The notes under the pieces: model-generated
Seen by the model: the letters and a program-made list of their open reading frames with translations, nothing else
What the model was told of the DNA's origin: nothing
The model's database searches: none
NCBI RefSeq assembly: GCF_026151205.1
Contig: NC_087075.1
Location: 618,501 to 682,500 of the forward strand
Direction of reading: 5' to 3'
Source: Bolinopsis microptera
Taxonomy: Eukaryota > Ctenophora > Tentaculata > Lobata > Bolinopsidae
Length of the DNA stretch: 64,000 nucleotides
Shown here: piece after piece, positions 1-64,000 of the stretch
Numbering within the stretch: the first letter of the stretch is position 1
Layout: each line of letters opens with the position of its first letter
Translations under genes and position numbers: made by a program

Positions 1-2148
1 CTATTTGATTTACGATCGCTTACATATTAAAACACTACTACAATACTTTCACAAAACAAAACGACGGGACACAGAAAGGAGAAGGACACCACACACACGG
101 AGAACTGGCTTGCTGTAGATTGAGAATCTGAATTATATTTAATTATGATCTTTGTTCAATTAAAAAGGTGTGATCATACTACTAGAGTATATTGGGCTGT
201 CACAGTTGCTGCAAGGTTTAACATTGGGGTCCAAAACGTAGAGTGTTGAGTACAACTTATAATTTTCGCTGTTTTTACTAGTAAGAGATACAAAATAAAA
301 AATATAAAGAATATAAATACTGCAAGTTTACGGATATAGCGCGAGCGAGCGGCGCCATTTCATAATTCTGGCGCTGGTAAATCACGCTGGGTAATGAAAT
401 GAAAAAGTTATACAATGTTTAAGTTTTTGGCGCGCTATACCTTGATTGACAAAGTCAATCCGACCAGAATCGTTTGCTCTGCGAAGCAGAGCAACGTCGA
501 CGCGACGCCGAACGTACGACGCATGACTCCATCGAAGATGCGAAGCAAGAATGCTAAGTTCGCTGCGGCGCAGTCGAAGCGGCGAGACCTCCAACACTAT
601 ACCAAAAATTCAGAGTCCCATATCTCTTCATTAAGCCGTCGATAAAACAATTGCAATATAATAATTTAACATAACAATCAAAATGCACGTCTACCTCGAA
701 TAAAAGTGTTTTTCGGATTTTTTCTTTTAGTTTACCCCTTATTTTAACATGGCAGCAGTCACTAGCGCTTTGCACGCCGCTTTTTTCAAGCTTCATGAAC
801 GTCGCGTACAGAAGAAAAATACGATGAGAGGATCACACAAGGAACATCAAGCTAGGAAAATGTCAAAGCACAATCCCAAACTTTTCAATTGTTAATGAAA
901 TGCAACCCACCGCTTTTGCGCTTTAGTAAAACAAAGTAATTTTTAGTAAAACAAAGTATTTTTATTTATTAGCATGCAATCGATTCATAAGAAATAATTA
1001 TAAGAATATAATAGTAATTCACACCATATAACTGATACGTTTCGAGTAGTCGTGCCATGGCTAAATTTAACTAGGACCAGTGGTGTCGATTAACAATTTT
1101 AAAAAGGTGCTTCTAAAGTGACACAAATGGAAAATTTTAAGAAAAGACGGATCAAAAACACAGATCCAAGGACAAAGGAGACCCCACTGCAGGACCATAC
1201 ATGCTATTGGCTTGTGCATGGCCCAAAAGGTTCGAGTTGTCCAGGAAACTTAACGAAGCAGGTCACCTAGTTTTGAATTCAGACTAGGCTTGATGCGTCT
1301 GGGGTTTCTAGGGGTGGGGAGTAGGATTTAGGATGTGCCAGGTTTGTTTCAGGCGGACATGGAAATAAGCGAGGTAATATAAATGTATATAAAAATCATA
1401 TCCAATAAAAAATAGATCCAAAAATAGATCCAAAGAATTCACACGGCAGTCAGGTAACATTCAGACAGGGATGCTTTTGAAACAGGTCTAATAAGCGCTT
1501 TTGTAATTTAGATGTATGCAAGGGAAGGGATGCTGATAGACAAAGCTGGTTACAATTCCAGCAATTAGGAGGGAGCCACTCAATTTCACTGGACGCCCAT
1601 GTTGTCAATTAGCTGGGTTTTCACGTAAGAGCTTTTTGATACGGCTCTTTGAAATTGAGTGGGGGGAAGAAAGGTCGGAAAATTATACTAGAGCAGGGAC
1701 CATGACATTGTTTTCAGGTGATATCAAAAGGAAGCAAGCGTGCGCATCCATCGAAGAAATTTAGACGAGTATAATTTGCAAATCCCAAACTGTAAAGCAT
1801 TGCAATTTTTGGTAGGTTTATAAACCTACAAAAACGCGAGCGGACTCGTCGACGGTCTTTAGAGACAAAATTTTAACCAGTAACATCACCCGTCAATGAC
1901 GGTTGTTCGCCTCGTACGCTGCGCACATTCCATGTGCAATTAGGACACACTTTATTTCGTAAAAAGCAATGTAACAAGCATTGAATAAGTTACACAATTT
2001 GCGGCCATTCGCGTATTTGCCAAAAATTTTAAATCGAGCGCTATCGATTCGTACCATTTTATGAACGGGTGAGGTTTTTTTAGGCCTGGCGGAAAAGACA
2101 TATTCACACAACGGTTGTTATATGTTTCAAGTATAGTACCTGGTTCAC
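1..2148. other. Start of unit; no gene recognised
   Basis: This AT-rich stretch recurs at 17,986-20,089 and 35,780-37,888. A conserved block near 200-250 reads 'attggggtcc' followed by an imperfect 'ccaaaaccggagtgg'. Possible coding fragments lie near 750-900 (after ATGGCAGCAGTCACTAGC) and 1,140-1,280, but the three copies disagree in frame and I recognise no family. Confidence 0.4.
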
Positions 2149-2305
2149 AGGGTCGCTCACATAATTACGTACTCACCGAGGGAGGAAGGTTTTCCAAAAT
2201 AACGATAGGTAATTTGACACAATACTTTGTGGAAATCTGATACGGAGGGGAAAGGGGGGTTAAAAAATGTTCCAAAAACTGATTACGTATTATGTGAACA
2301 CCCCC
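2149..2305. mobile_element. MITE-like element with ~24 bp terminal inverted repeats (copy A)
   Basis: The left end reads GGGTCGCTCACATA followed by a TACGTA-type core. The right end is its reverse complement, ending in TACGTATTATGTGAACNNCCCC. The body is non-coding and contains a run of Gs and 'gtccaaaaactgattacg'. Small size, TIRs and absence of coding capacity indicate a non-autonomous DNA transposon; superfamily not assigned. Confidence 0.55.
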
Positions 2306-3039
2306 AATAGCTGATTTTGAGTCGCTTTGTACCTAACAGGAACTTCCTTATTTCGCGTGTGGTCACCCTGCAAATGTGCTTTGTCTGTTTTCTTTTCCTC
2401 AGTAGTATATCTAAAAGAATGTTGTTGACACTGTGTACTGACCTCACAACATCGACATCTTGCACAAGTAACTACTACCAGATTGCTTCCCAGGAGCTAT
2501 TTAGAGATTACTTATGATTTGGGTCCAGTCCAACAGTTTTGTGATTTGAGATTGCATAGAAAATGAAGTCACATAGTAAACGCGTTAATCTCAAATTATA
2601 TACATTCAATACTTTAAATTTACTCATTATTTGTTTTCACACCAATATATAAAATCTTAAATGAAGTTGTTTATAAATTACCATTTTTTAGCATAACTCT
2701 ATTTAGAGATAAGAGGTGGTTATTGTGTTAAGCTACATAAAACCAGTAATAATACTTATGTAATATTATAAAAAGTAAACTGTTGTACTGAAAACACCAT
2801 TCTCTCAGATTAGAGTTTTTTATATATCAGAAATTGGACACAATTGCAAGTTACAACTATTTTATATGTAAATGGTGATATATTTAATTCATCGACCATT
2901 ACATATGTTAAATAAGTCAGTAAATCAGTATCTGTGGTCCATGTAAAGATTCCATCTATCTAACCAATGACGCTTTAAGCTTACACAAACAGATGACATA
3001 CTTCATACCAAAAATTCCCTGAATTAGATAGTTCATTAA
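2306..3039. other. AT-rich stretch upstream of the SLC35B1-like gene
   Basis: No convincing coding exon. It recurs at 20,247-20,990 and (in part) 38,047-38,700. First exon(s) of the SLC35B1-like gene may lie here, since the first recognised exon begins inside the first membrane segment. Confidence 0.4.
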
Positions 3040-4745
3040 AACTTACTTTTCGGGAAATATTCCTGTTGCTACTTCGTACTACGGCATATGTCCCAACGAA
3101 GAAAATAACAAGAGGAACATATGGGGCTGAAAATGAGAGAATATTTCTACACCATGTTTCTTGTCTTTTGCCAGTGCATCATCAATGCTATGTCGCCAAA
3201 GGTATGGTACTACTTAATCATGTCTAAAATACCATGTGACCTATAACAAACCATTGTGACAAATATAATTGGCTATTTTTTTAGAAGCCAAATAGTGATC
3301 AGTACCTGAAGTGGTCTTACATTGTGTCTGTAAATACCCATTTAATTACAGGAATACTTCCTGGTGACAGACACGCCTCCGGACAAAACACATCATACCT
3401 AGATATATCAGCGGAGTTACTTACGTTGGAGCCCATGTTGGCCTCCATGCCTCCCTTAAAAGGCCAACTATCCGAACGCAAGTGTTGACAAGAGTTGTAA
3501 ACCCATTCCCGTGAGCTGCTTGAGTGATATTAGCTGGTACGTATAAACAAAAGCAGTTGTCTGGGTTTTATATGATGTTGAAATTGAACAGGAGAAGCTT
3601 TTGCTCCATGTATCACAATGTGAGTTAATTGAAAAAAACAGTGACCTTAATGTTAAGTACGATAACTTTGGTTTATTTTTATCAAATTAACTCAGAAAAA
3701 GGTATAATAGATGTCAAGACCTGTCGTGAGTTGATAGTAGTTGGAGATGCTCTGTGCATGTATAAAGAACGGTAAATCGACGGCTCTGGATTTACGATTG
3801 TTCAGTTGAAATTGTTACTTTCACACATCCTTTGACACTTGGTGGGTACAGACGACAAATATAACTAACTTCTTATTCGGAATCATTTAGCTTGTTTTGA
3901 AGCTATGTGATTGACTTAACATTTTGACAATCTGTATAATCTGCACAATTGCCGTCGTTTTACCTTATAATAAAACCGATTTGATAAAAGGTTAAAACTT
4001 TGACCATAAAATACATAGCCAAGTAAGTACAATAACTTCTCATCGCTGAACAATATAGCCTGCTCCTTGCATGCTAGTTCCATGTCGGAAGTCGTACTCA
4101 CGAATATCACTAATTAAAATTATCACTTACAAGACGTCCAAACTGAGAGCTCAAAGAAAAAGAGACACGGAAAGAAGCTCACTACATGATGTTAATGATG
4201 AACCCCGTCAGCAATGTAAATATTTCAAAACTTATATAAATCCTAGCTGTGAGTGTATCTCTAATCATTGCTATTGGTTAGTTAATTGCATCACCGTCCA
4301 TAAATTAACTTCTCCCGTGGCTTCTTAGTTTATAAATAAAGAGAGATGTATAATTGCAAAATCAATTATGACAATATATTTCAGGTTGATCATGACGATA
4401 TCTCTTTTGCCACTGGAGAGATCTGGGAAGCCACACATTCTTGCACAAAACACCCGCGAAGTCGTTCCGACATCTCACATTCGGAGTTGCCAGTGCCACG
4501 GTCAAACTTCATCTTCACACCGTGTCTAGTTCGGGCCCCTGATGTGCTCCAACTGACCCCAACCCGTAAGTAACTTTAACATCCTGAGGATACTGTCGAT
4601 ATTGTTTGTAATGCCCTGGCAACCCGACAGTGGATGGACAGCAGATTGTCTTTGCGGGACTAGTCTGACCGATAGGTTTGGTAAAACTGTCAAGGTTGAG
4701 ACACCTGAAACATTTAACTTTAGGTGTTGAAATGGGAATAAATTA
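3040..4745 (+). CDS. SLC35B1: SLC35B1-like ER nucleotide (ATP/ADP) transporter, copy A, frame-broken
   Basis: Member of the nucleotide-sugar-transporter-like DMT family. SLC35B1 is the ER membrane exchanger supplying ATP to the ER lumen. Exons recognised from the consensus of copies A and B: about 3,040-3,202 (CYFYY-type TM1, then EKITRGTYG and CIINAMFAK); 3,400-3,535 ([17 protein letters not shown], the family's most diagnostic block); 3,700-3,785 (VVGVALFMYKDGK); 4,030-4,080; 4,129-4,218 (DGLTGVVQDH); 4,384-4,565 ([18 protein letters not shown]); and on to about 4,741 (KFYTILGS, VFAGLVLD, RFGKTVK). Exons are separated by short introns with GT/AG ends. No single copy reads through because of scattered indels, which I take to be sequencing error. 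The N-terminus is not resolved. It is the first of four same-strand genes in the unit. Confidence 0.82.
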
Positions 4746-5461
4746 TTCTGGGTCACCACAGTAACTGATATAATTCTCGTTTATTTACATAAAAAATTGC
4801 ACCAGTTTTAGACTGTAATATTACTTTAAATACCCTTAAATTTCATCTTAAAAAAAACCAAAAGTTTTTGCTAGACAGTTTATCTGATAATCAAATTTTA
4901 ATCTATTCATAACGTTTTAATTGATTATTACATATATTGAAGATAGTTTAATAACAGTTAAGTTTAGTTTCAAAGATCTCTTTTGTTGTACCTTTTAGCT
5001 CACAGGTCTGTATTAAGGGATTAAATATTAAACAATTCAAAATTTCACCTTGGACCCCCTAGACTTTTTAGTTAAATTCTCCGACTGTATTTCAAAATAT
5101 TTATTAGAGTGAGTTAATACATTTCTTTTTCAAGAACATGCTACATAACCGACTACGAAAATGATGATTTGGTACCGATAAGAAAGTATATGTGATGTTA
5201 GTATAGCTATGACCAACTAAGCTCTTAATATTAGTATCCTGTTTATATTTCGCTGACTAATGATCAGAATCGCGTTTACGACTACATAAAGTTGGCCATT
5301 ATTCAAGATATTCAAAGCTCGTTATGGTTTAATTTGCCACGATACATTCTATTATGTAAAGCTCTATGTTTTCGTTCCTGGAATTGTTTAAATCATCATC
5401 CTACAGACACTAAACCATCTAAAATAACCATTGTTTATACAATATCCCACCCTGTAGCGAA
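4746..5461. other. AT-rich spacer between the SLC35B1- and RP9-like genes
   Basis: About 700 bp with no recognisable exon; copy B equivalent 22,736-23,439. Presumably holds the SLC35B1 3'UTR and RP9 5' region. Confidence 0.5.
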
Positions 5462-5490
5462 AATGTCGGAAGGGTTCATTATCCCCCCGA

Positions 5491-5553
<63 letters not shown>

Positions 5554-6760
5554 AGCTCGAGATCGCCTGGCTCCAAAACTCCGAGAAAAGAAGCCAACAA
5601 GTTAACACAAACTGACTTGTTCTACCAAGATCCATTAGAAATGGTCACGTAGCAGATCTGAAGCAGAAACCCGAGACTTGTGAGCCGCCTGCCGGATGAA
5701 CAGCGAGGTGAAAACGTGTAAATTTGTTTATAACAAACAAGTGTACAATATGTTTATAACGTTTTAAAATACGTCTTTTGATAATTTTATATTCGTGGCT
5801 ATGCAGGTACGATATTTCGATAAAATGTTTTCGAAGGGAATAAGTTAGGCACATAATGTATGTTTATCGTTTGCAGTGCGAGAAAATTCTGAAGTCTGCC
5901 CCAACAAAAGGGCTGTGGATGCCACTAGGGAAGGAGGTAAAAGTGATGCAATGTTGGCGATGCACACAGTATGGTCACCGAAACAGGAATAAAGAGTGAA
6001 CATTAGCCTCTAAAGGGAACCTCAAACGAACAGCTTCGTAAGATTCACGAGGATCAATGTATCACATGATGCGGCAGAAGGTAGGTAAATTGAGCCTTTG
6101 AGCTAGAGATCCTTCGTTGGTCTACGTTGTAATTGCTATGTTTTAGAAGTGTCGTTTAAAATTGTATCGACCGATTTGCCCATCAGTAATGAACGATCAG
6201 TATACTTTGATTCAGCTTACACATTTATTTTTGAAAATCCAATCAAGCAATAAAATTGATGTATATTACAAATATCAATTAATAAATTGATGAATGATGA
6301 AGCAAGCTTCCTTAATTCGGGATAGCCTGTGGCAGACAACGCCGATCTAATGCTACTACAACCTACACAAGTGCAAGTAAGTAGTAAAATATTTCATGCT
6401 AGGCATGGCAATTAATATAATAAATAATTAAAATAATTCCTCAGCAAACGATGACCAGGATGAGGATGGCAACACCAAAAAGAGTTGAGGGATAGCTCAG
6501 ATGAAAAGCAAAGTGGAGAAGATACTAGTGGTGGCAGTGATGAAGACTCCGAAAAAGAAAAGAAGAAGACGAAAGAAGAAGAGGCAATAAGAAGAAAAGA
6601 AAAAGTCAATCAATCCACGAGGGAGAAAGATACAGATCATGGAAAAAAGAGGAGTTCAGAAAAGAAAAATAAAAAGAAGAAAAAAAGGAGACACAACCCG
6701 TCGGACATGAGGATTCAAAAGAATGATCATGAGTTTTCTGAGATTCAGAGTTTCTGAACT
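5462..6760 (+). CDS. RP9: RP9 (PAP-1)-like zinc-knuckle splicing-associated protein, copy A
   Basis: RP9 is a small nuclear protein linked to pre-mRNA splicing and the PIM1 kinase. The start exon (ATG at about 5,464, MSEG/MSKG) should read on into PPKLENAWLQLE and LDLFYKDPLEDG, matching the RP9 N-terminus. Here it is interrupted by a 58-base G run absent from copy B. The next exon, about 5,876-6,083, encodes LKSAPTKGLWMPLGKEVKVM and then the CCHC-like knuckle CWRCKQYGHRTGDREC and HEDPMYHMMRQK (consensus of both copies), the family signature. A short exon near 6,336-6,377 and a Lys/Glu/Ser-rich tail at 6,440-6,757 fit the DSTSDED plus poly-Lys end of RP9. The exact stop is uncertain because the copies disagree. 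Confidence 0.82.
5494..5551. repeat. 58-nt poly-G run inserted in RP9 exon 1 (copy A only)
   Basis: Fifty-eight uninterrupted Gs sit between 'atccccccgaatt' and 'caagctcgag'. In copy B (23,457-23,475) the same exon reads straight from 'cccccc' into 'aagctcgag'. An insertion in only one copy, in a coding exon, with no target-site duplication, is best read as a sequencing artefact. Confidence 0.8.
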
Positions 6761-7219
6761 ACGATTTAATCATAAAATACTGAAAAAGTATTTCAATACA
6801 GTACGTCAACTAGAATGTTATCGGGATTACAAAATACACATGATATGGACTAAAAGGTATTAACTCTTGAATTAACCCCAGTTATATTTTCTACAAACTC
6901 TCAAACAGACTACTAGTTTTTTTGACACACAACGACGGAAATACAGTTTTGACAAATATTATTGACTTTAACGTCTACCACAGCCATATTACCTATTTAT
7001 TGTGAGTTATAAAGTACGAACTGATTTTTATAATGTTAAGAAGATACGAACAAGATGTAATTTTTCACTGTGTTTTATTGAAGGCAAAAATTCGAATCAT
7101 ATCATACACTGTTGCAATGTTTGCTTTTGGAGTGCATAAATCACGATACCAGCATTATATCCGGACCGTTATTAATAAAGTGATCTACAGATAGCATGCA
7201 GTAGATTGTAGACAACAAG
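6761..7219. other. Spacer between the RP9- and WDR55-like genes
   Basis: AT-rich, no assigned exon; copy B equivalent 24,695-25,165. The WDR55 translation start may be within its last ~60 bp. Confidence 0.45.
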
Positions 7220-8508
7220 TAATTAAGAACACAAAGCACAATGAAGAAGCCCAAAAGATGTCTCGCAAATAAACAGCCTTCCCGTTCGACATCATCCCCA
7301 CCGACCCAGACCTCACAGCAGTCAGCACCATCGAGAGTGAGATCGTCTATCTGTCCCTGCAAGATATATCTCCCAAAATATATACTGGTCAAACACACGG
7401 ACTCTTGTCGCGTATTTTGTTTTCAGGCACTTCACTCCTGTCCATTTCAAGTGACAATCATTTGTGTGAGATATATTGAGACTAGGAAGAACCGCATAGG
7501 TATCAATGCCCTCACGATAATCCGCTGTATGCACTGTAGAAGTCAGGGATGGGAAGTATTCGCCTACTGGGGATGACGAAGGGGTAAGTTTGTTTTATAC
7601 TTCTTTAGTTTTTAAGCTCAGTTATTTTAAGGAATGTTTTTGTGAGGTTAGTAATAATTCCTGAAAATATCTTTGCTGATTCCCTCCCTCAAAAAGTCAA
7701 AATACATTCAAATCCTTTCCTAATTAAGAGCCTTGTGCATATAACAAACTTTACTAATTGTCTTTTCAAATATTACAGGTTATAAATTGTGGGAACTGAC
7801 AAAAGAGAACCCATCGTGATGATACAACCAAGCACGACACTTCATCGCCGCCTTCTCAGTCGATATCCACAGGATCCACCCGTGGTACTGCATCTGGAGA
7901 TGGCGCCTCTCTAGTCTGGAACCAAGACACAAAGCAAACTCATAGCACGTTCTGACGAATGAGACAGTGAGCTGTTAACATGTGACTGGAGCGAACCAAC
8001 GTAAGTTGTTTGCGGGGACGGAGAGGGTGTTGAACATATTTCCGTGGGACAACTGGGGGGAATATCAGACAGGATACCCTTTCGGAGGAAGTGAGCGTGG
8101 AATACGTGGTTGTGTTATTCTTATGATATTCTAGTTTTAGGATGTATGGACGGTGTTATCCGAGCTACCTCCATCCACCCTCTTTCCCTCACAAACCCCT
8201 GACGCCACATTGGGATCACTCTGATAACTCTATAAGGGCCTGTAGTTTGTCGCATGATGAAGAGAGATCATGACAATAGAATGATTAATTTGTTAGGGCA
8301 GTGGTCCCGTTGAAAACAGGATGAGGATATTAAAAACATTCTGTTGAGGGACAGTGATAAGGATAGTGGTGATTCAGAGGATAATGATGATGAAGAGTCA
8401 GAATCGTCAGAAGATGAGCAACCTAAGAAAAAGAAAATTAAACATATTAGTTCGAAGGAAATTAAGTACGAACGAGACTGCGGATTTATTTCCAGCAACT
8501 TAGCTTAG
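7220..8508 (+). CDS. WDR55: WDR55-like WD40 protein (rRNA processing), copy A
   Basis: WDR55 is a nucleolar WD40 beta-propeller needed for rRNA processing. Exon near 7,230-7,400: SHPTQDL.AVSTIEGEIVFLSL (consensus), the first WD blade. Exon 7,425-7,575: SIGINAHDNPLYAL and DGKVFATGDDEG, ending at GTAAG. Exon from about 7,780: KLWDLRKEEPI, the strand carrying the WD dipeptide. Exon near 8,010-8,140: EGVLNIF then SEEVSVDTVVLIPEN. Exon to 8,508: CMDGVIRATSIHP, followed by an acidic stretch, a KKKKIKH basic patch and a C-terminus ending DFFSDLA then TAG, which corresponds to the WSTDDFFAGL tail of vertebrate WDR55. Frames shift within exons; I take this to be sequence error. OSGEP starts only ~210 bp downstream. 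Confidence 0.8.
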
Positions 8509-8719
8509 TCTTACTATAGTGAACGGTTAAAGAGAAGTATAGACTACCGTTGACTTTTTATATTAACTATTTCTATTTACCGTAAAATTGACCATAGTAT
8601 GGTATTTAACCTGCCTAATTAACTGTTCTCAATCAATTTGATTATATATACTAAATAAATAGTACGAATAGTACGCAACAATCAACACAATAATTTCCAT
8701 CTTAAAGTTAGCTGAAACA

Positions 8720-9322
8720 ATGGTACTCTCAATCGGTTTGAAGGAAGATGCAAACAAGTAAAAAGGAGTAGGGATTTGAGCGGATGGTGGAAGTATTGTC
8801 CAACCCCCGACCACCCTACTGTGCACCCCCGGTCAACGGTCTTACCAACGTCACACCGCGCAACATCACCGAGACAATATCCTCAAACTATTCAAACAGG
8901 CTATCGATTAAGTATGCTGTTTTAAAACTTAACATACTCAATCTATGGACTTTCACCGAGCCATACTTGAAACTTGATGTGTAGTTTTGTATGGAAAAAC
9001 GAGCGCTTAACACCGTATCTCTTCTTTTCAGGAACAGGTGGTCTATCAATAACCGATATAGACTGTGTGAGTTATACTAAAGACCGGATGGGAGCGCCGG
9101 CTATGTCCAGCACTGCCGTGTAGCGCGCGCACCTCTCTCTGGAGCAACCTGGAACATTCCACTCAATGCCTTTTAACCAATGTATCGTCTCATTTTGAGA
9201 ATGGGTGAGACAGGTCTGTATTACATGTTGTTGTGAATTTAATCTTTATTTTCTTCAATGATATTCTCAGTTTTGGTGAAAACAGATTTCAATCCATTTT
9301 TTTTTTTTTTTTTTTTTTTTTT

Positions 9323-9365
<43 letters not shown>

Positions 9366-10785
9366 CCCCCCCCTTTCCCTCAGTTGAATTGAGTTACAGC
9401 CTTGACTTATTTTGTTTAATCTACGAAGGAAAAGATATTTTTACAATACTTCTGCCAAGGATAAGGAAATCAATACGTGGGTAAAATATTCCGAAAAACA
9501 AAATAATAAATAGTTTAAAATGATTATAATGCAGATTGATGTGTAATAAGAAGGAAAATCAATACATATAATCATCAGATGTATACAGAATACAATAAAG
9601 CATAGGTGTAGTGTATACTGACCAGGAACAGGTTGCAATAACCCCACAGTACTCTACGAGTCGGAGGCCATACACAGGTTGATCAATTACATGAAACAGA
9701 GATACATGATAACGTTGAAACCCTGGATACTAGCAGTCGTCAAAGCACTTGGAACGGTTTTAGTTTAAACGTTTAATCAAATTATTTAAAAGAGTAAATC
9801 TCCGCTTTCTATTTCGTAAAAACTATTTTGTATAGCCAAACTTAGTATCTTTGGTATTTCAACATTGGATTCTGGCCGAATTAATTCCAAAATAAGACGC
9901 CTACATGCAGGTTAGCCAGAGTGATGAAGTAAGTAACGACCCCTGTCCCAGGATACAACATGTGAGCACTTGCTAAACAGGGAAAAAAGTTTTATTGAGC
10001 TACCTTAACTGAGTCAAAGGAAAGGATGGTCATCTTTTCCTTGGTTTGGTCAAAGAATGTTTATTCTAGCAGGAACCCCGTCTAACACTAAAGTGGTTTT
10101 AAGACACGATAGACAAAAAGTGATTATTCCCTATTTAATTCGCGTTTTTTGACAACCACTTGGAGTACCCCAAAAAAAAATTTTTTATTATTTTATTGGG
10201 CACTAAATTAATATTCCTTGGCCATTTTTTATTTTATTTTTTTCAGTGCTGATTTGAAGCCATTAAAGCATTGACCCAGTCAAAAAAAGTTTCAGTTGTA
10301 TAACTTATAACGGTTTTTGCGGAAAGATGCGTTAAAGTTGATGCCGTGGAGTCAGTAAAAGGGCACGGATATATACATACAAATATATCGTCTCGCGTTT
10401 ATATATAGTAAAGATAAGCTCGGATATTGTATCATGTAATATCTTCTTTCATATACAATATACATCCCATTCTCTAACATTCAATTGGCGTCACCCTGCA
10501 ATTTCCAGACTGTTATCGCACATTGAAGGACTGCTGTAAAGATGCCTTGCGGCAGGAGACTGCCCTAAAGCGATCTTTGTTATTCTTTACAGGGTTAAGC
10601 AAAACAAAATCATCTTCTGTGCGTAAAATTAACATGGGTTCACTTATTAAACGTCACCCATTACTAACTTTCAGTTTGTTGAAACTTGGCCGGATAATGC
10701 ATTTATCTGTTGATTAAACATAATAATACTGTAATTTCCAGAAACAGTGTTCGCGATGCAGTGGAGATAACCGAACGAGCGATCT
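8720..10785 (+). CDS. OSGEP: OSGEP/Kae1-like tRNA threonylcarbamoyladenosine synthase, copy A, C-terminus not found
   Basis: OSGEP (Kae1) is the catalytic subunit of the KEOPS complex making t6A37 in ANN-decoding tRNAs. Exon 1 from ATG 8,720: consensus SIGLEGSANKIGVGIVRDG, then [24 protein letters not shown], donor GTAAGT near 8,912. Exon 2, about 9,033-9,205: [33 protein letters not shown] (metal-binding HxxxH start). Exon 3, about 9,630-9,760: [29 protein letters not shown]. Exon 4, about 9,935-10,050: [27 protein letters not shown]. Exon 5, about 10,505-10,590: [20 protein letters not shown]. Exon 6, about 10,741-10,785: ETVFAMLVEITERA. The downstream GGVGCN block and DNGAMIA region expected in the family were not found before the next gene. 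Frameshifts are scattered. Confidence 0.85.
9297..9365. repeat. ~68-nt poly-T run in an OSGEP intron (copy A only)
   Basis: A T27-A-T41 tract followed by a short C run sits inside the intron after OSGEP exon 2. Copy B at 27,255 reads 'tccatttctctcag' with no such tract. It parallels the 58-G insertion at 5,494. Confidence 0.8.
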
Positions 10786-11609
10786 ATCTCCCAACAGACG
10801 ACAATTCCTCAGATAATCCATCAACTGTTCTGCATAAAATGCTAAGCACCTTCCTATCAAAGACCACCATTAAACCACTTTTAATTATTGACCTATTATA
10901 CTTAGTTGGTAGTTTTTATAGGACCACATTAATTTATTAACATATCATACTTAGTAAATTTTTATTTTGTGTGACTGTATCACCCAGTTTTAACATTTGA
11001 TAATGTACAGTATATTGAACAACCCAATTTGACTGAATGATATTTATATTCTAATAAAATTCTAGATATTTTATATAATATTACAACAGACGACAACTTC
11101 CTGTTTTTTCTTCTATATTAGTTTTACTCAAATCTCATGTACAGACTTTTTTACAAGGACATGACAAATGATACTCACATTAGGCATACATTAATTGCAT
11201 CTAAATATTTCACTTGCATTATAGGCTTAGAATTTATTCTCTAGGTCAAGCAGTATTTAAAATGTTTTAATTCATTTGTAGTATGACAATGTAAGGTATA
11301 TAAGAAGTTATTTAAATTTTGCTTGGGCTATTATATTGACTAGGTATTGAGGTTTAATGAGGAATATGGAATTGAATTCTATATAAATTTACACTATGTG
11401 GTTGGGGGCATTTTGCATATTCAATATGGTACTAACTCATCTATAATCATCTATTTGATTGGTATTCCGTTTTCTGTTAATTTCTCATGAAATAGATTAT
11501 TATATCTAAATTGGCTTTAGTCGGGTGCCCCGCCTAAAAGAACTGGAATCTACCAGGAAGCATCCGTCACGAGCTTGGTCTACATAAAATTAAATTAATA
11601 ACCATTCAT
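10786..11609. other. AT-rich stretch after OSGEP exon 6
   Basis: No recognisable exon on either strand; copy B equivalent 28,626-29,465. The missing OSGEP 3' exons would be expected here but were not identified. Confidence 0.45.
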
Positions 11610-12440
11610 TCATGTATGTGCACGAAATTTATTTCAATCAAAACAGAGGAAAAACCTGTGGTAGACACCGTGAATAATTCAACGACAGTGGAATGCAGAA
11701 TCAGACCTTCTCCAATACTGCGAATCTCTTCAGTTCAGTTCGGAGAATGGGCTTCAGTATTTACCTTTTGCGAGAGGTACAAGTATAGCGATCCAGAGAT
11801 GAGAATAAGAAAACCGTGAGATCCCTGATAAAATTGCTTACACTTGTCCTAAAATCAATAGGAGTTCTGTCAGAAGGAAACCCTGTAAATAACATCGGAG
11901 TTGAATCACAACCGCTGCTGAAGAAGGCAGGGTATCTGCCTGAACAATACAGACTAAGAAACGGTGATACAACCAGAGTCTAGCATATATGACATCATTT
12001 CCCATTGAGTGATGCAAATCTCTTCACTGAAATGAAACAACCCAGTTCACACGCACAAGTGTACTCCAAGATCTTTACAGGATGACCAGAAGGAGCAGCT
12101 CACTACAAGCACTCTATCCAGAAGGGGTCAGTCACTGGTGCAGTACGATATAGTTCCACCTTCAGATCATAGATGGAAAGAATCGTGCCATACTTGTATC
12201 TTCTTCTGATTCAAATGGAGCAGGTATGAAATTTGGAGAGGAACACAAAAGGGAGCTTTGGTAAGTGGCTGCCTGTCGGATGTTTGGACTCCTACAATAG
12301 ATTGAACATTAACCCTTATCCTTGCATGTGATACAAGAACATTGTTATTAAGTGTGGTGTATAAATGATGATAGAAGACCATCTGTTTAAATATCTCAGC
12401 GTGCAATTTTTTGCTATAATTAGTCATCTAGAATTCAAGA
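11610..12440 (+). CDS. Unidentified candidate protein-coding region, copy A
   Basis: Less AT-rich than its surroundings and conserved with 29,465-30,330. The consensus contains peptide stretches such as EIPDKIATLVPENQWEFLQK (about 11,810-11,880), KKAGYLPEQYR or KKARVSGLNIQEQ in alternative frames, and RIPEGVMLTTSTLSRMGQSL near 12,090-12,140. An exon end near 12,235 ('gcaggtatg') looks like a donor. The frame switches often because of indels and I do not recognise the family. It lies on the same strand as the four upstream genes. Strand and coding status are inferred only from base composition and these stretches. Confidence 0.35.
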
Positions 12441-13299
12441 TTGACAAATGCAAGAGGCCAATCCAACCGCCAAGTTATTTCTTGTCCCTCTTTTAACCAA
12501 CTCGAAATGCTGTTTAAATAGGAAAGATCTTACATTTATAGAACTTATTCGCGTGAGCTACTCCCCAAAAACTTTGGTGTTCCAGATTCGTTGATGCTTT
12601 GATGACTTCCTGACAATAAACACTGGCTTACTTTGCCTAACCATGTCCAGGGAAGTTGACAGATAAGGCCGAACGTGATTACCTGCACCTCAAATGGAAA
12701 GGGAGTGGCCAAACTCTACTTTAAATCCGTAATACTTCCATGTTAGGATGCATGGAGGGACTGATAGAGGAAGAGGTGGAGGAGGACGGTAAGGTAGGTT
12801 CAACACTTTATTCTCATCCGCCGTGAGGACAGCCGTCAATGTTGAAGGCTATCAGCCTCCAACACGAAAGTTCTTAAAAAAGAGGTTGTCCCACAGTTAA
12901 AAAAGTATTTACTTAGGTCAATCTAAAATTGAATGGCAACCACTGTAAATTGTCCATTCACTCTAGATGTTTTAACACCAGTACAAACAAAATAAAAAAG
13001 TTTACTTGTACTGCAATAATTGTATCCCACCTAGCAGTAAACCGTTATAACCCATTTAAGCTTCTGAATGAGACAATGAAGACAACACTGATCAGATGAA
13101 TGTAATACGTAAAATCTCTGAGTTACTTTGAAAGCTGTGACTCATATTCAGTAACAGACATATACCGCACCTTTGCTAACGAATTACAAGTGCAAAACTC
13201 ACTAATATTTCAAAATCTTGATGGCAACAAATCAAACTTTTGACTCGCTGGCAATTGAAATCGCTAGGTTTACTAACAAATTCTCATGTAATTGGGTCT
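12441..13299. other. Region between the unidentified gene and the LINE
   Basis: Contains a purine-rich stretch at about 12,745-12,790 (GGAGGGACTGATAGAGGAAG). Copy B equivalent is 30,331-31,139. It may hold 3' exons of the upstream candidate gene; no family recognised. Confidence 0.35.
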
Positions 13300-16160
13300 T
13301 GCGAAACAATGTAGGCCCTGAAATGAAAAACTAGTACGAACACACAAAGGCTATGAGAGGCTTCTATCAAGATACCTACGACTCGAAAGAAAAAGGCTCA
13401 GGAGTAGCTCCTATTCCGAACACTTCAAATGCTGTCCCCAAAAAACAACTCTTTCATCAAGTAACAGAAAATCTAGAAACCCCTTTGGTAACAATAGGAA
13501 GTTCACTAGGAATTCTACTTCTATAGGAGTAGTATACCGCCCTCCAAGTGGCAATGCAGAGGCAAGCTCTCCAAGAACAGACGTCAATACTTGATAAAGC
13601 ACCAAAACATACACACAATTTATTTTTTTTTTTTATGGCAGGAGTCGATGATTTAACATTAATCTCCATAGTAACCACAGTAGCATTATTGCACAGTATG
13701 AAGATGTACCTATTTAGTAGTAGGCCTTCTTCCATTGATAATCATTAGCAACTCCATGAAAAGCCTGGATGTAATGCCTCAGTGCATCGACAACATCATT
13801 ACAAAAGACCTAGACTCTGATACTGCTCTGAGACATAACTGAACACATATCTCATCACCTCCCTAATTACAATATTTGACTGGAAATTAGCAAGACCAAA
13901 AATTATGACACAAGCACACTCATTATATGACTATAGTAAATCAAACCACTGATACATTTGCTGAAGTCTTGGGTAACAAACTAGACCACTGAACCAATTA
14001 TAGATTTTACTACTTCATGATATCTTTAAAAACAGCAATTGACGAAACTGCAAACTAGCTGGTACCAAAACCACTAAGCGCACTATCCAGAACAACCATG
14101 GATTACTGGCGGGATATAGCCCTCATAACCACAGCCATGGGCTTATATGACTGGGGCGAAAGTCAGGAAAAGTTAAGTGTAACCAGGCGAAACAGACACA
14201 AAAGGGGCCATGCCTGTGTTCAAATCTGCTGTAATAAAAGAAACCGTTATGATGACTACAAAGCATATAGAAAGTCTACTAAAAAAGGTTCGTAATCAAA
14301 AGCTGTATCTTGATATTATTCTGACAAGTAATTTACTTGGAAACTCAGGGAAATCCAAGTAAAACCAGGGCACTGATAAATAAAAATTCGTGCAACCGAA
14401 ACCGTGATATCAGACCTATATTTTACCAAAGACAATGAAAAGATAACTGATTCGCAGAGTTTATCGCTAATGAATTCATAAGTATTTTGTACCCTAGCAT
14501 CTAACTAATGCAGCCATACACAGAACTAGGAAGCTTACAAATAATCAGCTTCCAAGTTCCTGTGACTTCTTACTAAATCGAATACAGCAAATATATAGCT
14601 ACATGATGCTCACCTGATGAGGTGGCTAAGAACATATCGGGAACTTAAGAATGGCAAGGCTAGCGACATACCAGTACATAAGTAAAAGGCAGAATCAGTC
14701 AAAATGTAGCACCACAACAAATCGTTATTGTACTACGAAAGTTGCAACAGTGACTTTTTCGAGACCTAAAAGTAGGTAAAATAAGTCCAAAACTCAGAAA
14801 GAAAATGCTGTAGCTTCTAGAAAATTACAGCCTATCTCAATCATAGCAATATTCGGTAAAAATACATGAAATAAATCAAATTCTCCAGGCTTAACAGTTT
14901 CTTACAGTCGCAGGATTATTATATGAACATCAATATGCTTAAGAAAAAATCACTCGACAACCATGCACTCAACATCTTGCGACAACATTGAAAAATTCTT
15001 AAAGAGATAAAAAACACGTACTAGGCAACTTCCATTGATTTAAGAAAAGCAATTGACACAATCTGTCATGATAAACTGACTTAAAAACAGTGAATGATAA
15101 TGGAATTCGGGGGACGGGCAAATAAATATGATAGCCAGTTACCTTACTAATAGACAGCAAAATGTATTCAGTACTGGAGAAGATCCGAAACTGCTGTAAT
15201 ATTTGGAGTACCTCAGGGGTATATTAGGTCCCTTGCATTTCTTAATCAACATCATGAAATATACAGATTATCAGACCTAGGTAAGTTTATACTTTTTTGC
15301 CGATTACAACCAACATATTTGTTGTAGATAAATGTATAAAAACACTTTTAACTGCAAAGCAAATAAAAATACTTACACATGTCATCCAGTATATGAATAG
15401 TAACTTGCTGCAAAATCAACATAAAGAAATGTTAGTTAAAATCCACTTTAAAGCCCGAACTGTAGAAATGAACCAGATTCAAACACAAATGTAATTAGAA
15501 CTGACACTAAATAAAATATTAAATAAAAAGGTGGAGGGAAAACTAAGTTTCTGGAGTCCAGTATTGAACAAAAACTGAACTTGGATGCTCCTTTAAGAGC
15601 GTTAAACCGTAAATTGGAAATGTTAGATAGGTATACTATGTGGAACTTAAGACTGCTGAGTACCTAAAAAACTATATAAGGGACCTGTACCTCCACCCAT
15701 TTTAATCACACCTATGTTATTGAATATCTGTTTGGGGAGGAGTAACACATAAAAACTAGAAGCCATATTTAAAACACAAAAGAAATCATAGATTATCTCC
15801 TTGGTGATAATGATTACATACTTCAATAAATCAAACAAGTGCCAGAGTAAGGCCTATCACTCGGAAAAGACCGAAAGTACATCAAGCAGATGTTAGGCAA
15901 AGAATTCTGACTAGACTCACAGTAAAACAATGCTGTACCTAGTTAACATTCTGACAGTTCCACACAATCTTCATAAGTTCACTGATAAATGGAAATGATA
16001 AATTAATAAGTTCCAATCACCAGTCTCAAGTTCTCATTATTCAACAGTCACCAAGACGAGACAACTACTTCATCCCAACCACTCCATCCATCACTATTTC
16101 ATCTATCAAATCAACTAGTATTTGGAAATTCACTGACCGAAGTCAACAAGTATAAATAGA
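13300..16160 (+). mobile_element. Non-LTR retrotransposon (LINE) with endonuclease and reverse transcriptase, copy A
   Basis: APE-type endonuclease remnants at about 13,390-13,740: KGSGVAIY, SIGVVYRPPSGN, GDFNINL (consensus of both copies). Reverse transcriptase core at about 15,205-15,330: GVPQGSVLGP, YINEIYR, FADDTNIFVVD, the FADD catalytic motif. The C-terminal part at about 15,700-16,160 includes NAYFNKF-like, TREKTVKYIKQMLGKEFF, YNILTVHNLHK and an end near 16,157. Endonuclease followed by RT is the order of Jockey/CR1-type LINEs; clade not assigned. Length of ~2.8 kb is near full length for ORF2, but all frames are broken by indels and no ORF1 or poly-A tail was recognised. Confidence 0.8.
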
Positions 16161-17985
16161 CTTTCTCTCACTCCCATCAGTAAAATCAAGAATTAATTCA
16201 TAAGAAATCTAATGTTAGAACAATAAATCTAAATATGCACCGACAGCTTTGGTGCAGTTACAACTTTGATGCAAATGAATTATCATTGAAATAGGTTGGC
16301 ATTTAGTAAACATAGATCATATAGTAAACCACGGTGTATTGCAAAATAAAAAAAACCATGACAAGTTATCAGCCTATATTTAACCTAAGAGACGACAAAA
16401 AACGAATCATCAACAACAAAGTTATAAAATCCTGCGGCCCCAGGATCCTGGTTGTTTTCCTACTCTATCTAACCTCACCCGAACCCCCACACACCTTCAC
16501 TTCCTCTCTTTCAGGTATTATTATTCTTCAATTTATTTTAAAAATTAGATACAGATTATATTTTCTTTTAAATGAGTAATGTCATTGAACATTGTTAGTT
16601 ATCGTATGTATGTTGTGTATAGTGTTTGCTGACTGTAAATGCTATAGATATTTTGAGCTCACTACGTCTCGCCGTCCATGGGTGAGGAGTTGTAGCTGAA
16701 GTAAGTGTTCAAATCACCTAAACTTCGTATGGTGAAACACTGAAAGGGTTTTGCCTTAGCCTTTGGGTGGAGTGTTTGCCCACCGGGATGCCAATATATG
16801 ATAACAGGACATTACTTTGACACATAAACAAATCAAACGACTTTAATTATCCAGAAAATTTACTAACTGCATTAAGCTTAGTTCATAGATAAATACACAC
16901 GATCTGCAGAATAGAGGATCACGAATTGGGGTTCCTGTTCTGCGACTGTGGTTTCCTCGTGGGCCGATCAGGTTTTTGTTGTGTATAGTGCTGGGGAAAA
17001 AAAACGCTTTAACAATACAATGAGTCCCATGAGAGAACAAATTTTAAATTCTTGACTTAGTGCCACAGTATTTCTTTGGTAAAAACCAAATTTATAGTTA
17101 AACGTGATATATTGTAGGAAGGGCATGATTTACTCACATCACTAGCACTGGATGGATCATTATCACACAAAGAAAAACTGACCCATTAAACATGAACCAC
17201 CACTATACCACGTACCCTAGCACCGAAATAAATACATTGCTCTACATATAACATCTGGCCTGATCCCAGCACATTGTGGGCCCCAGGGGTTCTGTAAAGC
17301 CCTTACAGGCACTGGGTCCTTTTACCAGCCACAACAAAATTGATCATGCCAGTACTGTCATAGAACTGTAACCAACTATTTAAAAATTAGATATCTTATG
17401 CTAAAATATAAATTTTAAGTCATATGAGCAATCTTCTCAATTTTAAAAAATTTTTAAGAATTAAATTTTAACCCTAACAATGAGGGTGGCATTTCATACA
17501 TTAACTAAATTCAACTTTGAAAGTACATAGATTATTAGTGAACACAAAATCAAGTTTTTATTAAGACATCCATTTTCGCATTGTGTTGCCAATCTTAGAA
17601 TTTATGATAAGTATTGATGTGAATAATGGTAATAAATTTAACTTTGATTTATTACTTTTGTATTATTATATGGCAAAAAGGACCCAGTTGGCTGCAGAGT
17701 CTTTACCTAGCACCCGATTTACCACTTTTGGAGCACAAACCTCAAACCTAAAACCGGCCAAGCACAAAAGTATGTTATCGCCACGATTGGGTGGGATTGA
17801 ATCCCAAATATATATCAGCACGCGGCACTAATAAATATGAAGTTCATTATCGAAATTTTAGATAAGCCATCGATCGTTTAACTCATATATAAAAGGTAAT
17901 AAATAAATTAATGTTTGGATGTTGGTTATATATCGATATTAATCAATTAATTTAAAATAAGTATGGTGTTTGTTATTATTAACCT
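16161..17985. other. End of unit; no gene recognised
   Basis: AT-rich, copy B equivalent 34,001-35,779. Around 16,680-16,800 a segment with a tRNA B-box-like 'gttcaaatc' occurs, but there is no clear A box. A block near 17,280 ('ccccaggggttctgtaaagc') is well conserved between copies. Nothing here supports a gene call. Confidence 0.4.
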
Positions 17986-20089
17986 ATTGAGTTACGTATT
18001 CGATTTAAAATATTAAAACACTCCTACAAAACAATTCACAAAACAAAACGGACGGGACACAGAAAAGAGAAGGACAAAACCCATCACAGCACTGACGGAA
18101 ACTGCTGCTGTTGATGAGTTTCGATAATATTAATTTGGATCTCCCTTGTTCATTAAATAGTGTGAACATACTTCTAGAAGTATATTGGCGGACAGTTGCT
18201 GAAGGTTAACATTGGGGTCCCAAACCGGGAGTGGTGATACAACTTATTTCGCGTTACTTATAAGAGATACAAAATAAAAATATAAGATATAATGACTGCA
18301 AGTTTAACGGATATAGCGCGGGCCATTTCATTATACTGGCGCGGTAAATCACGCTGGTGTAATGAAATATAAGTTTATACAATGTTTAAGAAGTTTTGCG
18401 CGCTATACCAAAATGAACATGCAATCCGTCAGATCAGTTGCTCTGCGAAGCCTAGCAACGATCGACGACGACGAACGACGACGACGATGACGCGCATCGA
18501 AGATGCGAAAGCAAGAATGCCTAGTATTCGCTGCGGGCGCGTCGAAAGCGGCTGCGAAGTCCCTCCAACACTATAACCAACAAAATTCAGTCCCCATATC
18601 TCATCATTAAGCCTTACGAAACACTAAGTGCGAATATAAAATTTAATCTCAAACAAAATGCACGGTCTACCTCGAATAAAAGTGTTTTTTCGTGATTATT
18701 CTTTATAGTTTTTTACTTATTTATTACATGCCGCCAGTCACTAAGCGCTTTGCACGCGTGCGGCTTTTTAATCAAGCTTCATGAAAGCGTCGACGTAACA
18801 GGAAGAAAAATACGTGAGAGAGGAGCAACAAGGAACTATCAGACTAGTAAATGTCAAAGCACAATCCCATAACTTTACATTTGTTTAATGATATGCAGTA
18901 CCGACAGCCGCTGCTCTTTAGTAAAACAAATTATTTTTAGTAAAACAAAGTATTTTAATTTATTATCATTGCAATCGATTCATATGAAATAATTATAGAA
19001 TATAAAATATGTCACACCTATTGAACTGTTTCGTTCGAGTAGTCGAGCCCATGGCTAAATTTTAACTAGGACCAGTGGTGTCGAATTAACATATTAAAAA
19101 GGTGATTCTAAGTACAAAATGGAAATTTTATAAGAGAAAAAAGACGGATCAAAACACCAGATCCAAGGACAAGGAGACCCCACTGCAGACCATACATGCT
19201 ATTGCTTGTGCATGGCCCAAAGGTTCCCATTGTTCCAGAAACTGGTACGAGCTGGTCAACTAGTTTTGATTCAGACTAGGCTTGATGAGTTCTGGGGTAT
19301 CTAGAGTAGGATTTGAGGGTGCCAGGTTTTCAGGCGGACATGGAAAATATTATGCGGAGGAATATAAAGGTATATACAATACATATCAATATAAAAATAG
19401 ATCCAAAAATAGCTCCAAAGATTATCACACGGCAGTCAGGGACTTCCAGACAGGATGCCTTTTTGAAACAGGTATAATTAGCGCTTTTGTAATTAGTTGT
19501 ATGCAAGGGATGGATAGCTGAATGACTACGCTGGTTAAAGCCCCCAGCTATTTAGGGGAGCCACTCAATTTCACGCCCATGTGTTGTCAATTGCTGGTAT
19601 CAAGTGAAGAGCTTTTTTGAGACGGCTCTTGATGAATTGAGATGGGGGAAGAAAGGTCGGAAAATTTACTAGAGTCAGGACCATGACATGATTTGCTGGG
19701 GAATCAAAAGGAAGCAGCGTGCGCTACTTCGAAGAAATCTTAGACGAGTATAATTTGTCAAATCCCAAACTGTATGCTTTGCAATTTTTGTAGGTTTATA
19801 ACCTACAAAAACGTCTGTGGCGGACCTCGTCACGGACTTGGAACAAATATTTTACCAGTATCACCCGTCAAGGACTTTGTCGCCTCCGTACGCTCGCCTC
19901 ATTACATGTGCAATTAGAAACACTTATTCGTTTATAAGCAATGATAACAAGGCATTGAATAATTACTCAAGGACCATCGCGTATTTTGACCAAATATATT
20001 TAAATCGACGCTATCGCTCGTACAATTTTTTATGAAAATATTCACACAACGGTTTGTTATATGTTTCATAGTATAGTACCTGTACTCCA

Positions 20090-20246
20090 GGGGTCCGCTC
20101 ACATATTACATAATCAGCCTAGGGATGAAGTTTCCAAATGATAACGATAGTGTAATTTTGACACAAAGCTTTGTGAAAACTGATTACGTAGGGGAAGGGG
20201 GTTTAAAAATTGTCCAAAAACTGATACGTATTATGTGAACGACCCC
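20090..20246. mobile_element. MITE-like element (copy B)
   Basis: Same element as at 2,149-2,305. It begins GGGGTCCGCTCACATATTAC and ends with the inverted TACGTATTATGTGAACGACCCC-type terminus, at the equivalent place in the second unit. Confidence 0.55.
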
Positions 20247-20991
20247 TAATAGCTTGATTTGATCGCTTGTACCTAACAGGAACCCTTTTTCGGCGTGTGT
20301 ACCACTGCAATTGCTTTGTCGTTTTCTTTCCTCTGTAGTATATATAAAAGATGTGTTGACACTGTACTACCTCACAAATTCTGACAAACTTTGCACAAGA
20401 ACTACTAACAAGATTGCTATCCCAGGAGCCATTTCAGATTACCTTTATGTTTTGTGTCCAGTCAAAACAGATGTAGAATTGAAGCTTGCATGAAAAAATA
20501 AGTCACCATAGTAAACGCTGTTAGGCTCAAATTATATCATTCATTACTTAAATTTATCAATATTCTTGTTTCACACCAATATATAAAATCTAAATGCAGT
20601 TGTAATAATTTACCAGTTTTTTAGCATTACTCTTATTTAAGATAAAGAGGGTGGTGTTTTGGGTTAAGCAACAAAAACAGAGGTTATAATACTTGTAATA
20701 TTAACAAGTTATACTGTTTTGTTCTGAGAACACCAAACTCTCATATTAAGAGTTTTATATCATGAAATAGGAACACAATGCCAAGTTACTACTATGTTGT
20801 TATAGGTAAGATGGTGAATATTTAATTCAATCGACCATTACATATGTTAAAAATATGATAGCAGTAAATCAGTATCTGGTTCCATGTTTAAGATTTCCAT
20901 CTATCTAACCAATTGAGCGCTTTAATATTGCTTACTCAAACAGATACATGACTTCATAACAAAAATTCCTGAATTAGATATTCATTTAAAA

Positions 20992-22735
20992 CTTCTTTTC
21001 AGGAATATTCTGTGCTTACTTCTACTACAGCATAGACCCCACGAGAAAATAACACGAGGAAACATATGGGGCTGAAAAGAGAGATATTTCTACACCATGT
21101 TTCTTTGTCTTTTGCCAGTGCATCAACAATGCTATGTTCGCCAAAGGAATGGACGACTTAACATGTCCTAAAATCCCATGTGACTACAAAACCATGGACT
21201 ATTCTAAATGGCTATTATTTTGAAGCCCAAATAGTGATCATGTACCTGAAAGTGGTCTTACCTGCGGATCTGTAAATACCCATTTAATCACAGTAAAACT
21301 TCTGGTGACAAGACTCGCCATCGACAAGGACACCACATAGACCTGATTTTATCTGCGGAGTACTTACGTTGGGAGCCATGTTGGCATCCAATGCCTCCCT
21401 TAAAATGGGTCAAAACTATCCGACTCAAGTGTTGGGGAAAGAGTTGAAACCCATTCCCGTATGCTTGCTTTTGGAGTGATATTATGCTGGTTACGTTAAA
21501 ACAAAGCAGATGACTGGGTTATATGATGTTAAATTTTGAACAGGAGAAGCTATTGCTTACCATGTATCACATTGTGAGATTAAATTGAAAAAAACATAAA
21601 CACTAATGTTAAGTGACGATAACTTTGGTTTTTATTATTTTCAAATTAACTCAGTAAAAAAGGTATAATATTGTCAAGTACCTGTCGGTGATGTTGATAG
21701 TAGTTGAGTTGCTCGTTCATGTATAAAGACGGTAAATCTGGACGGCTCTGTATGTACGATGTCTGGTTGAAATGTTAGCATCTCACCTCCTTGACACTTG
21801 GTGGGTACACGGACAAATATAACTAACTTCTCACGTATCAGTTTAGCATTTTGATTATGTGATTGACTTAACATTTTGATCCAATCTGAGTTTATGTATT
21901 TTAAATCTGCATAGGATTGTCCGTCGTTTTACTATAATAAAAACGATTTGTGATAAAAATGTTAGAAATACTATGACCATAAAATACTTGCCCAAGTGTA
22001 CAGACTTCTCATCGCTGACAATACCTCTCCTTGCATGGTATGTTTCCATGTCGTTACTCACGAATTTCCACTAATTAATAATCACTTACAGACGGTCTTA
22101 ACTGGTGTGGATCATATAAGAGAAAATGAGAGGACACGGATAAGCACACTACAAGATGTTAATGATGAACCTGTCAGCATTGGTAAGGATATTTACAAAC
22201 TTTATATAAAATCCTAGCTGTGAGTGTGTTATCTCTGAACATTGCAATTGGTAGATTAATTGGCTGACCACGTGTCCATAAATTAACTATCCCGTGGCTT
22301 CTTAAGATTTATAAATAAAAGAGAGAATTCTATTGCCATAAATCATATAGACAATATATTTCAGTTGTTCATGACGATAATCTCAGTTGGCCACTGGATA
22401 GATTCTGGGGAAGCCGCTCACATTCTGCAACAAAACACCCCGAAGTCGTTCCCGAAATCATCACTTTCGATTTGCCAGTTGCTCTCATGGTCAAAACTTC
22501 ATCTTCATCACCGTGTCTGAGTTCGGGCCCCATGATGTGCTCCTCATGACCCTTACCCTTCAGTTCTATACAATCCTGGGATCTTCGTTTTTGTTATTGG
22601 TAATGCACTGCCACCCTCAGTGGATAGTACTGCGTTGTCTTTGCGGGACTAGTCTAACGCTAGGTATTGGTAAAACTGTCAAGGTTGAGAAAACTCTGAA
22701 ACATTTAATTTAGGGTTAAATGGGTATTTAAATTT
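20992..22735 (+). CDS. SLC35B1: SLC35B1-like transporter, copy B, frame-broken
   Basis: Same gene as at 3,040-4,745. Clearer here are the GTLG/KPIPV block near 21,420-21,460, the VGVALFMYKDGK-like block near 21,690-21,745, [16 protein letters not shown] at 22,092-22,140, and the C-terminal exon with the consensus KFYTILGS at 22,560-22,590 followed by FAGLVL and GKTVKVEK. The frameshifts lie at different places from copy A, so the true frame is recoverable only by comparing copies. Confidence 0.82.
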
Positions 22736-23439
22736 TCTGTCTCCACAGCTGATAAAATTCTCGTTTATTCATAAAAAATAGCAACCAGTTAGCTGTATCT
22801 TACTTTTAAATTCCCTTAAATATCATCTAACCTTACCAAAAGTTTTTGCTGACAGTTTCAGATAATCAGATTTATCTAATCATAACGTTATTTGATTATT
22901 AATTATATTTAAAGTAGTTTTAATAACAATATAAGTTTAGTTTCAGATGTCTTTTGTTTGTACCTTTTAGCTCAATCGGTTCTGTTTAGGATTTAATATT
23001 TACCTATTCAAAATTTCACCTTGACCGGGCCCTAGACTTTTTAGTTATATCTCGACTGGATTCAAATAATTAATTAGAGTTGATGTTTACATTTAATTAT
23101 TCAAGAACATGCTACAAACCGACTACGTAAAATGAATGATTATGGGTCAAACCGATATATAAGACTTAGTGGATGTTAGTATAACGTATGACCAACTAAG
23201 CTCTTAATTTTTAGTTCATGTTTATTATATCGCTGATTAATGATCAGAACGAGTATTTACTGACTACATAAAGTTTGGCATATTCTAATTAATCAAATCT
23301 TTTGTTATTTTGCACGATTCATTCTATTAAGTGAAAGCTTCTAAGTTTCGTTCCTGAATTGATTAATTCATCTTCCTACAGAGACTCTAAACCATCTAAA
23401 AAATCCATTGTTTTACAATCATCCCACCCTGTAGCAGAA

Positions 23440-24694
23440 ATGTCGAAGGGTTCAGTATCCCCCCAAGCTCGAGAACGCCTGGCTCCAACTCGAGATAAAG
23501 AGCAACAAGTTAAAACAACTGGACTTGTTCTACAAAGATCCATTAGAAGATGGTCACGGAGGCAGGTCTGAGCAGAAACCCGAGACTTGTGCCCGAACCA
23601 GCCGGAGAACAGCGAGGTGAAGAACGTGTACAAGTTGGTTTACTAAACAAACAAGTGTATCAAGTATGATTTATAAACTTTTAAATACGTCTTTATGATT
23701 AATTTTATATCGAGGCTATTCTGGTACTAGTAATTTCGAGTAAAAAGTTTCGAGGGATAAGTTATGGGCACATAATGGTAAGTTTTTCGTTGCAGTGCGA
23801 GAATTTTCTGAAGTCTGCCCCAACAAAGGGCTTGTGAGTTCCACTAGGGAAGGAGGTACAAGTGAAGCAATAGTTGGGCGATGCAAACAGTATGTTCACC
23901 GAACAGAGATACAGAGTGTACTTAGCCTCTAAAGGGAACCTTCAGAAACGAACAGTTCCTGTAAGATGCACGAGGATCCAGAATGTTATCACATGATGCG
24001 GCAGAAGGTATGAATTGCTTGTGCCTAGAGATCCTTCGTTGGTCTACGTGAAATTGCTATTTTAGAGTGTCGTTAAAATTGTAATCGACCGATTTGCCAT
24101 CAGTAATGAACGATCAAATTCTTTGATTCCGCATACACATTTATTTTTGAAAATCCAATCAAGCAATAAAAATTGATGTTATACAATTATCACTTAATAA
24201 TTGATGAATGAATGCAAGCAAGCTTCTAATCGGGATAGCGTGGCAGACAACGCCCGAATCATGCTTCTACAGACGCTACACAAGTGCCAAGTAAGTAGGA
24301 AATATTTTCAAGCTAGGCATGTGGCAATTTATCTAATTAATAATTAGAAATAATTAAAATAATTCCTCAGCACGATACCCAGGATATGGAGGCACACCAA
24401 AAAGAGTTGGAGGATAGCTCAGATGAAAGCAATGTTGGATGGAAGATACTAGTGGTGGCAGTGATTAAGACGTCCGAAAAAGAAAAGAAGAATAGAAGAA
24501 GAAAGAGCAAGAAGAATAAAAAGAAAAGGAAAAAGTCAGTCAATCCACGGAGGAGCAAGATACAGATCAAGGTAAAAAAAAGAGTAGTTCAGAAAGAACA
24601 AAAAAAAGAAAAAAGGAGACAACATCCGTCGGACATTGAGGATACAAAGATTGATCATGAGTTTCTGATTTCTGAGTTATCTGAACTACGAAAT
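23440..24694 (+). CDS. RP9: RP9-like protein, copy B
   Basis: Same gene without the poly-G insertion. The N-terminal exon runs from the ATG at 23,441 through PPKLENAWLQLE and KQLDLFYKDPLEDGHGG to about 23,625. The knuckle exon spans about 23,796-24,010. The acidic/lysine-rich tail begins near 24,375 (KELEDSSDES) and continues in basic repeats to about 24,640. Length and domain order match the metazoan RP9 family. Confidence 0.82.
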
Positions 24695-25164
24695 TTTAAT
24701 CTTAAAATACTGAAAAAGATTTCAATAAAGTACAGTCAACTAGAATGTTATCGGATTACAAGAATACACAATGAATATGATATAAAGATAATTAACTCGA
24801 GAATTAAACAGTTTATTGTTGCTACAAAATCTCAAACAGGCTACTGTTTTTTGTGACCACAACTACACGGAATTACAGTTTGACAAATATATTTTGACTT
24901 TAACGACTACCACAGCATATTTAAATATTTGATTTGCGTTATTTAAAGTACTGACTGATTTTATAATGTTAAGAAGAACGAATCAAAGACAGATGTAATT
25001 TTCTGTGTTTTATGAAGGCAAAAATTAGAAGTCATTCATTACACTGTTTGTCAATGTTGCTTTTGAGTGCATAATCACGATACCAAGCTTTATATCCCGG
25101 ACCGTTATTATAATAATGATCTACAGATAGCAACTGTAGAGGTGGTAGACAACAATTTATTAAA

Positions 25165-26460
25165 AACACAAAGCACAATGAAGAAGCCCAAAAGATGTCT
25201 CAAACTAAAAAAAAAACCAGAGCCCCTTTTCCCCTTCGACATCATCTCCCATCCGACCCAAGACCTCACAGCAGTCATCACCATCCGAGGGCGAGATCGT
25301 CTTCCTGTCCCTGCAAAGATGATGATCTCCAAAAAAGATACTGATTCTACACACGCGGACCTCTTGTCGGCGTATTTTTGATTTTCCAGGCAACTTCACA
25401 CCCACTGTCCATTTCAAGTGACTAATCATTTTCTGTGTGTGATATTGAGACTAGGAAGTACAGCATAGGTATCAAATGCTCACGATAATCCGCTGGAGGC
25501 ACTGTGTGAAGTCAGGGATGGGAAGGTATTCGCAACTGGGGAGACGAAGGGGTAAGTTGTATTTACTTTCTTTAGTTTTAATGCTCATTATATATATTGA
25601 ATGTTTTTGTGAGTGTGAGTAATAATTCTGATCTCTTGCTGAATTCTCCTCAAAAAGGTCAAAATATCATTCAAATCTTTCCAAATTATAGCCATGTGCA
25701 TTTAACAAACTTTCCATAATGCTTTTTCCAATTTACAGGTTATAAAATTGTGGGATCTGTAGAAAAGAAGAACCCATCGATGAAACAACCAGAGCACGAC
25801 AATTCACTCCACCTTCCAGTTCGGATTCCACAGGATCCACCCAGGTACTGCATCTGAGATGGGTCGCCTCTCTGTCAGAACTCACGACAACCAAACACCA
25901 ATCACGATCTGACGGAATGTACAGTGAGCATTATAACATGTGACGTGGGTTGCGTACCAACAGTAAAGTGTGTGCGGGACGGAGAGGGGGTGTTGAACAT
26001 ATTTATGTGGGAACAACTGGGGGGATATATCAGACAGGAATACCCGTTTTCAGGAGGAAGTGAGCGTGATACTGTGTTGTTAATTCCTGAGAATTCTAGT
26101 TTTAGGATGTTAGGACGGTGTTATCCGAGCTACTCCCTCTATTCCTCACAAACCCCCTGACCCCATTGGGGATCACTCTGATAAACTCTATAGAGAGCCT
26201 TGTGTTTGCGCATGATGAGAGGAGATCTTGTCAATAGACATGATTATGTTTGTTCGGGCGTGGTCACGTTAGAGAAACTGATTATGATATTAAGAAAACT
26301 TTCTGTAAGGCACAGTGATCAGGATAGTGGTGAATCAGAGAAAATGATGATAATGGTCAGATCGTCAGAGATGAGCCTAAGAAAAAAAATTAAACATATT
26401 ATAGATTCGAAGGAAATTAAGTCGAACGAGACTGCTGATTTTTTCAGCGACTTAGCTTAG
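25165..26460 (+). CDS. WDR55: WDR55-like WD40 protein, copy B
   Basis: Same gene as at 7,220-8,508. The blade containing DLTAVITI..RGRD lies at 25,255-25,310, the AHDNPL/ATGDDEG exon at 25,390-25,550, the exon with KLWDL from about 25,742, GEGVLNIF at 25,980-26,010 and VLLIPEN at 26,080-26,095. The C-terminal KEIKSNETADFFSDLA followed by TAG at 26,458 is intact here and fixes the end of the protein. Confidence 0.8.
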
Positions 26461-26672
26461 CTTACATTGTGAACGTTTAAGAAATATGACTACCGTTACT
26501 TTTTTATTTAACTTATTTCATTTACCGTAACATTCCTATAGTATGGTATATTACTGCCTAATTTACTGTCTCAATCAATTTGATTTTATATACTGTATTA
26601 ATTAGAACAAAGAATAGTAAGCAACCATTTTTTCAGCACAATTAATTTCCATCTTTATAGTTAGCTGAAACA

Positions 26673-28625
26673 ATGGTTATCTCAATCGGTTGGAAGGAAG
26701 TGCAAACACGATAGGATAGGACTGTGCGGATCTTGAAGAAATTGTCCCAACACCCCGACGCACCTACCTGTGCCACCACGGGGTCACGTTTCTACCACGT
26801 CACAACACCGCGCAACATCACCGAGACAATATCCTCAAACTAGTCAAACAGGCTTATCGATGTAAGTTGCTGTTTTAAAACTTAACAAACTCATCCTGTG
26901 ACTTTCACCGAGCCATACTGAAACTTGTATGTGTAGTTTACTTGTAAAGGAAAAACGTGCAGCGTAAGCACTATCCTCTTCTTTTCAGGAAGCAGGTGTA
27001 TCAATTATCCGATATAGACTGTGTGAGTTATACTAAAGGACCGGGCATGGGAGCGCCGCTAGTCAGCACTGCAGTTGTAGCGCGCACTCTGGCGCAACTC
27101 TGGAACATTCCACTCATGCCTGTTAACCATTGTATCGCCTCATGTTAGAGATGGGGAGACAGGTTCTGTATACTAATTTGTTTTGTGAATTAATCGTTTA
27201 TTTTCTTCAGAATGATAGTTCTCGTAGTTTTGGTGAAAACAGATTTCAATCCATTTCTCTCAGTTGATTGAGTTACAGCTTGATTTATTTTGTTTTAATC
27301 TTACAAAGGAAAAGATATTTTACATACATCTGGCACATGGATAAGGAAATCTATGAACAGTGACATTATTCAGATATCAAACTAATTAAATGTTTAAAAT
27401 TGATATAATGCATGATTGATGTGTATACAAGGGAATACAAAACAATCAAAACATCTGAGTATCTGAATACAATATAATCATGTGTAATGTATACTGACAG
27501 TACAGGTTGCAGATACCCACAGTACTCCTAACGATGTCGGAGGCAATACACAGGTATCATTACATGAACAAGCTACATGATATTCGAGAAACCCTGGATA
27601 TAGCAGTCGGCAATGCTCTGGACAGGTTTAGTTAAACGTTTAAATCAAATTTAAAAGAATGTAAATCTCCCTTTTGTAATTTTGCGTAAACAAGTTTATG
27701 TTACCAAACTTTGTAATATTGTATTTCAACATTAGGATACCTGGCCGAACTTATCCAAATAAGACGCTTTTCAATGCCGTTTGCCAAGTGTTAAGTTAAA
27801 GTAACGACCCTGTCCTGGATACAACTTTGAGCAGCTTGCAAAACAGGGAAAAAAGTTTATTGAGCTACATACTGTCTCAAAGGATGATGTCACATTTTCT
27901 GGTTTGTCCAGAGGAATTATTCTAGCAGTTGAACCCGTCTAACCCAAAAGTGGTTTTAAAGACTCGAGAGACAAAAAAGATAATTACCCTATATAATTCG
28001 CGTTTTTGACACCACTTGGAGCCAAATTTGTGCACTAAAATTATTAATCTTGGCCAATTTTTTATTTTTTCATGCTGATTTGAAGGCCATTAAAGCATTT
28101 GACCCAGTCAAAAAAGTTTCAGATGTATATCTTTTAAACGGTTATTGCGGAAAGTTGCGTTAAAGTTGATGCCCGTGTGTTCAGTAAAATGGCGGGGGGG
28201 GGAGCGGATATATACATACAAATAATCGTCTCGCTTATATATATATTAAGATAACTCGGTATTGTGACATGTAATATCTTCTTTCATATACAATATACAC
28301 CCATTCTCCGAGCATCAATTGGCGTCACCCTGCGATTTTCCAGACATCTTATCGCACATTTGAAGGGACTGCTGAAAAGATGCTTGCGGCAGAGACTGCA
28401 CTAAAGCGGATCTTTATTATTCTTTACAGTAAATGGCCAAAACAAAATCATCTGTGCGTAAAAATAAACATGGGTTTCACTTATTAAACGTCACCAGTTC
28501 AAACTTTCAGTTTTTGTTGAAACTTGGCCGGATAATGCATTTATCTGTTTGATTAAACATAATAATACTTTTTAATTTCAGGAAACAGTGGTTCGCGATG
28601 CTGTGAGATAACCGAACGAGCGATC
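26673..28625 (+). CDS. OSGEP: OSGEP/Kae1-like tRNA t6A synthase, copy B, C-terminus not found
   Basis: Same gene as at 8,720-10,785. ATG at 26,673. The exon at about 26,980-27,148 reads cleanly through [20 protein letters not shown] and [36 protein letters not shown] exon at about 27,513-27,632; PGYNIEQLAK exon 27,805-27,915; ETVFAMLVEITERA exon 28,582-28,625. A TTTTTTCAG acceptor-like motif (AG at 26,635-26,636) precedes the ATG by about 36 bp. As in copy A, nothing resembling the final third (GGVGCN onward) follows. Confidence 0.85.
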
Positions 28626-29464
28626 AATCTTCCAAACAGACGACAATTCCTCATGATCAGCCCATCATCTGGTTCTGCATTAAATGAAAAGCACCTTCTA
28701 ATCCAAGACCACCTTTAAACCACTTTTATTTATTGACCTATTATACTTAGTGTAGTTTTTTATAGCCCACATTTAATTTATAAACTTATCATACTTAGTA
28801 TTTTTTTTTGGTGACTGTATCACCCAGTTTTAACATTTGATAATCGTAACAGTTTATTGACGACACATTGACTGAATGATATTTTAAAATCTAATTTAAT
28901 CTAGATATATTATTTATTTACAACAACGACAACTTCCTTTTTTTCTTCTATATTAAGTTACTCATATCTCTTGTACAGACTTTTTTTTACAAGGACATTG
29001 ACAAATGATACTCACATTAGGCATTCATTATAGCCATCTAAATTATTTCACTTGCATTCGGCTTAGAAAATTATTCACTGGTCAACAGATTCCAAATGTT
29101 TAATTAATTTTGTATTAATACAGTAAGGTATATAAGAAAGTTATTTAATTTTGCTTGGCATTAAATTGACTAGGTATTGAGGTTTAATGATGAAGATGGA
29201 AATTGAATTCTATATAAAAATTTACACTATTGTTGGTTGGGGCATTATTGCATAGTAAATATGGTACTACTCATATATATCATATTATTTGATGGTATTC
29301 GATATCTGATTATTTCTCTAGAATATGATTATTATAATCTCAATTTGGCTTTAGTAGGGTGCCCCGCATAAAAGAACTGGATTCTTCCAGGAATCATCCC
29401 GAACACAGAGCAATGGTCCAACATCTATATTAAATTATTAACCATTCATTCTGTATGTATTGCA

Positions 29465-30330
29465 CGAAAATTATTTCAATCAAAACATGAGGAGAAAACT
29501 GTGGAAGACACCGTTGAAGAATTCATCGACAGTGATGCTGATTCAAGACCTTCTCCAATACTGCGAGTTATCATCTTCAGAGTTCAGACAGGAGAATGGG
29601 CATTCAGTATGAATCTTTGGAGAGAGTACAAGTAAAAGCGGATCCAGAGATGAGAATAAGAAAACCGTGGAGATCCCGATAAAATTGCTACACTTGTACC
29701 TGAAAATCAATGGGAGTTCTTGCAGAAGGAAACCCTGTAATGAACAAGCGTGTTGATCAACCGCTATGAAGAAGGCGAGGGTATCTGGCCTGAACATTCA
29801 GGAACAATGAACCGGTATACATCCAGAGTCTAGCATATTGACTCTTTCCATGAGGTGAATGCAAAGTCCTCATCACTGAAAAGAACAACCCAGTTCCACG
29901 CACAAGTAGTTACTCCAAGATCATTTTACAGATACCAGAAGGAGTCATGCTCACTACAAGCACTCTATCCAGAATGGGTCAGTCACTGGTGCAGTACGAT
30001 ATAGTTTTCACCTTCCAGATCAATAGATGGAAAGAAATCGGACATTACTTGTATCTTCTCTGATTCAAATGGAGCAGGTATGAAATTTTGGAGAGAGGAT
30101 CACACAAGGAGCTTTGTAAGTGGCTCTGCCTGGTCGGAATGTTTGGACTCCTACAATAGATGACAATAACCATAACTTGCATTGAGACAAGAACATTGTA
30201 TATTAAGTGTGGTAAATGATGTTGAAGACCATCTGTTAAATCTCAGCGTGAAATTCTTTGCTAATATTAGTCATCTAGTAGTCAAAGATTGACAAATTTC
30301 AAGAGGCCAATCCAACTGGCCCAAGTATTT
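29465..30330 (+). CDS. Unidentified candidate protein-coding region, copy B
   Basis: Counterpart of 11,610-12,440, containing the same IATLVPENQWEFLQKETL stretch (29,680-29,735). No known domain recognised. A reverse-strand 84-codon open frame at 29,543-29,797 overlaps it, but the matching stretch in copy A is not open, so I prefer the + strand reading. Confidence 0.35.
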
Positions 30331-31139
30331 CTATGTCCTCTTTTTACCAACTCGAAATGCTGATAAAATAGGAAAGTCTTCCTTTATAGAAACTTATTCG
30401 TCGTGATGTACTCCCCAAAAACTTTGGTGGTCCATTCTGTATGATGGCTTTGATGACTTCCTAGCCAATAAACACTGGATAACCTGTGCCTAACCTGTCC
30501 AGGGAGATTGACAGATAAGGGCCGAACGGATTACCTGCAAAAAATTCAATATGAAGGGAGTGGCCAAACTAGCTACTTTAAACCGTAATACAGTCCTAGT
30601 TAGGATGCAATGGAGGGACGTGATAGGAGGAGAGGGGGAGGAGGGACGGTAAGGTTAGGTTCAACACTTTATGCTCCATGCCGCCGGAGGACACCTCATT
30701 GTTTGAAGGCTAATCAGCCCTCCAACATGAATGTTCTTAAATAAGAGGTCCTGTTGCCCACTGTTTAAAAAGTATTTACTTAGGTCAATCTAATAAATGA
30801 ATGCTACCACTGTACTTGTCCCAGTCACTCTAATTTTATAACACCATGACAAACAAAATAAAAAAGTATGACTGTACAGCAATAAAAATGTATCCACCTA
30901 CAGTAACACCTTTATAACCCATTTAAGCTTCTGAAAGATGACAATGATGACAACACTGATCAGATGCTGTCATACGTAAATCTCTGATGGTACTTGAAAG
31001 CTGTGACTCATTATTCTGTAAAAAGACATAAACCCGCACTTTGCTAACGAATTAACAGTGCAAAACACACTAATATTTTTCACAAACTTGATGGCAACAA
31101 ATCAAACTTTGACTCGCTGGCAAATGGAAATAGCTAAGT

Positions 31140-34000
31140 GTTTACTAACAATTCTCTGTAATTGTTCTCTGAAACGAAATGTAGGCCTGAAATGAAAAAC
31201 TTGTACGAACTCACTAGTCTATGAGAGCTTCTATCAGATACTTCGCCTCGAAAGTAAAAGGCTCAGGAGTAGCTCAATATGTCCTAGAACTCCTTCAATG
31301 CTGTCAAAAATAACAACTCTTTCACAATAACAGAAAATCTAGAAACCCTCTTTGTAACAATAGGTAGTCTAGGAAATCTACTTCTATAGGTGAGTAATAA
31401 AACCGCCCATCCCAAGGTGGGCAATGCAGAGGCAAGCTCTCCCAAGAACTGTCCGTCAATACTGATAAGCACCAAAACAACACATAGCAGGTGATTTTAA
31501 ACATAATCTCCATAGTAACACAGTAGCATTATTGCACAGTATGAAGATTCCCTATTTAGTAAAGGCTTTCTTTCATGATATCATTACAACTCAAGAAAAG
31601 CCTGGGTGTAATGCCTCGTGCCTCGACAACAACATTACAAATAGACCTTAGACCTGTTACTTCTGACTCTGAGAGTCATAAATGATCACTATCCATCACC
31701 TCCCTATATTTACAATATTTGACTGGCATTAGAATGACCCAAAAATATTCACAAGCACACTCAATATTATGACTATTGTAAATCAAACACTGATAAATTT
31801 GCTGAAGTGTCCTTGGTAACAAACTAGAACAATGAACCAATTTATCGATTTTACTAACTTTCATTATATTCTTTAAAAACAGCATAGACGAAACCTTGCA
31901 AACTACCGTACCCAAAACCACTAAGCGCACTATCCAAACAACATGGATTATTGCGGGATTATAGCCTCAGTAAACCACTGCCATGGCTTTATGATGACTG
32001 GGCGAAAGTCAGGAAAGTTAAGTGGTAAACAAGTCGAAACTGACACAAAAGGGGCAACATGCTGTGTTCTATCGCTGTAATAAAAGAAACCGATATGATG
32101 AATACAAAGAACAAATACAGGCTCTAAAAAAGGGGTTCGTAAAAAAGCTGTATCTGAAATATTATTCAGACAGTTTCATGAAACTCAGGAAATTCCAAGA
32201 AAACCTGGGAACTGATAAAATAAAATCGGGCAAACAAGAAACAGTATATCAGACCTATATTAACCATGAGACAATGAAAAGATAACTGATCGCAGAGTTA
32301 TAGCTATGCATTCAATAATATTTTGTATCCCTAGCAATCTAACCTTAATGCAGCGCTACAACCGAACTAGGAGAGATACAAATAAATCAGCTCAAGTTTC
32401 TTGAGACTTCTTACCTAAATCGATACAGCTAATATAAATCTACATGACTTCTCACCTGAGGAGGTGGCTAGATCATATCGAACTTAAGATGGCAAGGCAG
32501 CGTACATACCAGTACATATAGTAAAGCAGTATCAGGCAAAAATAACCACTACTATCGGGTATTGTACAACGAATGATGCCAACAGGGACTTTTTCCGACG
32601 ACCTAAAAGTATGTAAAAATAAGTCCAAATTTAAGAAAGCAAATGCCTGAAGCTTCTTGAAATTACAGGCCTATCTCCACCTAAGCAATATTTCGTGTAA
32701 AAATACTTGAAAAAATCATATTCTGTCCAGGGCTTTAACAGTTTCTTCAGTCGCAAGGATTATTATATGAAAATCAATATGGCTTAGAAAAAATCACGAC
32801 AAGCCATGCACTCAACTTCATCTGTCGACTACATTGAAACATCTAAAGAGATAAAAAAATCACGTACAAGGCATTACATTGTTTAATAAAGCTTTGACAC
32901 AATCTGTCATTGATAAACTGCTTAAAAAACGGAAAATGATTATTGAATTCGGGGGACTGCAAATAAATTGATAGCCAGCTGACCTTCTAATAGTCAGCAA
33001 TATGTTCATGTACTTGAGAAGAATCCGAACAACGTCTGTAATATTTTGTGTTCCTCAGGGTCAGTATTAGGTCCGCTTGCTTTTTCATTACTACATCAAT
33101 GAAATATACAGAGTAACAGACCTAGGTAAGTTTATAACATTCTTTGCCGATGACACCAACATATTTGTTGTAGATAAATGTATAAAACACTTTACTGCAA
33201 AGCTAAAAAAATTCTTAAACTTGTTCATCATATATGAAGAAGTAACTTGCTGCAAATCAAACAATAAAGAAATCTAGCTAAATCCACTTTAACGAACTGA
33301 AGAAATGAACCAGATTCAAACACCAATGAATTAAGTAACTGACACAAATAATATAGATAATAAAAGGTGAGGAAACTAAGTTTCTTGGAGTCTTATTGAC
33401 CAAAAACTGAACTGGGATGCTCACATAAGAGCGTTTAACCGTAAAATTGAAATGTGAGATAGGTAGACTAGTGGAAATAGACGCTGTGTAACTAAAAACT
33501 ATATAAGGACCTGTAACCACACACACCCTTTTTGAATCACACCTATGTTATGGAATATCTGTTTGGGAGGTGTATCAAATAATCAACTAGAAGCCAAATT
33601 TAAAACACAAAAGAATGCAAAGAATACTCTTTGTGATAATGATGCATACTTCAATAAGTTTCCAAAACATGATGCCCAGTAAGGCTATCACTGGGATAAG
33701 ACCGTTTAAGTTATCAAGCAGATGTTAGGCAAAGATTTCTTTGACTAGAACCCAGTAAAAACCAATCTTAACGAGTATAACTTCCTGACAGTCCACAATC
33801 TTCAATATTGCACTGTTTACAGGAAAATTTTTAAAATTAATAAGTTCCAATGCACCAGTCCAATAGTTCTCTTTATCAACAGGTCACAAAAGAAGAGACA
33901 ACTACTTTCATCACCACCCACTCCATCTCATATTCATTCTATCAATCAACTAGTATTAGAATACTGCCGTAAGCAACAATTGAAATAGACTCTCACCTCC
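31140..34000 (+). mobile_element. Non-LTR retrotransposon (LINE), copy B
   Basis: Counterpart of 13,300-16,160 in the second unit. The RT motif is best preserved here at about 33,075-33,210: YINEIYRVTDLGKFITFF directly followed by ADDTNIFVVDKC. Endonuclease motifs lie at about 31,260-31,500. The insertion is at the same place in both units, so it predates the duplication or the two units are the same locus read twice. Confidence 0.8.
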
Positions 34001-35779
34001 CCACAGTATATTCAAGAATAAACTTAAGAAATCTTTGATAGCATCAACAATCTAAAATGACCGACAGCTTTGGTGCAGTTACATTTACAACTTTGATGCA
34101 AATGAATTCATTGAAATAGATGATTAGTAACCATAATCATAGAGTAACCACGGTGTTTAGTTGCAAAAACCATGACAAGGTATCCAACATTATATTAATT
34201 AAGAACGGACAAAAAACGAATCATCATACAACAAAATTTTAAAATCCTGCGGCACCAGGATCCTGTGTTTTCCTACTCTACTCTCCCAAACCCCTCTCTC
34301 CTTCTCCTCTCTTCAGCGTTTATCTTCAATATTTTTAAAATTAGATAGCAGATATATTTTCTTTTAAATGAAAGTAATGGCATTATACCTATTGTTTTTT
34401 TACGTATGTATGTGTGTATAGTGTTTGGCTGACTGGTAAATGCAATATAATTTTGAGGCTCACGGACGTCTCGTCCCATTGGTGGAGTTGTAGGCTGAGT
34501 ATGAGTTCAAATCTCCTTACTTCGTATGGTGAAACCAGAAAAGGTTGCCTTAGCTTGGTCGAGTGTTTGCCCACCGGGGATCAAATATATAGATTATCAA
34601 TGACATTACTTTGACACATAAAACTACTCAAACGACTTTACAGAATTCCAGAAAAATTTAACTAACTGCATTTAGCTAGTTTTATAGTAAATACACACAT
34701 CGCAGAATAGAGGAGCACACTGGGTTCCTGGTTTCTGCGGACTGTGTTTCCTCGGTGGGCCGACAGGTTTTGTTTGTGTAGTAGTGCTGGGAAAAAAAAA
34801 CGCTTAAACTATAATGAGTTCAATGAGAGTAACAAATTTTAATAAATCCTATGACCTTAGTGCCACAGTTTCTTGTGGTAAAAACAAATTTAAAAAGTTA
34901 AACGGTGATATATTGTAGAAGGCACTGATTTACTCACATCACTAAGCATCTGAAGGAAATTAGCACACAAAGATAAACTGACCATTAAACATGACCACCA
35001 GCTATACCACTAACCATAGCTCCGAAATAAATAAATTGCTCTACATAGAAACATCAGCGCCTGAATCCAACACATTTGTGGTCCCCAGGGTTCGGTAAAG
35101 CCCTTACAAGCACTGTGTCCTTGTACCAGCCACAATCAAATTGATCATGCCAGTACTGTCATAAACTGTACCAACTATTTAAAAAATAGATATTCTTTTG
35201 CTAAATTTTAAATTTTAAGTCAAAGAAGCTACTTCTCAATTTTAAAATTTTTAAAGAAATTATATTTTACCCTAACTATGATGTGGTGGCATTTCATACT
35301 TAACTAAATTTTCAACTTGAAAGTAAATAGATTATTAAGGTGAAAACAAAATTATAGTTTAAGACATCCATTCCCTGCATTGATTTTCCAATATTAGAAT
35401 TTATGATATGTTAGATTGAATAATTGTTATAAATTTACTTTTGTTTTATTAACATTTGTTTTATTATTTGGCAAAAGGAGCCATTGCTGCAAGAGCTTAT
35501 ACTAGCACCTCGATTTAACCACTTTGGAGCACAAACTCAAAGCCTAAAACCGTGCCAAGCACAAAAGTATGTTATCGCACATTGTGGATTGATTCCAAAA
35601 TATTAAACAGCACGCGGCACTAATAATATGAAGTTCATTATCGAATTTTAGGATATGCCATCGATCTTTAAACACTATATAAAAGGGTTAATTATATGAA
35701 AAATTAAGTTTGGTTGTTGTAATAGTCGATCTTAATCAAATAAATTGAAAAATAGTAATTTGTTGTTTGTTATTAATTA

Positions 35780-38698
35780 ACTATTGAGTTACGTTCGATT
35801 TAAATAATAAAACACTACTACAATACATTTCACAAAACAAACGACGGGTACACAGAAAGGAGAAGGACAACACATCACACGGACGAAACTGCTGGCTGTT
35901 TTGAAAGTATCTGAATATAAAAAAATTATGATCTCTTGTTCAATAAAATAGGGTGTGATCAATACTTCTCGAGTATATTGGGCTGGCACAGTTGGCTGCA
36001 GAGGCTAACATTGGGTCCCAAAACCGGAGTGGAAACACTTATTTTCGCGTTACGTTAGAAAGCATACAAAATATAAAATATAAGATATAAATGACTGCAA
36101 GTTATAACGGATATAGTTGCGGCGCCATTTTCCCCAATTTATTCTGCGCGAAAATCAACACACGCTGGGTACTGAAATGAAAAAGTTATAACAATGTGTA
36201 TATTAAGATTGCGTCGCTATACCTTGATGACAATGACAATCCTTCCAAACGTTTGCTACTGGCGAAGCAGAGCAACGATCGACGCGACGATCGACGACGA
36301 CGATGACGGCGCATCGAAGATGCTGAAGCAAGAAAGCTAGTTCGCGCGGCGCGTCGACGCGCCGAAGTACCCCACCAACACTATAACCAAAAATTCAGTC
36401 CCATATCTCTTCAGTAAGCTATCGAAGAAACAAGTGCGAATATAATAATTTAATAAAATCAAAATGCACGACTACCTCAATAAAAGTGTTTTTTTCGTGA
36501 TTTTCCTTTTAGTTTTTACTTATTTACATGGCACGCCAGTCACTAGCGCTTTGCACGGCTCTTTATTTTCAAGCATCATGAACGTCGCGAACAGAAAGAA
36601 AATACGTGAGAGGAGCATACTAGGAACAAACAAGCTAGGTAGAATGTCCAAATCACAATCCCAAAACATTTCAATTGATAATGAAATGCAGACCCAGCCG
36701 CTTGCCTCTTTAGTAAAACAAAGTATTTTTAGTAAAACAAAGTATATTTTTTTATGTAGCAGGTGCAAATCGATTCATATGAAATAATTATAAAGAATAT
36801 AATAGTATGTCACCCTATTTAACAGTTCCGTTTCGAGTAGTCGTGCCATTGCTAAATTTAACTAGGGACAGTTGTGTCGATTAACATTTTAAAAGTGATT
36901 CTAAGAGCACAAATGGAAAATTTAAGAAAAGCGATCAACACACAGAACCAAGGACAAGGAGACCCCACTGCAGACCATATACATGGCAATTGCTTGTGCA
37001 TGGCCCAAAAGTGTTTCCAGTTGTCCAGGAAACTGTACGTAGCTGGTTCAACAAGTTTTGAATTCGGACTAAGGCTTGATGAGTTCAGGGGTTTCTAGAG
37101 TAGGATTTGATGGTGCCAGGTTTGAATCAGGCGGGACATGGAAATTAGGCGAGGAAAATAATAGGAAATAAAAAATCATATAATATAAAAATAGATCCAA
37201 AAAATAGATCAAAGATTCACACGGCAGTCAGAACTTCCAGACAGAGATGCTTTTGAAACAGGTATAATTAGCGCTTTGTATAGTTGTATGCAAGGGATGT
37301 GATGCTGATTGACTAACTGGTTCCAATGCCCCAGTCTATTTAGGGGGGAGCCACTCAATTTCACGCCCAGGTAGTTTGACAAATGCTGGTTTTCAAGTAC
37401 GAGCTTTTTGATACGGCTCATGATAAATGAGATGGGGAAGAAAGGTCGGAAATTTACTAAGCCAGGGACCCTGACATTGTTTTCTGGTGGAGAACAAAAG
37501 GAAGCAGCGTGCGCTACTTCGAAGAATTTAGACGAGTATAATTTTGCAAATCCCAAACTGTATGCACTGCAAATTTGTAGAGTATATAACCTACAAAAAC
37601 GCGTGGGCGGACATCGTCCGACGGTCTTGGAACAAATAGTTTACCAGTAATCACCCGTCAAGGCTTGTCGCCTCGTACGCTGCGCAAACATTCATGTGCA
37701 ATTAGGAAACACTTTATGTCGTTTATAAGCATTGATAGATACAAGCATTGAATATGTTACGAACACAATGGACCATCGCGTATTTTGCCAAAAATTTTAT
37801 TAAACGAGCGTCTATGATCGTACAATTTTTATGAAAATTATTCACACAACGGATTGTTAATGTTTCATAGTATAGTACCTGGTACTCAGGGGTCGACACA
37901 TATTTACGTAATCCCCGAGGGGGAGAAGGTTTCCAAATGATCCCGTAGTGTAATTTGACACAATAGCTATGTGATAAAACTGATTACGGAGGGGAAGGGG
38001 GGAAAAAAAATTGTCCAAAAACTGATTACGTATATTGAACGACCCCTAATAGCTTGAGTTTGGAGTCCTGTACCTAACAGGAACACCTATCTTCGGCGTG
38101 TGTGGTAACCCTGCAATGTGCTTTGTCTGTATTTTCATTTCATCTTAAGTATAAATAAAGATGTTGTTGACACTGTACTTGACCTCACAAAATCCGACAA
38201 TCTTTGCACAAGTACACACAAGATTGCTTCCCAGAGCTATTTAAGATTAATTTTGATTTGTGTCCAGTCAAACATTGTGATTTGAATTGCATGAGAAAAT
38301 TAAGTCACATAGTAAACCAGTTATCTCAAAATAATAGTCATTCATTACTTTAATTTATCATTATTTGTTTTCATCCATTATATTAAATCTTAAATGAAGT
38401 ATGTTTTATTATAAATTACCAGTTTTTAAGCTTACTCTTATTTAAGATATAGAGGGGTGTTTGGGTATAAGCTACTAAACCAGTTTATAATACTTGGTAA
38501 TATTGAAAAAGTTTAACTGTTGTTCTGATAACACATTCTCTCAATTTAGAGTTTTAAATCATGAAATTGGGACACAATGCAAGTTACTACTATGTTTTTA
38601 TAGGTATGATGGTGATAATATTTATTTCAAGTCGACCGTTTAATTTGTTTTTTATTTTGTTTTTTTTTTTTGTACTTATGTTAAAATATGTTTTCAGT

Positions 38699-38700
<2 letters not shown>
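35780..38700 (+). repeat. Copy C of the tandem unit, truncated after ~2.9 kb
   Basis: Matches the first ~2.9 kb of copies A and B. The match stops inside the sequence that reads 'gcagtaaatcag' in copies A and B: here it reads 'ttttcagta' and then runs straight into the C-rich minisatellite at 38,701. The break is abrupt and lies at the join between the noisy tandem array and the palindrome. Confidence 0.85.
37889..38046. mobile_element. MITE-like element (copy C)
   Basis: Third occurrence in the truncated unit, with the same GGGGTCG...CGACCCC ends. The two termini remain recognisable despite scattered indels. Confidence 0.55.
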
Positions 38701-38735
<35 letters not shown>

Positions 38736-39718
38736 GACGACTGCCCCCCCCCTAGGTTGGCCCCCTTAGGAGACCCCCCCCCCCCCCCCCCCATGACACC
38801 CCGCCCCCCCCCAGGTGGCCCCTTTTTGGAACACCCCCCCCCCCTTGAAAGAACCCGGGGCCCCCCCCCTAGTGGGCCTTTTAAGGAGAACCCCCCCAAA
38901 GAAAAACTGCCCCCCCCCCTAGGTGGCCCCCTTGGGAAAAAACCCCCCCCCCCCTGACGCTGCCCCCCCCCCAGGTGGCCCCCGTTGGAAAAAAACCCCC
39001 CCCCCCCCCCCCCCCTAAAAGAACCCCACCCCCCCCCCCCACCCGGTTTGGCCCCCCTTTTGGAAAACCCCCCCCCCCCCCCTAAAAAACGACCCCGCCC
39101 CCACTAGGGGGCCCCCTTAGGGGAACCCCCCCCCTATGACCCCCTGCCCCCCCCCAAAAGGGGGGGGGGGTTAGGGAAAAACCCCCCCCCCCCCCCCCCC
39201 CCCCCCTGACGAGGCCCCCCCAGGTGGGGCCCCCTCCCGGGGAAAACCCCCCCCCCCAAAGAAAAAGACCTGGGCCCCCCCCCCCCTAGGTGGCCCCCTT
39301 TTAGGGGGGAAAAAAACCCCCCCCCCCCCCCCCCCCATGACGAAAAATGCCCCCCCACAAGGGGGCCGTTAGGAAAGCCCCCCCCCCCCCCCCTTGAAAA
39401 GAAAAACCTGGGGGGCCCCCCCCCCCCAAAAAGGTTTTCCGTTGGGCCCCCCCCCCCCCCCCCCCCCCATGAAAGACTGCCCCCACTAGGGGGCTCTGTA
39501 GAGAGACACCCCCCCCCCCCCCCATGACGACCTGCCCCCACTAGGTGGCCGTAGGAACCCACCCCCACCCCCTATGACGACTGCCCCCACTAGGTGGCCG
39601 TTAGGAGACACCCCCCCCCCCCCCCCCCCCCCCCCCTGACGACTGCCCCCACTAGATGGCCGTTAGGAGACATCCCCCCCCCCCCCCCCATGACGCCTGC
39701 CCCCACTAGTGCCGTTAG
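38701..39718. repeat. C-run minisatellite before the GPCR TM3 exon (left arm, noisy)
   Basis: Degenerate units of GACGACTGCCCCCACTAGG, TGGCCGTTAGGAGACA and a C run of variable length. The final unit leads directly into the TM3 exon through its own GTTAG|GAGACACC acceptor, so every unit carries a copy of that splice site. Homopolymer lengths are unreliable here. Confidence 0.85.
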
Positions 39719-42700
39719 GGAGACACCACCTGTTATATGTCTGGTATTCTGATCTACTTGCCCTCTGGTTGCTGACATCACTTCATCATGGCCCTTTCTC
39801 TTCATCGTTTCCTCTTCTGCTCTTCTCCTCACCGGTAAGCATTATACTATTCAGCACTATACTATTCAGCACTATACTATTCTCATTATACTATTCAGCA
39901 CATACTATTCTCATTATACTATTCAGCACTATACTATTCTCATTATACTAATCAGCACTATACTATTCAGCACTATACTATTCAGCACTATACTATTCAG
40001 CACTATACTATTCTCATTATATATAATATAGATATCATGGGAAACTGCTTATTCACAAACGTTTGTGGAGTAGCAGAAAAGCATTGTATTGTTCAGGTAC
40101 GGGATACTGGTAACTAGAAAGTAAGCATTGTATTGTTCAGGTACGGGATGCTGGTAACTAGAAAGTAAGCTTTGTATTGTTCAGGTACGGGATACTGGTA
40201 ACTAGAAAGTAAGCATTGTATTGTTCAGGTACGGGATACTGGTACTAGAAAGTAAGCATTGTATTGTTCAGGTACGAGATACTGGTAACTAGAAAGTAAG
40301 CATTGTATTGTTCAGGGTACGGGATACTGGTAACTAGAAAGTAAGCATTGTATTGTTCGGGTACGGGATACTGGTAACTAGAAAGTAAGCATTGTATTGT
40401 TCAGGTACGGGATACTGGTAACTAGAAAGTAAGCAGTGTATTGTTCAGGTACGGGATACTGGTAACTAGAAAGTAAGCATTGTATTGTTCAGGTACAGGA
40501 TGCTGGTAACTAGAAAGTAAGCATTGTATTGTTCAGGTACGGGATACTGGTAACTAGAAAGTAAGCATTGTATCGTTCAGGTACGGGATACTGGTAACTA
40601 GAAAGTAAGCATTGTATTGTTCAGGTACAGGATAATGGTAACTAGAAAGTAAGCATTGTATTGTTCAGGTACGGGATACTGGTAACTAGAAAGTAAGCAT
40701 TCTATTGTTCAGGTACCGGATACTGGTAACTAGAAAGTAAGCATTGTATTGTTCAGGTACGGGATACTGGTAACTAGAAAGTAAGCATTGTATTGTTCAG
40801 GTACGGGATACTGGTAACTAGAAAGTAAGCATTGTATTGTTCAGGTACGGGATACTGGTAACTAGAAAGTAAGCATTGTATTGTTCAGGTACGGGATACT
40901 GGTAACTAGAAAGTAAGCATTGTATTGTTCAGGTACGGGATACTGGTAACTAGAAAATAAGCATTGTATTGTTCAGGTACGGGATACTGGTAACTAGAAA
41001 GTAAGCATTGTATTGTTCAGGTACGGGATACTGGTAACTAGAAAGTAAGCATTTTATTGTTCAGGTACGGGATACTGGTAACTAGAAAGTAAGCATTGTA
41101 TCGTTCAGGTACGGGATACTGGTAACTAGAAAGTAATCATTCTATTGTTCAGATACGGGATACTGGTAACTAGAAAGTAAGCATTGCATTGTTCAGGTAC
41201 GGGATACTGGTAACTAGAAAGAGAGCATTCTATTGTTCAGGTACGGGATACTGGTAACTAGAAAGTAAGCATTCTATTGTTCAGATACGGGATACTGGTA
41301 ACTAGAAAGTAAGCATTGTATTGTTCAGGCACGGGATACTGGTAACTAGAAAGTAAGCATTGTATTGTTCAGGTACGGGATACTGGTAACTAGAAAGTAA
41401 GCATTGTATTGTTCAGGTACGGGATACTGGTAACTAGAAAGTAAGCATTGTATTGTTCAGGTACGGGATGCTGGTAACTAGAAAGTAAGCATTGTATTGT
41501 TCAGGTACAGGATAATGGTAACTAGAAAGTAAGCATTGTATTGTTCAGGTACGGGATACTGGTAACTGTAAGCATTGTATTGTTCAGGTACGGGATACTG
41601 GTAACTAGAAAGTAAGCATTGTATTGTTCAGGTACGGGATACTGGTAACTAGAAAGTAAGCATTGTATTGTTTAGGTACGGGATGCTGGTAACTAGAAAG
41701 CAAGCATTGTATTGTTCAGGTACGGGATGCTGGTAACTAGAAAGTAAGCATTGTATTGTTCAGGTACGGGATACTGGTAACTAGAAAGTAAGCATTGTAT
41801 CGTTCAGGTACGGGATACTGGTAACTAGAAAGTAAGCAGTGTATTGTTCAGGTACGGGATGCTGGTAACTAGAAAGTAAGCATTGTATTGTTCAGGTACG
41901 GGATACTGGTAACTAGAAAGTAAGCATTGTATTGTTCAGGTACGGGATACTGGTAACTAGAAAGTAAGCATTGTATCGTTCAGGTACGGGATACTGGTAA
42001 CTAGAAAGTAAGCATTGTATTGTTCAGGTACGGGATACTGGTAACTAGAAAGTAAGCATTGTATTGTTCAGGTACGGGATACTGGTAACTGTAAGCATTG
42101 TATTGCTCAGGTACGGGATACTGGTAACTAGAAAGTAAGCATTGTATTGTTCAGGTACGGGATGCTGGTAACTAGAAAGTAAGCATTGTATTGTTCAGGT
42201 ACGGGATACTGGTAACTGTAAGCATTGTATTGCTCAGGTACGGGATACTGGTAACTAGAAAGTAAGCATTGTATTGTTCAGGTACGGGATACTGGTAACT
42301 AGAAAGTAAGCATTGTATTGTTCAGGTACGGGATACTGGTAACTGTAAGCATTGTATCGTTCAGGTACGGGATACTGGTAACTAGAAAGTAAGCATTGTA
42401 TTGTTCAGGTACGGGATACTGGTAACTAGAAAGTAAGCATTGTATTGTTCAGGTACGGGATACTGGTAACTAGAAAGTAAGCATTGTATTGTTCAGGTAC
42501 GGGATACTGGTAACTAGAAAGTAAGCATTGTATTGTTCAGGTACGAGATACTGGTAACTAGAAAGTAAGAATTGTATTGTTCAGGTACGGGATACTGGTA
42601 ACTAGAAAGTAAGCATTGTATTGTTCAGGTACGGGATACTGGTAACTAGAAAGTAAGCATTGTATTGTTCAGGTACGGGATGCTGGTAACTAGAAGTAAG

Positions 42701-45700
42701 CATTGTATTGTTCAGGTACGGGATACTGGTAACTAGAAAGTAAGCATTGTATTGTTCAGGTACGGGATACTGGTAACTAGAAAGTAAGCATTGTATTGTT
42801 CAGGTACGGGATGCTGGTAACTAGAAAGTAAGCATTGTATTGTTCAGGTACGGGATACTGGTAACTAGAAAGTAAGCATTGTATTGTTCAGGTACGGGAT
42901 ACTGGTAACTAGAAAGTAAGCATTGTATTGTTCAGGTACGGGAAACTGGTAACTAGAAAGTAAGCATTGTATTGTTCAGGTACGGGATACTGGTAACTAG
43001 AAAGTAAGCATTGTGTTGTTCAGGTACGGGATACTGGTAACTAGAAAGTAAGCATCGTATTGTTCAGGTACGGGATACTGGTAACTAGAAAGTAAGCATT
43101 GTATTGTTCAGGTACGGGATACTGGTAACTAGAAAGTAAGCATTGTATTGTTCAGGTACGGGATACTGGTAACTAGAAAGTAAGCATTGTATTGTTCAGG
43201 TACGGGATACTGGTAACTAGAAAGTAAGCATTGTATTGTTCAGGTACGGGATACTGGTAACTAGAAAGTAAGCATCGTATTGTTCAGGTACGGGATACTG
43301 GTAACTAGAAAGTAAGCATTGTATCGTTCAGGTACAGGATACTGGTAACTAGAAAGTAAGCATTGTATTGTTCAGGTACGGGATACTGGTAACTAGAAAG
43401 TAAGCATTGTATTGTTCAGGTACGGGATACTGGTAAACTAGAAAGTAAACATTGTATTGTTCAGGTACGGGATACTGGTAACTAGAAAGAGAGCTCATTT
43501 TACTGTGGCATTTATTTGGGTATATTCCAGCTGCTGTTCCGTCATCACAGCCTTCAGCAAGGGAGAGGTCCACTTCTTTCCGGGTTAGTAGTGTACTGAT
43601 GTAGACAAAACTCTTGATTTAAATCGTTATCCTTATCTCTAGAGTAAGTCATCTCACTATTTCAGATAGTGCTATGTGTAGAGTAAGTCACCTCACTATT
43701 TCAGATAGTGCTATGTGTAGAGTAAGTCACCTCACTATTTCAGATAGTGCTATGTGTAGAGTAAGTCACCTCACTATTTTAGATGGTGCTATGTGTAGAG
43801 TAAGTCACCTCACTATTTCAGATGGTGCTATGTGTAGAGTAAGTCACCTCACTATTTCAGATAGTGCTATGTGTAGAGTAAGTCACCTCACTATTTCAGA
43901 TAGTGCTATGTGTAGAGTAAGTCACCTCACTATTTCAGATAGTGCTATGTGTAGAGTAAGTCACCTCACTATTTCAGATGGTGCTATGTGTAGAGTAAGT
44001 CACCTCACTATTTCAGATGGTGCTATGTGTAGAGTAAGTCACCTCACTATTTCAGATAGTGCTATGTGTAGAGTAAGTCACCTCACTATTTCAGATAGTG
44101 CTATGTGTAGAGTAAGTCACCTCACTATTTCAGATAGTGTTATGTGTAGAGTAAGTCACCTCACTATTTCAGATAGTGCTATGTGTAGAGTAAGTCACCT
44201 CACTATTTCAGATAGTGCTATGTGTAGAGTAAGTCACCTCACTATTTCAGATAGTGCTATGTGTAGAGTAAGTCACCTCACTATTTCAGATGGTGCTATG
44301 TGTAGAGTAAGTCACCTCACTATTTCAGATGGTGCTATGTGTAGAGTAAGTCACCTCACTATTTCAGATAGTGCTATGTGTAGAGTAAGTCACCTCACTA
44401 TTTCAGATAGTGCTATGTGTAGAGTAAGTCACCTCACTATTTCAGATAGTGCTATGTGTAGAGTAAGTCACCTCACTATTTCAGATAGTGCTATGTGTAG
44501 AGTAAGTCACCTCACTATTTCAGATAGTGCTATGTGTAGAGTAAGTCACCTCACTATTTCAGATAGTGCTATGTGTAGAGTAAGTCACCTCACTATTTCA
44601 GATAGTGCTATGTGTAGAGTAAGTCACCTCACTATTTCAGATAGTGCTATGTGTAGAGTAAGTCACCTCACTATTTCAGATAGTGCTATGTGTAGAGTAA
44701 GTCACCTCACTATTTCAGATAGTGCTATGTGTAGAGTAAGTCACCTCACTATTTCAGATAGTGCTATGTGTAGAGTAAGTCACCTCACTATTTCAGATAG
44801 TGCTATGTGTAGAGTAAGTCACCTCACTATTTCAGATAGTGCTATGTGTAGAGTAAGTCACCTCACTATTTCAGATAGTGCTATGTGTAGAGTAAGTCAC
44901 CTCACTATTTCAGATAGTGCTATGTGTAGAGTAAGTCACCTGAACTCACCCTTGAGACGCCTGCTTCTCTCTACCCTTCTAGGTAAACGCTTACTTAAAC
45001 TTCTAAAATCACATTTTTCTAAAATCACGTGACACAAATAAACCAATAAGAACACAGTTTTAACACTACTCGATTTCTAAATTAAGCGCAGTTTTGTCGA
45101 TTTTTAAAGATCCCGTTAACCAAAATGTGTCGAGAGACAAACTATTTAAGATAAATTGATGGTTAAAAAATAAGAAGAGCACCGTAAAATAAACTGCACG
45201 CCGCAGTTTATTCGATATTTTGCAATAATAAATCTTCAAGAAATGAACTCAGAAGCTTATGAGTATTAGTACAGTGAACCCCTCCCTGCTACTGGAGTAG
45301 TATTAGTACCTACACTTTGTGTCATAGTTTTTATTAGAGTGCTAATAATAGCAGGGGTATACGAACCCCTGTACACCCCTGAATAATAGTATCTACTTGA
45401 AATTATCTAGATAAGTAAATAAAGAAATTACGGGTTTTATCTAGATAATCCTATCTAAATATTATCTAGATGCCAACCCTGCTCAAAGTTAAATATATAT
45501 TATATATTATATAAATATAAATATAAATCATTAATTAAAATTTAAAATTTACATTTCGCAGGAGTAGTGCCCTTTGTACTGGTAATCTCTACAAATATCT
45601 GTCTCTGCGTTCTTGCTAGAATAAAAATAATGCAAGAAAACGAGGTTAGTTTCATAATAATATTACTAATAATGATATAAAAATTTCTTTAGTCATATAG

Positions 45701-48700
45701 GTTAATTATAATTTTACTAAGTATCGCACTAAATCGTCTTAAATAAAATCAACCCTTCGAAGTTGGATGATTGAAATCTTCCTTCCATTTTCATGATCAG
45801 TTTACTTTTAATTTTATTGGTGAGTATAGTTTACCGGCTTATGCGATTATTCCATGGTTTACACTACTGTAACCATAATTACATTAGGTAACCATAATTA
45901 CATTAGGTAACCATAGTAACATTATGTAACCATAATTACATTAGGTAACCATAATTACATTAGGTAACCATAGTAACATTAGGTAACCATAATTACATTA
46001 GGTAACCATAGTAACATTAGGTCGTAGTGGCACTTAACAGAAGAATGTCTGAAGGAGTAGCAAAGTGCTCAGTTTCACGCAAACCTCCCAGCACAGCTAT
46101 AAAAGGTAAAAATACAATAAAGCTCTAGACTCTAATGTATAAACTCCAAGCACAGCTATAAAAGGCCGCACATAAGTTCGGCCATATTTTGCGAAAAGTG
46201 CGATCCCAGCTGATTCTGCCTAAAATTGCTTGATATGCAGCTAGTGTGCGGCACTATTAGTGCGGCTAGTGTGCGGCGAATATTTGAGAAATGTGGCAAA
46301 CATGCGGCGAAAAGTTAAACAATACTACATGGGGTTAGTTTAATAATTCTTTCTATAAGAAAAAATGAGTATTGCACGATTTACAAAACAATTTTCTTCT
46401 ACTGATAGTGATAAAGGTAACAACTTAATTCCTAAGTTCTCAATGCATTATGTTACTGGGCCGCGCTCCAGGTAATGCATTATGCAGCCGACATGGTAAT
46501 GAGTTGTATCACCTCGTGACCCCCATTGTCGTTTCACTACGATACATGACAGGGGGAGCCGCGCACTCGTGCGCGGCGGATCATACAACGTATGACAAGT
46601 AATGAGTACCAACTAAGCCCAATTTTTAGCTGTATTTACCCTAATTTGCAACTGAACTCGCTGCAATATTTCTGAACTCCAAACTTTACGATAAATTGTT
46701 GCTTTTTATACCTGAAATTATAAAAAATTGTACGGGAAGTTCCAAATAATTGTGCGAAAAAGTGCGGAATATAGTTAAACGAACTCGTCGCATGTTGCCT
46801 CTGTAAGAATACAGTAAAGCAAAGGCGGCTCGTGAGACCTGGCTGGCGGTTTACTTGGGTGTCTGGTCGACGGAATGATAAATTACTGATTACACGCGCG
46901 GCAAACCTGACACCTTATGTTACACGGCACACGCCCATATTTTTTGACAAATTACACGCATGTCGCAGCAAACTTAAAACGGAATCGGAAGAAATGTCGA
47001 TACAACCAAAGAACTCGTACTGTAGTACAAAACGATCGACACGTGCAGTGTGAGCGTGAGACCTGAGACGCGCAGGCCATAGTTTTAAAATTAACTATCA
47101 AGGTCATGGGGGGTGATTCGGAATCAGCGTCCAAAAATACACCGATTCAGATCAATTTCATACCCAAAGGGCCTTTTCACAAGAATTTTCTTAAAATTTG
47201 AGCGAGCGATTTAGTAGGAGCGGTGTCCTAAACCCTAAAAACCATTTAATTAACGATGTCAATTCTTCGCAGCTCGGAGAGGCCCAGTTAAGTAGCGCAT
47301 TTTGCTGATCTAACGAAGCGAGAAGCATAATTGAGTGCGCGGCGCGGCCTAGTATGCAGTAACACATCCCGCTACAATATAAAAACCATCAATTTATACA
47401 GCAATACGAGCGCTGATATGCTTTGTACTTGTAGTGTTTTCAATTAACTATGTGTTAAATTTCGATCTGCAAGTTATCCAAATATGAAATAAGTTTTGGA
47501 CACCTTGAAATTGAAATTCGTTAGGAGCAGACTGCTGACTGCTCTTAAAGAATTTCGACTGAGTCACGTGCGCGTGAACTCGAACGTGAACTCGAACGTT
47601 TGCGCAGTAAAATTGCAGATTTAAAAAAATAAAATATAATTGATAATTGCGCGGCTTATTGGTAAAATGAAAAAAAATAATATTTGCGCGCGCAAATAAT
47701 TAAGAAATAAATTAATAAGTAATTTAATAAATAAATAAGTCACTATCTTTACAGGTATCCTTACAGTTGTAGGGCTATGCTCGGTTGCTATAGTAACGTG
47801 GACACCCAGTATTGCTACTCACTTGTTTACTTACATCAACAAAGTTGATCGTGGCCCGGTCTGGCTGGAACGAGTTAGAATCTGTGCTTACTTTCTCGGA
47901 TCATTTGGTAATTTATAAAGGAGCAGCTGAGTGTAGTTTGGTAATTTACTAAAGTAGCAGAGTGTAGTTTGGTAATTTACTAAAGTAGCAGAGTGTAGTT
48001 TGGTTATTTACTAAAGTAGCAGAGTGTAGTTTGGTAATTTACTAAAGTAGCAGAGTGTAGTTTGGCCTTGGTAATTTACTAAAATAGCAGAGTGTAGTTT
48101 GGTAATTTACTAAAGTAGCAGAGTGTAGTTTGATGATTTACTAAAGTAGCAGAGTGTAGTTTGGTAATTTACTAAAGTAGCAGAGTGTAGTTTGGTAATT
48201 TACTAAAGTAGCAGAGTGTAGTTTGGTAATTTACTAGAGTAGCAGAGTGTAGTTTGGTAATTTACTAGAGCAGCAGAGTGTAGTTTAGTAATTTACTAGA
48301 GTAGCAGAGTGTAGTTTGGTAATTTACTAGAGTAGCAGAGTGTAGTTTGGTAATTTACTAAAGTAGCAGAGTGTAGTTTGGTAATTTACTAGAGCAGCAG
48401 AGTGTAGTTTGGTAATTTACTAGAGTAGCAGAGTGTAGTTTGGTAACTTACTAAAGTAGCAGAGTGTAGTTTGGTAATTTACTAAAGTAGCAGAGTGTAG
48501 TTTAGTAACTATTATTAATTAATTTCTCAGATTATTAATTCCCGAACAAGCGATGTTTTATAACGTGACTATAAATTTCAGCTAACCCAGTGCTGTACAT
48601 GGTGGTTAATAGAGATTTCGTGGCATATCTCCGGATACTAGCAGCACGACGGAGGTGCAAGGACTCCCTCCCTCCGCCCAGACACAACACAGCTCACGTT

Positions 48701-48868
48701 GCAGTAGTGAGAACCTTTAGGAAGTGTAAAATGGAACGCCTTCGGAGAATCAAGGAAAACACTCATGGTTGTCATGGTAGTAGCCTGGCAATGAAGACTC
48801 CGTCTGTTATGTTCGAAGAAATGCGGTCACACGAAAATATTATCAGAGTAGTAGATACTGCTTTATAG
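39719..48868 (+). CDS. Class A (rhodopsin-like) GPCR, TM3 to C-terminus, left arm
   Basis: Exons: 39,719-39,834 (TM3, noisy here), 43,486-43,583 (TM4), 45,562-45,644 (TM5), 46,021-46,105 (ICL3), 47,755-47,907 (TM6, ECL3, start of TM7), 48,582-48,868 (NPVLY, helix 8, tail, TAG). All introns have GT/AG ends. Junction phases agree, except that one exon is probably missing between TM4 and TM5. Features: TM3 Cys 25 residues before the Arg of an HRF triplet replacing DRY; TM4 AFIWVYSS; TM5 GVVPFVLVIS; TM6 VTWTP; TM7 FANPVLY (NPxxY). The TM7 position of the opsin retinal lysine is Phe, so not an opsin. The tail is basic and ends DTAL, a class I PDZ ligand. TM1-TM2 are absent. Ligand unknown. Introns are mostly minisatellite. 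It converges with the FYY-IPNS gene. Confidence 0.85.
39835..40020. repeat. 15-bp minisatellite at the donor end of the TM3-TM4 intron (left arm)
   Basis: Begins at the TM3 donor (CCG|GTAAGCATTATACTATTC). Units alternate CACTATACTATTCAG with a TCATTATACTATTC variant. Each CAG-ending unit looks like a short acceptor. Confidence 0.85.
40076..43485. repeat. 44-bp minisatellite, ~77 copies, filling the TM3-TM4 intron (left arm)
   Basis: The unit runs GTAAGCATTGTATTGTTCAG, then GTACGGGATACTGGTAACTA, then GAAA. It begins with the same GTAAGCATT as the intron's true donor. The last unit's GGTAACTAG|AAAG is the true acceptor of the TM4 exon at 43,486. A few units lack CTAGAAAG-type bases and are ~37 bp. 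Scattered single-base variants make units distinguishable. Confidence 0.95.
43641..44942. repeat. 39-bp minisatellite, ~33 copies, in the TM4-TM5 intron (left arm)
   Basis: The unit is GTAAGTCACCTCACTATT-TCAG followed by ATAGTGCTATGTGTAGA: a consensus donor and a consensus acceptor 22 nt apart plus a 17-nt block. Variants differ mainly at ATAG/ATGG. Because 39 is a multiple of three, one frame stays open for 452 codons; I regard that as a repeat by-product, not a protein. Confidence 0.93.
44943..45561. other. Rest of the TM4-TM5 intron with a TIR-like fragment
   Basis: No supported exon. From 45,352 to 45,481 an AT-rich segment starts CAGGGGTATACGAACCCCTG and ends CCAACCCTG, with three internal TATCTAGATA palindromes. 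CAGGG/CCCTG ends recall hAT-type termini, but I see no matching 8-bp target duplication. Right-arm mirror: 57,132-57,750 (TIR-like part 57,212-57,341). An ECL2 exon is expected somewhere in this intron but was not found. Confidence 0.45.
45869..46020. repeat. 19-bp minisatellite, ~8 copies, ending at the ICL3 acceptor (left arm)
   Basis: Unit GTAACCATAATTACATTAG with a GTAACCATAGTAACATTAG variant. The last unit's CATTAG is the acceptor used for the ICL3 exon at 46,021. Each unit starts GT and ends AG. Confidence 0.9.
46106..47754. other. ICL3-TM6 intron with transposon-like debris
   Basis: Contains a partial copy of the preceding exon end at 46,149-46,165 (AGCACAGCTATAAAAGG), a GC-rich block with repeated GTGCGGC at 46,160-46,320, and a perfect 9-bp-stem hairpin at 46,558-46,577. 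Near 47,543-47,630 a short open frame encodes RARELERELERLRSKIADL, a leucine-zipper-like tail. CG-rich islands in AT-rich DNA suggest old mobile elements, but no transposase was recognised. Right-arm mirror 54,940-56,587. Confidence 0.4.
47904..48510. repeat. 31-bp minisatellite, ~18 copies, starting at the TM6-7 exon donor (left arm)
   Basis: Unit TTTGGTAATTTACTAAAGTA plus GCAGAGTGTAG. The first unit is the exon end itself (TTTG|GTAATTTA), so each copy repeats the donor. A TACTAAA branch-point-like motif and a GCAG follow inside the unit. Confidence 0.93.
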
Positions 48869-49610
48869 GAGGCAATAAAAGGTAGACTGTAGTGTTGTTA
48901 CACTACAGTATACTAATGCTATTAGTTTTAATTAGTATAATTAGTATTTTAGTCTGAATTGAGTGTTTTAAACTAATTACAACACTACAAATCTATTACA
49001 TTTATTGAGCTATTTAAGAATTTATTTTGACATTTCGTCCCTGATAAAGGCGTGTAGCCGAAACGTCGACATTATTTTGTTTATTACACTGAGTGGAGAC
49101 TCTCACTTCGTCCCAACAATCAAATATGATCAAGTATCAACCCACTCACAAGAACGAAAAATATACATGTTTTCAGAATCCCCTGTAAAAGGAACCTTTT
49201 TCATATTTCTACATTTTCGTAGATTCAGCAAATGCAATAAAACAAACATATTAGCGTTTTTTAATGCAGGTTACATTTTTAATAATATAAAAATAAAATA
49301 TAGAATTGCACATCAGTGGAAGGTTACAGTGATTTTTAGGATCGTAAAAATATATTTTCAAACATCGTAATTAAAATTACAAGAACAGTCAGTTTTTCAT
49401 GCCGTATTAATATCTTTTTTGTTTGTTCCACAGTCCCAATGTTAGTGTTACTGTGGCAACCGCTCCGATTTTACCATTTCAAGACTTCAAACTGAGAAAT
49501 TAAGTTTTATTTAGCTGACAATACATGGTAACATTTAACATTTTGTAAGATCTACAATATAAACGGTTTCGTTTTAAACTCTAAAATCATATCAACATCA
49601 TCTTGTCATA
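48869..49610. other. GPCR-FYY convergent intergenic region with hammerhead-like motif (left arm)
   Basis: AT-rich. At 49,041-49,066 it carries CTGATAAAGGCGTGTAGCCG followed by AAACGTC: a CUGAUA(A) core, a GGC/GCC stem with a 5-nt loop, then GAAAC. This resembles the hammerhead motif that recurs in Penelope-like retroelements. No reverse transcriptase is seen, so at most a terminal fragment. An open frame of 121 codons (49,005-49,370) overlaps it but is shortened in the mirror by a one-base difference, so I do not call it a gene. Right-arm mirror 53,083-53,825. Confidence 0.45.
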
Positions 49611-49913
49611 ACCAAGTCACTCTTACCACAGTTTAGTAGTAGAAGAGCTCAATAGCACCAAGTCACTCTTACCACAGTTTAGTAGTAGAAGAGCTCAATA
49701 GCAGTCTTACCACAGTTTAGTAGTAGAAGAGCTCAATAGCACCAAGTCACTCTTACCACAGTTTAGTAGTAGAAGAGCTCAATAGCACCAAGTCACTCTT
49801 ACCACAGTTTAGTAGTAGAAGAGCTCAATAGCACTCTTACCACAGTTTAGTAGTAGAAGAGCTCAATAGCACTCTTACCACAGTTTAGTAGTAGAAGAGC
49901 TCAATAGCACCAA
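49611..49913. repeat. 38/46-bp minisatellite of the FYY-IPNS 3' end (left arm)
   Basis: Mirror of 52,780-53,082. Seven copies of TTAGTAGTAGAAGAGCTCAA plus flank, i.e. the reverse complement of the last codons and stop of the FYY gene. Confidence 0.93.
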
Positions 49914-51059
49914 GGTAGTCCTTGATCCATTCTCCGAAAACTTTGTATTTGAGTCCGGCTTGGGTGATAGCTCCACTCATACTACGGCTGATATCGGCAT
50001 CAAATCTGAAGATTTATTTACGAAATAGCGGCTAGTTGAACATTCAGTAGATTACAGGTAAGCAGTATATAACAGTTAATTGGCTGTTTAAAGTTACTTT
50101 TTAAATTTAATTTCTTACTTCTTCAATACAAAAACTCAATACACAAACTCACTGGGGTCCCAGGAAGTAGGTGATAGAGTATCTATCAAAGTCAACTTCA
50201 GCAACTCTGTGTCTGACTGAGGGCACCTTGTTGTCGATGAGGTCATCTACCAGTTTACCGATGTTGACGAGGAAAGCATTGTCTCCTGTCACGGGGGCGG
50301 GTCTGTACTGGTTCTTGTGTAGGATCTGACAATGATTTGAAACTTTTATCAAATAATACAGATTTATACAGCAATAAACGTATATAAAAACAATGGCGAT
50401 AAAGAATGTTTTACGATTTACTTAATCGTAAAATTTTAATATTCTGAGAATAATGAGAAATATTGAGATTGTTTATTTTGATCAGTAGAGGTTTATTTTA
50501 CCTCAAGACCACCGTTGTTGAAGGTGGAGAGGACGGTGACGGTAGAGTCAAATGTGTTCTAGCTCTCTCAGGAGAGTTCCGTCAAAGTCAGAGTACATGT
50601 TGCTGTTGATCCTGGAAGAATTTATTATTTATAATCATAGGGACTGCCAAACACAAGGATTTTTTAAAGGAATATCAAGTACCCATCATATATAGCTGAG
50701 GTGGAATGTAACTCACTGTCTTCGGATGGGGTATTTTCTGAGTCCCATAGCAGAGAACTCGTCCTCAGAAAAGAGAGCGGGCAGGTTAGGGTACTCCATA
50801 GATCGAGCAATGCTCCTGATGAAGGCTCGTCCAATGTTCCTTCTGATTTCAAATCCAGTCTGGAAGGTCTCCTTGAATCCTTTGTCGAAGGTGCAGTTTC
50901 CAGTCTCGGGCCACACGTTGGGTTCCTGGCAGTCGTATCTGAGTTTCTCGAGGATGTCGTCACTCTCGAAGCTTGCAGCTCGGGTCTCGTGGGGTCCAAT
51001 GTTGTAGAGGTTCTTGTATTGAAGGGTGTTCTCAACATCGTCAAGTCCGGGGCAGTATC
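49885..51059 (-). CDS. FYY-type IPNS-like oxygenase, left arm copy, truncated and frameshifted
   Basis: Mirror of the right-arm gene. Exons in transcript order are 50,717-51,059, 50,502-50,611, 50,153-50,325 and 49,885-50,005. An extra A/T near 50,556 changes the HID iron-ligand codons into H-I-stop, so this copy would end in exon 2. The same exon is intact in the right arm, and the change is in a short homopolymer, so a consensus error is likely. The 5' exons are missing because the palindrome centre lies just upstream. The C-terminus again ends FYY before TAA. Confidence 0.85.
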
Positions 51060-51634
51060 CTGGATATTAGTAATTTTAGATCATTTTAATCATATGAGCT
51101 GCGTCTTACTAGGGGGTAAGTTCTACAAATGGATAGATAATTAGTTGCCACTATCAATTAATTAAGATAATTAGTTGCCAAAGGGCACCACTCACCTCAA
51201 TGAAAAGAGCAAGGAAGTATAAAACAATAATTCCCCTGGAAGACTAAAGTAAGTTATTTATCTTTAGATGATACAATTAAGATACAACCATTTGTCGGAA
51301 TTAGACAGTAAAAAAAAAAATAAACAATAACAATAAAAATAATCTCTAGTATAGCAAATAATTTTTATTGATTATGTTTTTATTTACTGACTAATTCGCA
51401 CATGTTTTATCTCATTGTAATCCATCTAAAGTTAAATAACCTTACTTTAGTCTTCCAGGGGAATTATTGTTTTATACTTCCTTGCTCTTTTCATTGAGGT
51501 GAGTGGTGCCCTTTGGCAACTAATTATCTTAATTAATTGATAGTGGCAACTAATTATCTATCCATTTGTAGAACTTACCCCCTAGTAAGACGCAGCTCAT
51601 ATGATTAAAATGATCTAAAATTACTAATATCCAG
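51060..51634. other. Centre of the inverted repeat
   Basis: Holds the turn-around point near 51,347. Out to about 51,245 and 51,450 the arms match almost perfectly. Between these points similarity falls to a patchy but still symmetrical match (ATAAT, TTTATTG and TACTG blocks in mirrored order). No loop of unique sequence separates the arms. No exon in phase with the FYY gene was found. Confidence 0.85.
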
Positions 51635-52808
51635 GATACTGCCCCGGACTTGACGATGTTGAGAACACCCTTCAATACAAGAACCTCTACAACATTGGAC
51701 CCCACGAGACCCGAGCTGCAAGCTTCGAGAGTGACGACATCCTCGAGAAACTCAGATACGACTGCCAGGAACCCAACGTGTGGCCCGAGACTGGAAACTG
51801 CACCTTCGACAAAGGATTCAAGGAGACCTTCCAGACTGGATTTGAAATCAGAAGGAACATTGGACGAGCCTTCATCAGGAGCATTGCTCGATCTATGGAG
51901 TACCCTAACCTGCCCGCTCTCTTTTCTGAGGACGAGTTCTCTGCTATGGGACTCAGAAAATACCCCATCCGAAGACAGTGAGTTACATTCCACCTCAGCT
52001 ATATATGATGGGTACTTGATATTCCTTTAAAAAATCCTTGTGTTTGGCAGTCCCTATGATTATAAATAATAAATTCTTCCAGGATCAACAGCAACATGTA
52101 CTCTGACTTTGACGGAACTCTCCTGAGAGAGCTAGAACACATTGACTCTACCGTCACCGTCCTCTCCACCTTCAACAACGGTGGTCTTGAGGTAAAATAA
52201 ACCTCTACTGATCAAAATAAACAATCTCAATATTTCTCATTATTCTCAGAATATTAAAATTTTACGATTAAGTAAATCGTAAAACATTCTTTATCGCCAT
52301 TGTTTTTATATACGTTTATTGCTGTATAAATCTGTATTATTTGATAAAAGTTTCAAATCATTGTCAGATCCTACACAAGAACCAGTACAGACCCGCCCCC
52401 GTGACAGGAGACAATGCTTTCCTCGTCAACATCGGTAAACTGGTAGATGACCTCATCGACAACAAGGTGCCCTCAGTCAGACACAGAGTTGCTGAAGTTG
52501 ACTTTGATAGATACTCTATCACCTACTTCCTGGGACCCCAGTGAGTTTGTGTATTGAGTTTTTGTATTGAAGAAGTAAGAAATTAAATTTAAAAAGTAAC
52601 TTTAAACAGCCAATTAACTGTTATATACTGCTTACCTGTAATCTACTGAATGTTCAACTAGCCGCTATTTCGTAAATAAATCTTCAGATTTGATGCCGAT
52701 ATCAGCCGTAGTATGAGTGGAGCTATCACCCAAGCCGGACTCAAATACAAAGTTTTCGGAGAATGGATCAAGGACTACCTTGGTGCTATTGAGCTCTTCT
52801 ACTACTAA
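51635..52808 (+). CDS. FYY-type isopenicillin-N-synthase-like non-heme iron oxygenase, 5'-truncated
   Basis: Exons 51,635-51,977, 52,083-52,191, 52,368-52,540 and 52,688-52,808. Introns of 105, 176 and 147 bp are GT/AG, and joins keep frame. About 248 residues are visible; the family is ~330, so ~80 N-terminal residues are missing. The double-stranded beta-helix core is recognisable: iron ligands His and Asp at 52,138-52,146 (HIDSTVTVL, the HxD motif), GGLEIL, then AFLVNIGKLV, third ligand His at 52,482 (VRHRV), and the RxS substrate-anchoring motif at 52,509 (FDRYSITYF). The C-terminus is GAIELFYY then TAA. IPNS homologues with terminal FYY occur in luminous ctenophores and were proposed to supply or act on the Phe-Tyr-Tyr backbone of coelenterazine (Francis et al. 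2015). That role is a hypothesis, not shown by sequence. The 5' end abuts the palindrome centre. Confidence 0.92.
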
Positions 52809-53082
52809 ACTGTGGTAAGACTGCTATTGAGCTCTTCTACTACTAAACTGTGGTAAGACTGCTATTGAGCTCTTCTACTACTAAACTGTGGTAAGAGTGA
52901 CTTGGTGCTATTGAGCTCTTCTACTACTAAACTGTGGTAAGAGTGACTTGGTGCTATTGAGCTCTTCTACTACTAAACTGTGGTAAGACTGCTATTGAGC
53001 TCTTCTACTACTAAACTGTGGTAAGAGTGACTTGGTGCTATTGAGCTCTTCTACTACTAAACTGTGGTAAGAGTGACTTGGT
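52780..53082. repeat. 38/46-bp minisatellite repeating the FYY-stop codons (right arm)
   Basis: Seven units, the first being the real CDS end. Each contains GAGCTCTTCTACTACTAA (E-L-F-Y-Y-stop) followed by ACTGTGGTAAGA. Long units add GTGACTTGGTG, an echo of the coding GACTACCTTGGTG. The remaining six copies lie after the stop, in the presumed 3'UTR. Confidence 0.95.
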
Positions 53083-53825
53083 TATGACAAGATGATGTTG
53101 ATATGATTTTAGAGTTTAAAACGAAACCGTTTATATTGTAGATCTTACAAAATGTTAAATGTTACCATTTATTGTCAGCTAAATAAAACTTAATTTCTCA
53201 GTTTGAAGTCTTGAAATGGTAAAATCGGAGCGGTTGCCACAGTAACACTAACATTGGGACTGTGGAACAAACAAAAAAGATATTAATACGGCATGAAAAA
53301 CTGACTGTTCTTGTAATTTTAATTACGATGTTTGAAAATATATTTTTACGATCCTAAAAATCACTGTAACCTTCCACTGATGTGCAATTCTATATTTTAT
53401 TTTTATATTATTAAAAATGTAACCTGCATTAAAAAACGCTAATATGTTTGTTTTATTGCATTTGCTGAATCTACGAAAATGTAGAAATATGAAAAAGGTT
53501 CCTTTTACAGGGGATTCTGAAAACATGTATATTTTTCGTTCTTGTGAGTGGGTTGATACTTGATCATATTTGATTGTTGGGGACGAAGTGAGAGTCTCCA
53601 CTCAGTGTAATAAACAAAATAATGTCGACGTTTCGGCTACACGCCTTTATCAGGGACGAAATGTCAAAATAAATTCTTAAATAGCTCAATAAATGTAATA
53701 GATTTGTAGTGTTGTAATTAGTTTAAAACACTCAATTCAGACTAAAATACTAATTATACTAATTAAAACTAATAGCATTAGTATACTGTAGTGTAACAAC
53801 ACTACAGTCTACCTTTTATTGCCTC
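53083..53825. other. Convergent intergenic region, right arm mirror
   Basis: Mirror of 48,869-49,610. The hammerhead-like motif is at 53,628-53,653 on the minus strand. It has one extra G near 53,581-53,584 relative to the left arm. No gene supported. Confidence 0.45.
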
Positions 53826-56800
53826 CTATAAAGCAGTATCTACTACTCTGATAATATTTTCGTGTGACCGCATTTCTTCGAACATAACAGACGGAGTCTT
53901 CATTGCCAGGCTACTACCATGACAACCATGAGTGTTTTCCTTGATTCTCCGAAGGCGTTCCATTTTACACTTCCTAAAGGTTCTCACTACTGCAACGTGA
54001 GCTGTGTTGTGTCTGGGCGGAGGGAGGGAGTCCTTGCACCTCCGTCGTGCTGCTAGTATCCGGAGATATGCCACGAAATCTCTATTAACCACCATGTACA
54101 GCACTGGGTTAGCTGAAATTTATAGTCACGTTATAAAACATCGCTTGTTCGGGAATTAATAATCTGAGAAATTAATTAATAATAGTTACTAAACTACACT
54201 CTGCTACTTTAGTAAATTACCAAACTACACTCTGCTACTTTAGTAAGTTACCAAACTACACTCTGCTACTCTAGTAAATTACCAAACTACACTCTGCTGC
54301 TCTAGTAAATTACCAAACTACACTCTGCTACTTTAGTAAATTACCAAACTACACTCTGCTACTCTAGTAAATTACCAAACTACACTCTGCTACTCTAGTA
54401 AATTACTAAACTACACTCTGCTGCTCTAGTAAATTACCAAACTACACTCTGCTACTCTAGTAAATTACCAAACTACACTCTGCTACTTTAGTAAATTACC
54501 AAACTACACTCTGCTACTTTAGTAAATTACCAAACTACACTCTGCTACTTTAGTAAATCATCAAACTACACTCTGCTACTTTAGTAAATTACCAAACTAC
54601 ACTCTGCTATTTTAGTAAATTACCAAGGCCAAACTACACTCTGCTACTTTAGTAAATTACCAAACTACACTCTGCTACTTTAGTAAATAACCAAACTACA
54701 CTCTGCTACTTTAGTAAATTACCAAACTACACTCTGCTACTTTAGTAAATTACCAAACTACACTCAGCTGCTCCTTTATAAATTACCAAATGATCCGAGA
54801 AAGTAAGCACAGATTCTAACTCGTTCCAGCCAGACCGGGCCACGATCAACTTTGTTGATGTAAGTAAACAAGTGAGTAGCAATACTGGGTGTCCACGTTA
54901 CTATAGCAACCGAGCATAGCCCTACAACTGTAAGGATACCTGTAAAGATAGTGACTTATTTATTTATTAAATTACTTATTAATTTATTTCTTAATTATTT
55001 GCGCGCGCAAATATTATTTTTTTTCATTTTACCAATAAGCCGCGCAATTATCAATTATATTTTATTTTTTAAATCTGCAATTTTACTGCGCAAACGTTCG
55101 AGTTCACGTTCGAGTTCACGCGCACGTGACTCAGTCGAAATTCTTTAAGAGCAGTCAGCAGTCTGCTCCTAACGAATTTCAATTTCAAGGTGTCCAAAAC
55201 TTATTTCATATTTGGATAACTTGCAGATCGAAATTTAACACATAGTTAATTGAAAACACTACAAGTACAAAGCATATCAGCGCTCGTATTGCTGTATAAA
55301 TTGATGGTTTTTATATTGTAGCGGGATGTGTTACTGCATACTAGGCCGCGCCGCGCACTCAATTATGCTTCTCGCTTCGTTAGATCAGCAAAATGCGCTA
55401 CTTAACTGGGCCTCTCCGAGCTGCGAAGAATTGACATCGTTAATTAAATGGTTTTTAGGGTTTAGGACACCGCTCCTACTAAATCGCTCGCTCAAATTTT
55501 AAGAAAATTCTTGTGAAAAGGCCCTTTGGGTATGAAATTGATCTGAATCGGTGTATTTTTGGACGCTGATTCCGAATCACCCCCCATGACCTTGATAGTT
55601 AATTTTAAAACTATGGCCTGCGCGTCTCAGGTCTCACGCTCACACTGCACGTGTCGATCGTTTTGTACTACAGTACGAGTTCTTTGGTTGTATCGACATT
55701 TCTTCCGATTCCGTTTTAAGTTTGCTGCGACATGCGTGTAATTTGTCAAAAAATATGGGCGTGTGCCGTGTAACATAAGGTGTCAGGTTTGCCGCGCGTG
55801 TAATCAGTAATTTATCATTCCGTCGACCAGACACCCAAGTAAACCGCCAGCCAGGTCTCACGAGCCGCCTTTGCTTTACTGTATTCTTACAGAGGCAACA
55901 TGCGACGAGTTCGTTTAACTATATTCCGCACTTTTTCGCACAATTATTTGGAACTTCCCGTACAATTTTTTATAATTTCAGGTATAAAAAGCAACAATTT
56001 ATCGTAAAGTTTGGAGTTCAGAAATATTGCAGCGAGTTCAGTTGCAAATTAGGGTAAATACAGCTAAAAATTGGGCTTAGTTGGTACTCATTACTTGTCA
56101 TACGTTGTATGATCCGCCGCGCACGAGTGCGCGGCTCCCCCTGTCATGTATCGTAGTGAAACGACAATGGGGGTCACGAGGTGATACAACTCATTACCAT
56201 GTCGGCTGCATAATGCATTACCTGGAGCGCGGCCCAGTAACATAATGCATTGAGAACTTAGGAATTAAGTTGTTACCTTTATCACTATCAGTAGAAGAAA
56301 ATTGTTTTGTAAATCGTGCAATACTCATTTTTTCTTATAGAAAGAATTATTAAACTAACCCCATGTAGTATTGTTTAACTTTTCGCCGCATGTTTGCCAC
56401 ATTTCTCAAATATTCGCCGCACACTAGCCGCACTAATAGTGCCGCACACTAGCTGCATATCAAGCAATTTTAGGCAGAATCAGCTGGGATCGCACTTTTC
56501 GCAAAATATGGCCGAACTTATGTGCGGCCTTTTATAGCTGTGCTTGGAGTTTATACATTAGAGTCTAGAGCTTTATTGTATTTTTACCTTTTATAGCTGT
56601 GCTGGGAGGTTTGCGTGAAACTGAGCACTTTGCTACTCCTTCAGACATTCTTCTGTTAAGTGCCACTACGACCTAATGTTACTATGGTTACCTAATGTAA
56701 TTATGGTTACCTAATGTTACTATGGTTACCTAATGTAATTATGGTTACCTAATGTAATTATGGTTACATAATGTTACTATGGTTACCTAATGTAATTATG

Positions 56801-59800
56801 GTTACCTAATGTAATTATGGTTACAGTAGTGTAAACCATGGAATAATCGCATAAGCCGGTAAACTATACTCACCAATAAAATTAAAAGTAAACTGATCAT
56901 GAAAATGGAAGGAAGATTTCAATCATCCAACTTCGAAGGGTTGATTTTATTTAAGACGATTTAGTGCGATACTTAGTAAAATTATAATTAACCTATATGA
57001 CTAAAGAAATTTTTATATCATTATTAGTAATATTATTATGAAACTAACCTCGTTTTCTTGCATTATTTTTATTCTAGCAAGAACGCAGAGACAGATATTT
57101 GTAGAGATTACCAGTACAAAGGGCACTACTCCTGCGAAATGTAAATTTTAAATTTTAATTAATGATTTATATTTATATTTATATAATATATAATATATAT
57201 TTAACTTTGAGCAGGGTTGGCATCTAGATAATATTTAGATAGGATTATCTAGATAAAACCCGTAATTTCTTTATTTACTTATCTAGATAATTTCAAGTAG
57301 ATACTATTATTCAGGGGTGTACAGGGGTTCGTATACCCCTGCTATTATTAGCACTCTAATAAAAACTATGACACAAAGTGTAGGTACTAATACTACTCCA
57401 GTAGCAGGGAGGGGTTCACTGTACTAATACTCATAAGCTTCTGAGTTCATTTCTTGAAGATTTATTATTGCAAAATATCGAATAAACTGCGGCGTGCAGT
57501 TTATTTTACGGTGCTCTTCTTATTTTTTAACCATCAATTTATCTTAAATAGTTTGTCTCTCGACACATTTTGGTTAACGGGATCTTTAAAAATCGACAAA
57601 ACTGCGCTTAATTTAGAAATCGAGTAGTGTTAAAACTGTGTTCTTATTGGTTTATTTGTGTCACGTGATTTTAGAAAAATGTGATTTTAGAAGTTTAAGT
57701 AAGCGTTTACCTAGAAGGGTAGAGAGAAGCAGGCGTCTCAAGGGTGAGTTCAGGTGACTTACTCTACACATAGCACTATCTGAAATAGTGAGGTGACTTA
57801 CTCTACACATAGCACTATCTGAAATAGTGAGGTGACTTACTCTACACATAGCACTATCTGAAATAGTGAGGTGACTTACTCTACACATAGCACTATCTGA
57901 AATAGTGAGGTGACTTACTCTACACATAGCACTATCTGAAATAGTGAGGTGACTTACTCTACACATAGCACTATCTGAAATAGTGAGGTGACTTACTCTA
58001 CACATAGCACTATCTGAAATAGTGAGGTGACTTACTCTACACATAGCACTATCTGAAATAGTGAGGTGACTTACTCTACACATAGCACTATCTGAAATAG
58101 TGAGGTGACTTACTCTACACATAGCACTATCTGAAATAGTGAGGTGACTTACTCTACACATAGCACTATCTGAAATAGTGAGGTGACTTACTCTACACAT
58201 AGCACTATCTGAAATAGTGAGGTGACTTACTCTACACATAGCACTATCTGAAATAGTGAGGTGACTTACTCTACACATAGCACTATCTGAAATAGTGAGG
58301 TGACTTACTCTACACATAGCACTATCTGAAATAGTGAGGTGACTTACTCTACACATAGCACCATCTGAAATAGTGAGGTGACTTACTCTACACATAGCAC
58401 CATCTGAAATAGTGAGGTGACTTACTCTACACATAGCACTATCTGAAATAGTGAGGTGACTTACTCTACACATAGCACTATCTGAAATAGTGAGGTGACT
58501 TACTCTACACATAGCACTATCTGAAATAGTGAGGTGACTTACTCTACACATAACACTATCTGAAATAGTGAGGTGACTTACTCTACACATAGCACTATCT
58601 GAAATAGTGAGGTGACTTACTCTACACATAGCACTATCTGAAATAGTGAGGTGACTTACTCTACACATAGCACCATCTGAAATAGTGAGGTGACTTACTC
58701 TACACATAGCACCATCTGAAATAGTGAGGTGACTTACTCTACACATAGCACTATCTGAAATAGTGAGGTGACTTACTCTACACATAGCACTATCTGAAAT
58801 AGTGAGGTGACTTACTCTACACATAGCACTATCTGAAATAGTGAGGTGACTTACTCTACACATAGCACCATCTGAAATAGTGAGGTGACTTACTCTACAC
58901 ATAGCACCATCTAAAATAGTGAGGTGACTTACTCTACACATAGCACTATCTGAAATAGTGAGGTGACTTACTCTACACATAGCACTATCTGAAATAGTGA
59001 GGTGACTTACTCTACACATAGCACTATCTGAAATAGTGAGATGACTTACTCTAGAGATAAGGATAACGATTTAAATCAAGAGTTTTGTCTACATCAGTAC
59101 ACTACTAACCCGGAAAGAAGTGGACCTCTCCCTTGCTGAAGGCTGTGATGACGGAACAGCAGCTGGAATATACCCAAATAAATGCCACAGTAAAATGAGC
59201 TCTCTTTCTAGTTACCAGTATCCCGTACCTGAACAATACAATGTTTACTTTCTAGTTTACCAGTATCCCGTACCTGAACAATACAATGCTTACTTTCTAG
59301 TTACCAGTATCCCGTACCTGAACAATACAATGCTTACTTTCTAGTTACCAGTATCCTGTACCTGAACGATACAATGCTTACTTTCTAGTTACCAGTATCC
59401 CGTACCTGAACAATACGATGCTTACTTTCTAGTTACCAGTATCCCGTACCTGAACAATACAATGCTTACTTTCTAGTTACCAGTATCCCGTACCTGAACA
59501 ATACAATGCTTACTTTCTAGTTACCAGTATCCCGTACCTGAACAATACAATGCTTACTTTCTAGTTACCAGTATCCCGTACCTGAACAATACAATGCTTA
59601 CTTTCTAGTTACCAGTATCCCGTACCTGAACAATACGATGCTTACTTTCTAGTTACCAGTATCCCGTACCTGAACAACACAATGCTTACTTTCTAGTTAC
59701 CAGTATCCCGTACCTGAACAATACAATGCTTACTTTCTAGTTACCAGTTTCCCGTACCTGAACAATACAATGCTTACTTTCTAGTTACCAGTATCCCGTA

Positions 59801-62800
59801 CCTGAACAATACAATGCTTACTTTCTAGTTACCAGTATCCCGTACCTGAACAATACAATGCTTACTTTCTAGTTACCAGCATCCCGTACCTGAACAATAC
59901 AATGCTTACTTTCTAGTTACCAGTATCCCGTACCTGAACAATACAATGCTTACTTTCTAGTTACCAGTATCCCGTACCTGAACAATACAATGCTTACTTT
60001 CTAGTTACCAGCATCCCGTACCTGAACAATACAATGCTTACTTTCTAGTTACCAGTATCCCGTACCTGAACAATACAATGCTTACTTTCTAGTTACCAGT
60101 ATCCCGTACCTGAACAATACAATTCTTACTTTCTAGTTACCAGTATCTCGTACCTGAACAATACAATGCTTACTTTCTAGTTACCAGTATCCCGTACCTG
60201 AACAATACAATGCTTACTTTCTAGTTACCAGTATCCCGTACCTGAACAATACAATGCTTACTTTCTAGTTACCAGTATCCCGTACCTGAACAATACAATG
60301 CTTACTTTCTAGTTACCAGTATCCCGTACCTGAACGATACAATGCTTACAGTTACCAGTATCCCGTACCTGAACAATACAATGCTTACTTTCTAGTTACC
60401 AGTATCCCGTACCTGAACAATACAATGCTTACTTTCTAGTTACCAGTATCCCGTACCTGAGCAATACAATGCTTACAGTTACCAGTATCCCGTACCTGAA
60501 CAATACAATGCTTACTTTCTAGTTACCAGCATCCCGTACCTGAACAATACAATGCTTACTTTCTAGTTACCAGTATCCCGTACCTGAGCAATACAATGCT
60601 TACAGTTACCAGTATCCCGTACCTGAACAATACAATGCTTACTTTCTAGTTACCAGTATCCCGTACCTGAACAATACAATGCTTACTTTCTAGTTACCAG
60701 TATCCCGTACCTGAACGATACAATGCTTACTTTCTAGTTACCAGTATCCCGTACCTGAACAATACAATGCTTACTTTCTAGTTACCAGTATCCCGTACCT
60801 GAACAATACAATGCTTACTTTCTAGTTACCAGCATCCCGTACCTGAACAATACACTGCTTACTTTCTAGTTACCAGTATCCCGTACCTGAACGATACAAT
60901 GCTTACTTTCTAGTTACCAGTATCCCGTACCTGAACAATACAATGCTTACTTTCTAGTTACCAGCATCCCGTACCTGAACAATACAATGCTTGCTTTCTA
61001 GTTACCAGCATCCCGTACCTAAACAATACAATGCTTACTTTCTAGTTACCAGTATCCCGTACCTGAACAATACAATGCTTACTTTCTAGTTACCAGTATC
61101 CCGTACCTGAACAATACAATGCTTACAGTTACCAGTATCCCGTACCTGAACAATACAATGCTTACTTTCTAGTTACCATTATCCTGTACCTGAACAATAC
61201 AATGCTTACTTTCTAGTTACCAGCATCCCGTACCTGAACAATACAATGCTTACTTTCTAGTTACCAGTATCCCGTACCTGAACAATACAATGCTTACTTT
61301 CTAGTTACCAGTATCCCGTACCTGAACAATACAATGCTTACTTTCTAGTTACCAGTATCCCGTGCCTGAACAATACAATGCTTACTTTCTAGTTACCAGT
61401 ATCCCGTATCTGAACAATAGAATGCTTACTTTCTAGTTACCAGTATCCCGTACCTGAACAATAGAATGCTCTCTTTCTAGTTACCAGTATCCCGTACCTG
61501 AACAATGCAATGCTTACTTTCTAGTTACCAGTATCCCGTATCTGAACAATAGAATGATTACTTTCTAGTTACCAGTATCCCGTACCTGAACGATACAATG
61601 CTTACTTTCTAGTTACCAGTATCCCGTACCTGAACAATAAAATGCTTACTTTCTAGTTACCAGTATCCCGTACCTGAACAATACAATGCTTACTTTCTAG
61701 TTACCAGTATCCCGTACCTGAACAATACAATGCTTATTTTCTAGTTACCAGTATCCCGTACCTGAACAATACAATGCTTACTTTCTAGTTACCAGTATCC
61801 CGTACCTGAACAATACAATGCTTACTTTCTAGTTACCAGTATCCCGTACCTGAACAATACAATGCTTACTTTCTAGTTACCAGTATCCCGTACCTGAACA
61901 ATACAATGCTTACTTTCTAGTTACCAGTATCCCGTACCTGAACAATACAATGCTTACTTTCTAGTTACCAGTATCCGGTACCTGAACAATAGAATGCTTA
62001 CTTTCTAGTTACCAGTATCCCGTACCTGAACAATACAATGCTTACTTTCTAGTTACCATTATCCTGTACCTGAACAATACAATGCTTACTTTCTAGTTAC
62101 CAGTATCCCGTACCTGAACGATACAATGCTTACTTTCTAGTTACCAGTATCCCGTACCTGAACAATACAATGCTTACTTTCTAGTTACCAGCATCCTGTA
62201 CCTGAACAATACAATGCTTACTTTCTAGTTACCAGTATCCCGTACCTGAACAATACACTGCTTACTTTCTAGTTACCAGTATCCCGTACCTGAACAATAC
62301 AATGCTTACTTTCTAGTTACCAGTATCCCGTACCCGAACAATACAATGCTTACTTTCTAGTTACCAGTATCCCGTACCTGAACAATACAATGCTTACTTT
62401 CTAGTTACCAGTATCTCGTACCTGAACAATACAATGCTTACTTTCTAGTTACCAGTATCCCGTACCTGAACAATACAATGCTTACTTTCTAGTTACCAGT
62501 ATCCCGTACCTGAACAATACAATGCTTACTTTCTAGTTACCAGCATCCCGTACCTGAACAATACAATGCTTACTTTCTAGTTACCAGTATCCCGTACCTG
62601 AACAATACAATGCTTTCTGCTACTCCACAAACGTTTGTGATAAGCAGTTTCCCATGATATCTATATTATATATAATGAGAATAGTATAGTGCTGAATAGT
62701 ATAGTGCTGAATAGTATAGTGCTGAATAGTATAGTGCTGAATAGTATAATGAGAATAGTATAGTGCTGAATAGTATAATGAGAATAGTATAGTGCTGAAT

Positions 62801-62973
62801 AGTATAATGAGAATAGTATAGTGCTGAATAGTATAGTGCTGAATAGTATAATGCTTACCGGAGAGGAGAAGAGCAGAAGAGGAAACGATGAAGAGAAAGG
62901 GCCATGATGAAGTGGATGTCAGCAACCAAGGGCACGTAGATCAGAATACCAGACATATAACAGGTGGTGTCTC
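53826..62973 (-). CDS. Class A GPCR, TM3 to C-terminus, right arm mirror copy
   Basis: Mirror of the left-arm gene; exons in transcript order are 62,859-62,973, 59,110-59,207, 57,049-57,131, 56,588-56,672, 54,787-54,939 and 53,826-54,112. The TM3 exon is clean here and reads GDTTCYMSGILIYVP, LVADIHFIMALSLHRF and CSSPL, with R split across the junction to TM4 (RKRAHFTVAF). Cys3.25-to-Arg3.50 spacing is exactly 25, as in class A receptors. Exons upstream of TM3 should lie beyond the G-run array at >63,834, but none is recognisable in the remaining 166 bp. ECL2, with its usual cysteine, is not encoded by the exons found: only 24 residues separate the TM4 Trp from the TM5 Pro. Confidence 0.87.
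54184..54790. repeat. 31-bp minisatellite, right arm mirror
   Basis: Reverse complement of 47,904-48,510 with identical order of variants, including the GCC-containing unit (left about 48,064, right about 54,627). Confidence 0.93.
56673..56824. repeat. 19-bp minisatellite, right arm mirror
   Basis: Reverse complement of 45,869-46,020 (CTAATGTAATTATGGTTAC units), abutting the mirrored ICL3 exon at 56,672. Confidence 0.9.
57751..59052. repeat. 39-bp minisatellite, right arm mirror
   Basis: Reverse complement of 43,641-44,942 with the same variant order. It gives the same long open frame on the minus strand. Confidence 0.93.
59208..62617. repeat. 44-bp minisatellite, right arm mirror
   Basis: Exact-length mirror of 40,076-43,485. 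Variant units appear in the same order reversed, so the two arrays have not expanded or contracted independently. Confidence 0.95.
62673..62858. repeat. 15-bp minisatellite, right arm mirror
   Basis: Reverse complement of 39,835-40,020 (CTGAATAGTATAGTG units). It abuts the TM3 exon of the right-arm GPCR at its donor. Confidence 0.85.
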
Positions 62974-63834
62974 CTAACGGCCACCTAGTGGGGGCAGTCG
63001 TCATGGGGGGGGGGGGGGGGTGTCTCCTAACGGCCATCTAGTGGGGGCAGTCGTCATGGGGGGGGGGGGGGGGGGGGGGTGTCTCCTAACGGCCACCTAG
63101 TGGGGGCAGTCGTCATAGGGGGGGGGGGGTGGTGTCTCCTAACGGCCACCTAGTGGGGGCAGTCGTCATGGGGGGGGGGGGGGGTGTCTCCTAACGGCCA
63201 CCTAGTGGGGGCAGTCGTCATGGGGGGGGGGGGGGGGGTGTCTCCTAACGGCCACCTAGTGGGGGCAGTCGTCATAGGGGGGGGGGGGGTGTCTCCTAAC
63301 GGCCACCTAGTGGGGGCAGTCGTCATGGGGGGGGGGGGGGGGTGTCTCCTAACGGCCACCTAGTGGGGGCAGTCGTCATAGGGGGGGTGTCTCCTGACGG
63401 CCACCTAGTGGGGGCAGTCGTCATGGGGGGGGGGGGGGGGTGTCTCCTAACGGCCACCTAGTGGGGGCAGTCGTCATAGGGGGGGTGTCTCCTAACGGCC
63501 ACCTAGTGGGGGCAGTCGTCATAGGGGGGAGGGGGGTGTCTCCTAACGGCCACCTAGTGGGGGCAGTCGTCATAGGGGGGGGGGGGGGGGTGTCTCCTAA
63601 CGGCCACCTAGTGGGGGCAGTCGTCATGGGGGGGGGGTGTCTCCTAACGGCCACCTAGTGGGGGCAGTCGTCATAGGGGGGGTGTCTCCTAACGGCCACC
63701 TAGTGGGGGCAGTCGTCATAGGGGGGGTGTCTCCTAACGGCCACCTAGTGGGGGCAGTCGTCATGGGGGGGGGGGGGGGTGTCTCCTAACGGCCACCTAG
63801 TGGGGGCCAGTCGTCATGGGGGGGGGGGGGGGGG
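62974..63834. repeat. G-run minisatellite upstream of the GPCR TM3 exon (right arm)
   Basis: About 17 clean units. Each reads TGTCTCCTAACGGCCACC, TAGTGGGGGCAGTCGTCAT(A/G) and then 6 to ~22 Gs. On the gene's (minus) strand each unit contains CCGTTAG|GAGACA, matching the acceptor and first bases of the TM3 exon at 62,973. The recurring long G runs on one strand could form G-quadruplexes. Confidence 0.9.
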
Positions 63835-64000
63835 GCTGTTTTAGGAAGAGGGAATGTTGGGGTCCGGAATTGTTGGTGTGAGACAAATCCCACACTGTTT
63901 CACGCCAACGAGTACCGAACCCGAATTTTATTAAAAAAATAATAATTGCAACAAGTGTACATTATACATAGTACATTATACATTGCACATTGTACATAGA
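63835..64000. other. Sequence beyond the right arm
   Basis: Unrelated to what lies outside the left arm. After 'gttttaggaagagggaa' comes TGTTGGGGTCCGGAATTG, which could be the TG-start of an LTR, then an AT-rich tail with repeated 'acattatacat'. Too short to classify. Confidence 0.3.

Follow-up and report, generated by a model that had tools for sequence, protein, structure and literature searches.

The stretch of DNA analysed here (the window, 64000 bp; C4:618501–682500 of the Bolinopsis microptera genome) includes a gene for a predicted non-haem-iron oxygenase with the C-terminal residues FYY, and the question raised is whether this locus is a working member of the family that has been proposed to take part in making coelenterazine. 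A preliminary description prepared from the sequence had named it as a candidate for the coelenterazine pathway and had placed the DNA in the ctenophores, and the phylum was right. It had also stated that FYY-ending homologues of isopenicillin N synthase (IPNS) are reported in luminous and not in non-luminous ctenophores. This has been in print since 2015: the accessible part of Francis et al. (PMC4488382) describes such homologues in luminous ctenophores and none in Hormiphora or Pleurobrachia, and sets out the coelenterazine hypothesis together with the RELEHxD and GAIELFYY motifs and the residues of the iron site. As family, motifs and hypothesis were all published at that time, the coelenterazine idea is not new. 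The family is thus a published candidate, but the copy in the window lacks exons 1 and 2 and, as assembled, is a truncated copy and not a working gene.

It is very likely that the window contains exons 3–6 of an FYY-type non-haem-iron oxygenase gene that had a recent ancestor in common with an intact gene at C4:134 kb, that the copy breaks off at the donor of intron 2, where a palindrome has its centre, leaving two 5'-truncated copies that face apart, and that intact relatives do the work.

Exons and motifs of the window gene

When the window sequence was spliced, the four exons described previously were found to have AG/GT borders and to join in one frame, giving a protein of 247 aa that ends in GAIELFYY-stop and includes HxD, a third His and RxS (Table 1). 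The protein matched the Pfam family PF03171 (2OG-FeII_Oxy) with E 4.8e-10 and a score of 40.1 bits, the cut-off being 23, and DIOX_N was absent up to E 1. The best of 22 PDB matches was thymine dioxygenase (E 2.8e-5), with IPNS (1bk0) at E 4.3e-5. The earlier IPNS-like call therefore had the family right, in that the motifs, iron-site residues and RxS match the FYY proteins, but the IPNS label is loose because the top PDB match is thymine dioxygenase; by sequence the protein is of the IPNS/2OG class and not specifically an IPNS.

RELEHxD, GAIELFYY and the C-terminal FYY are common to the window protein and the FYY homologues of luminous ctenophores (e.g. Mnemiopsis ML199826a and Bolinopsis infundibulum Binf_FYY1). 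The spacing of the iron triad and RxS (H-x-D, 56 residues to the third His and 9 more to R) is also the same in the homologues given in the accessible part of PMC4488382 and in the window and intact genes. There, the iron-site residues of ML199826a are H245, D247, H301, RxS at 310–312 and Y221; their counterparts in the intact C4:134 kb gene are H249, D251, H305, R314, S316 and Y225, a constant offset of 4.

The window has 14 FYY-stop 12-mers, every one of which lies in the FYY gene, its mirror copy or their 3' minisatellites, thus the FYY-stop signal is more than chance. The minisatellite unit repeats the last codons, AIELFYY-stop, making seven FYY-stop sites per arm of the palindrome including the exon end (52797–53060; mirror 49633–49896). 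The minisatellite at C4:134 kb has 27 such sites, and the loci on C6 and at C4:15.87 Mb have no extra copies. A multi-FYY precursor was considered and rejected, as the units are 38 or 46 bp long, each has a stop and the array has no ATG; the loci without extra copies also disfavour it.

A hydrophobic stretch at 51451–51540 (IIVLYFLALFIEVSGA) was examined as a possible signal-peptide exon and was also rejected, since intron 2 of the intact gene has this sequence too, and the frame of the stretch runs into a stop ahead of exon 3.

Table 1. Positions of features in the window (window coordinates) and of related loci elsewhere in the genome (contig coordinates)
Feature	Position	Strand	Details
Exon 3 of FYY gene, first exon present in window	51635–51977	+	340 of 343 nt identical to intact C4:134 kb gene
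Exon 4 of FYY gene	52083–52191	+	RELEHID; HxD: His 52138–52140, Asp 52144–52146
Exon 5 of FYY gene	52368–52540	+	third His 52482–52484; RYS (RxS) 52509–52517
Exon 6 of FYY gene	52688–52808	+	GAIELFYY-stop; FYY codons 52797–52805, stop 52806–52808
Remainder of intron 2	51437–51634	+	homology to intact gene starts at exon-2 donor (gtaacc)
3' minisatellite, taken as non-coding	52809–53082	+	six more AIELFYY-stop copies, 38/46 bp units, no ATG
Mirror copy, exon 3	50717–51059	-
Mirror copy, exon 4	50502–50611	-	one-base length difference at 50550; frame broken after RELEHI
Mirror copy, exon 5	50153–50325	-
Mirror copy, exon 6	49885–50005	-	FYY-stop
Palindrome, left arm (inverted copy)	39452–51250	.	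from window self-alignment and comparison with C4:134 kb region
Palindrome, right arm	51441–63238	.	collinear with C4:~134.9 kb down to ~122.4 kb; homology runs past 64000
Palindrome, centre (~190 bp)	51251–51440	.	two inverted pieces of a dispersed repeat, indel-rich
39 bp satellite	43623–45029; mirror 57752–59053		469 aa open frame of a 13-residue repeat
Tandem duplication, ~18 kb	2100–20836 and 20038–38637		roughly 82% identical
ORF with NPVLYMVVNRDF	48575–48865	+
ORF with NPVLYMVVNRDF, mirror	53826–54119	-
Complete FYY locus (C4:134 kb)	C4:133653–135661		six exons
Complete FYY locus (C4:15.87 Mb)	C4:15867417–15868978		six exons
Six complete FYY loci in tandem	C6:20510085–20523721		spacing ~2.3–2.7 kb
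Photoprotein-like loci	C5:17.0127–17.0264 Mb; C13:11.082–11.094 Mb; C1:21.999–22.007 Mb; C2; C3

Truncation of the window copy and the palindrome

The exons in the window correspond to exons 3–6 of a six-exon gene, and an intact gene of this type lies 535 kb away at C4:134 kb. Exons 1 and 2 (116 residues) were not found in the window, thus the four exons of the preliminary description are real but do not make a complete gene. The 116 residues lost, of 363, comprise the signal-peptide-like start and most of DIOX_N, which Pfam identified at residues 51–167 of the intact protein (E 1.6e-7). The match to the C4:134 kb gene begins at the start of intron 2 (gtaaccttactttag), with none before it. At thresholds of E 1e-20 and 150 bp, 51514–68797 in window numbering was collinear with C4:134.9–117.6 kb, mostly at 90–98%, and no piece of C4:135.2–147.8 kb, where exon 2, exon 1 and the sequence beyond them lie, was among the matches listed for the 84 kb compared.

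Over exons 3–6 the window and C4:134 kb proteins are identical, and the codon changes are 7 synonymous and 0 non-synonymous in 247 (dS 0.045). The lack of any protein change indicates that selection lasted until very recently, or that the exons are still part of an intact gene hidden by the assembly. Differences that are all synonymous would be odd in a copy long dead; they fit a truncation of very recent date, or an artefact behind which an intact gene is hidden.

The preliminary description had dealt with the plus-strand exons and had left out a second FYY copy, on the minus strand at 51059–49885, and the palindrome in which both lie. The sequence from 39452 to 63238 was found to be its own reverse complement at 99.4–99.5%, with arms of 11.8 kb. 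The mirror copy is frameshifted, its frame being broken by a single one-base length difference between the arms. Both copies, as assembled, are missing the start codon and the signal-peptide-like start along with the bulk of the N-terminal domain, so that neither could make the enzyme, and the enzyme work would be done by intact relatives elsewhere in the genome. That the truncated plus-strand copy is nonetheless expressed and useful, e.g. from a promoter in the palindrome centre or by trans-splicing onto exon 3, is highly improbable, for although its frame is open, its splice sites are kept and no amino acid differs from the intact gene, the first in-frame Met is residue 87, neither the signal-peptide-like start nor the larger part of DIOX_N is left, and the sequence upstream is the antisense of the mirror copy.

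The truncation at intron 2 coincides with the palindrome centre, where ~26 unpaired bases lie between inverted AT-rich repeat pieces. The two centre halves were scored against a 99-base core of this repeat; one had 5 mismatches and the other 3, and indel events came to 6 in either half, with 11 of the 12 indels one base long. Against the same core, which was taken from genomic copies and so favours them somewhat, 19 sampled genomic copies had 0–2 mismatches, and indel events numbered 0 in 16 of them, 1 in two and 4 in one. That the halves are old, diverged transposon ends was judged less probable, as their combined 8 mismatches and 12 indel events relative to the core set them apart from the 19 genomic copies. 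The centre indels instead look like uncorrected long-read errors. According to the part of PMC10232365 that covers it, the B. microptera assembly was built from PacBio reads with wtdbg, its gaps were closed by TGS-Gapcloser, and pilon was then used with Illumina reads for polishing; section 12 names both CLR and HiFi PacBio libraries, without assigning one to B. microptera.

As the centre indels resemble such errors and the assembly is a long-read, gap-closed and pilon-polished one, we lean towards the palindrome being an assembly or library fold-back artefact, in preference to a real recent inversion. A real palindrome, which is distinctly possible though given less than even weight, would have arisen from a recent double-strand break in intron 2 followed by fold-back at a short inverted repeat, an event by which exons 1 and 2 would have been lost and an 11.8 kb inverted copy of exons 3–6 and the downstream DNA made. 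Fold-back inversions have a short loop between the inverted pieces, and the ~26 nt at the centre could be such a loop. From ~43.8 kb inwards, the arms have only 6 differences over ~7.4 kb (three one-base length differences and three substitutions), which also favours a real inversion, as does the right arm running on into sequence paralogous to C4:117.6–122 kb while the left arm ends in satellite. However, the centre is as indel-rich as unpolished sequence, long reads and gap closing went into the assembly, and the left satellite border is poorer than the right one, identity to the C4 counterpart being 65–75% in most alignment rows left of the palindrome and mostly 84–91% on the right. The indel-rich centre is not decisive, because the centres of real palindromes can also resist short-read polishing. 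When the arm differences were compared with the C4:134 kb locus, the right arm fitted better at the three length differences and the left arm at the three substitutions, and because of this agreement at the substitution sites the left arm is not simply a worse copy.

The repeat at the centre was also found elsewhere (e.g. C6:8792900–8797000) as inverted pairs whose members lie 3.8 to 8.6 kb from each other; one pair has ~711 bp inverted repeats at 97.6%, and the repeat probably represents the ends of a DNA transposon. Further features of the window are a ~18 kb tandem duplication, a 39 bp satellite and an ORF that includes NPVLYMVVNRDF; the satellite and the ORF each recur in mirror position (Table 1). 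Pfam was run on 10 of the 103 listed ORFs, and only the satellite ORF gave matches, which were taken as repeat noise. The NPVLYMVVNRDF segment is one that we take to resemble the seventh helix of rhodopsin-like receptors, and its ORF had no Pfam match up to E 0.01.

The FYY family in the B. microptera genome

The genome (264,652,675 bases in 232 contigs) was searched for further members of the family. Mnemiopsis was rejected as its source, since the Mnemiopsis exon-2 primer fits at 5 places, always with 3 mismatches, and no site for the 3' primer was found when up to 3 mismatches were allowed. FYY-type exon 3 was found at 10 loci and FYY-type exon 2 at at least eight, and the only loci without exon 2 were the two in the window; the exon-2 search gave 11 matches (eight FYY-type, two non-FYY paralogues and one exon-1 match), and the counts are lower bounds. 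At least eight loci are complete, with six exons encoding 359 or 363 aa, and seven of the eight are open throughout, the exception being a C6 copy with TGA at codon 26. GT/AG borders held around all exons at all 10 loci. The eight complete loci encode hydrophobic N-terminal starts, e.g. MKLFALVLLLVAPATA-LL, that are signal-peptide-like by sequence, and ATA-LL is also a site named in the accessible part of PMC4488382. For the C6 type, DIOX_N fell just below the Pfam cut-off (27.1 against 27.3 bits).

Set beside the published FYY family, this genome carries at least eight complete loci, six of them in tandem. The published set also has incomplete, near-identical extra copies (ML35201a and MLRB263549; PMC4488382, in the part available). 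The copies in the window differ from the published FYY proteins in being without exons 1 and 2, including the signal-peptide start, and in being arranged as a palindrome.

Comparison of the C4:134 kb gene with the C6 type, using one copy of each and split points in exons 2 and 6 that were chosen after viewing the sequences, showed that fourfold sites differ at 15 of 20 positions from exon 1 to the middle of exon 2, whereas between that point and the end of exon 5 the count is 9 of 84 (Fisher p 2.6e-8). In exon 6 the counts are 5 of 6 for its first half and 1 of 5 for its end. Introns 3–5 of the two types are only 64–74% identical at aligned bases. This pattern looks like repeated gene conversion confined to the exons, though codon selection could contribute to the low divergence of the exons.

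Non-FYY relatives were found at C12:9.885–9.891 Mb and C6:13.906 Mb. From their identities to the FYY protein they were taken as members of groups 1 and 2 of the ctenophore non-FYY 2OG-Fe proteins (ML026010a and MLRB505111 types), which belong to the same family as the FYY proteins. The C12 relative has no FYY at its readable end, where the tail runs 23 residues past FGEWMRDYL to an in-frame stop (a further intron is possible), and the tail of the C6:13.906 Mb relative was followed to a point short of its end. As FGEWMRDYL is followed by different residues in the C12 relative, what is special is the FYY end.

The FYY tail and coelenterazine

The intact protein resembles IPNS of Aspergillus nidulans (1bk0) in fold family, an NVWP stretch, the HxD...H...RxS arrangement, the RYP tyrosine and a similar tail length; the two are 25% identical, with the iron ligands, RxS and the RYP tyrosine in invariant columns. 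It would be a secretory-pathway Fe(II)/O2 oxidase in which His249, Asp251 and His305 hold the iron and Tyr225, Arg314 and Ser316 hold the substrate carboxylate, and its C-terminal tail would end at the position of the IPNS tail. The KNGQT tail of IPNS aligns with ELFYY, placing Gln330-Thr331 opposite Tyr-Tyr in a register that is approximate, with a 2-residue gap nearby. IPNS proper closes a tripeptide into a ring without using 2-oxoglutarate. Gln330 is an iron ligand in resting IPNS, and the aligned column of the intact FYY protein, in the same approximate register, has a Tyr. As ELFYY aligns with the IPNS tail that bears Gln330, the C-terminus could sit near the iron and serve there as a lid or else as a substrate in cis.

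Involvement of the FYY family in making coelenterazine is considered likelier than any other single role, with confidence slightly below even. It is plausible, and what it draws on is a correlation: the family is present in luminous ctenophores and missing from two non-luminous ones, and signs of strong purifying selection on it are reported (both from the accessible part of PMC4488382). These two observations are the ones that tell against the alternative, tenable but somewhat less than probable, that the FYY proteins are unrelated to coelenterazine, with the conserved tail forming a structural lid, as it does in IPNS, and coincidental gene loss explaining why Pleurobrachiidae have none. In its favour, not only FYY but the entire last 17 residues (FGEWIKDYLGAIELFYY) are the same in the C4:134 kb and C6 gene types, and the C12 group-1 gene passes from FGEWMRDYL into an unrelated tail. 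Metridia lucens, a copepod that makes coelenterazine, has three FYY-ending transcripts, none of which matches the ctenophore family, and no functional test of the family had been made by 2018, according to the part of PMC6140675 available. No functional test of the family in coelenterazine making was found in the portions of the literature searched, and in the available portion of PMC6278862 the FYY paper is present only in the reference list.

A role of the FYY tail itself as coelenterazine precursor is judged unlikely. More doubtful still is a form in which the tail reaches the iron site at the place of IPNS Gln330 and there undergoes oxidation or cyclisation in cis, the enzyme carrying its own luciferin precursor. 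If this were true, a tandem-amplified family with homogenised exons would supply the precursor in bulk, alongside amplified photoprotein genes.

An aequorin query gave 55 photoprotein-like matches, which may include other EF-hand proteins, and 54 of these have no inner stop. Many are in tandem arrays with a spacing of ~0.94–1.0 kb (Table 1). Their number is as expected for a luminous ctenophore.

The portions of the literature consulted establish no enzyme for the biosynthesis of coelenterazine, and the FYY family is a published candidate. Anyone planning knockouts or in situ work needs to know which copies are complete. As the window locus is truncated and may be mis-assembled, it would be a misleading target. 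The family and the coelenterazine idea were already published, whereas the incomplete state of this copy is new. The result is a correction and an inventory for a known family in a published genome, not the discovery of a pathway, and the inventory for this luminous ctenophore lineage stands at at least eight complete FYY loci, seven of them open.
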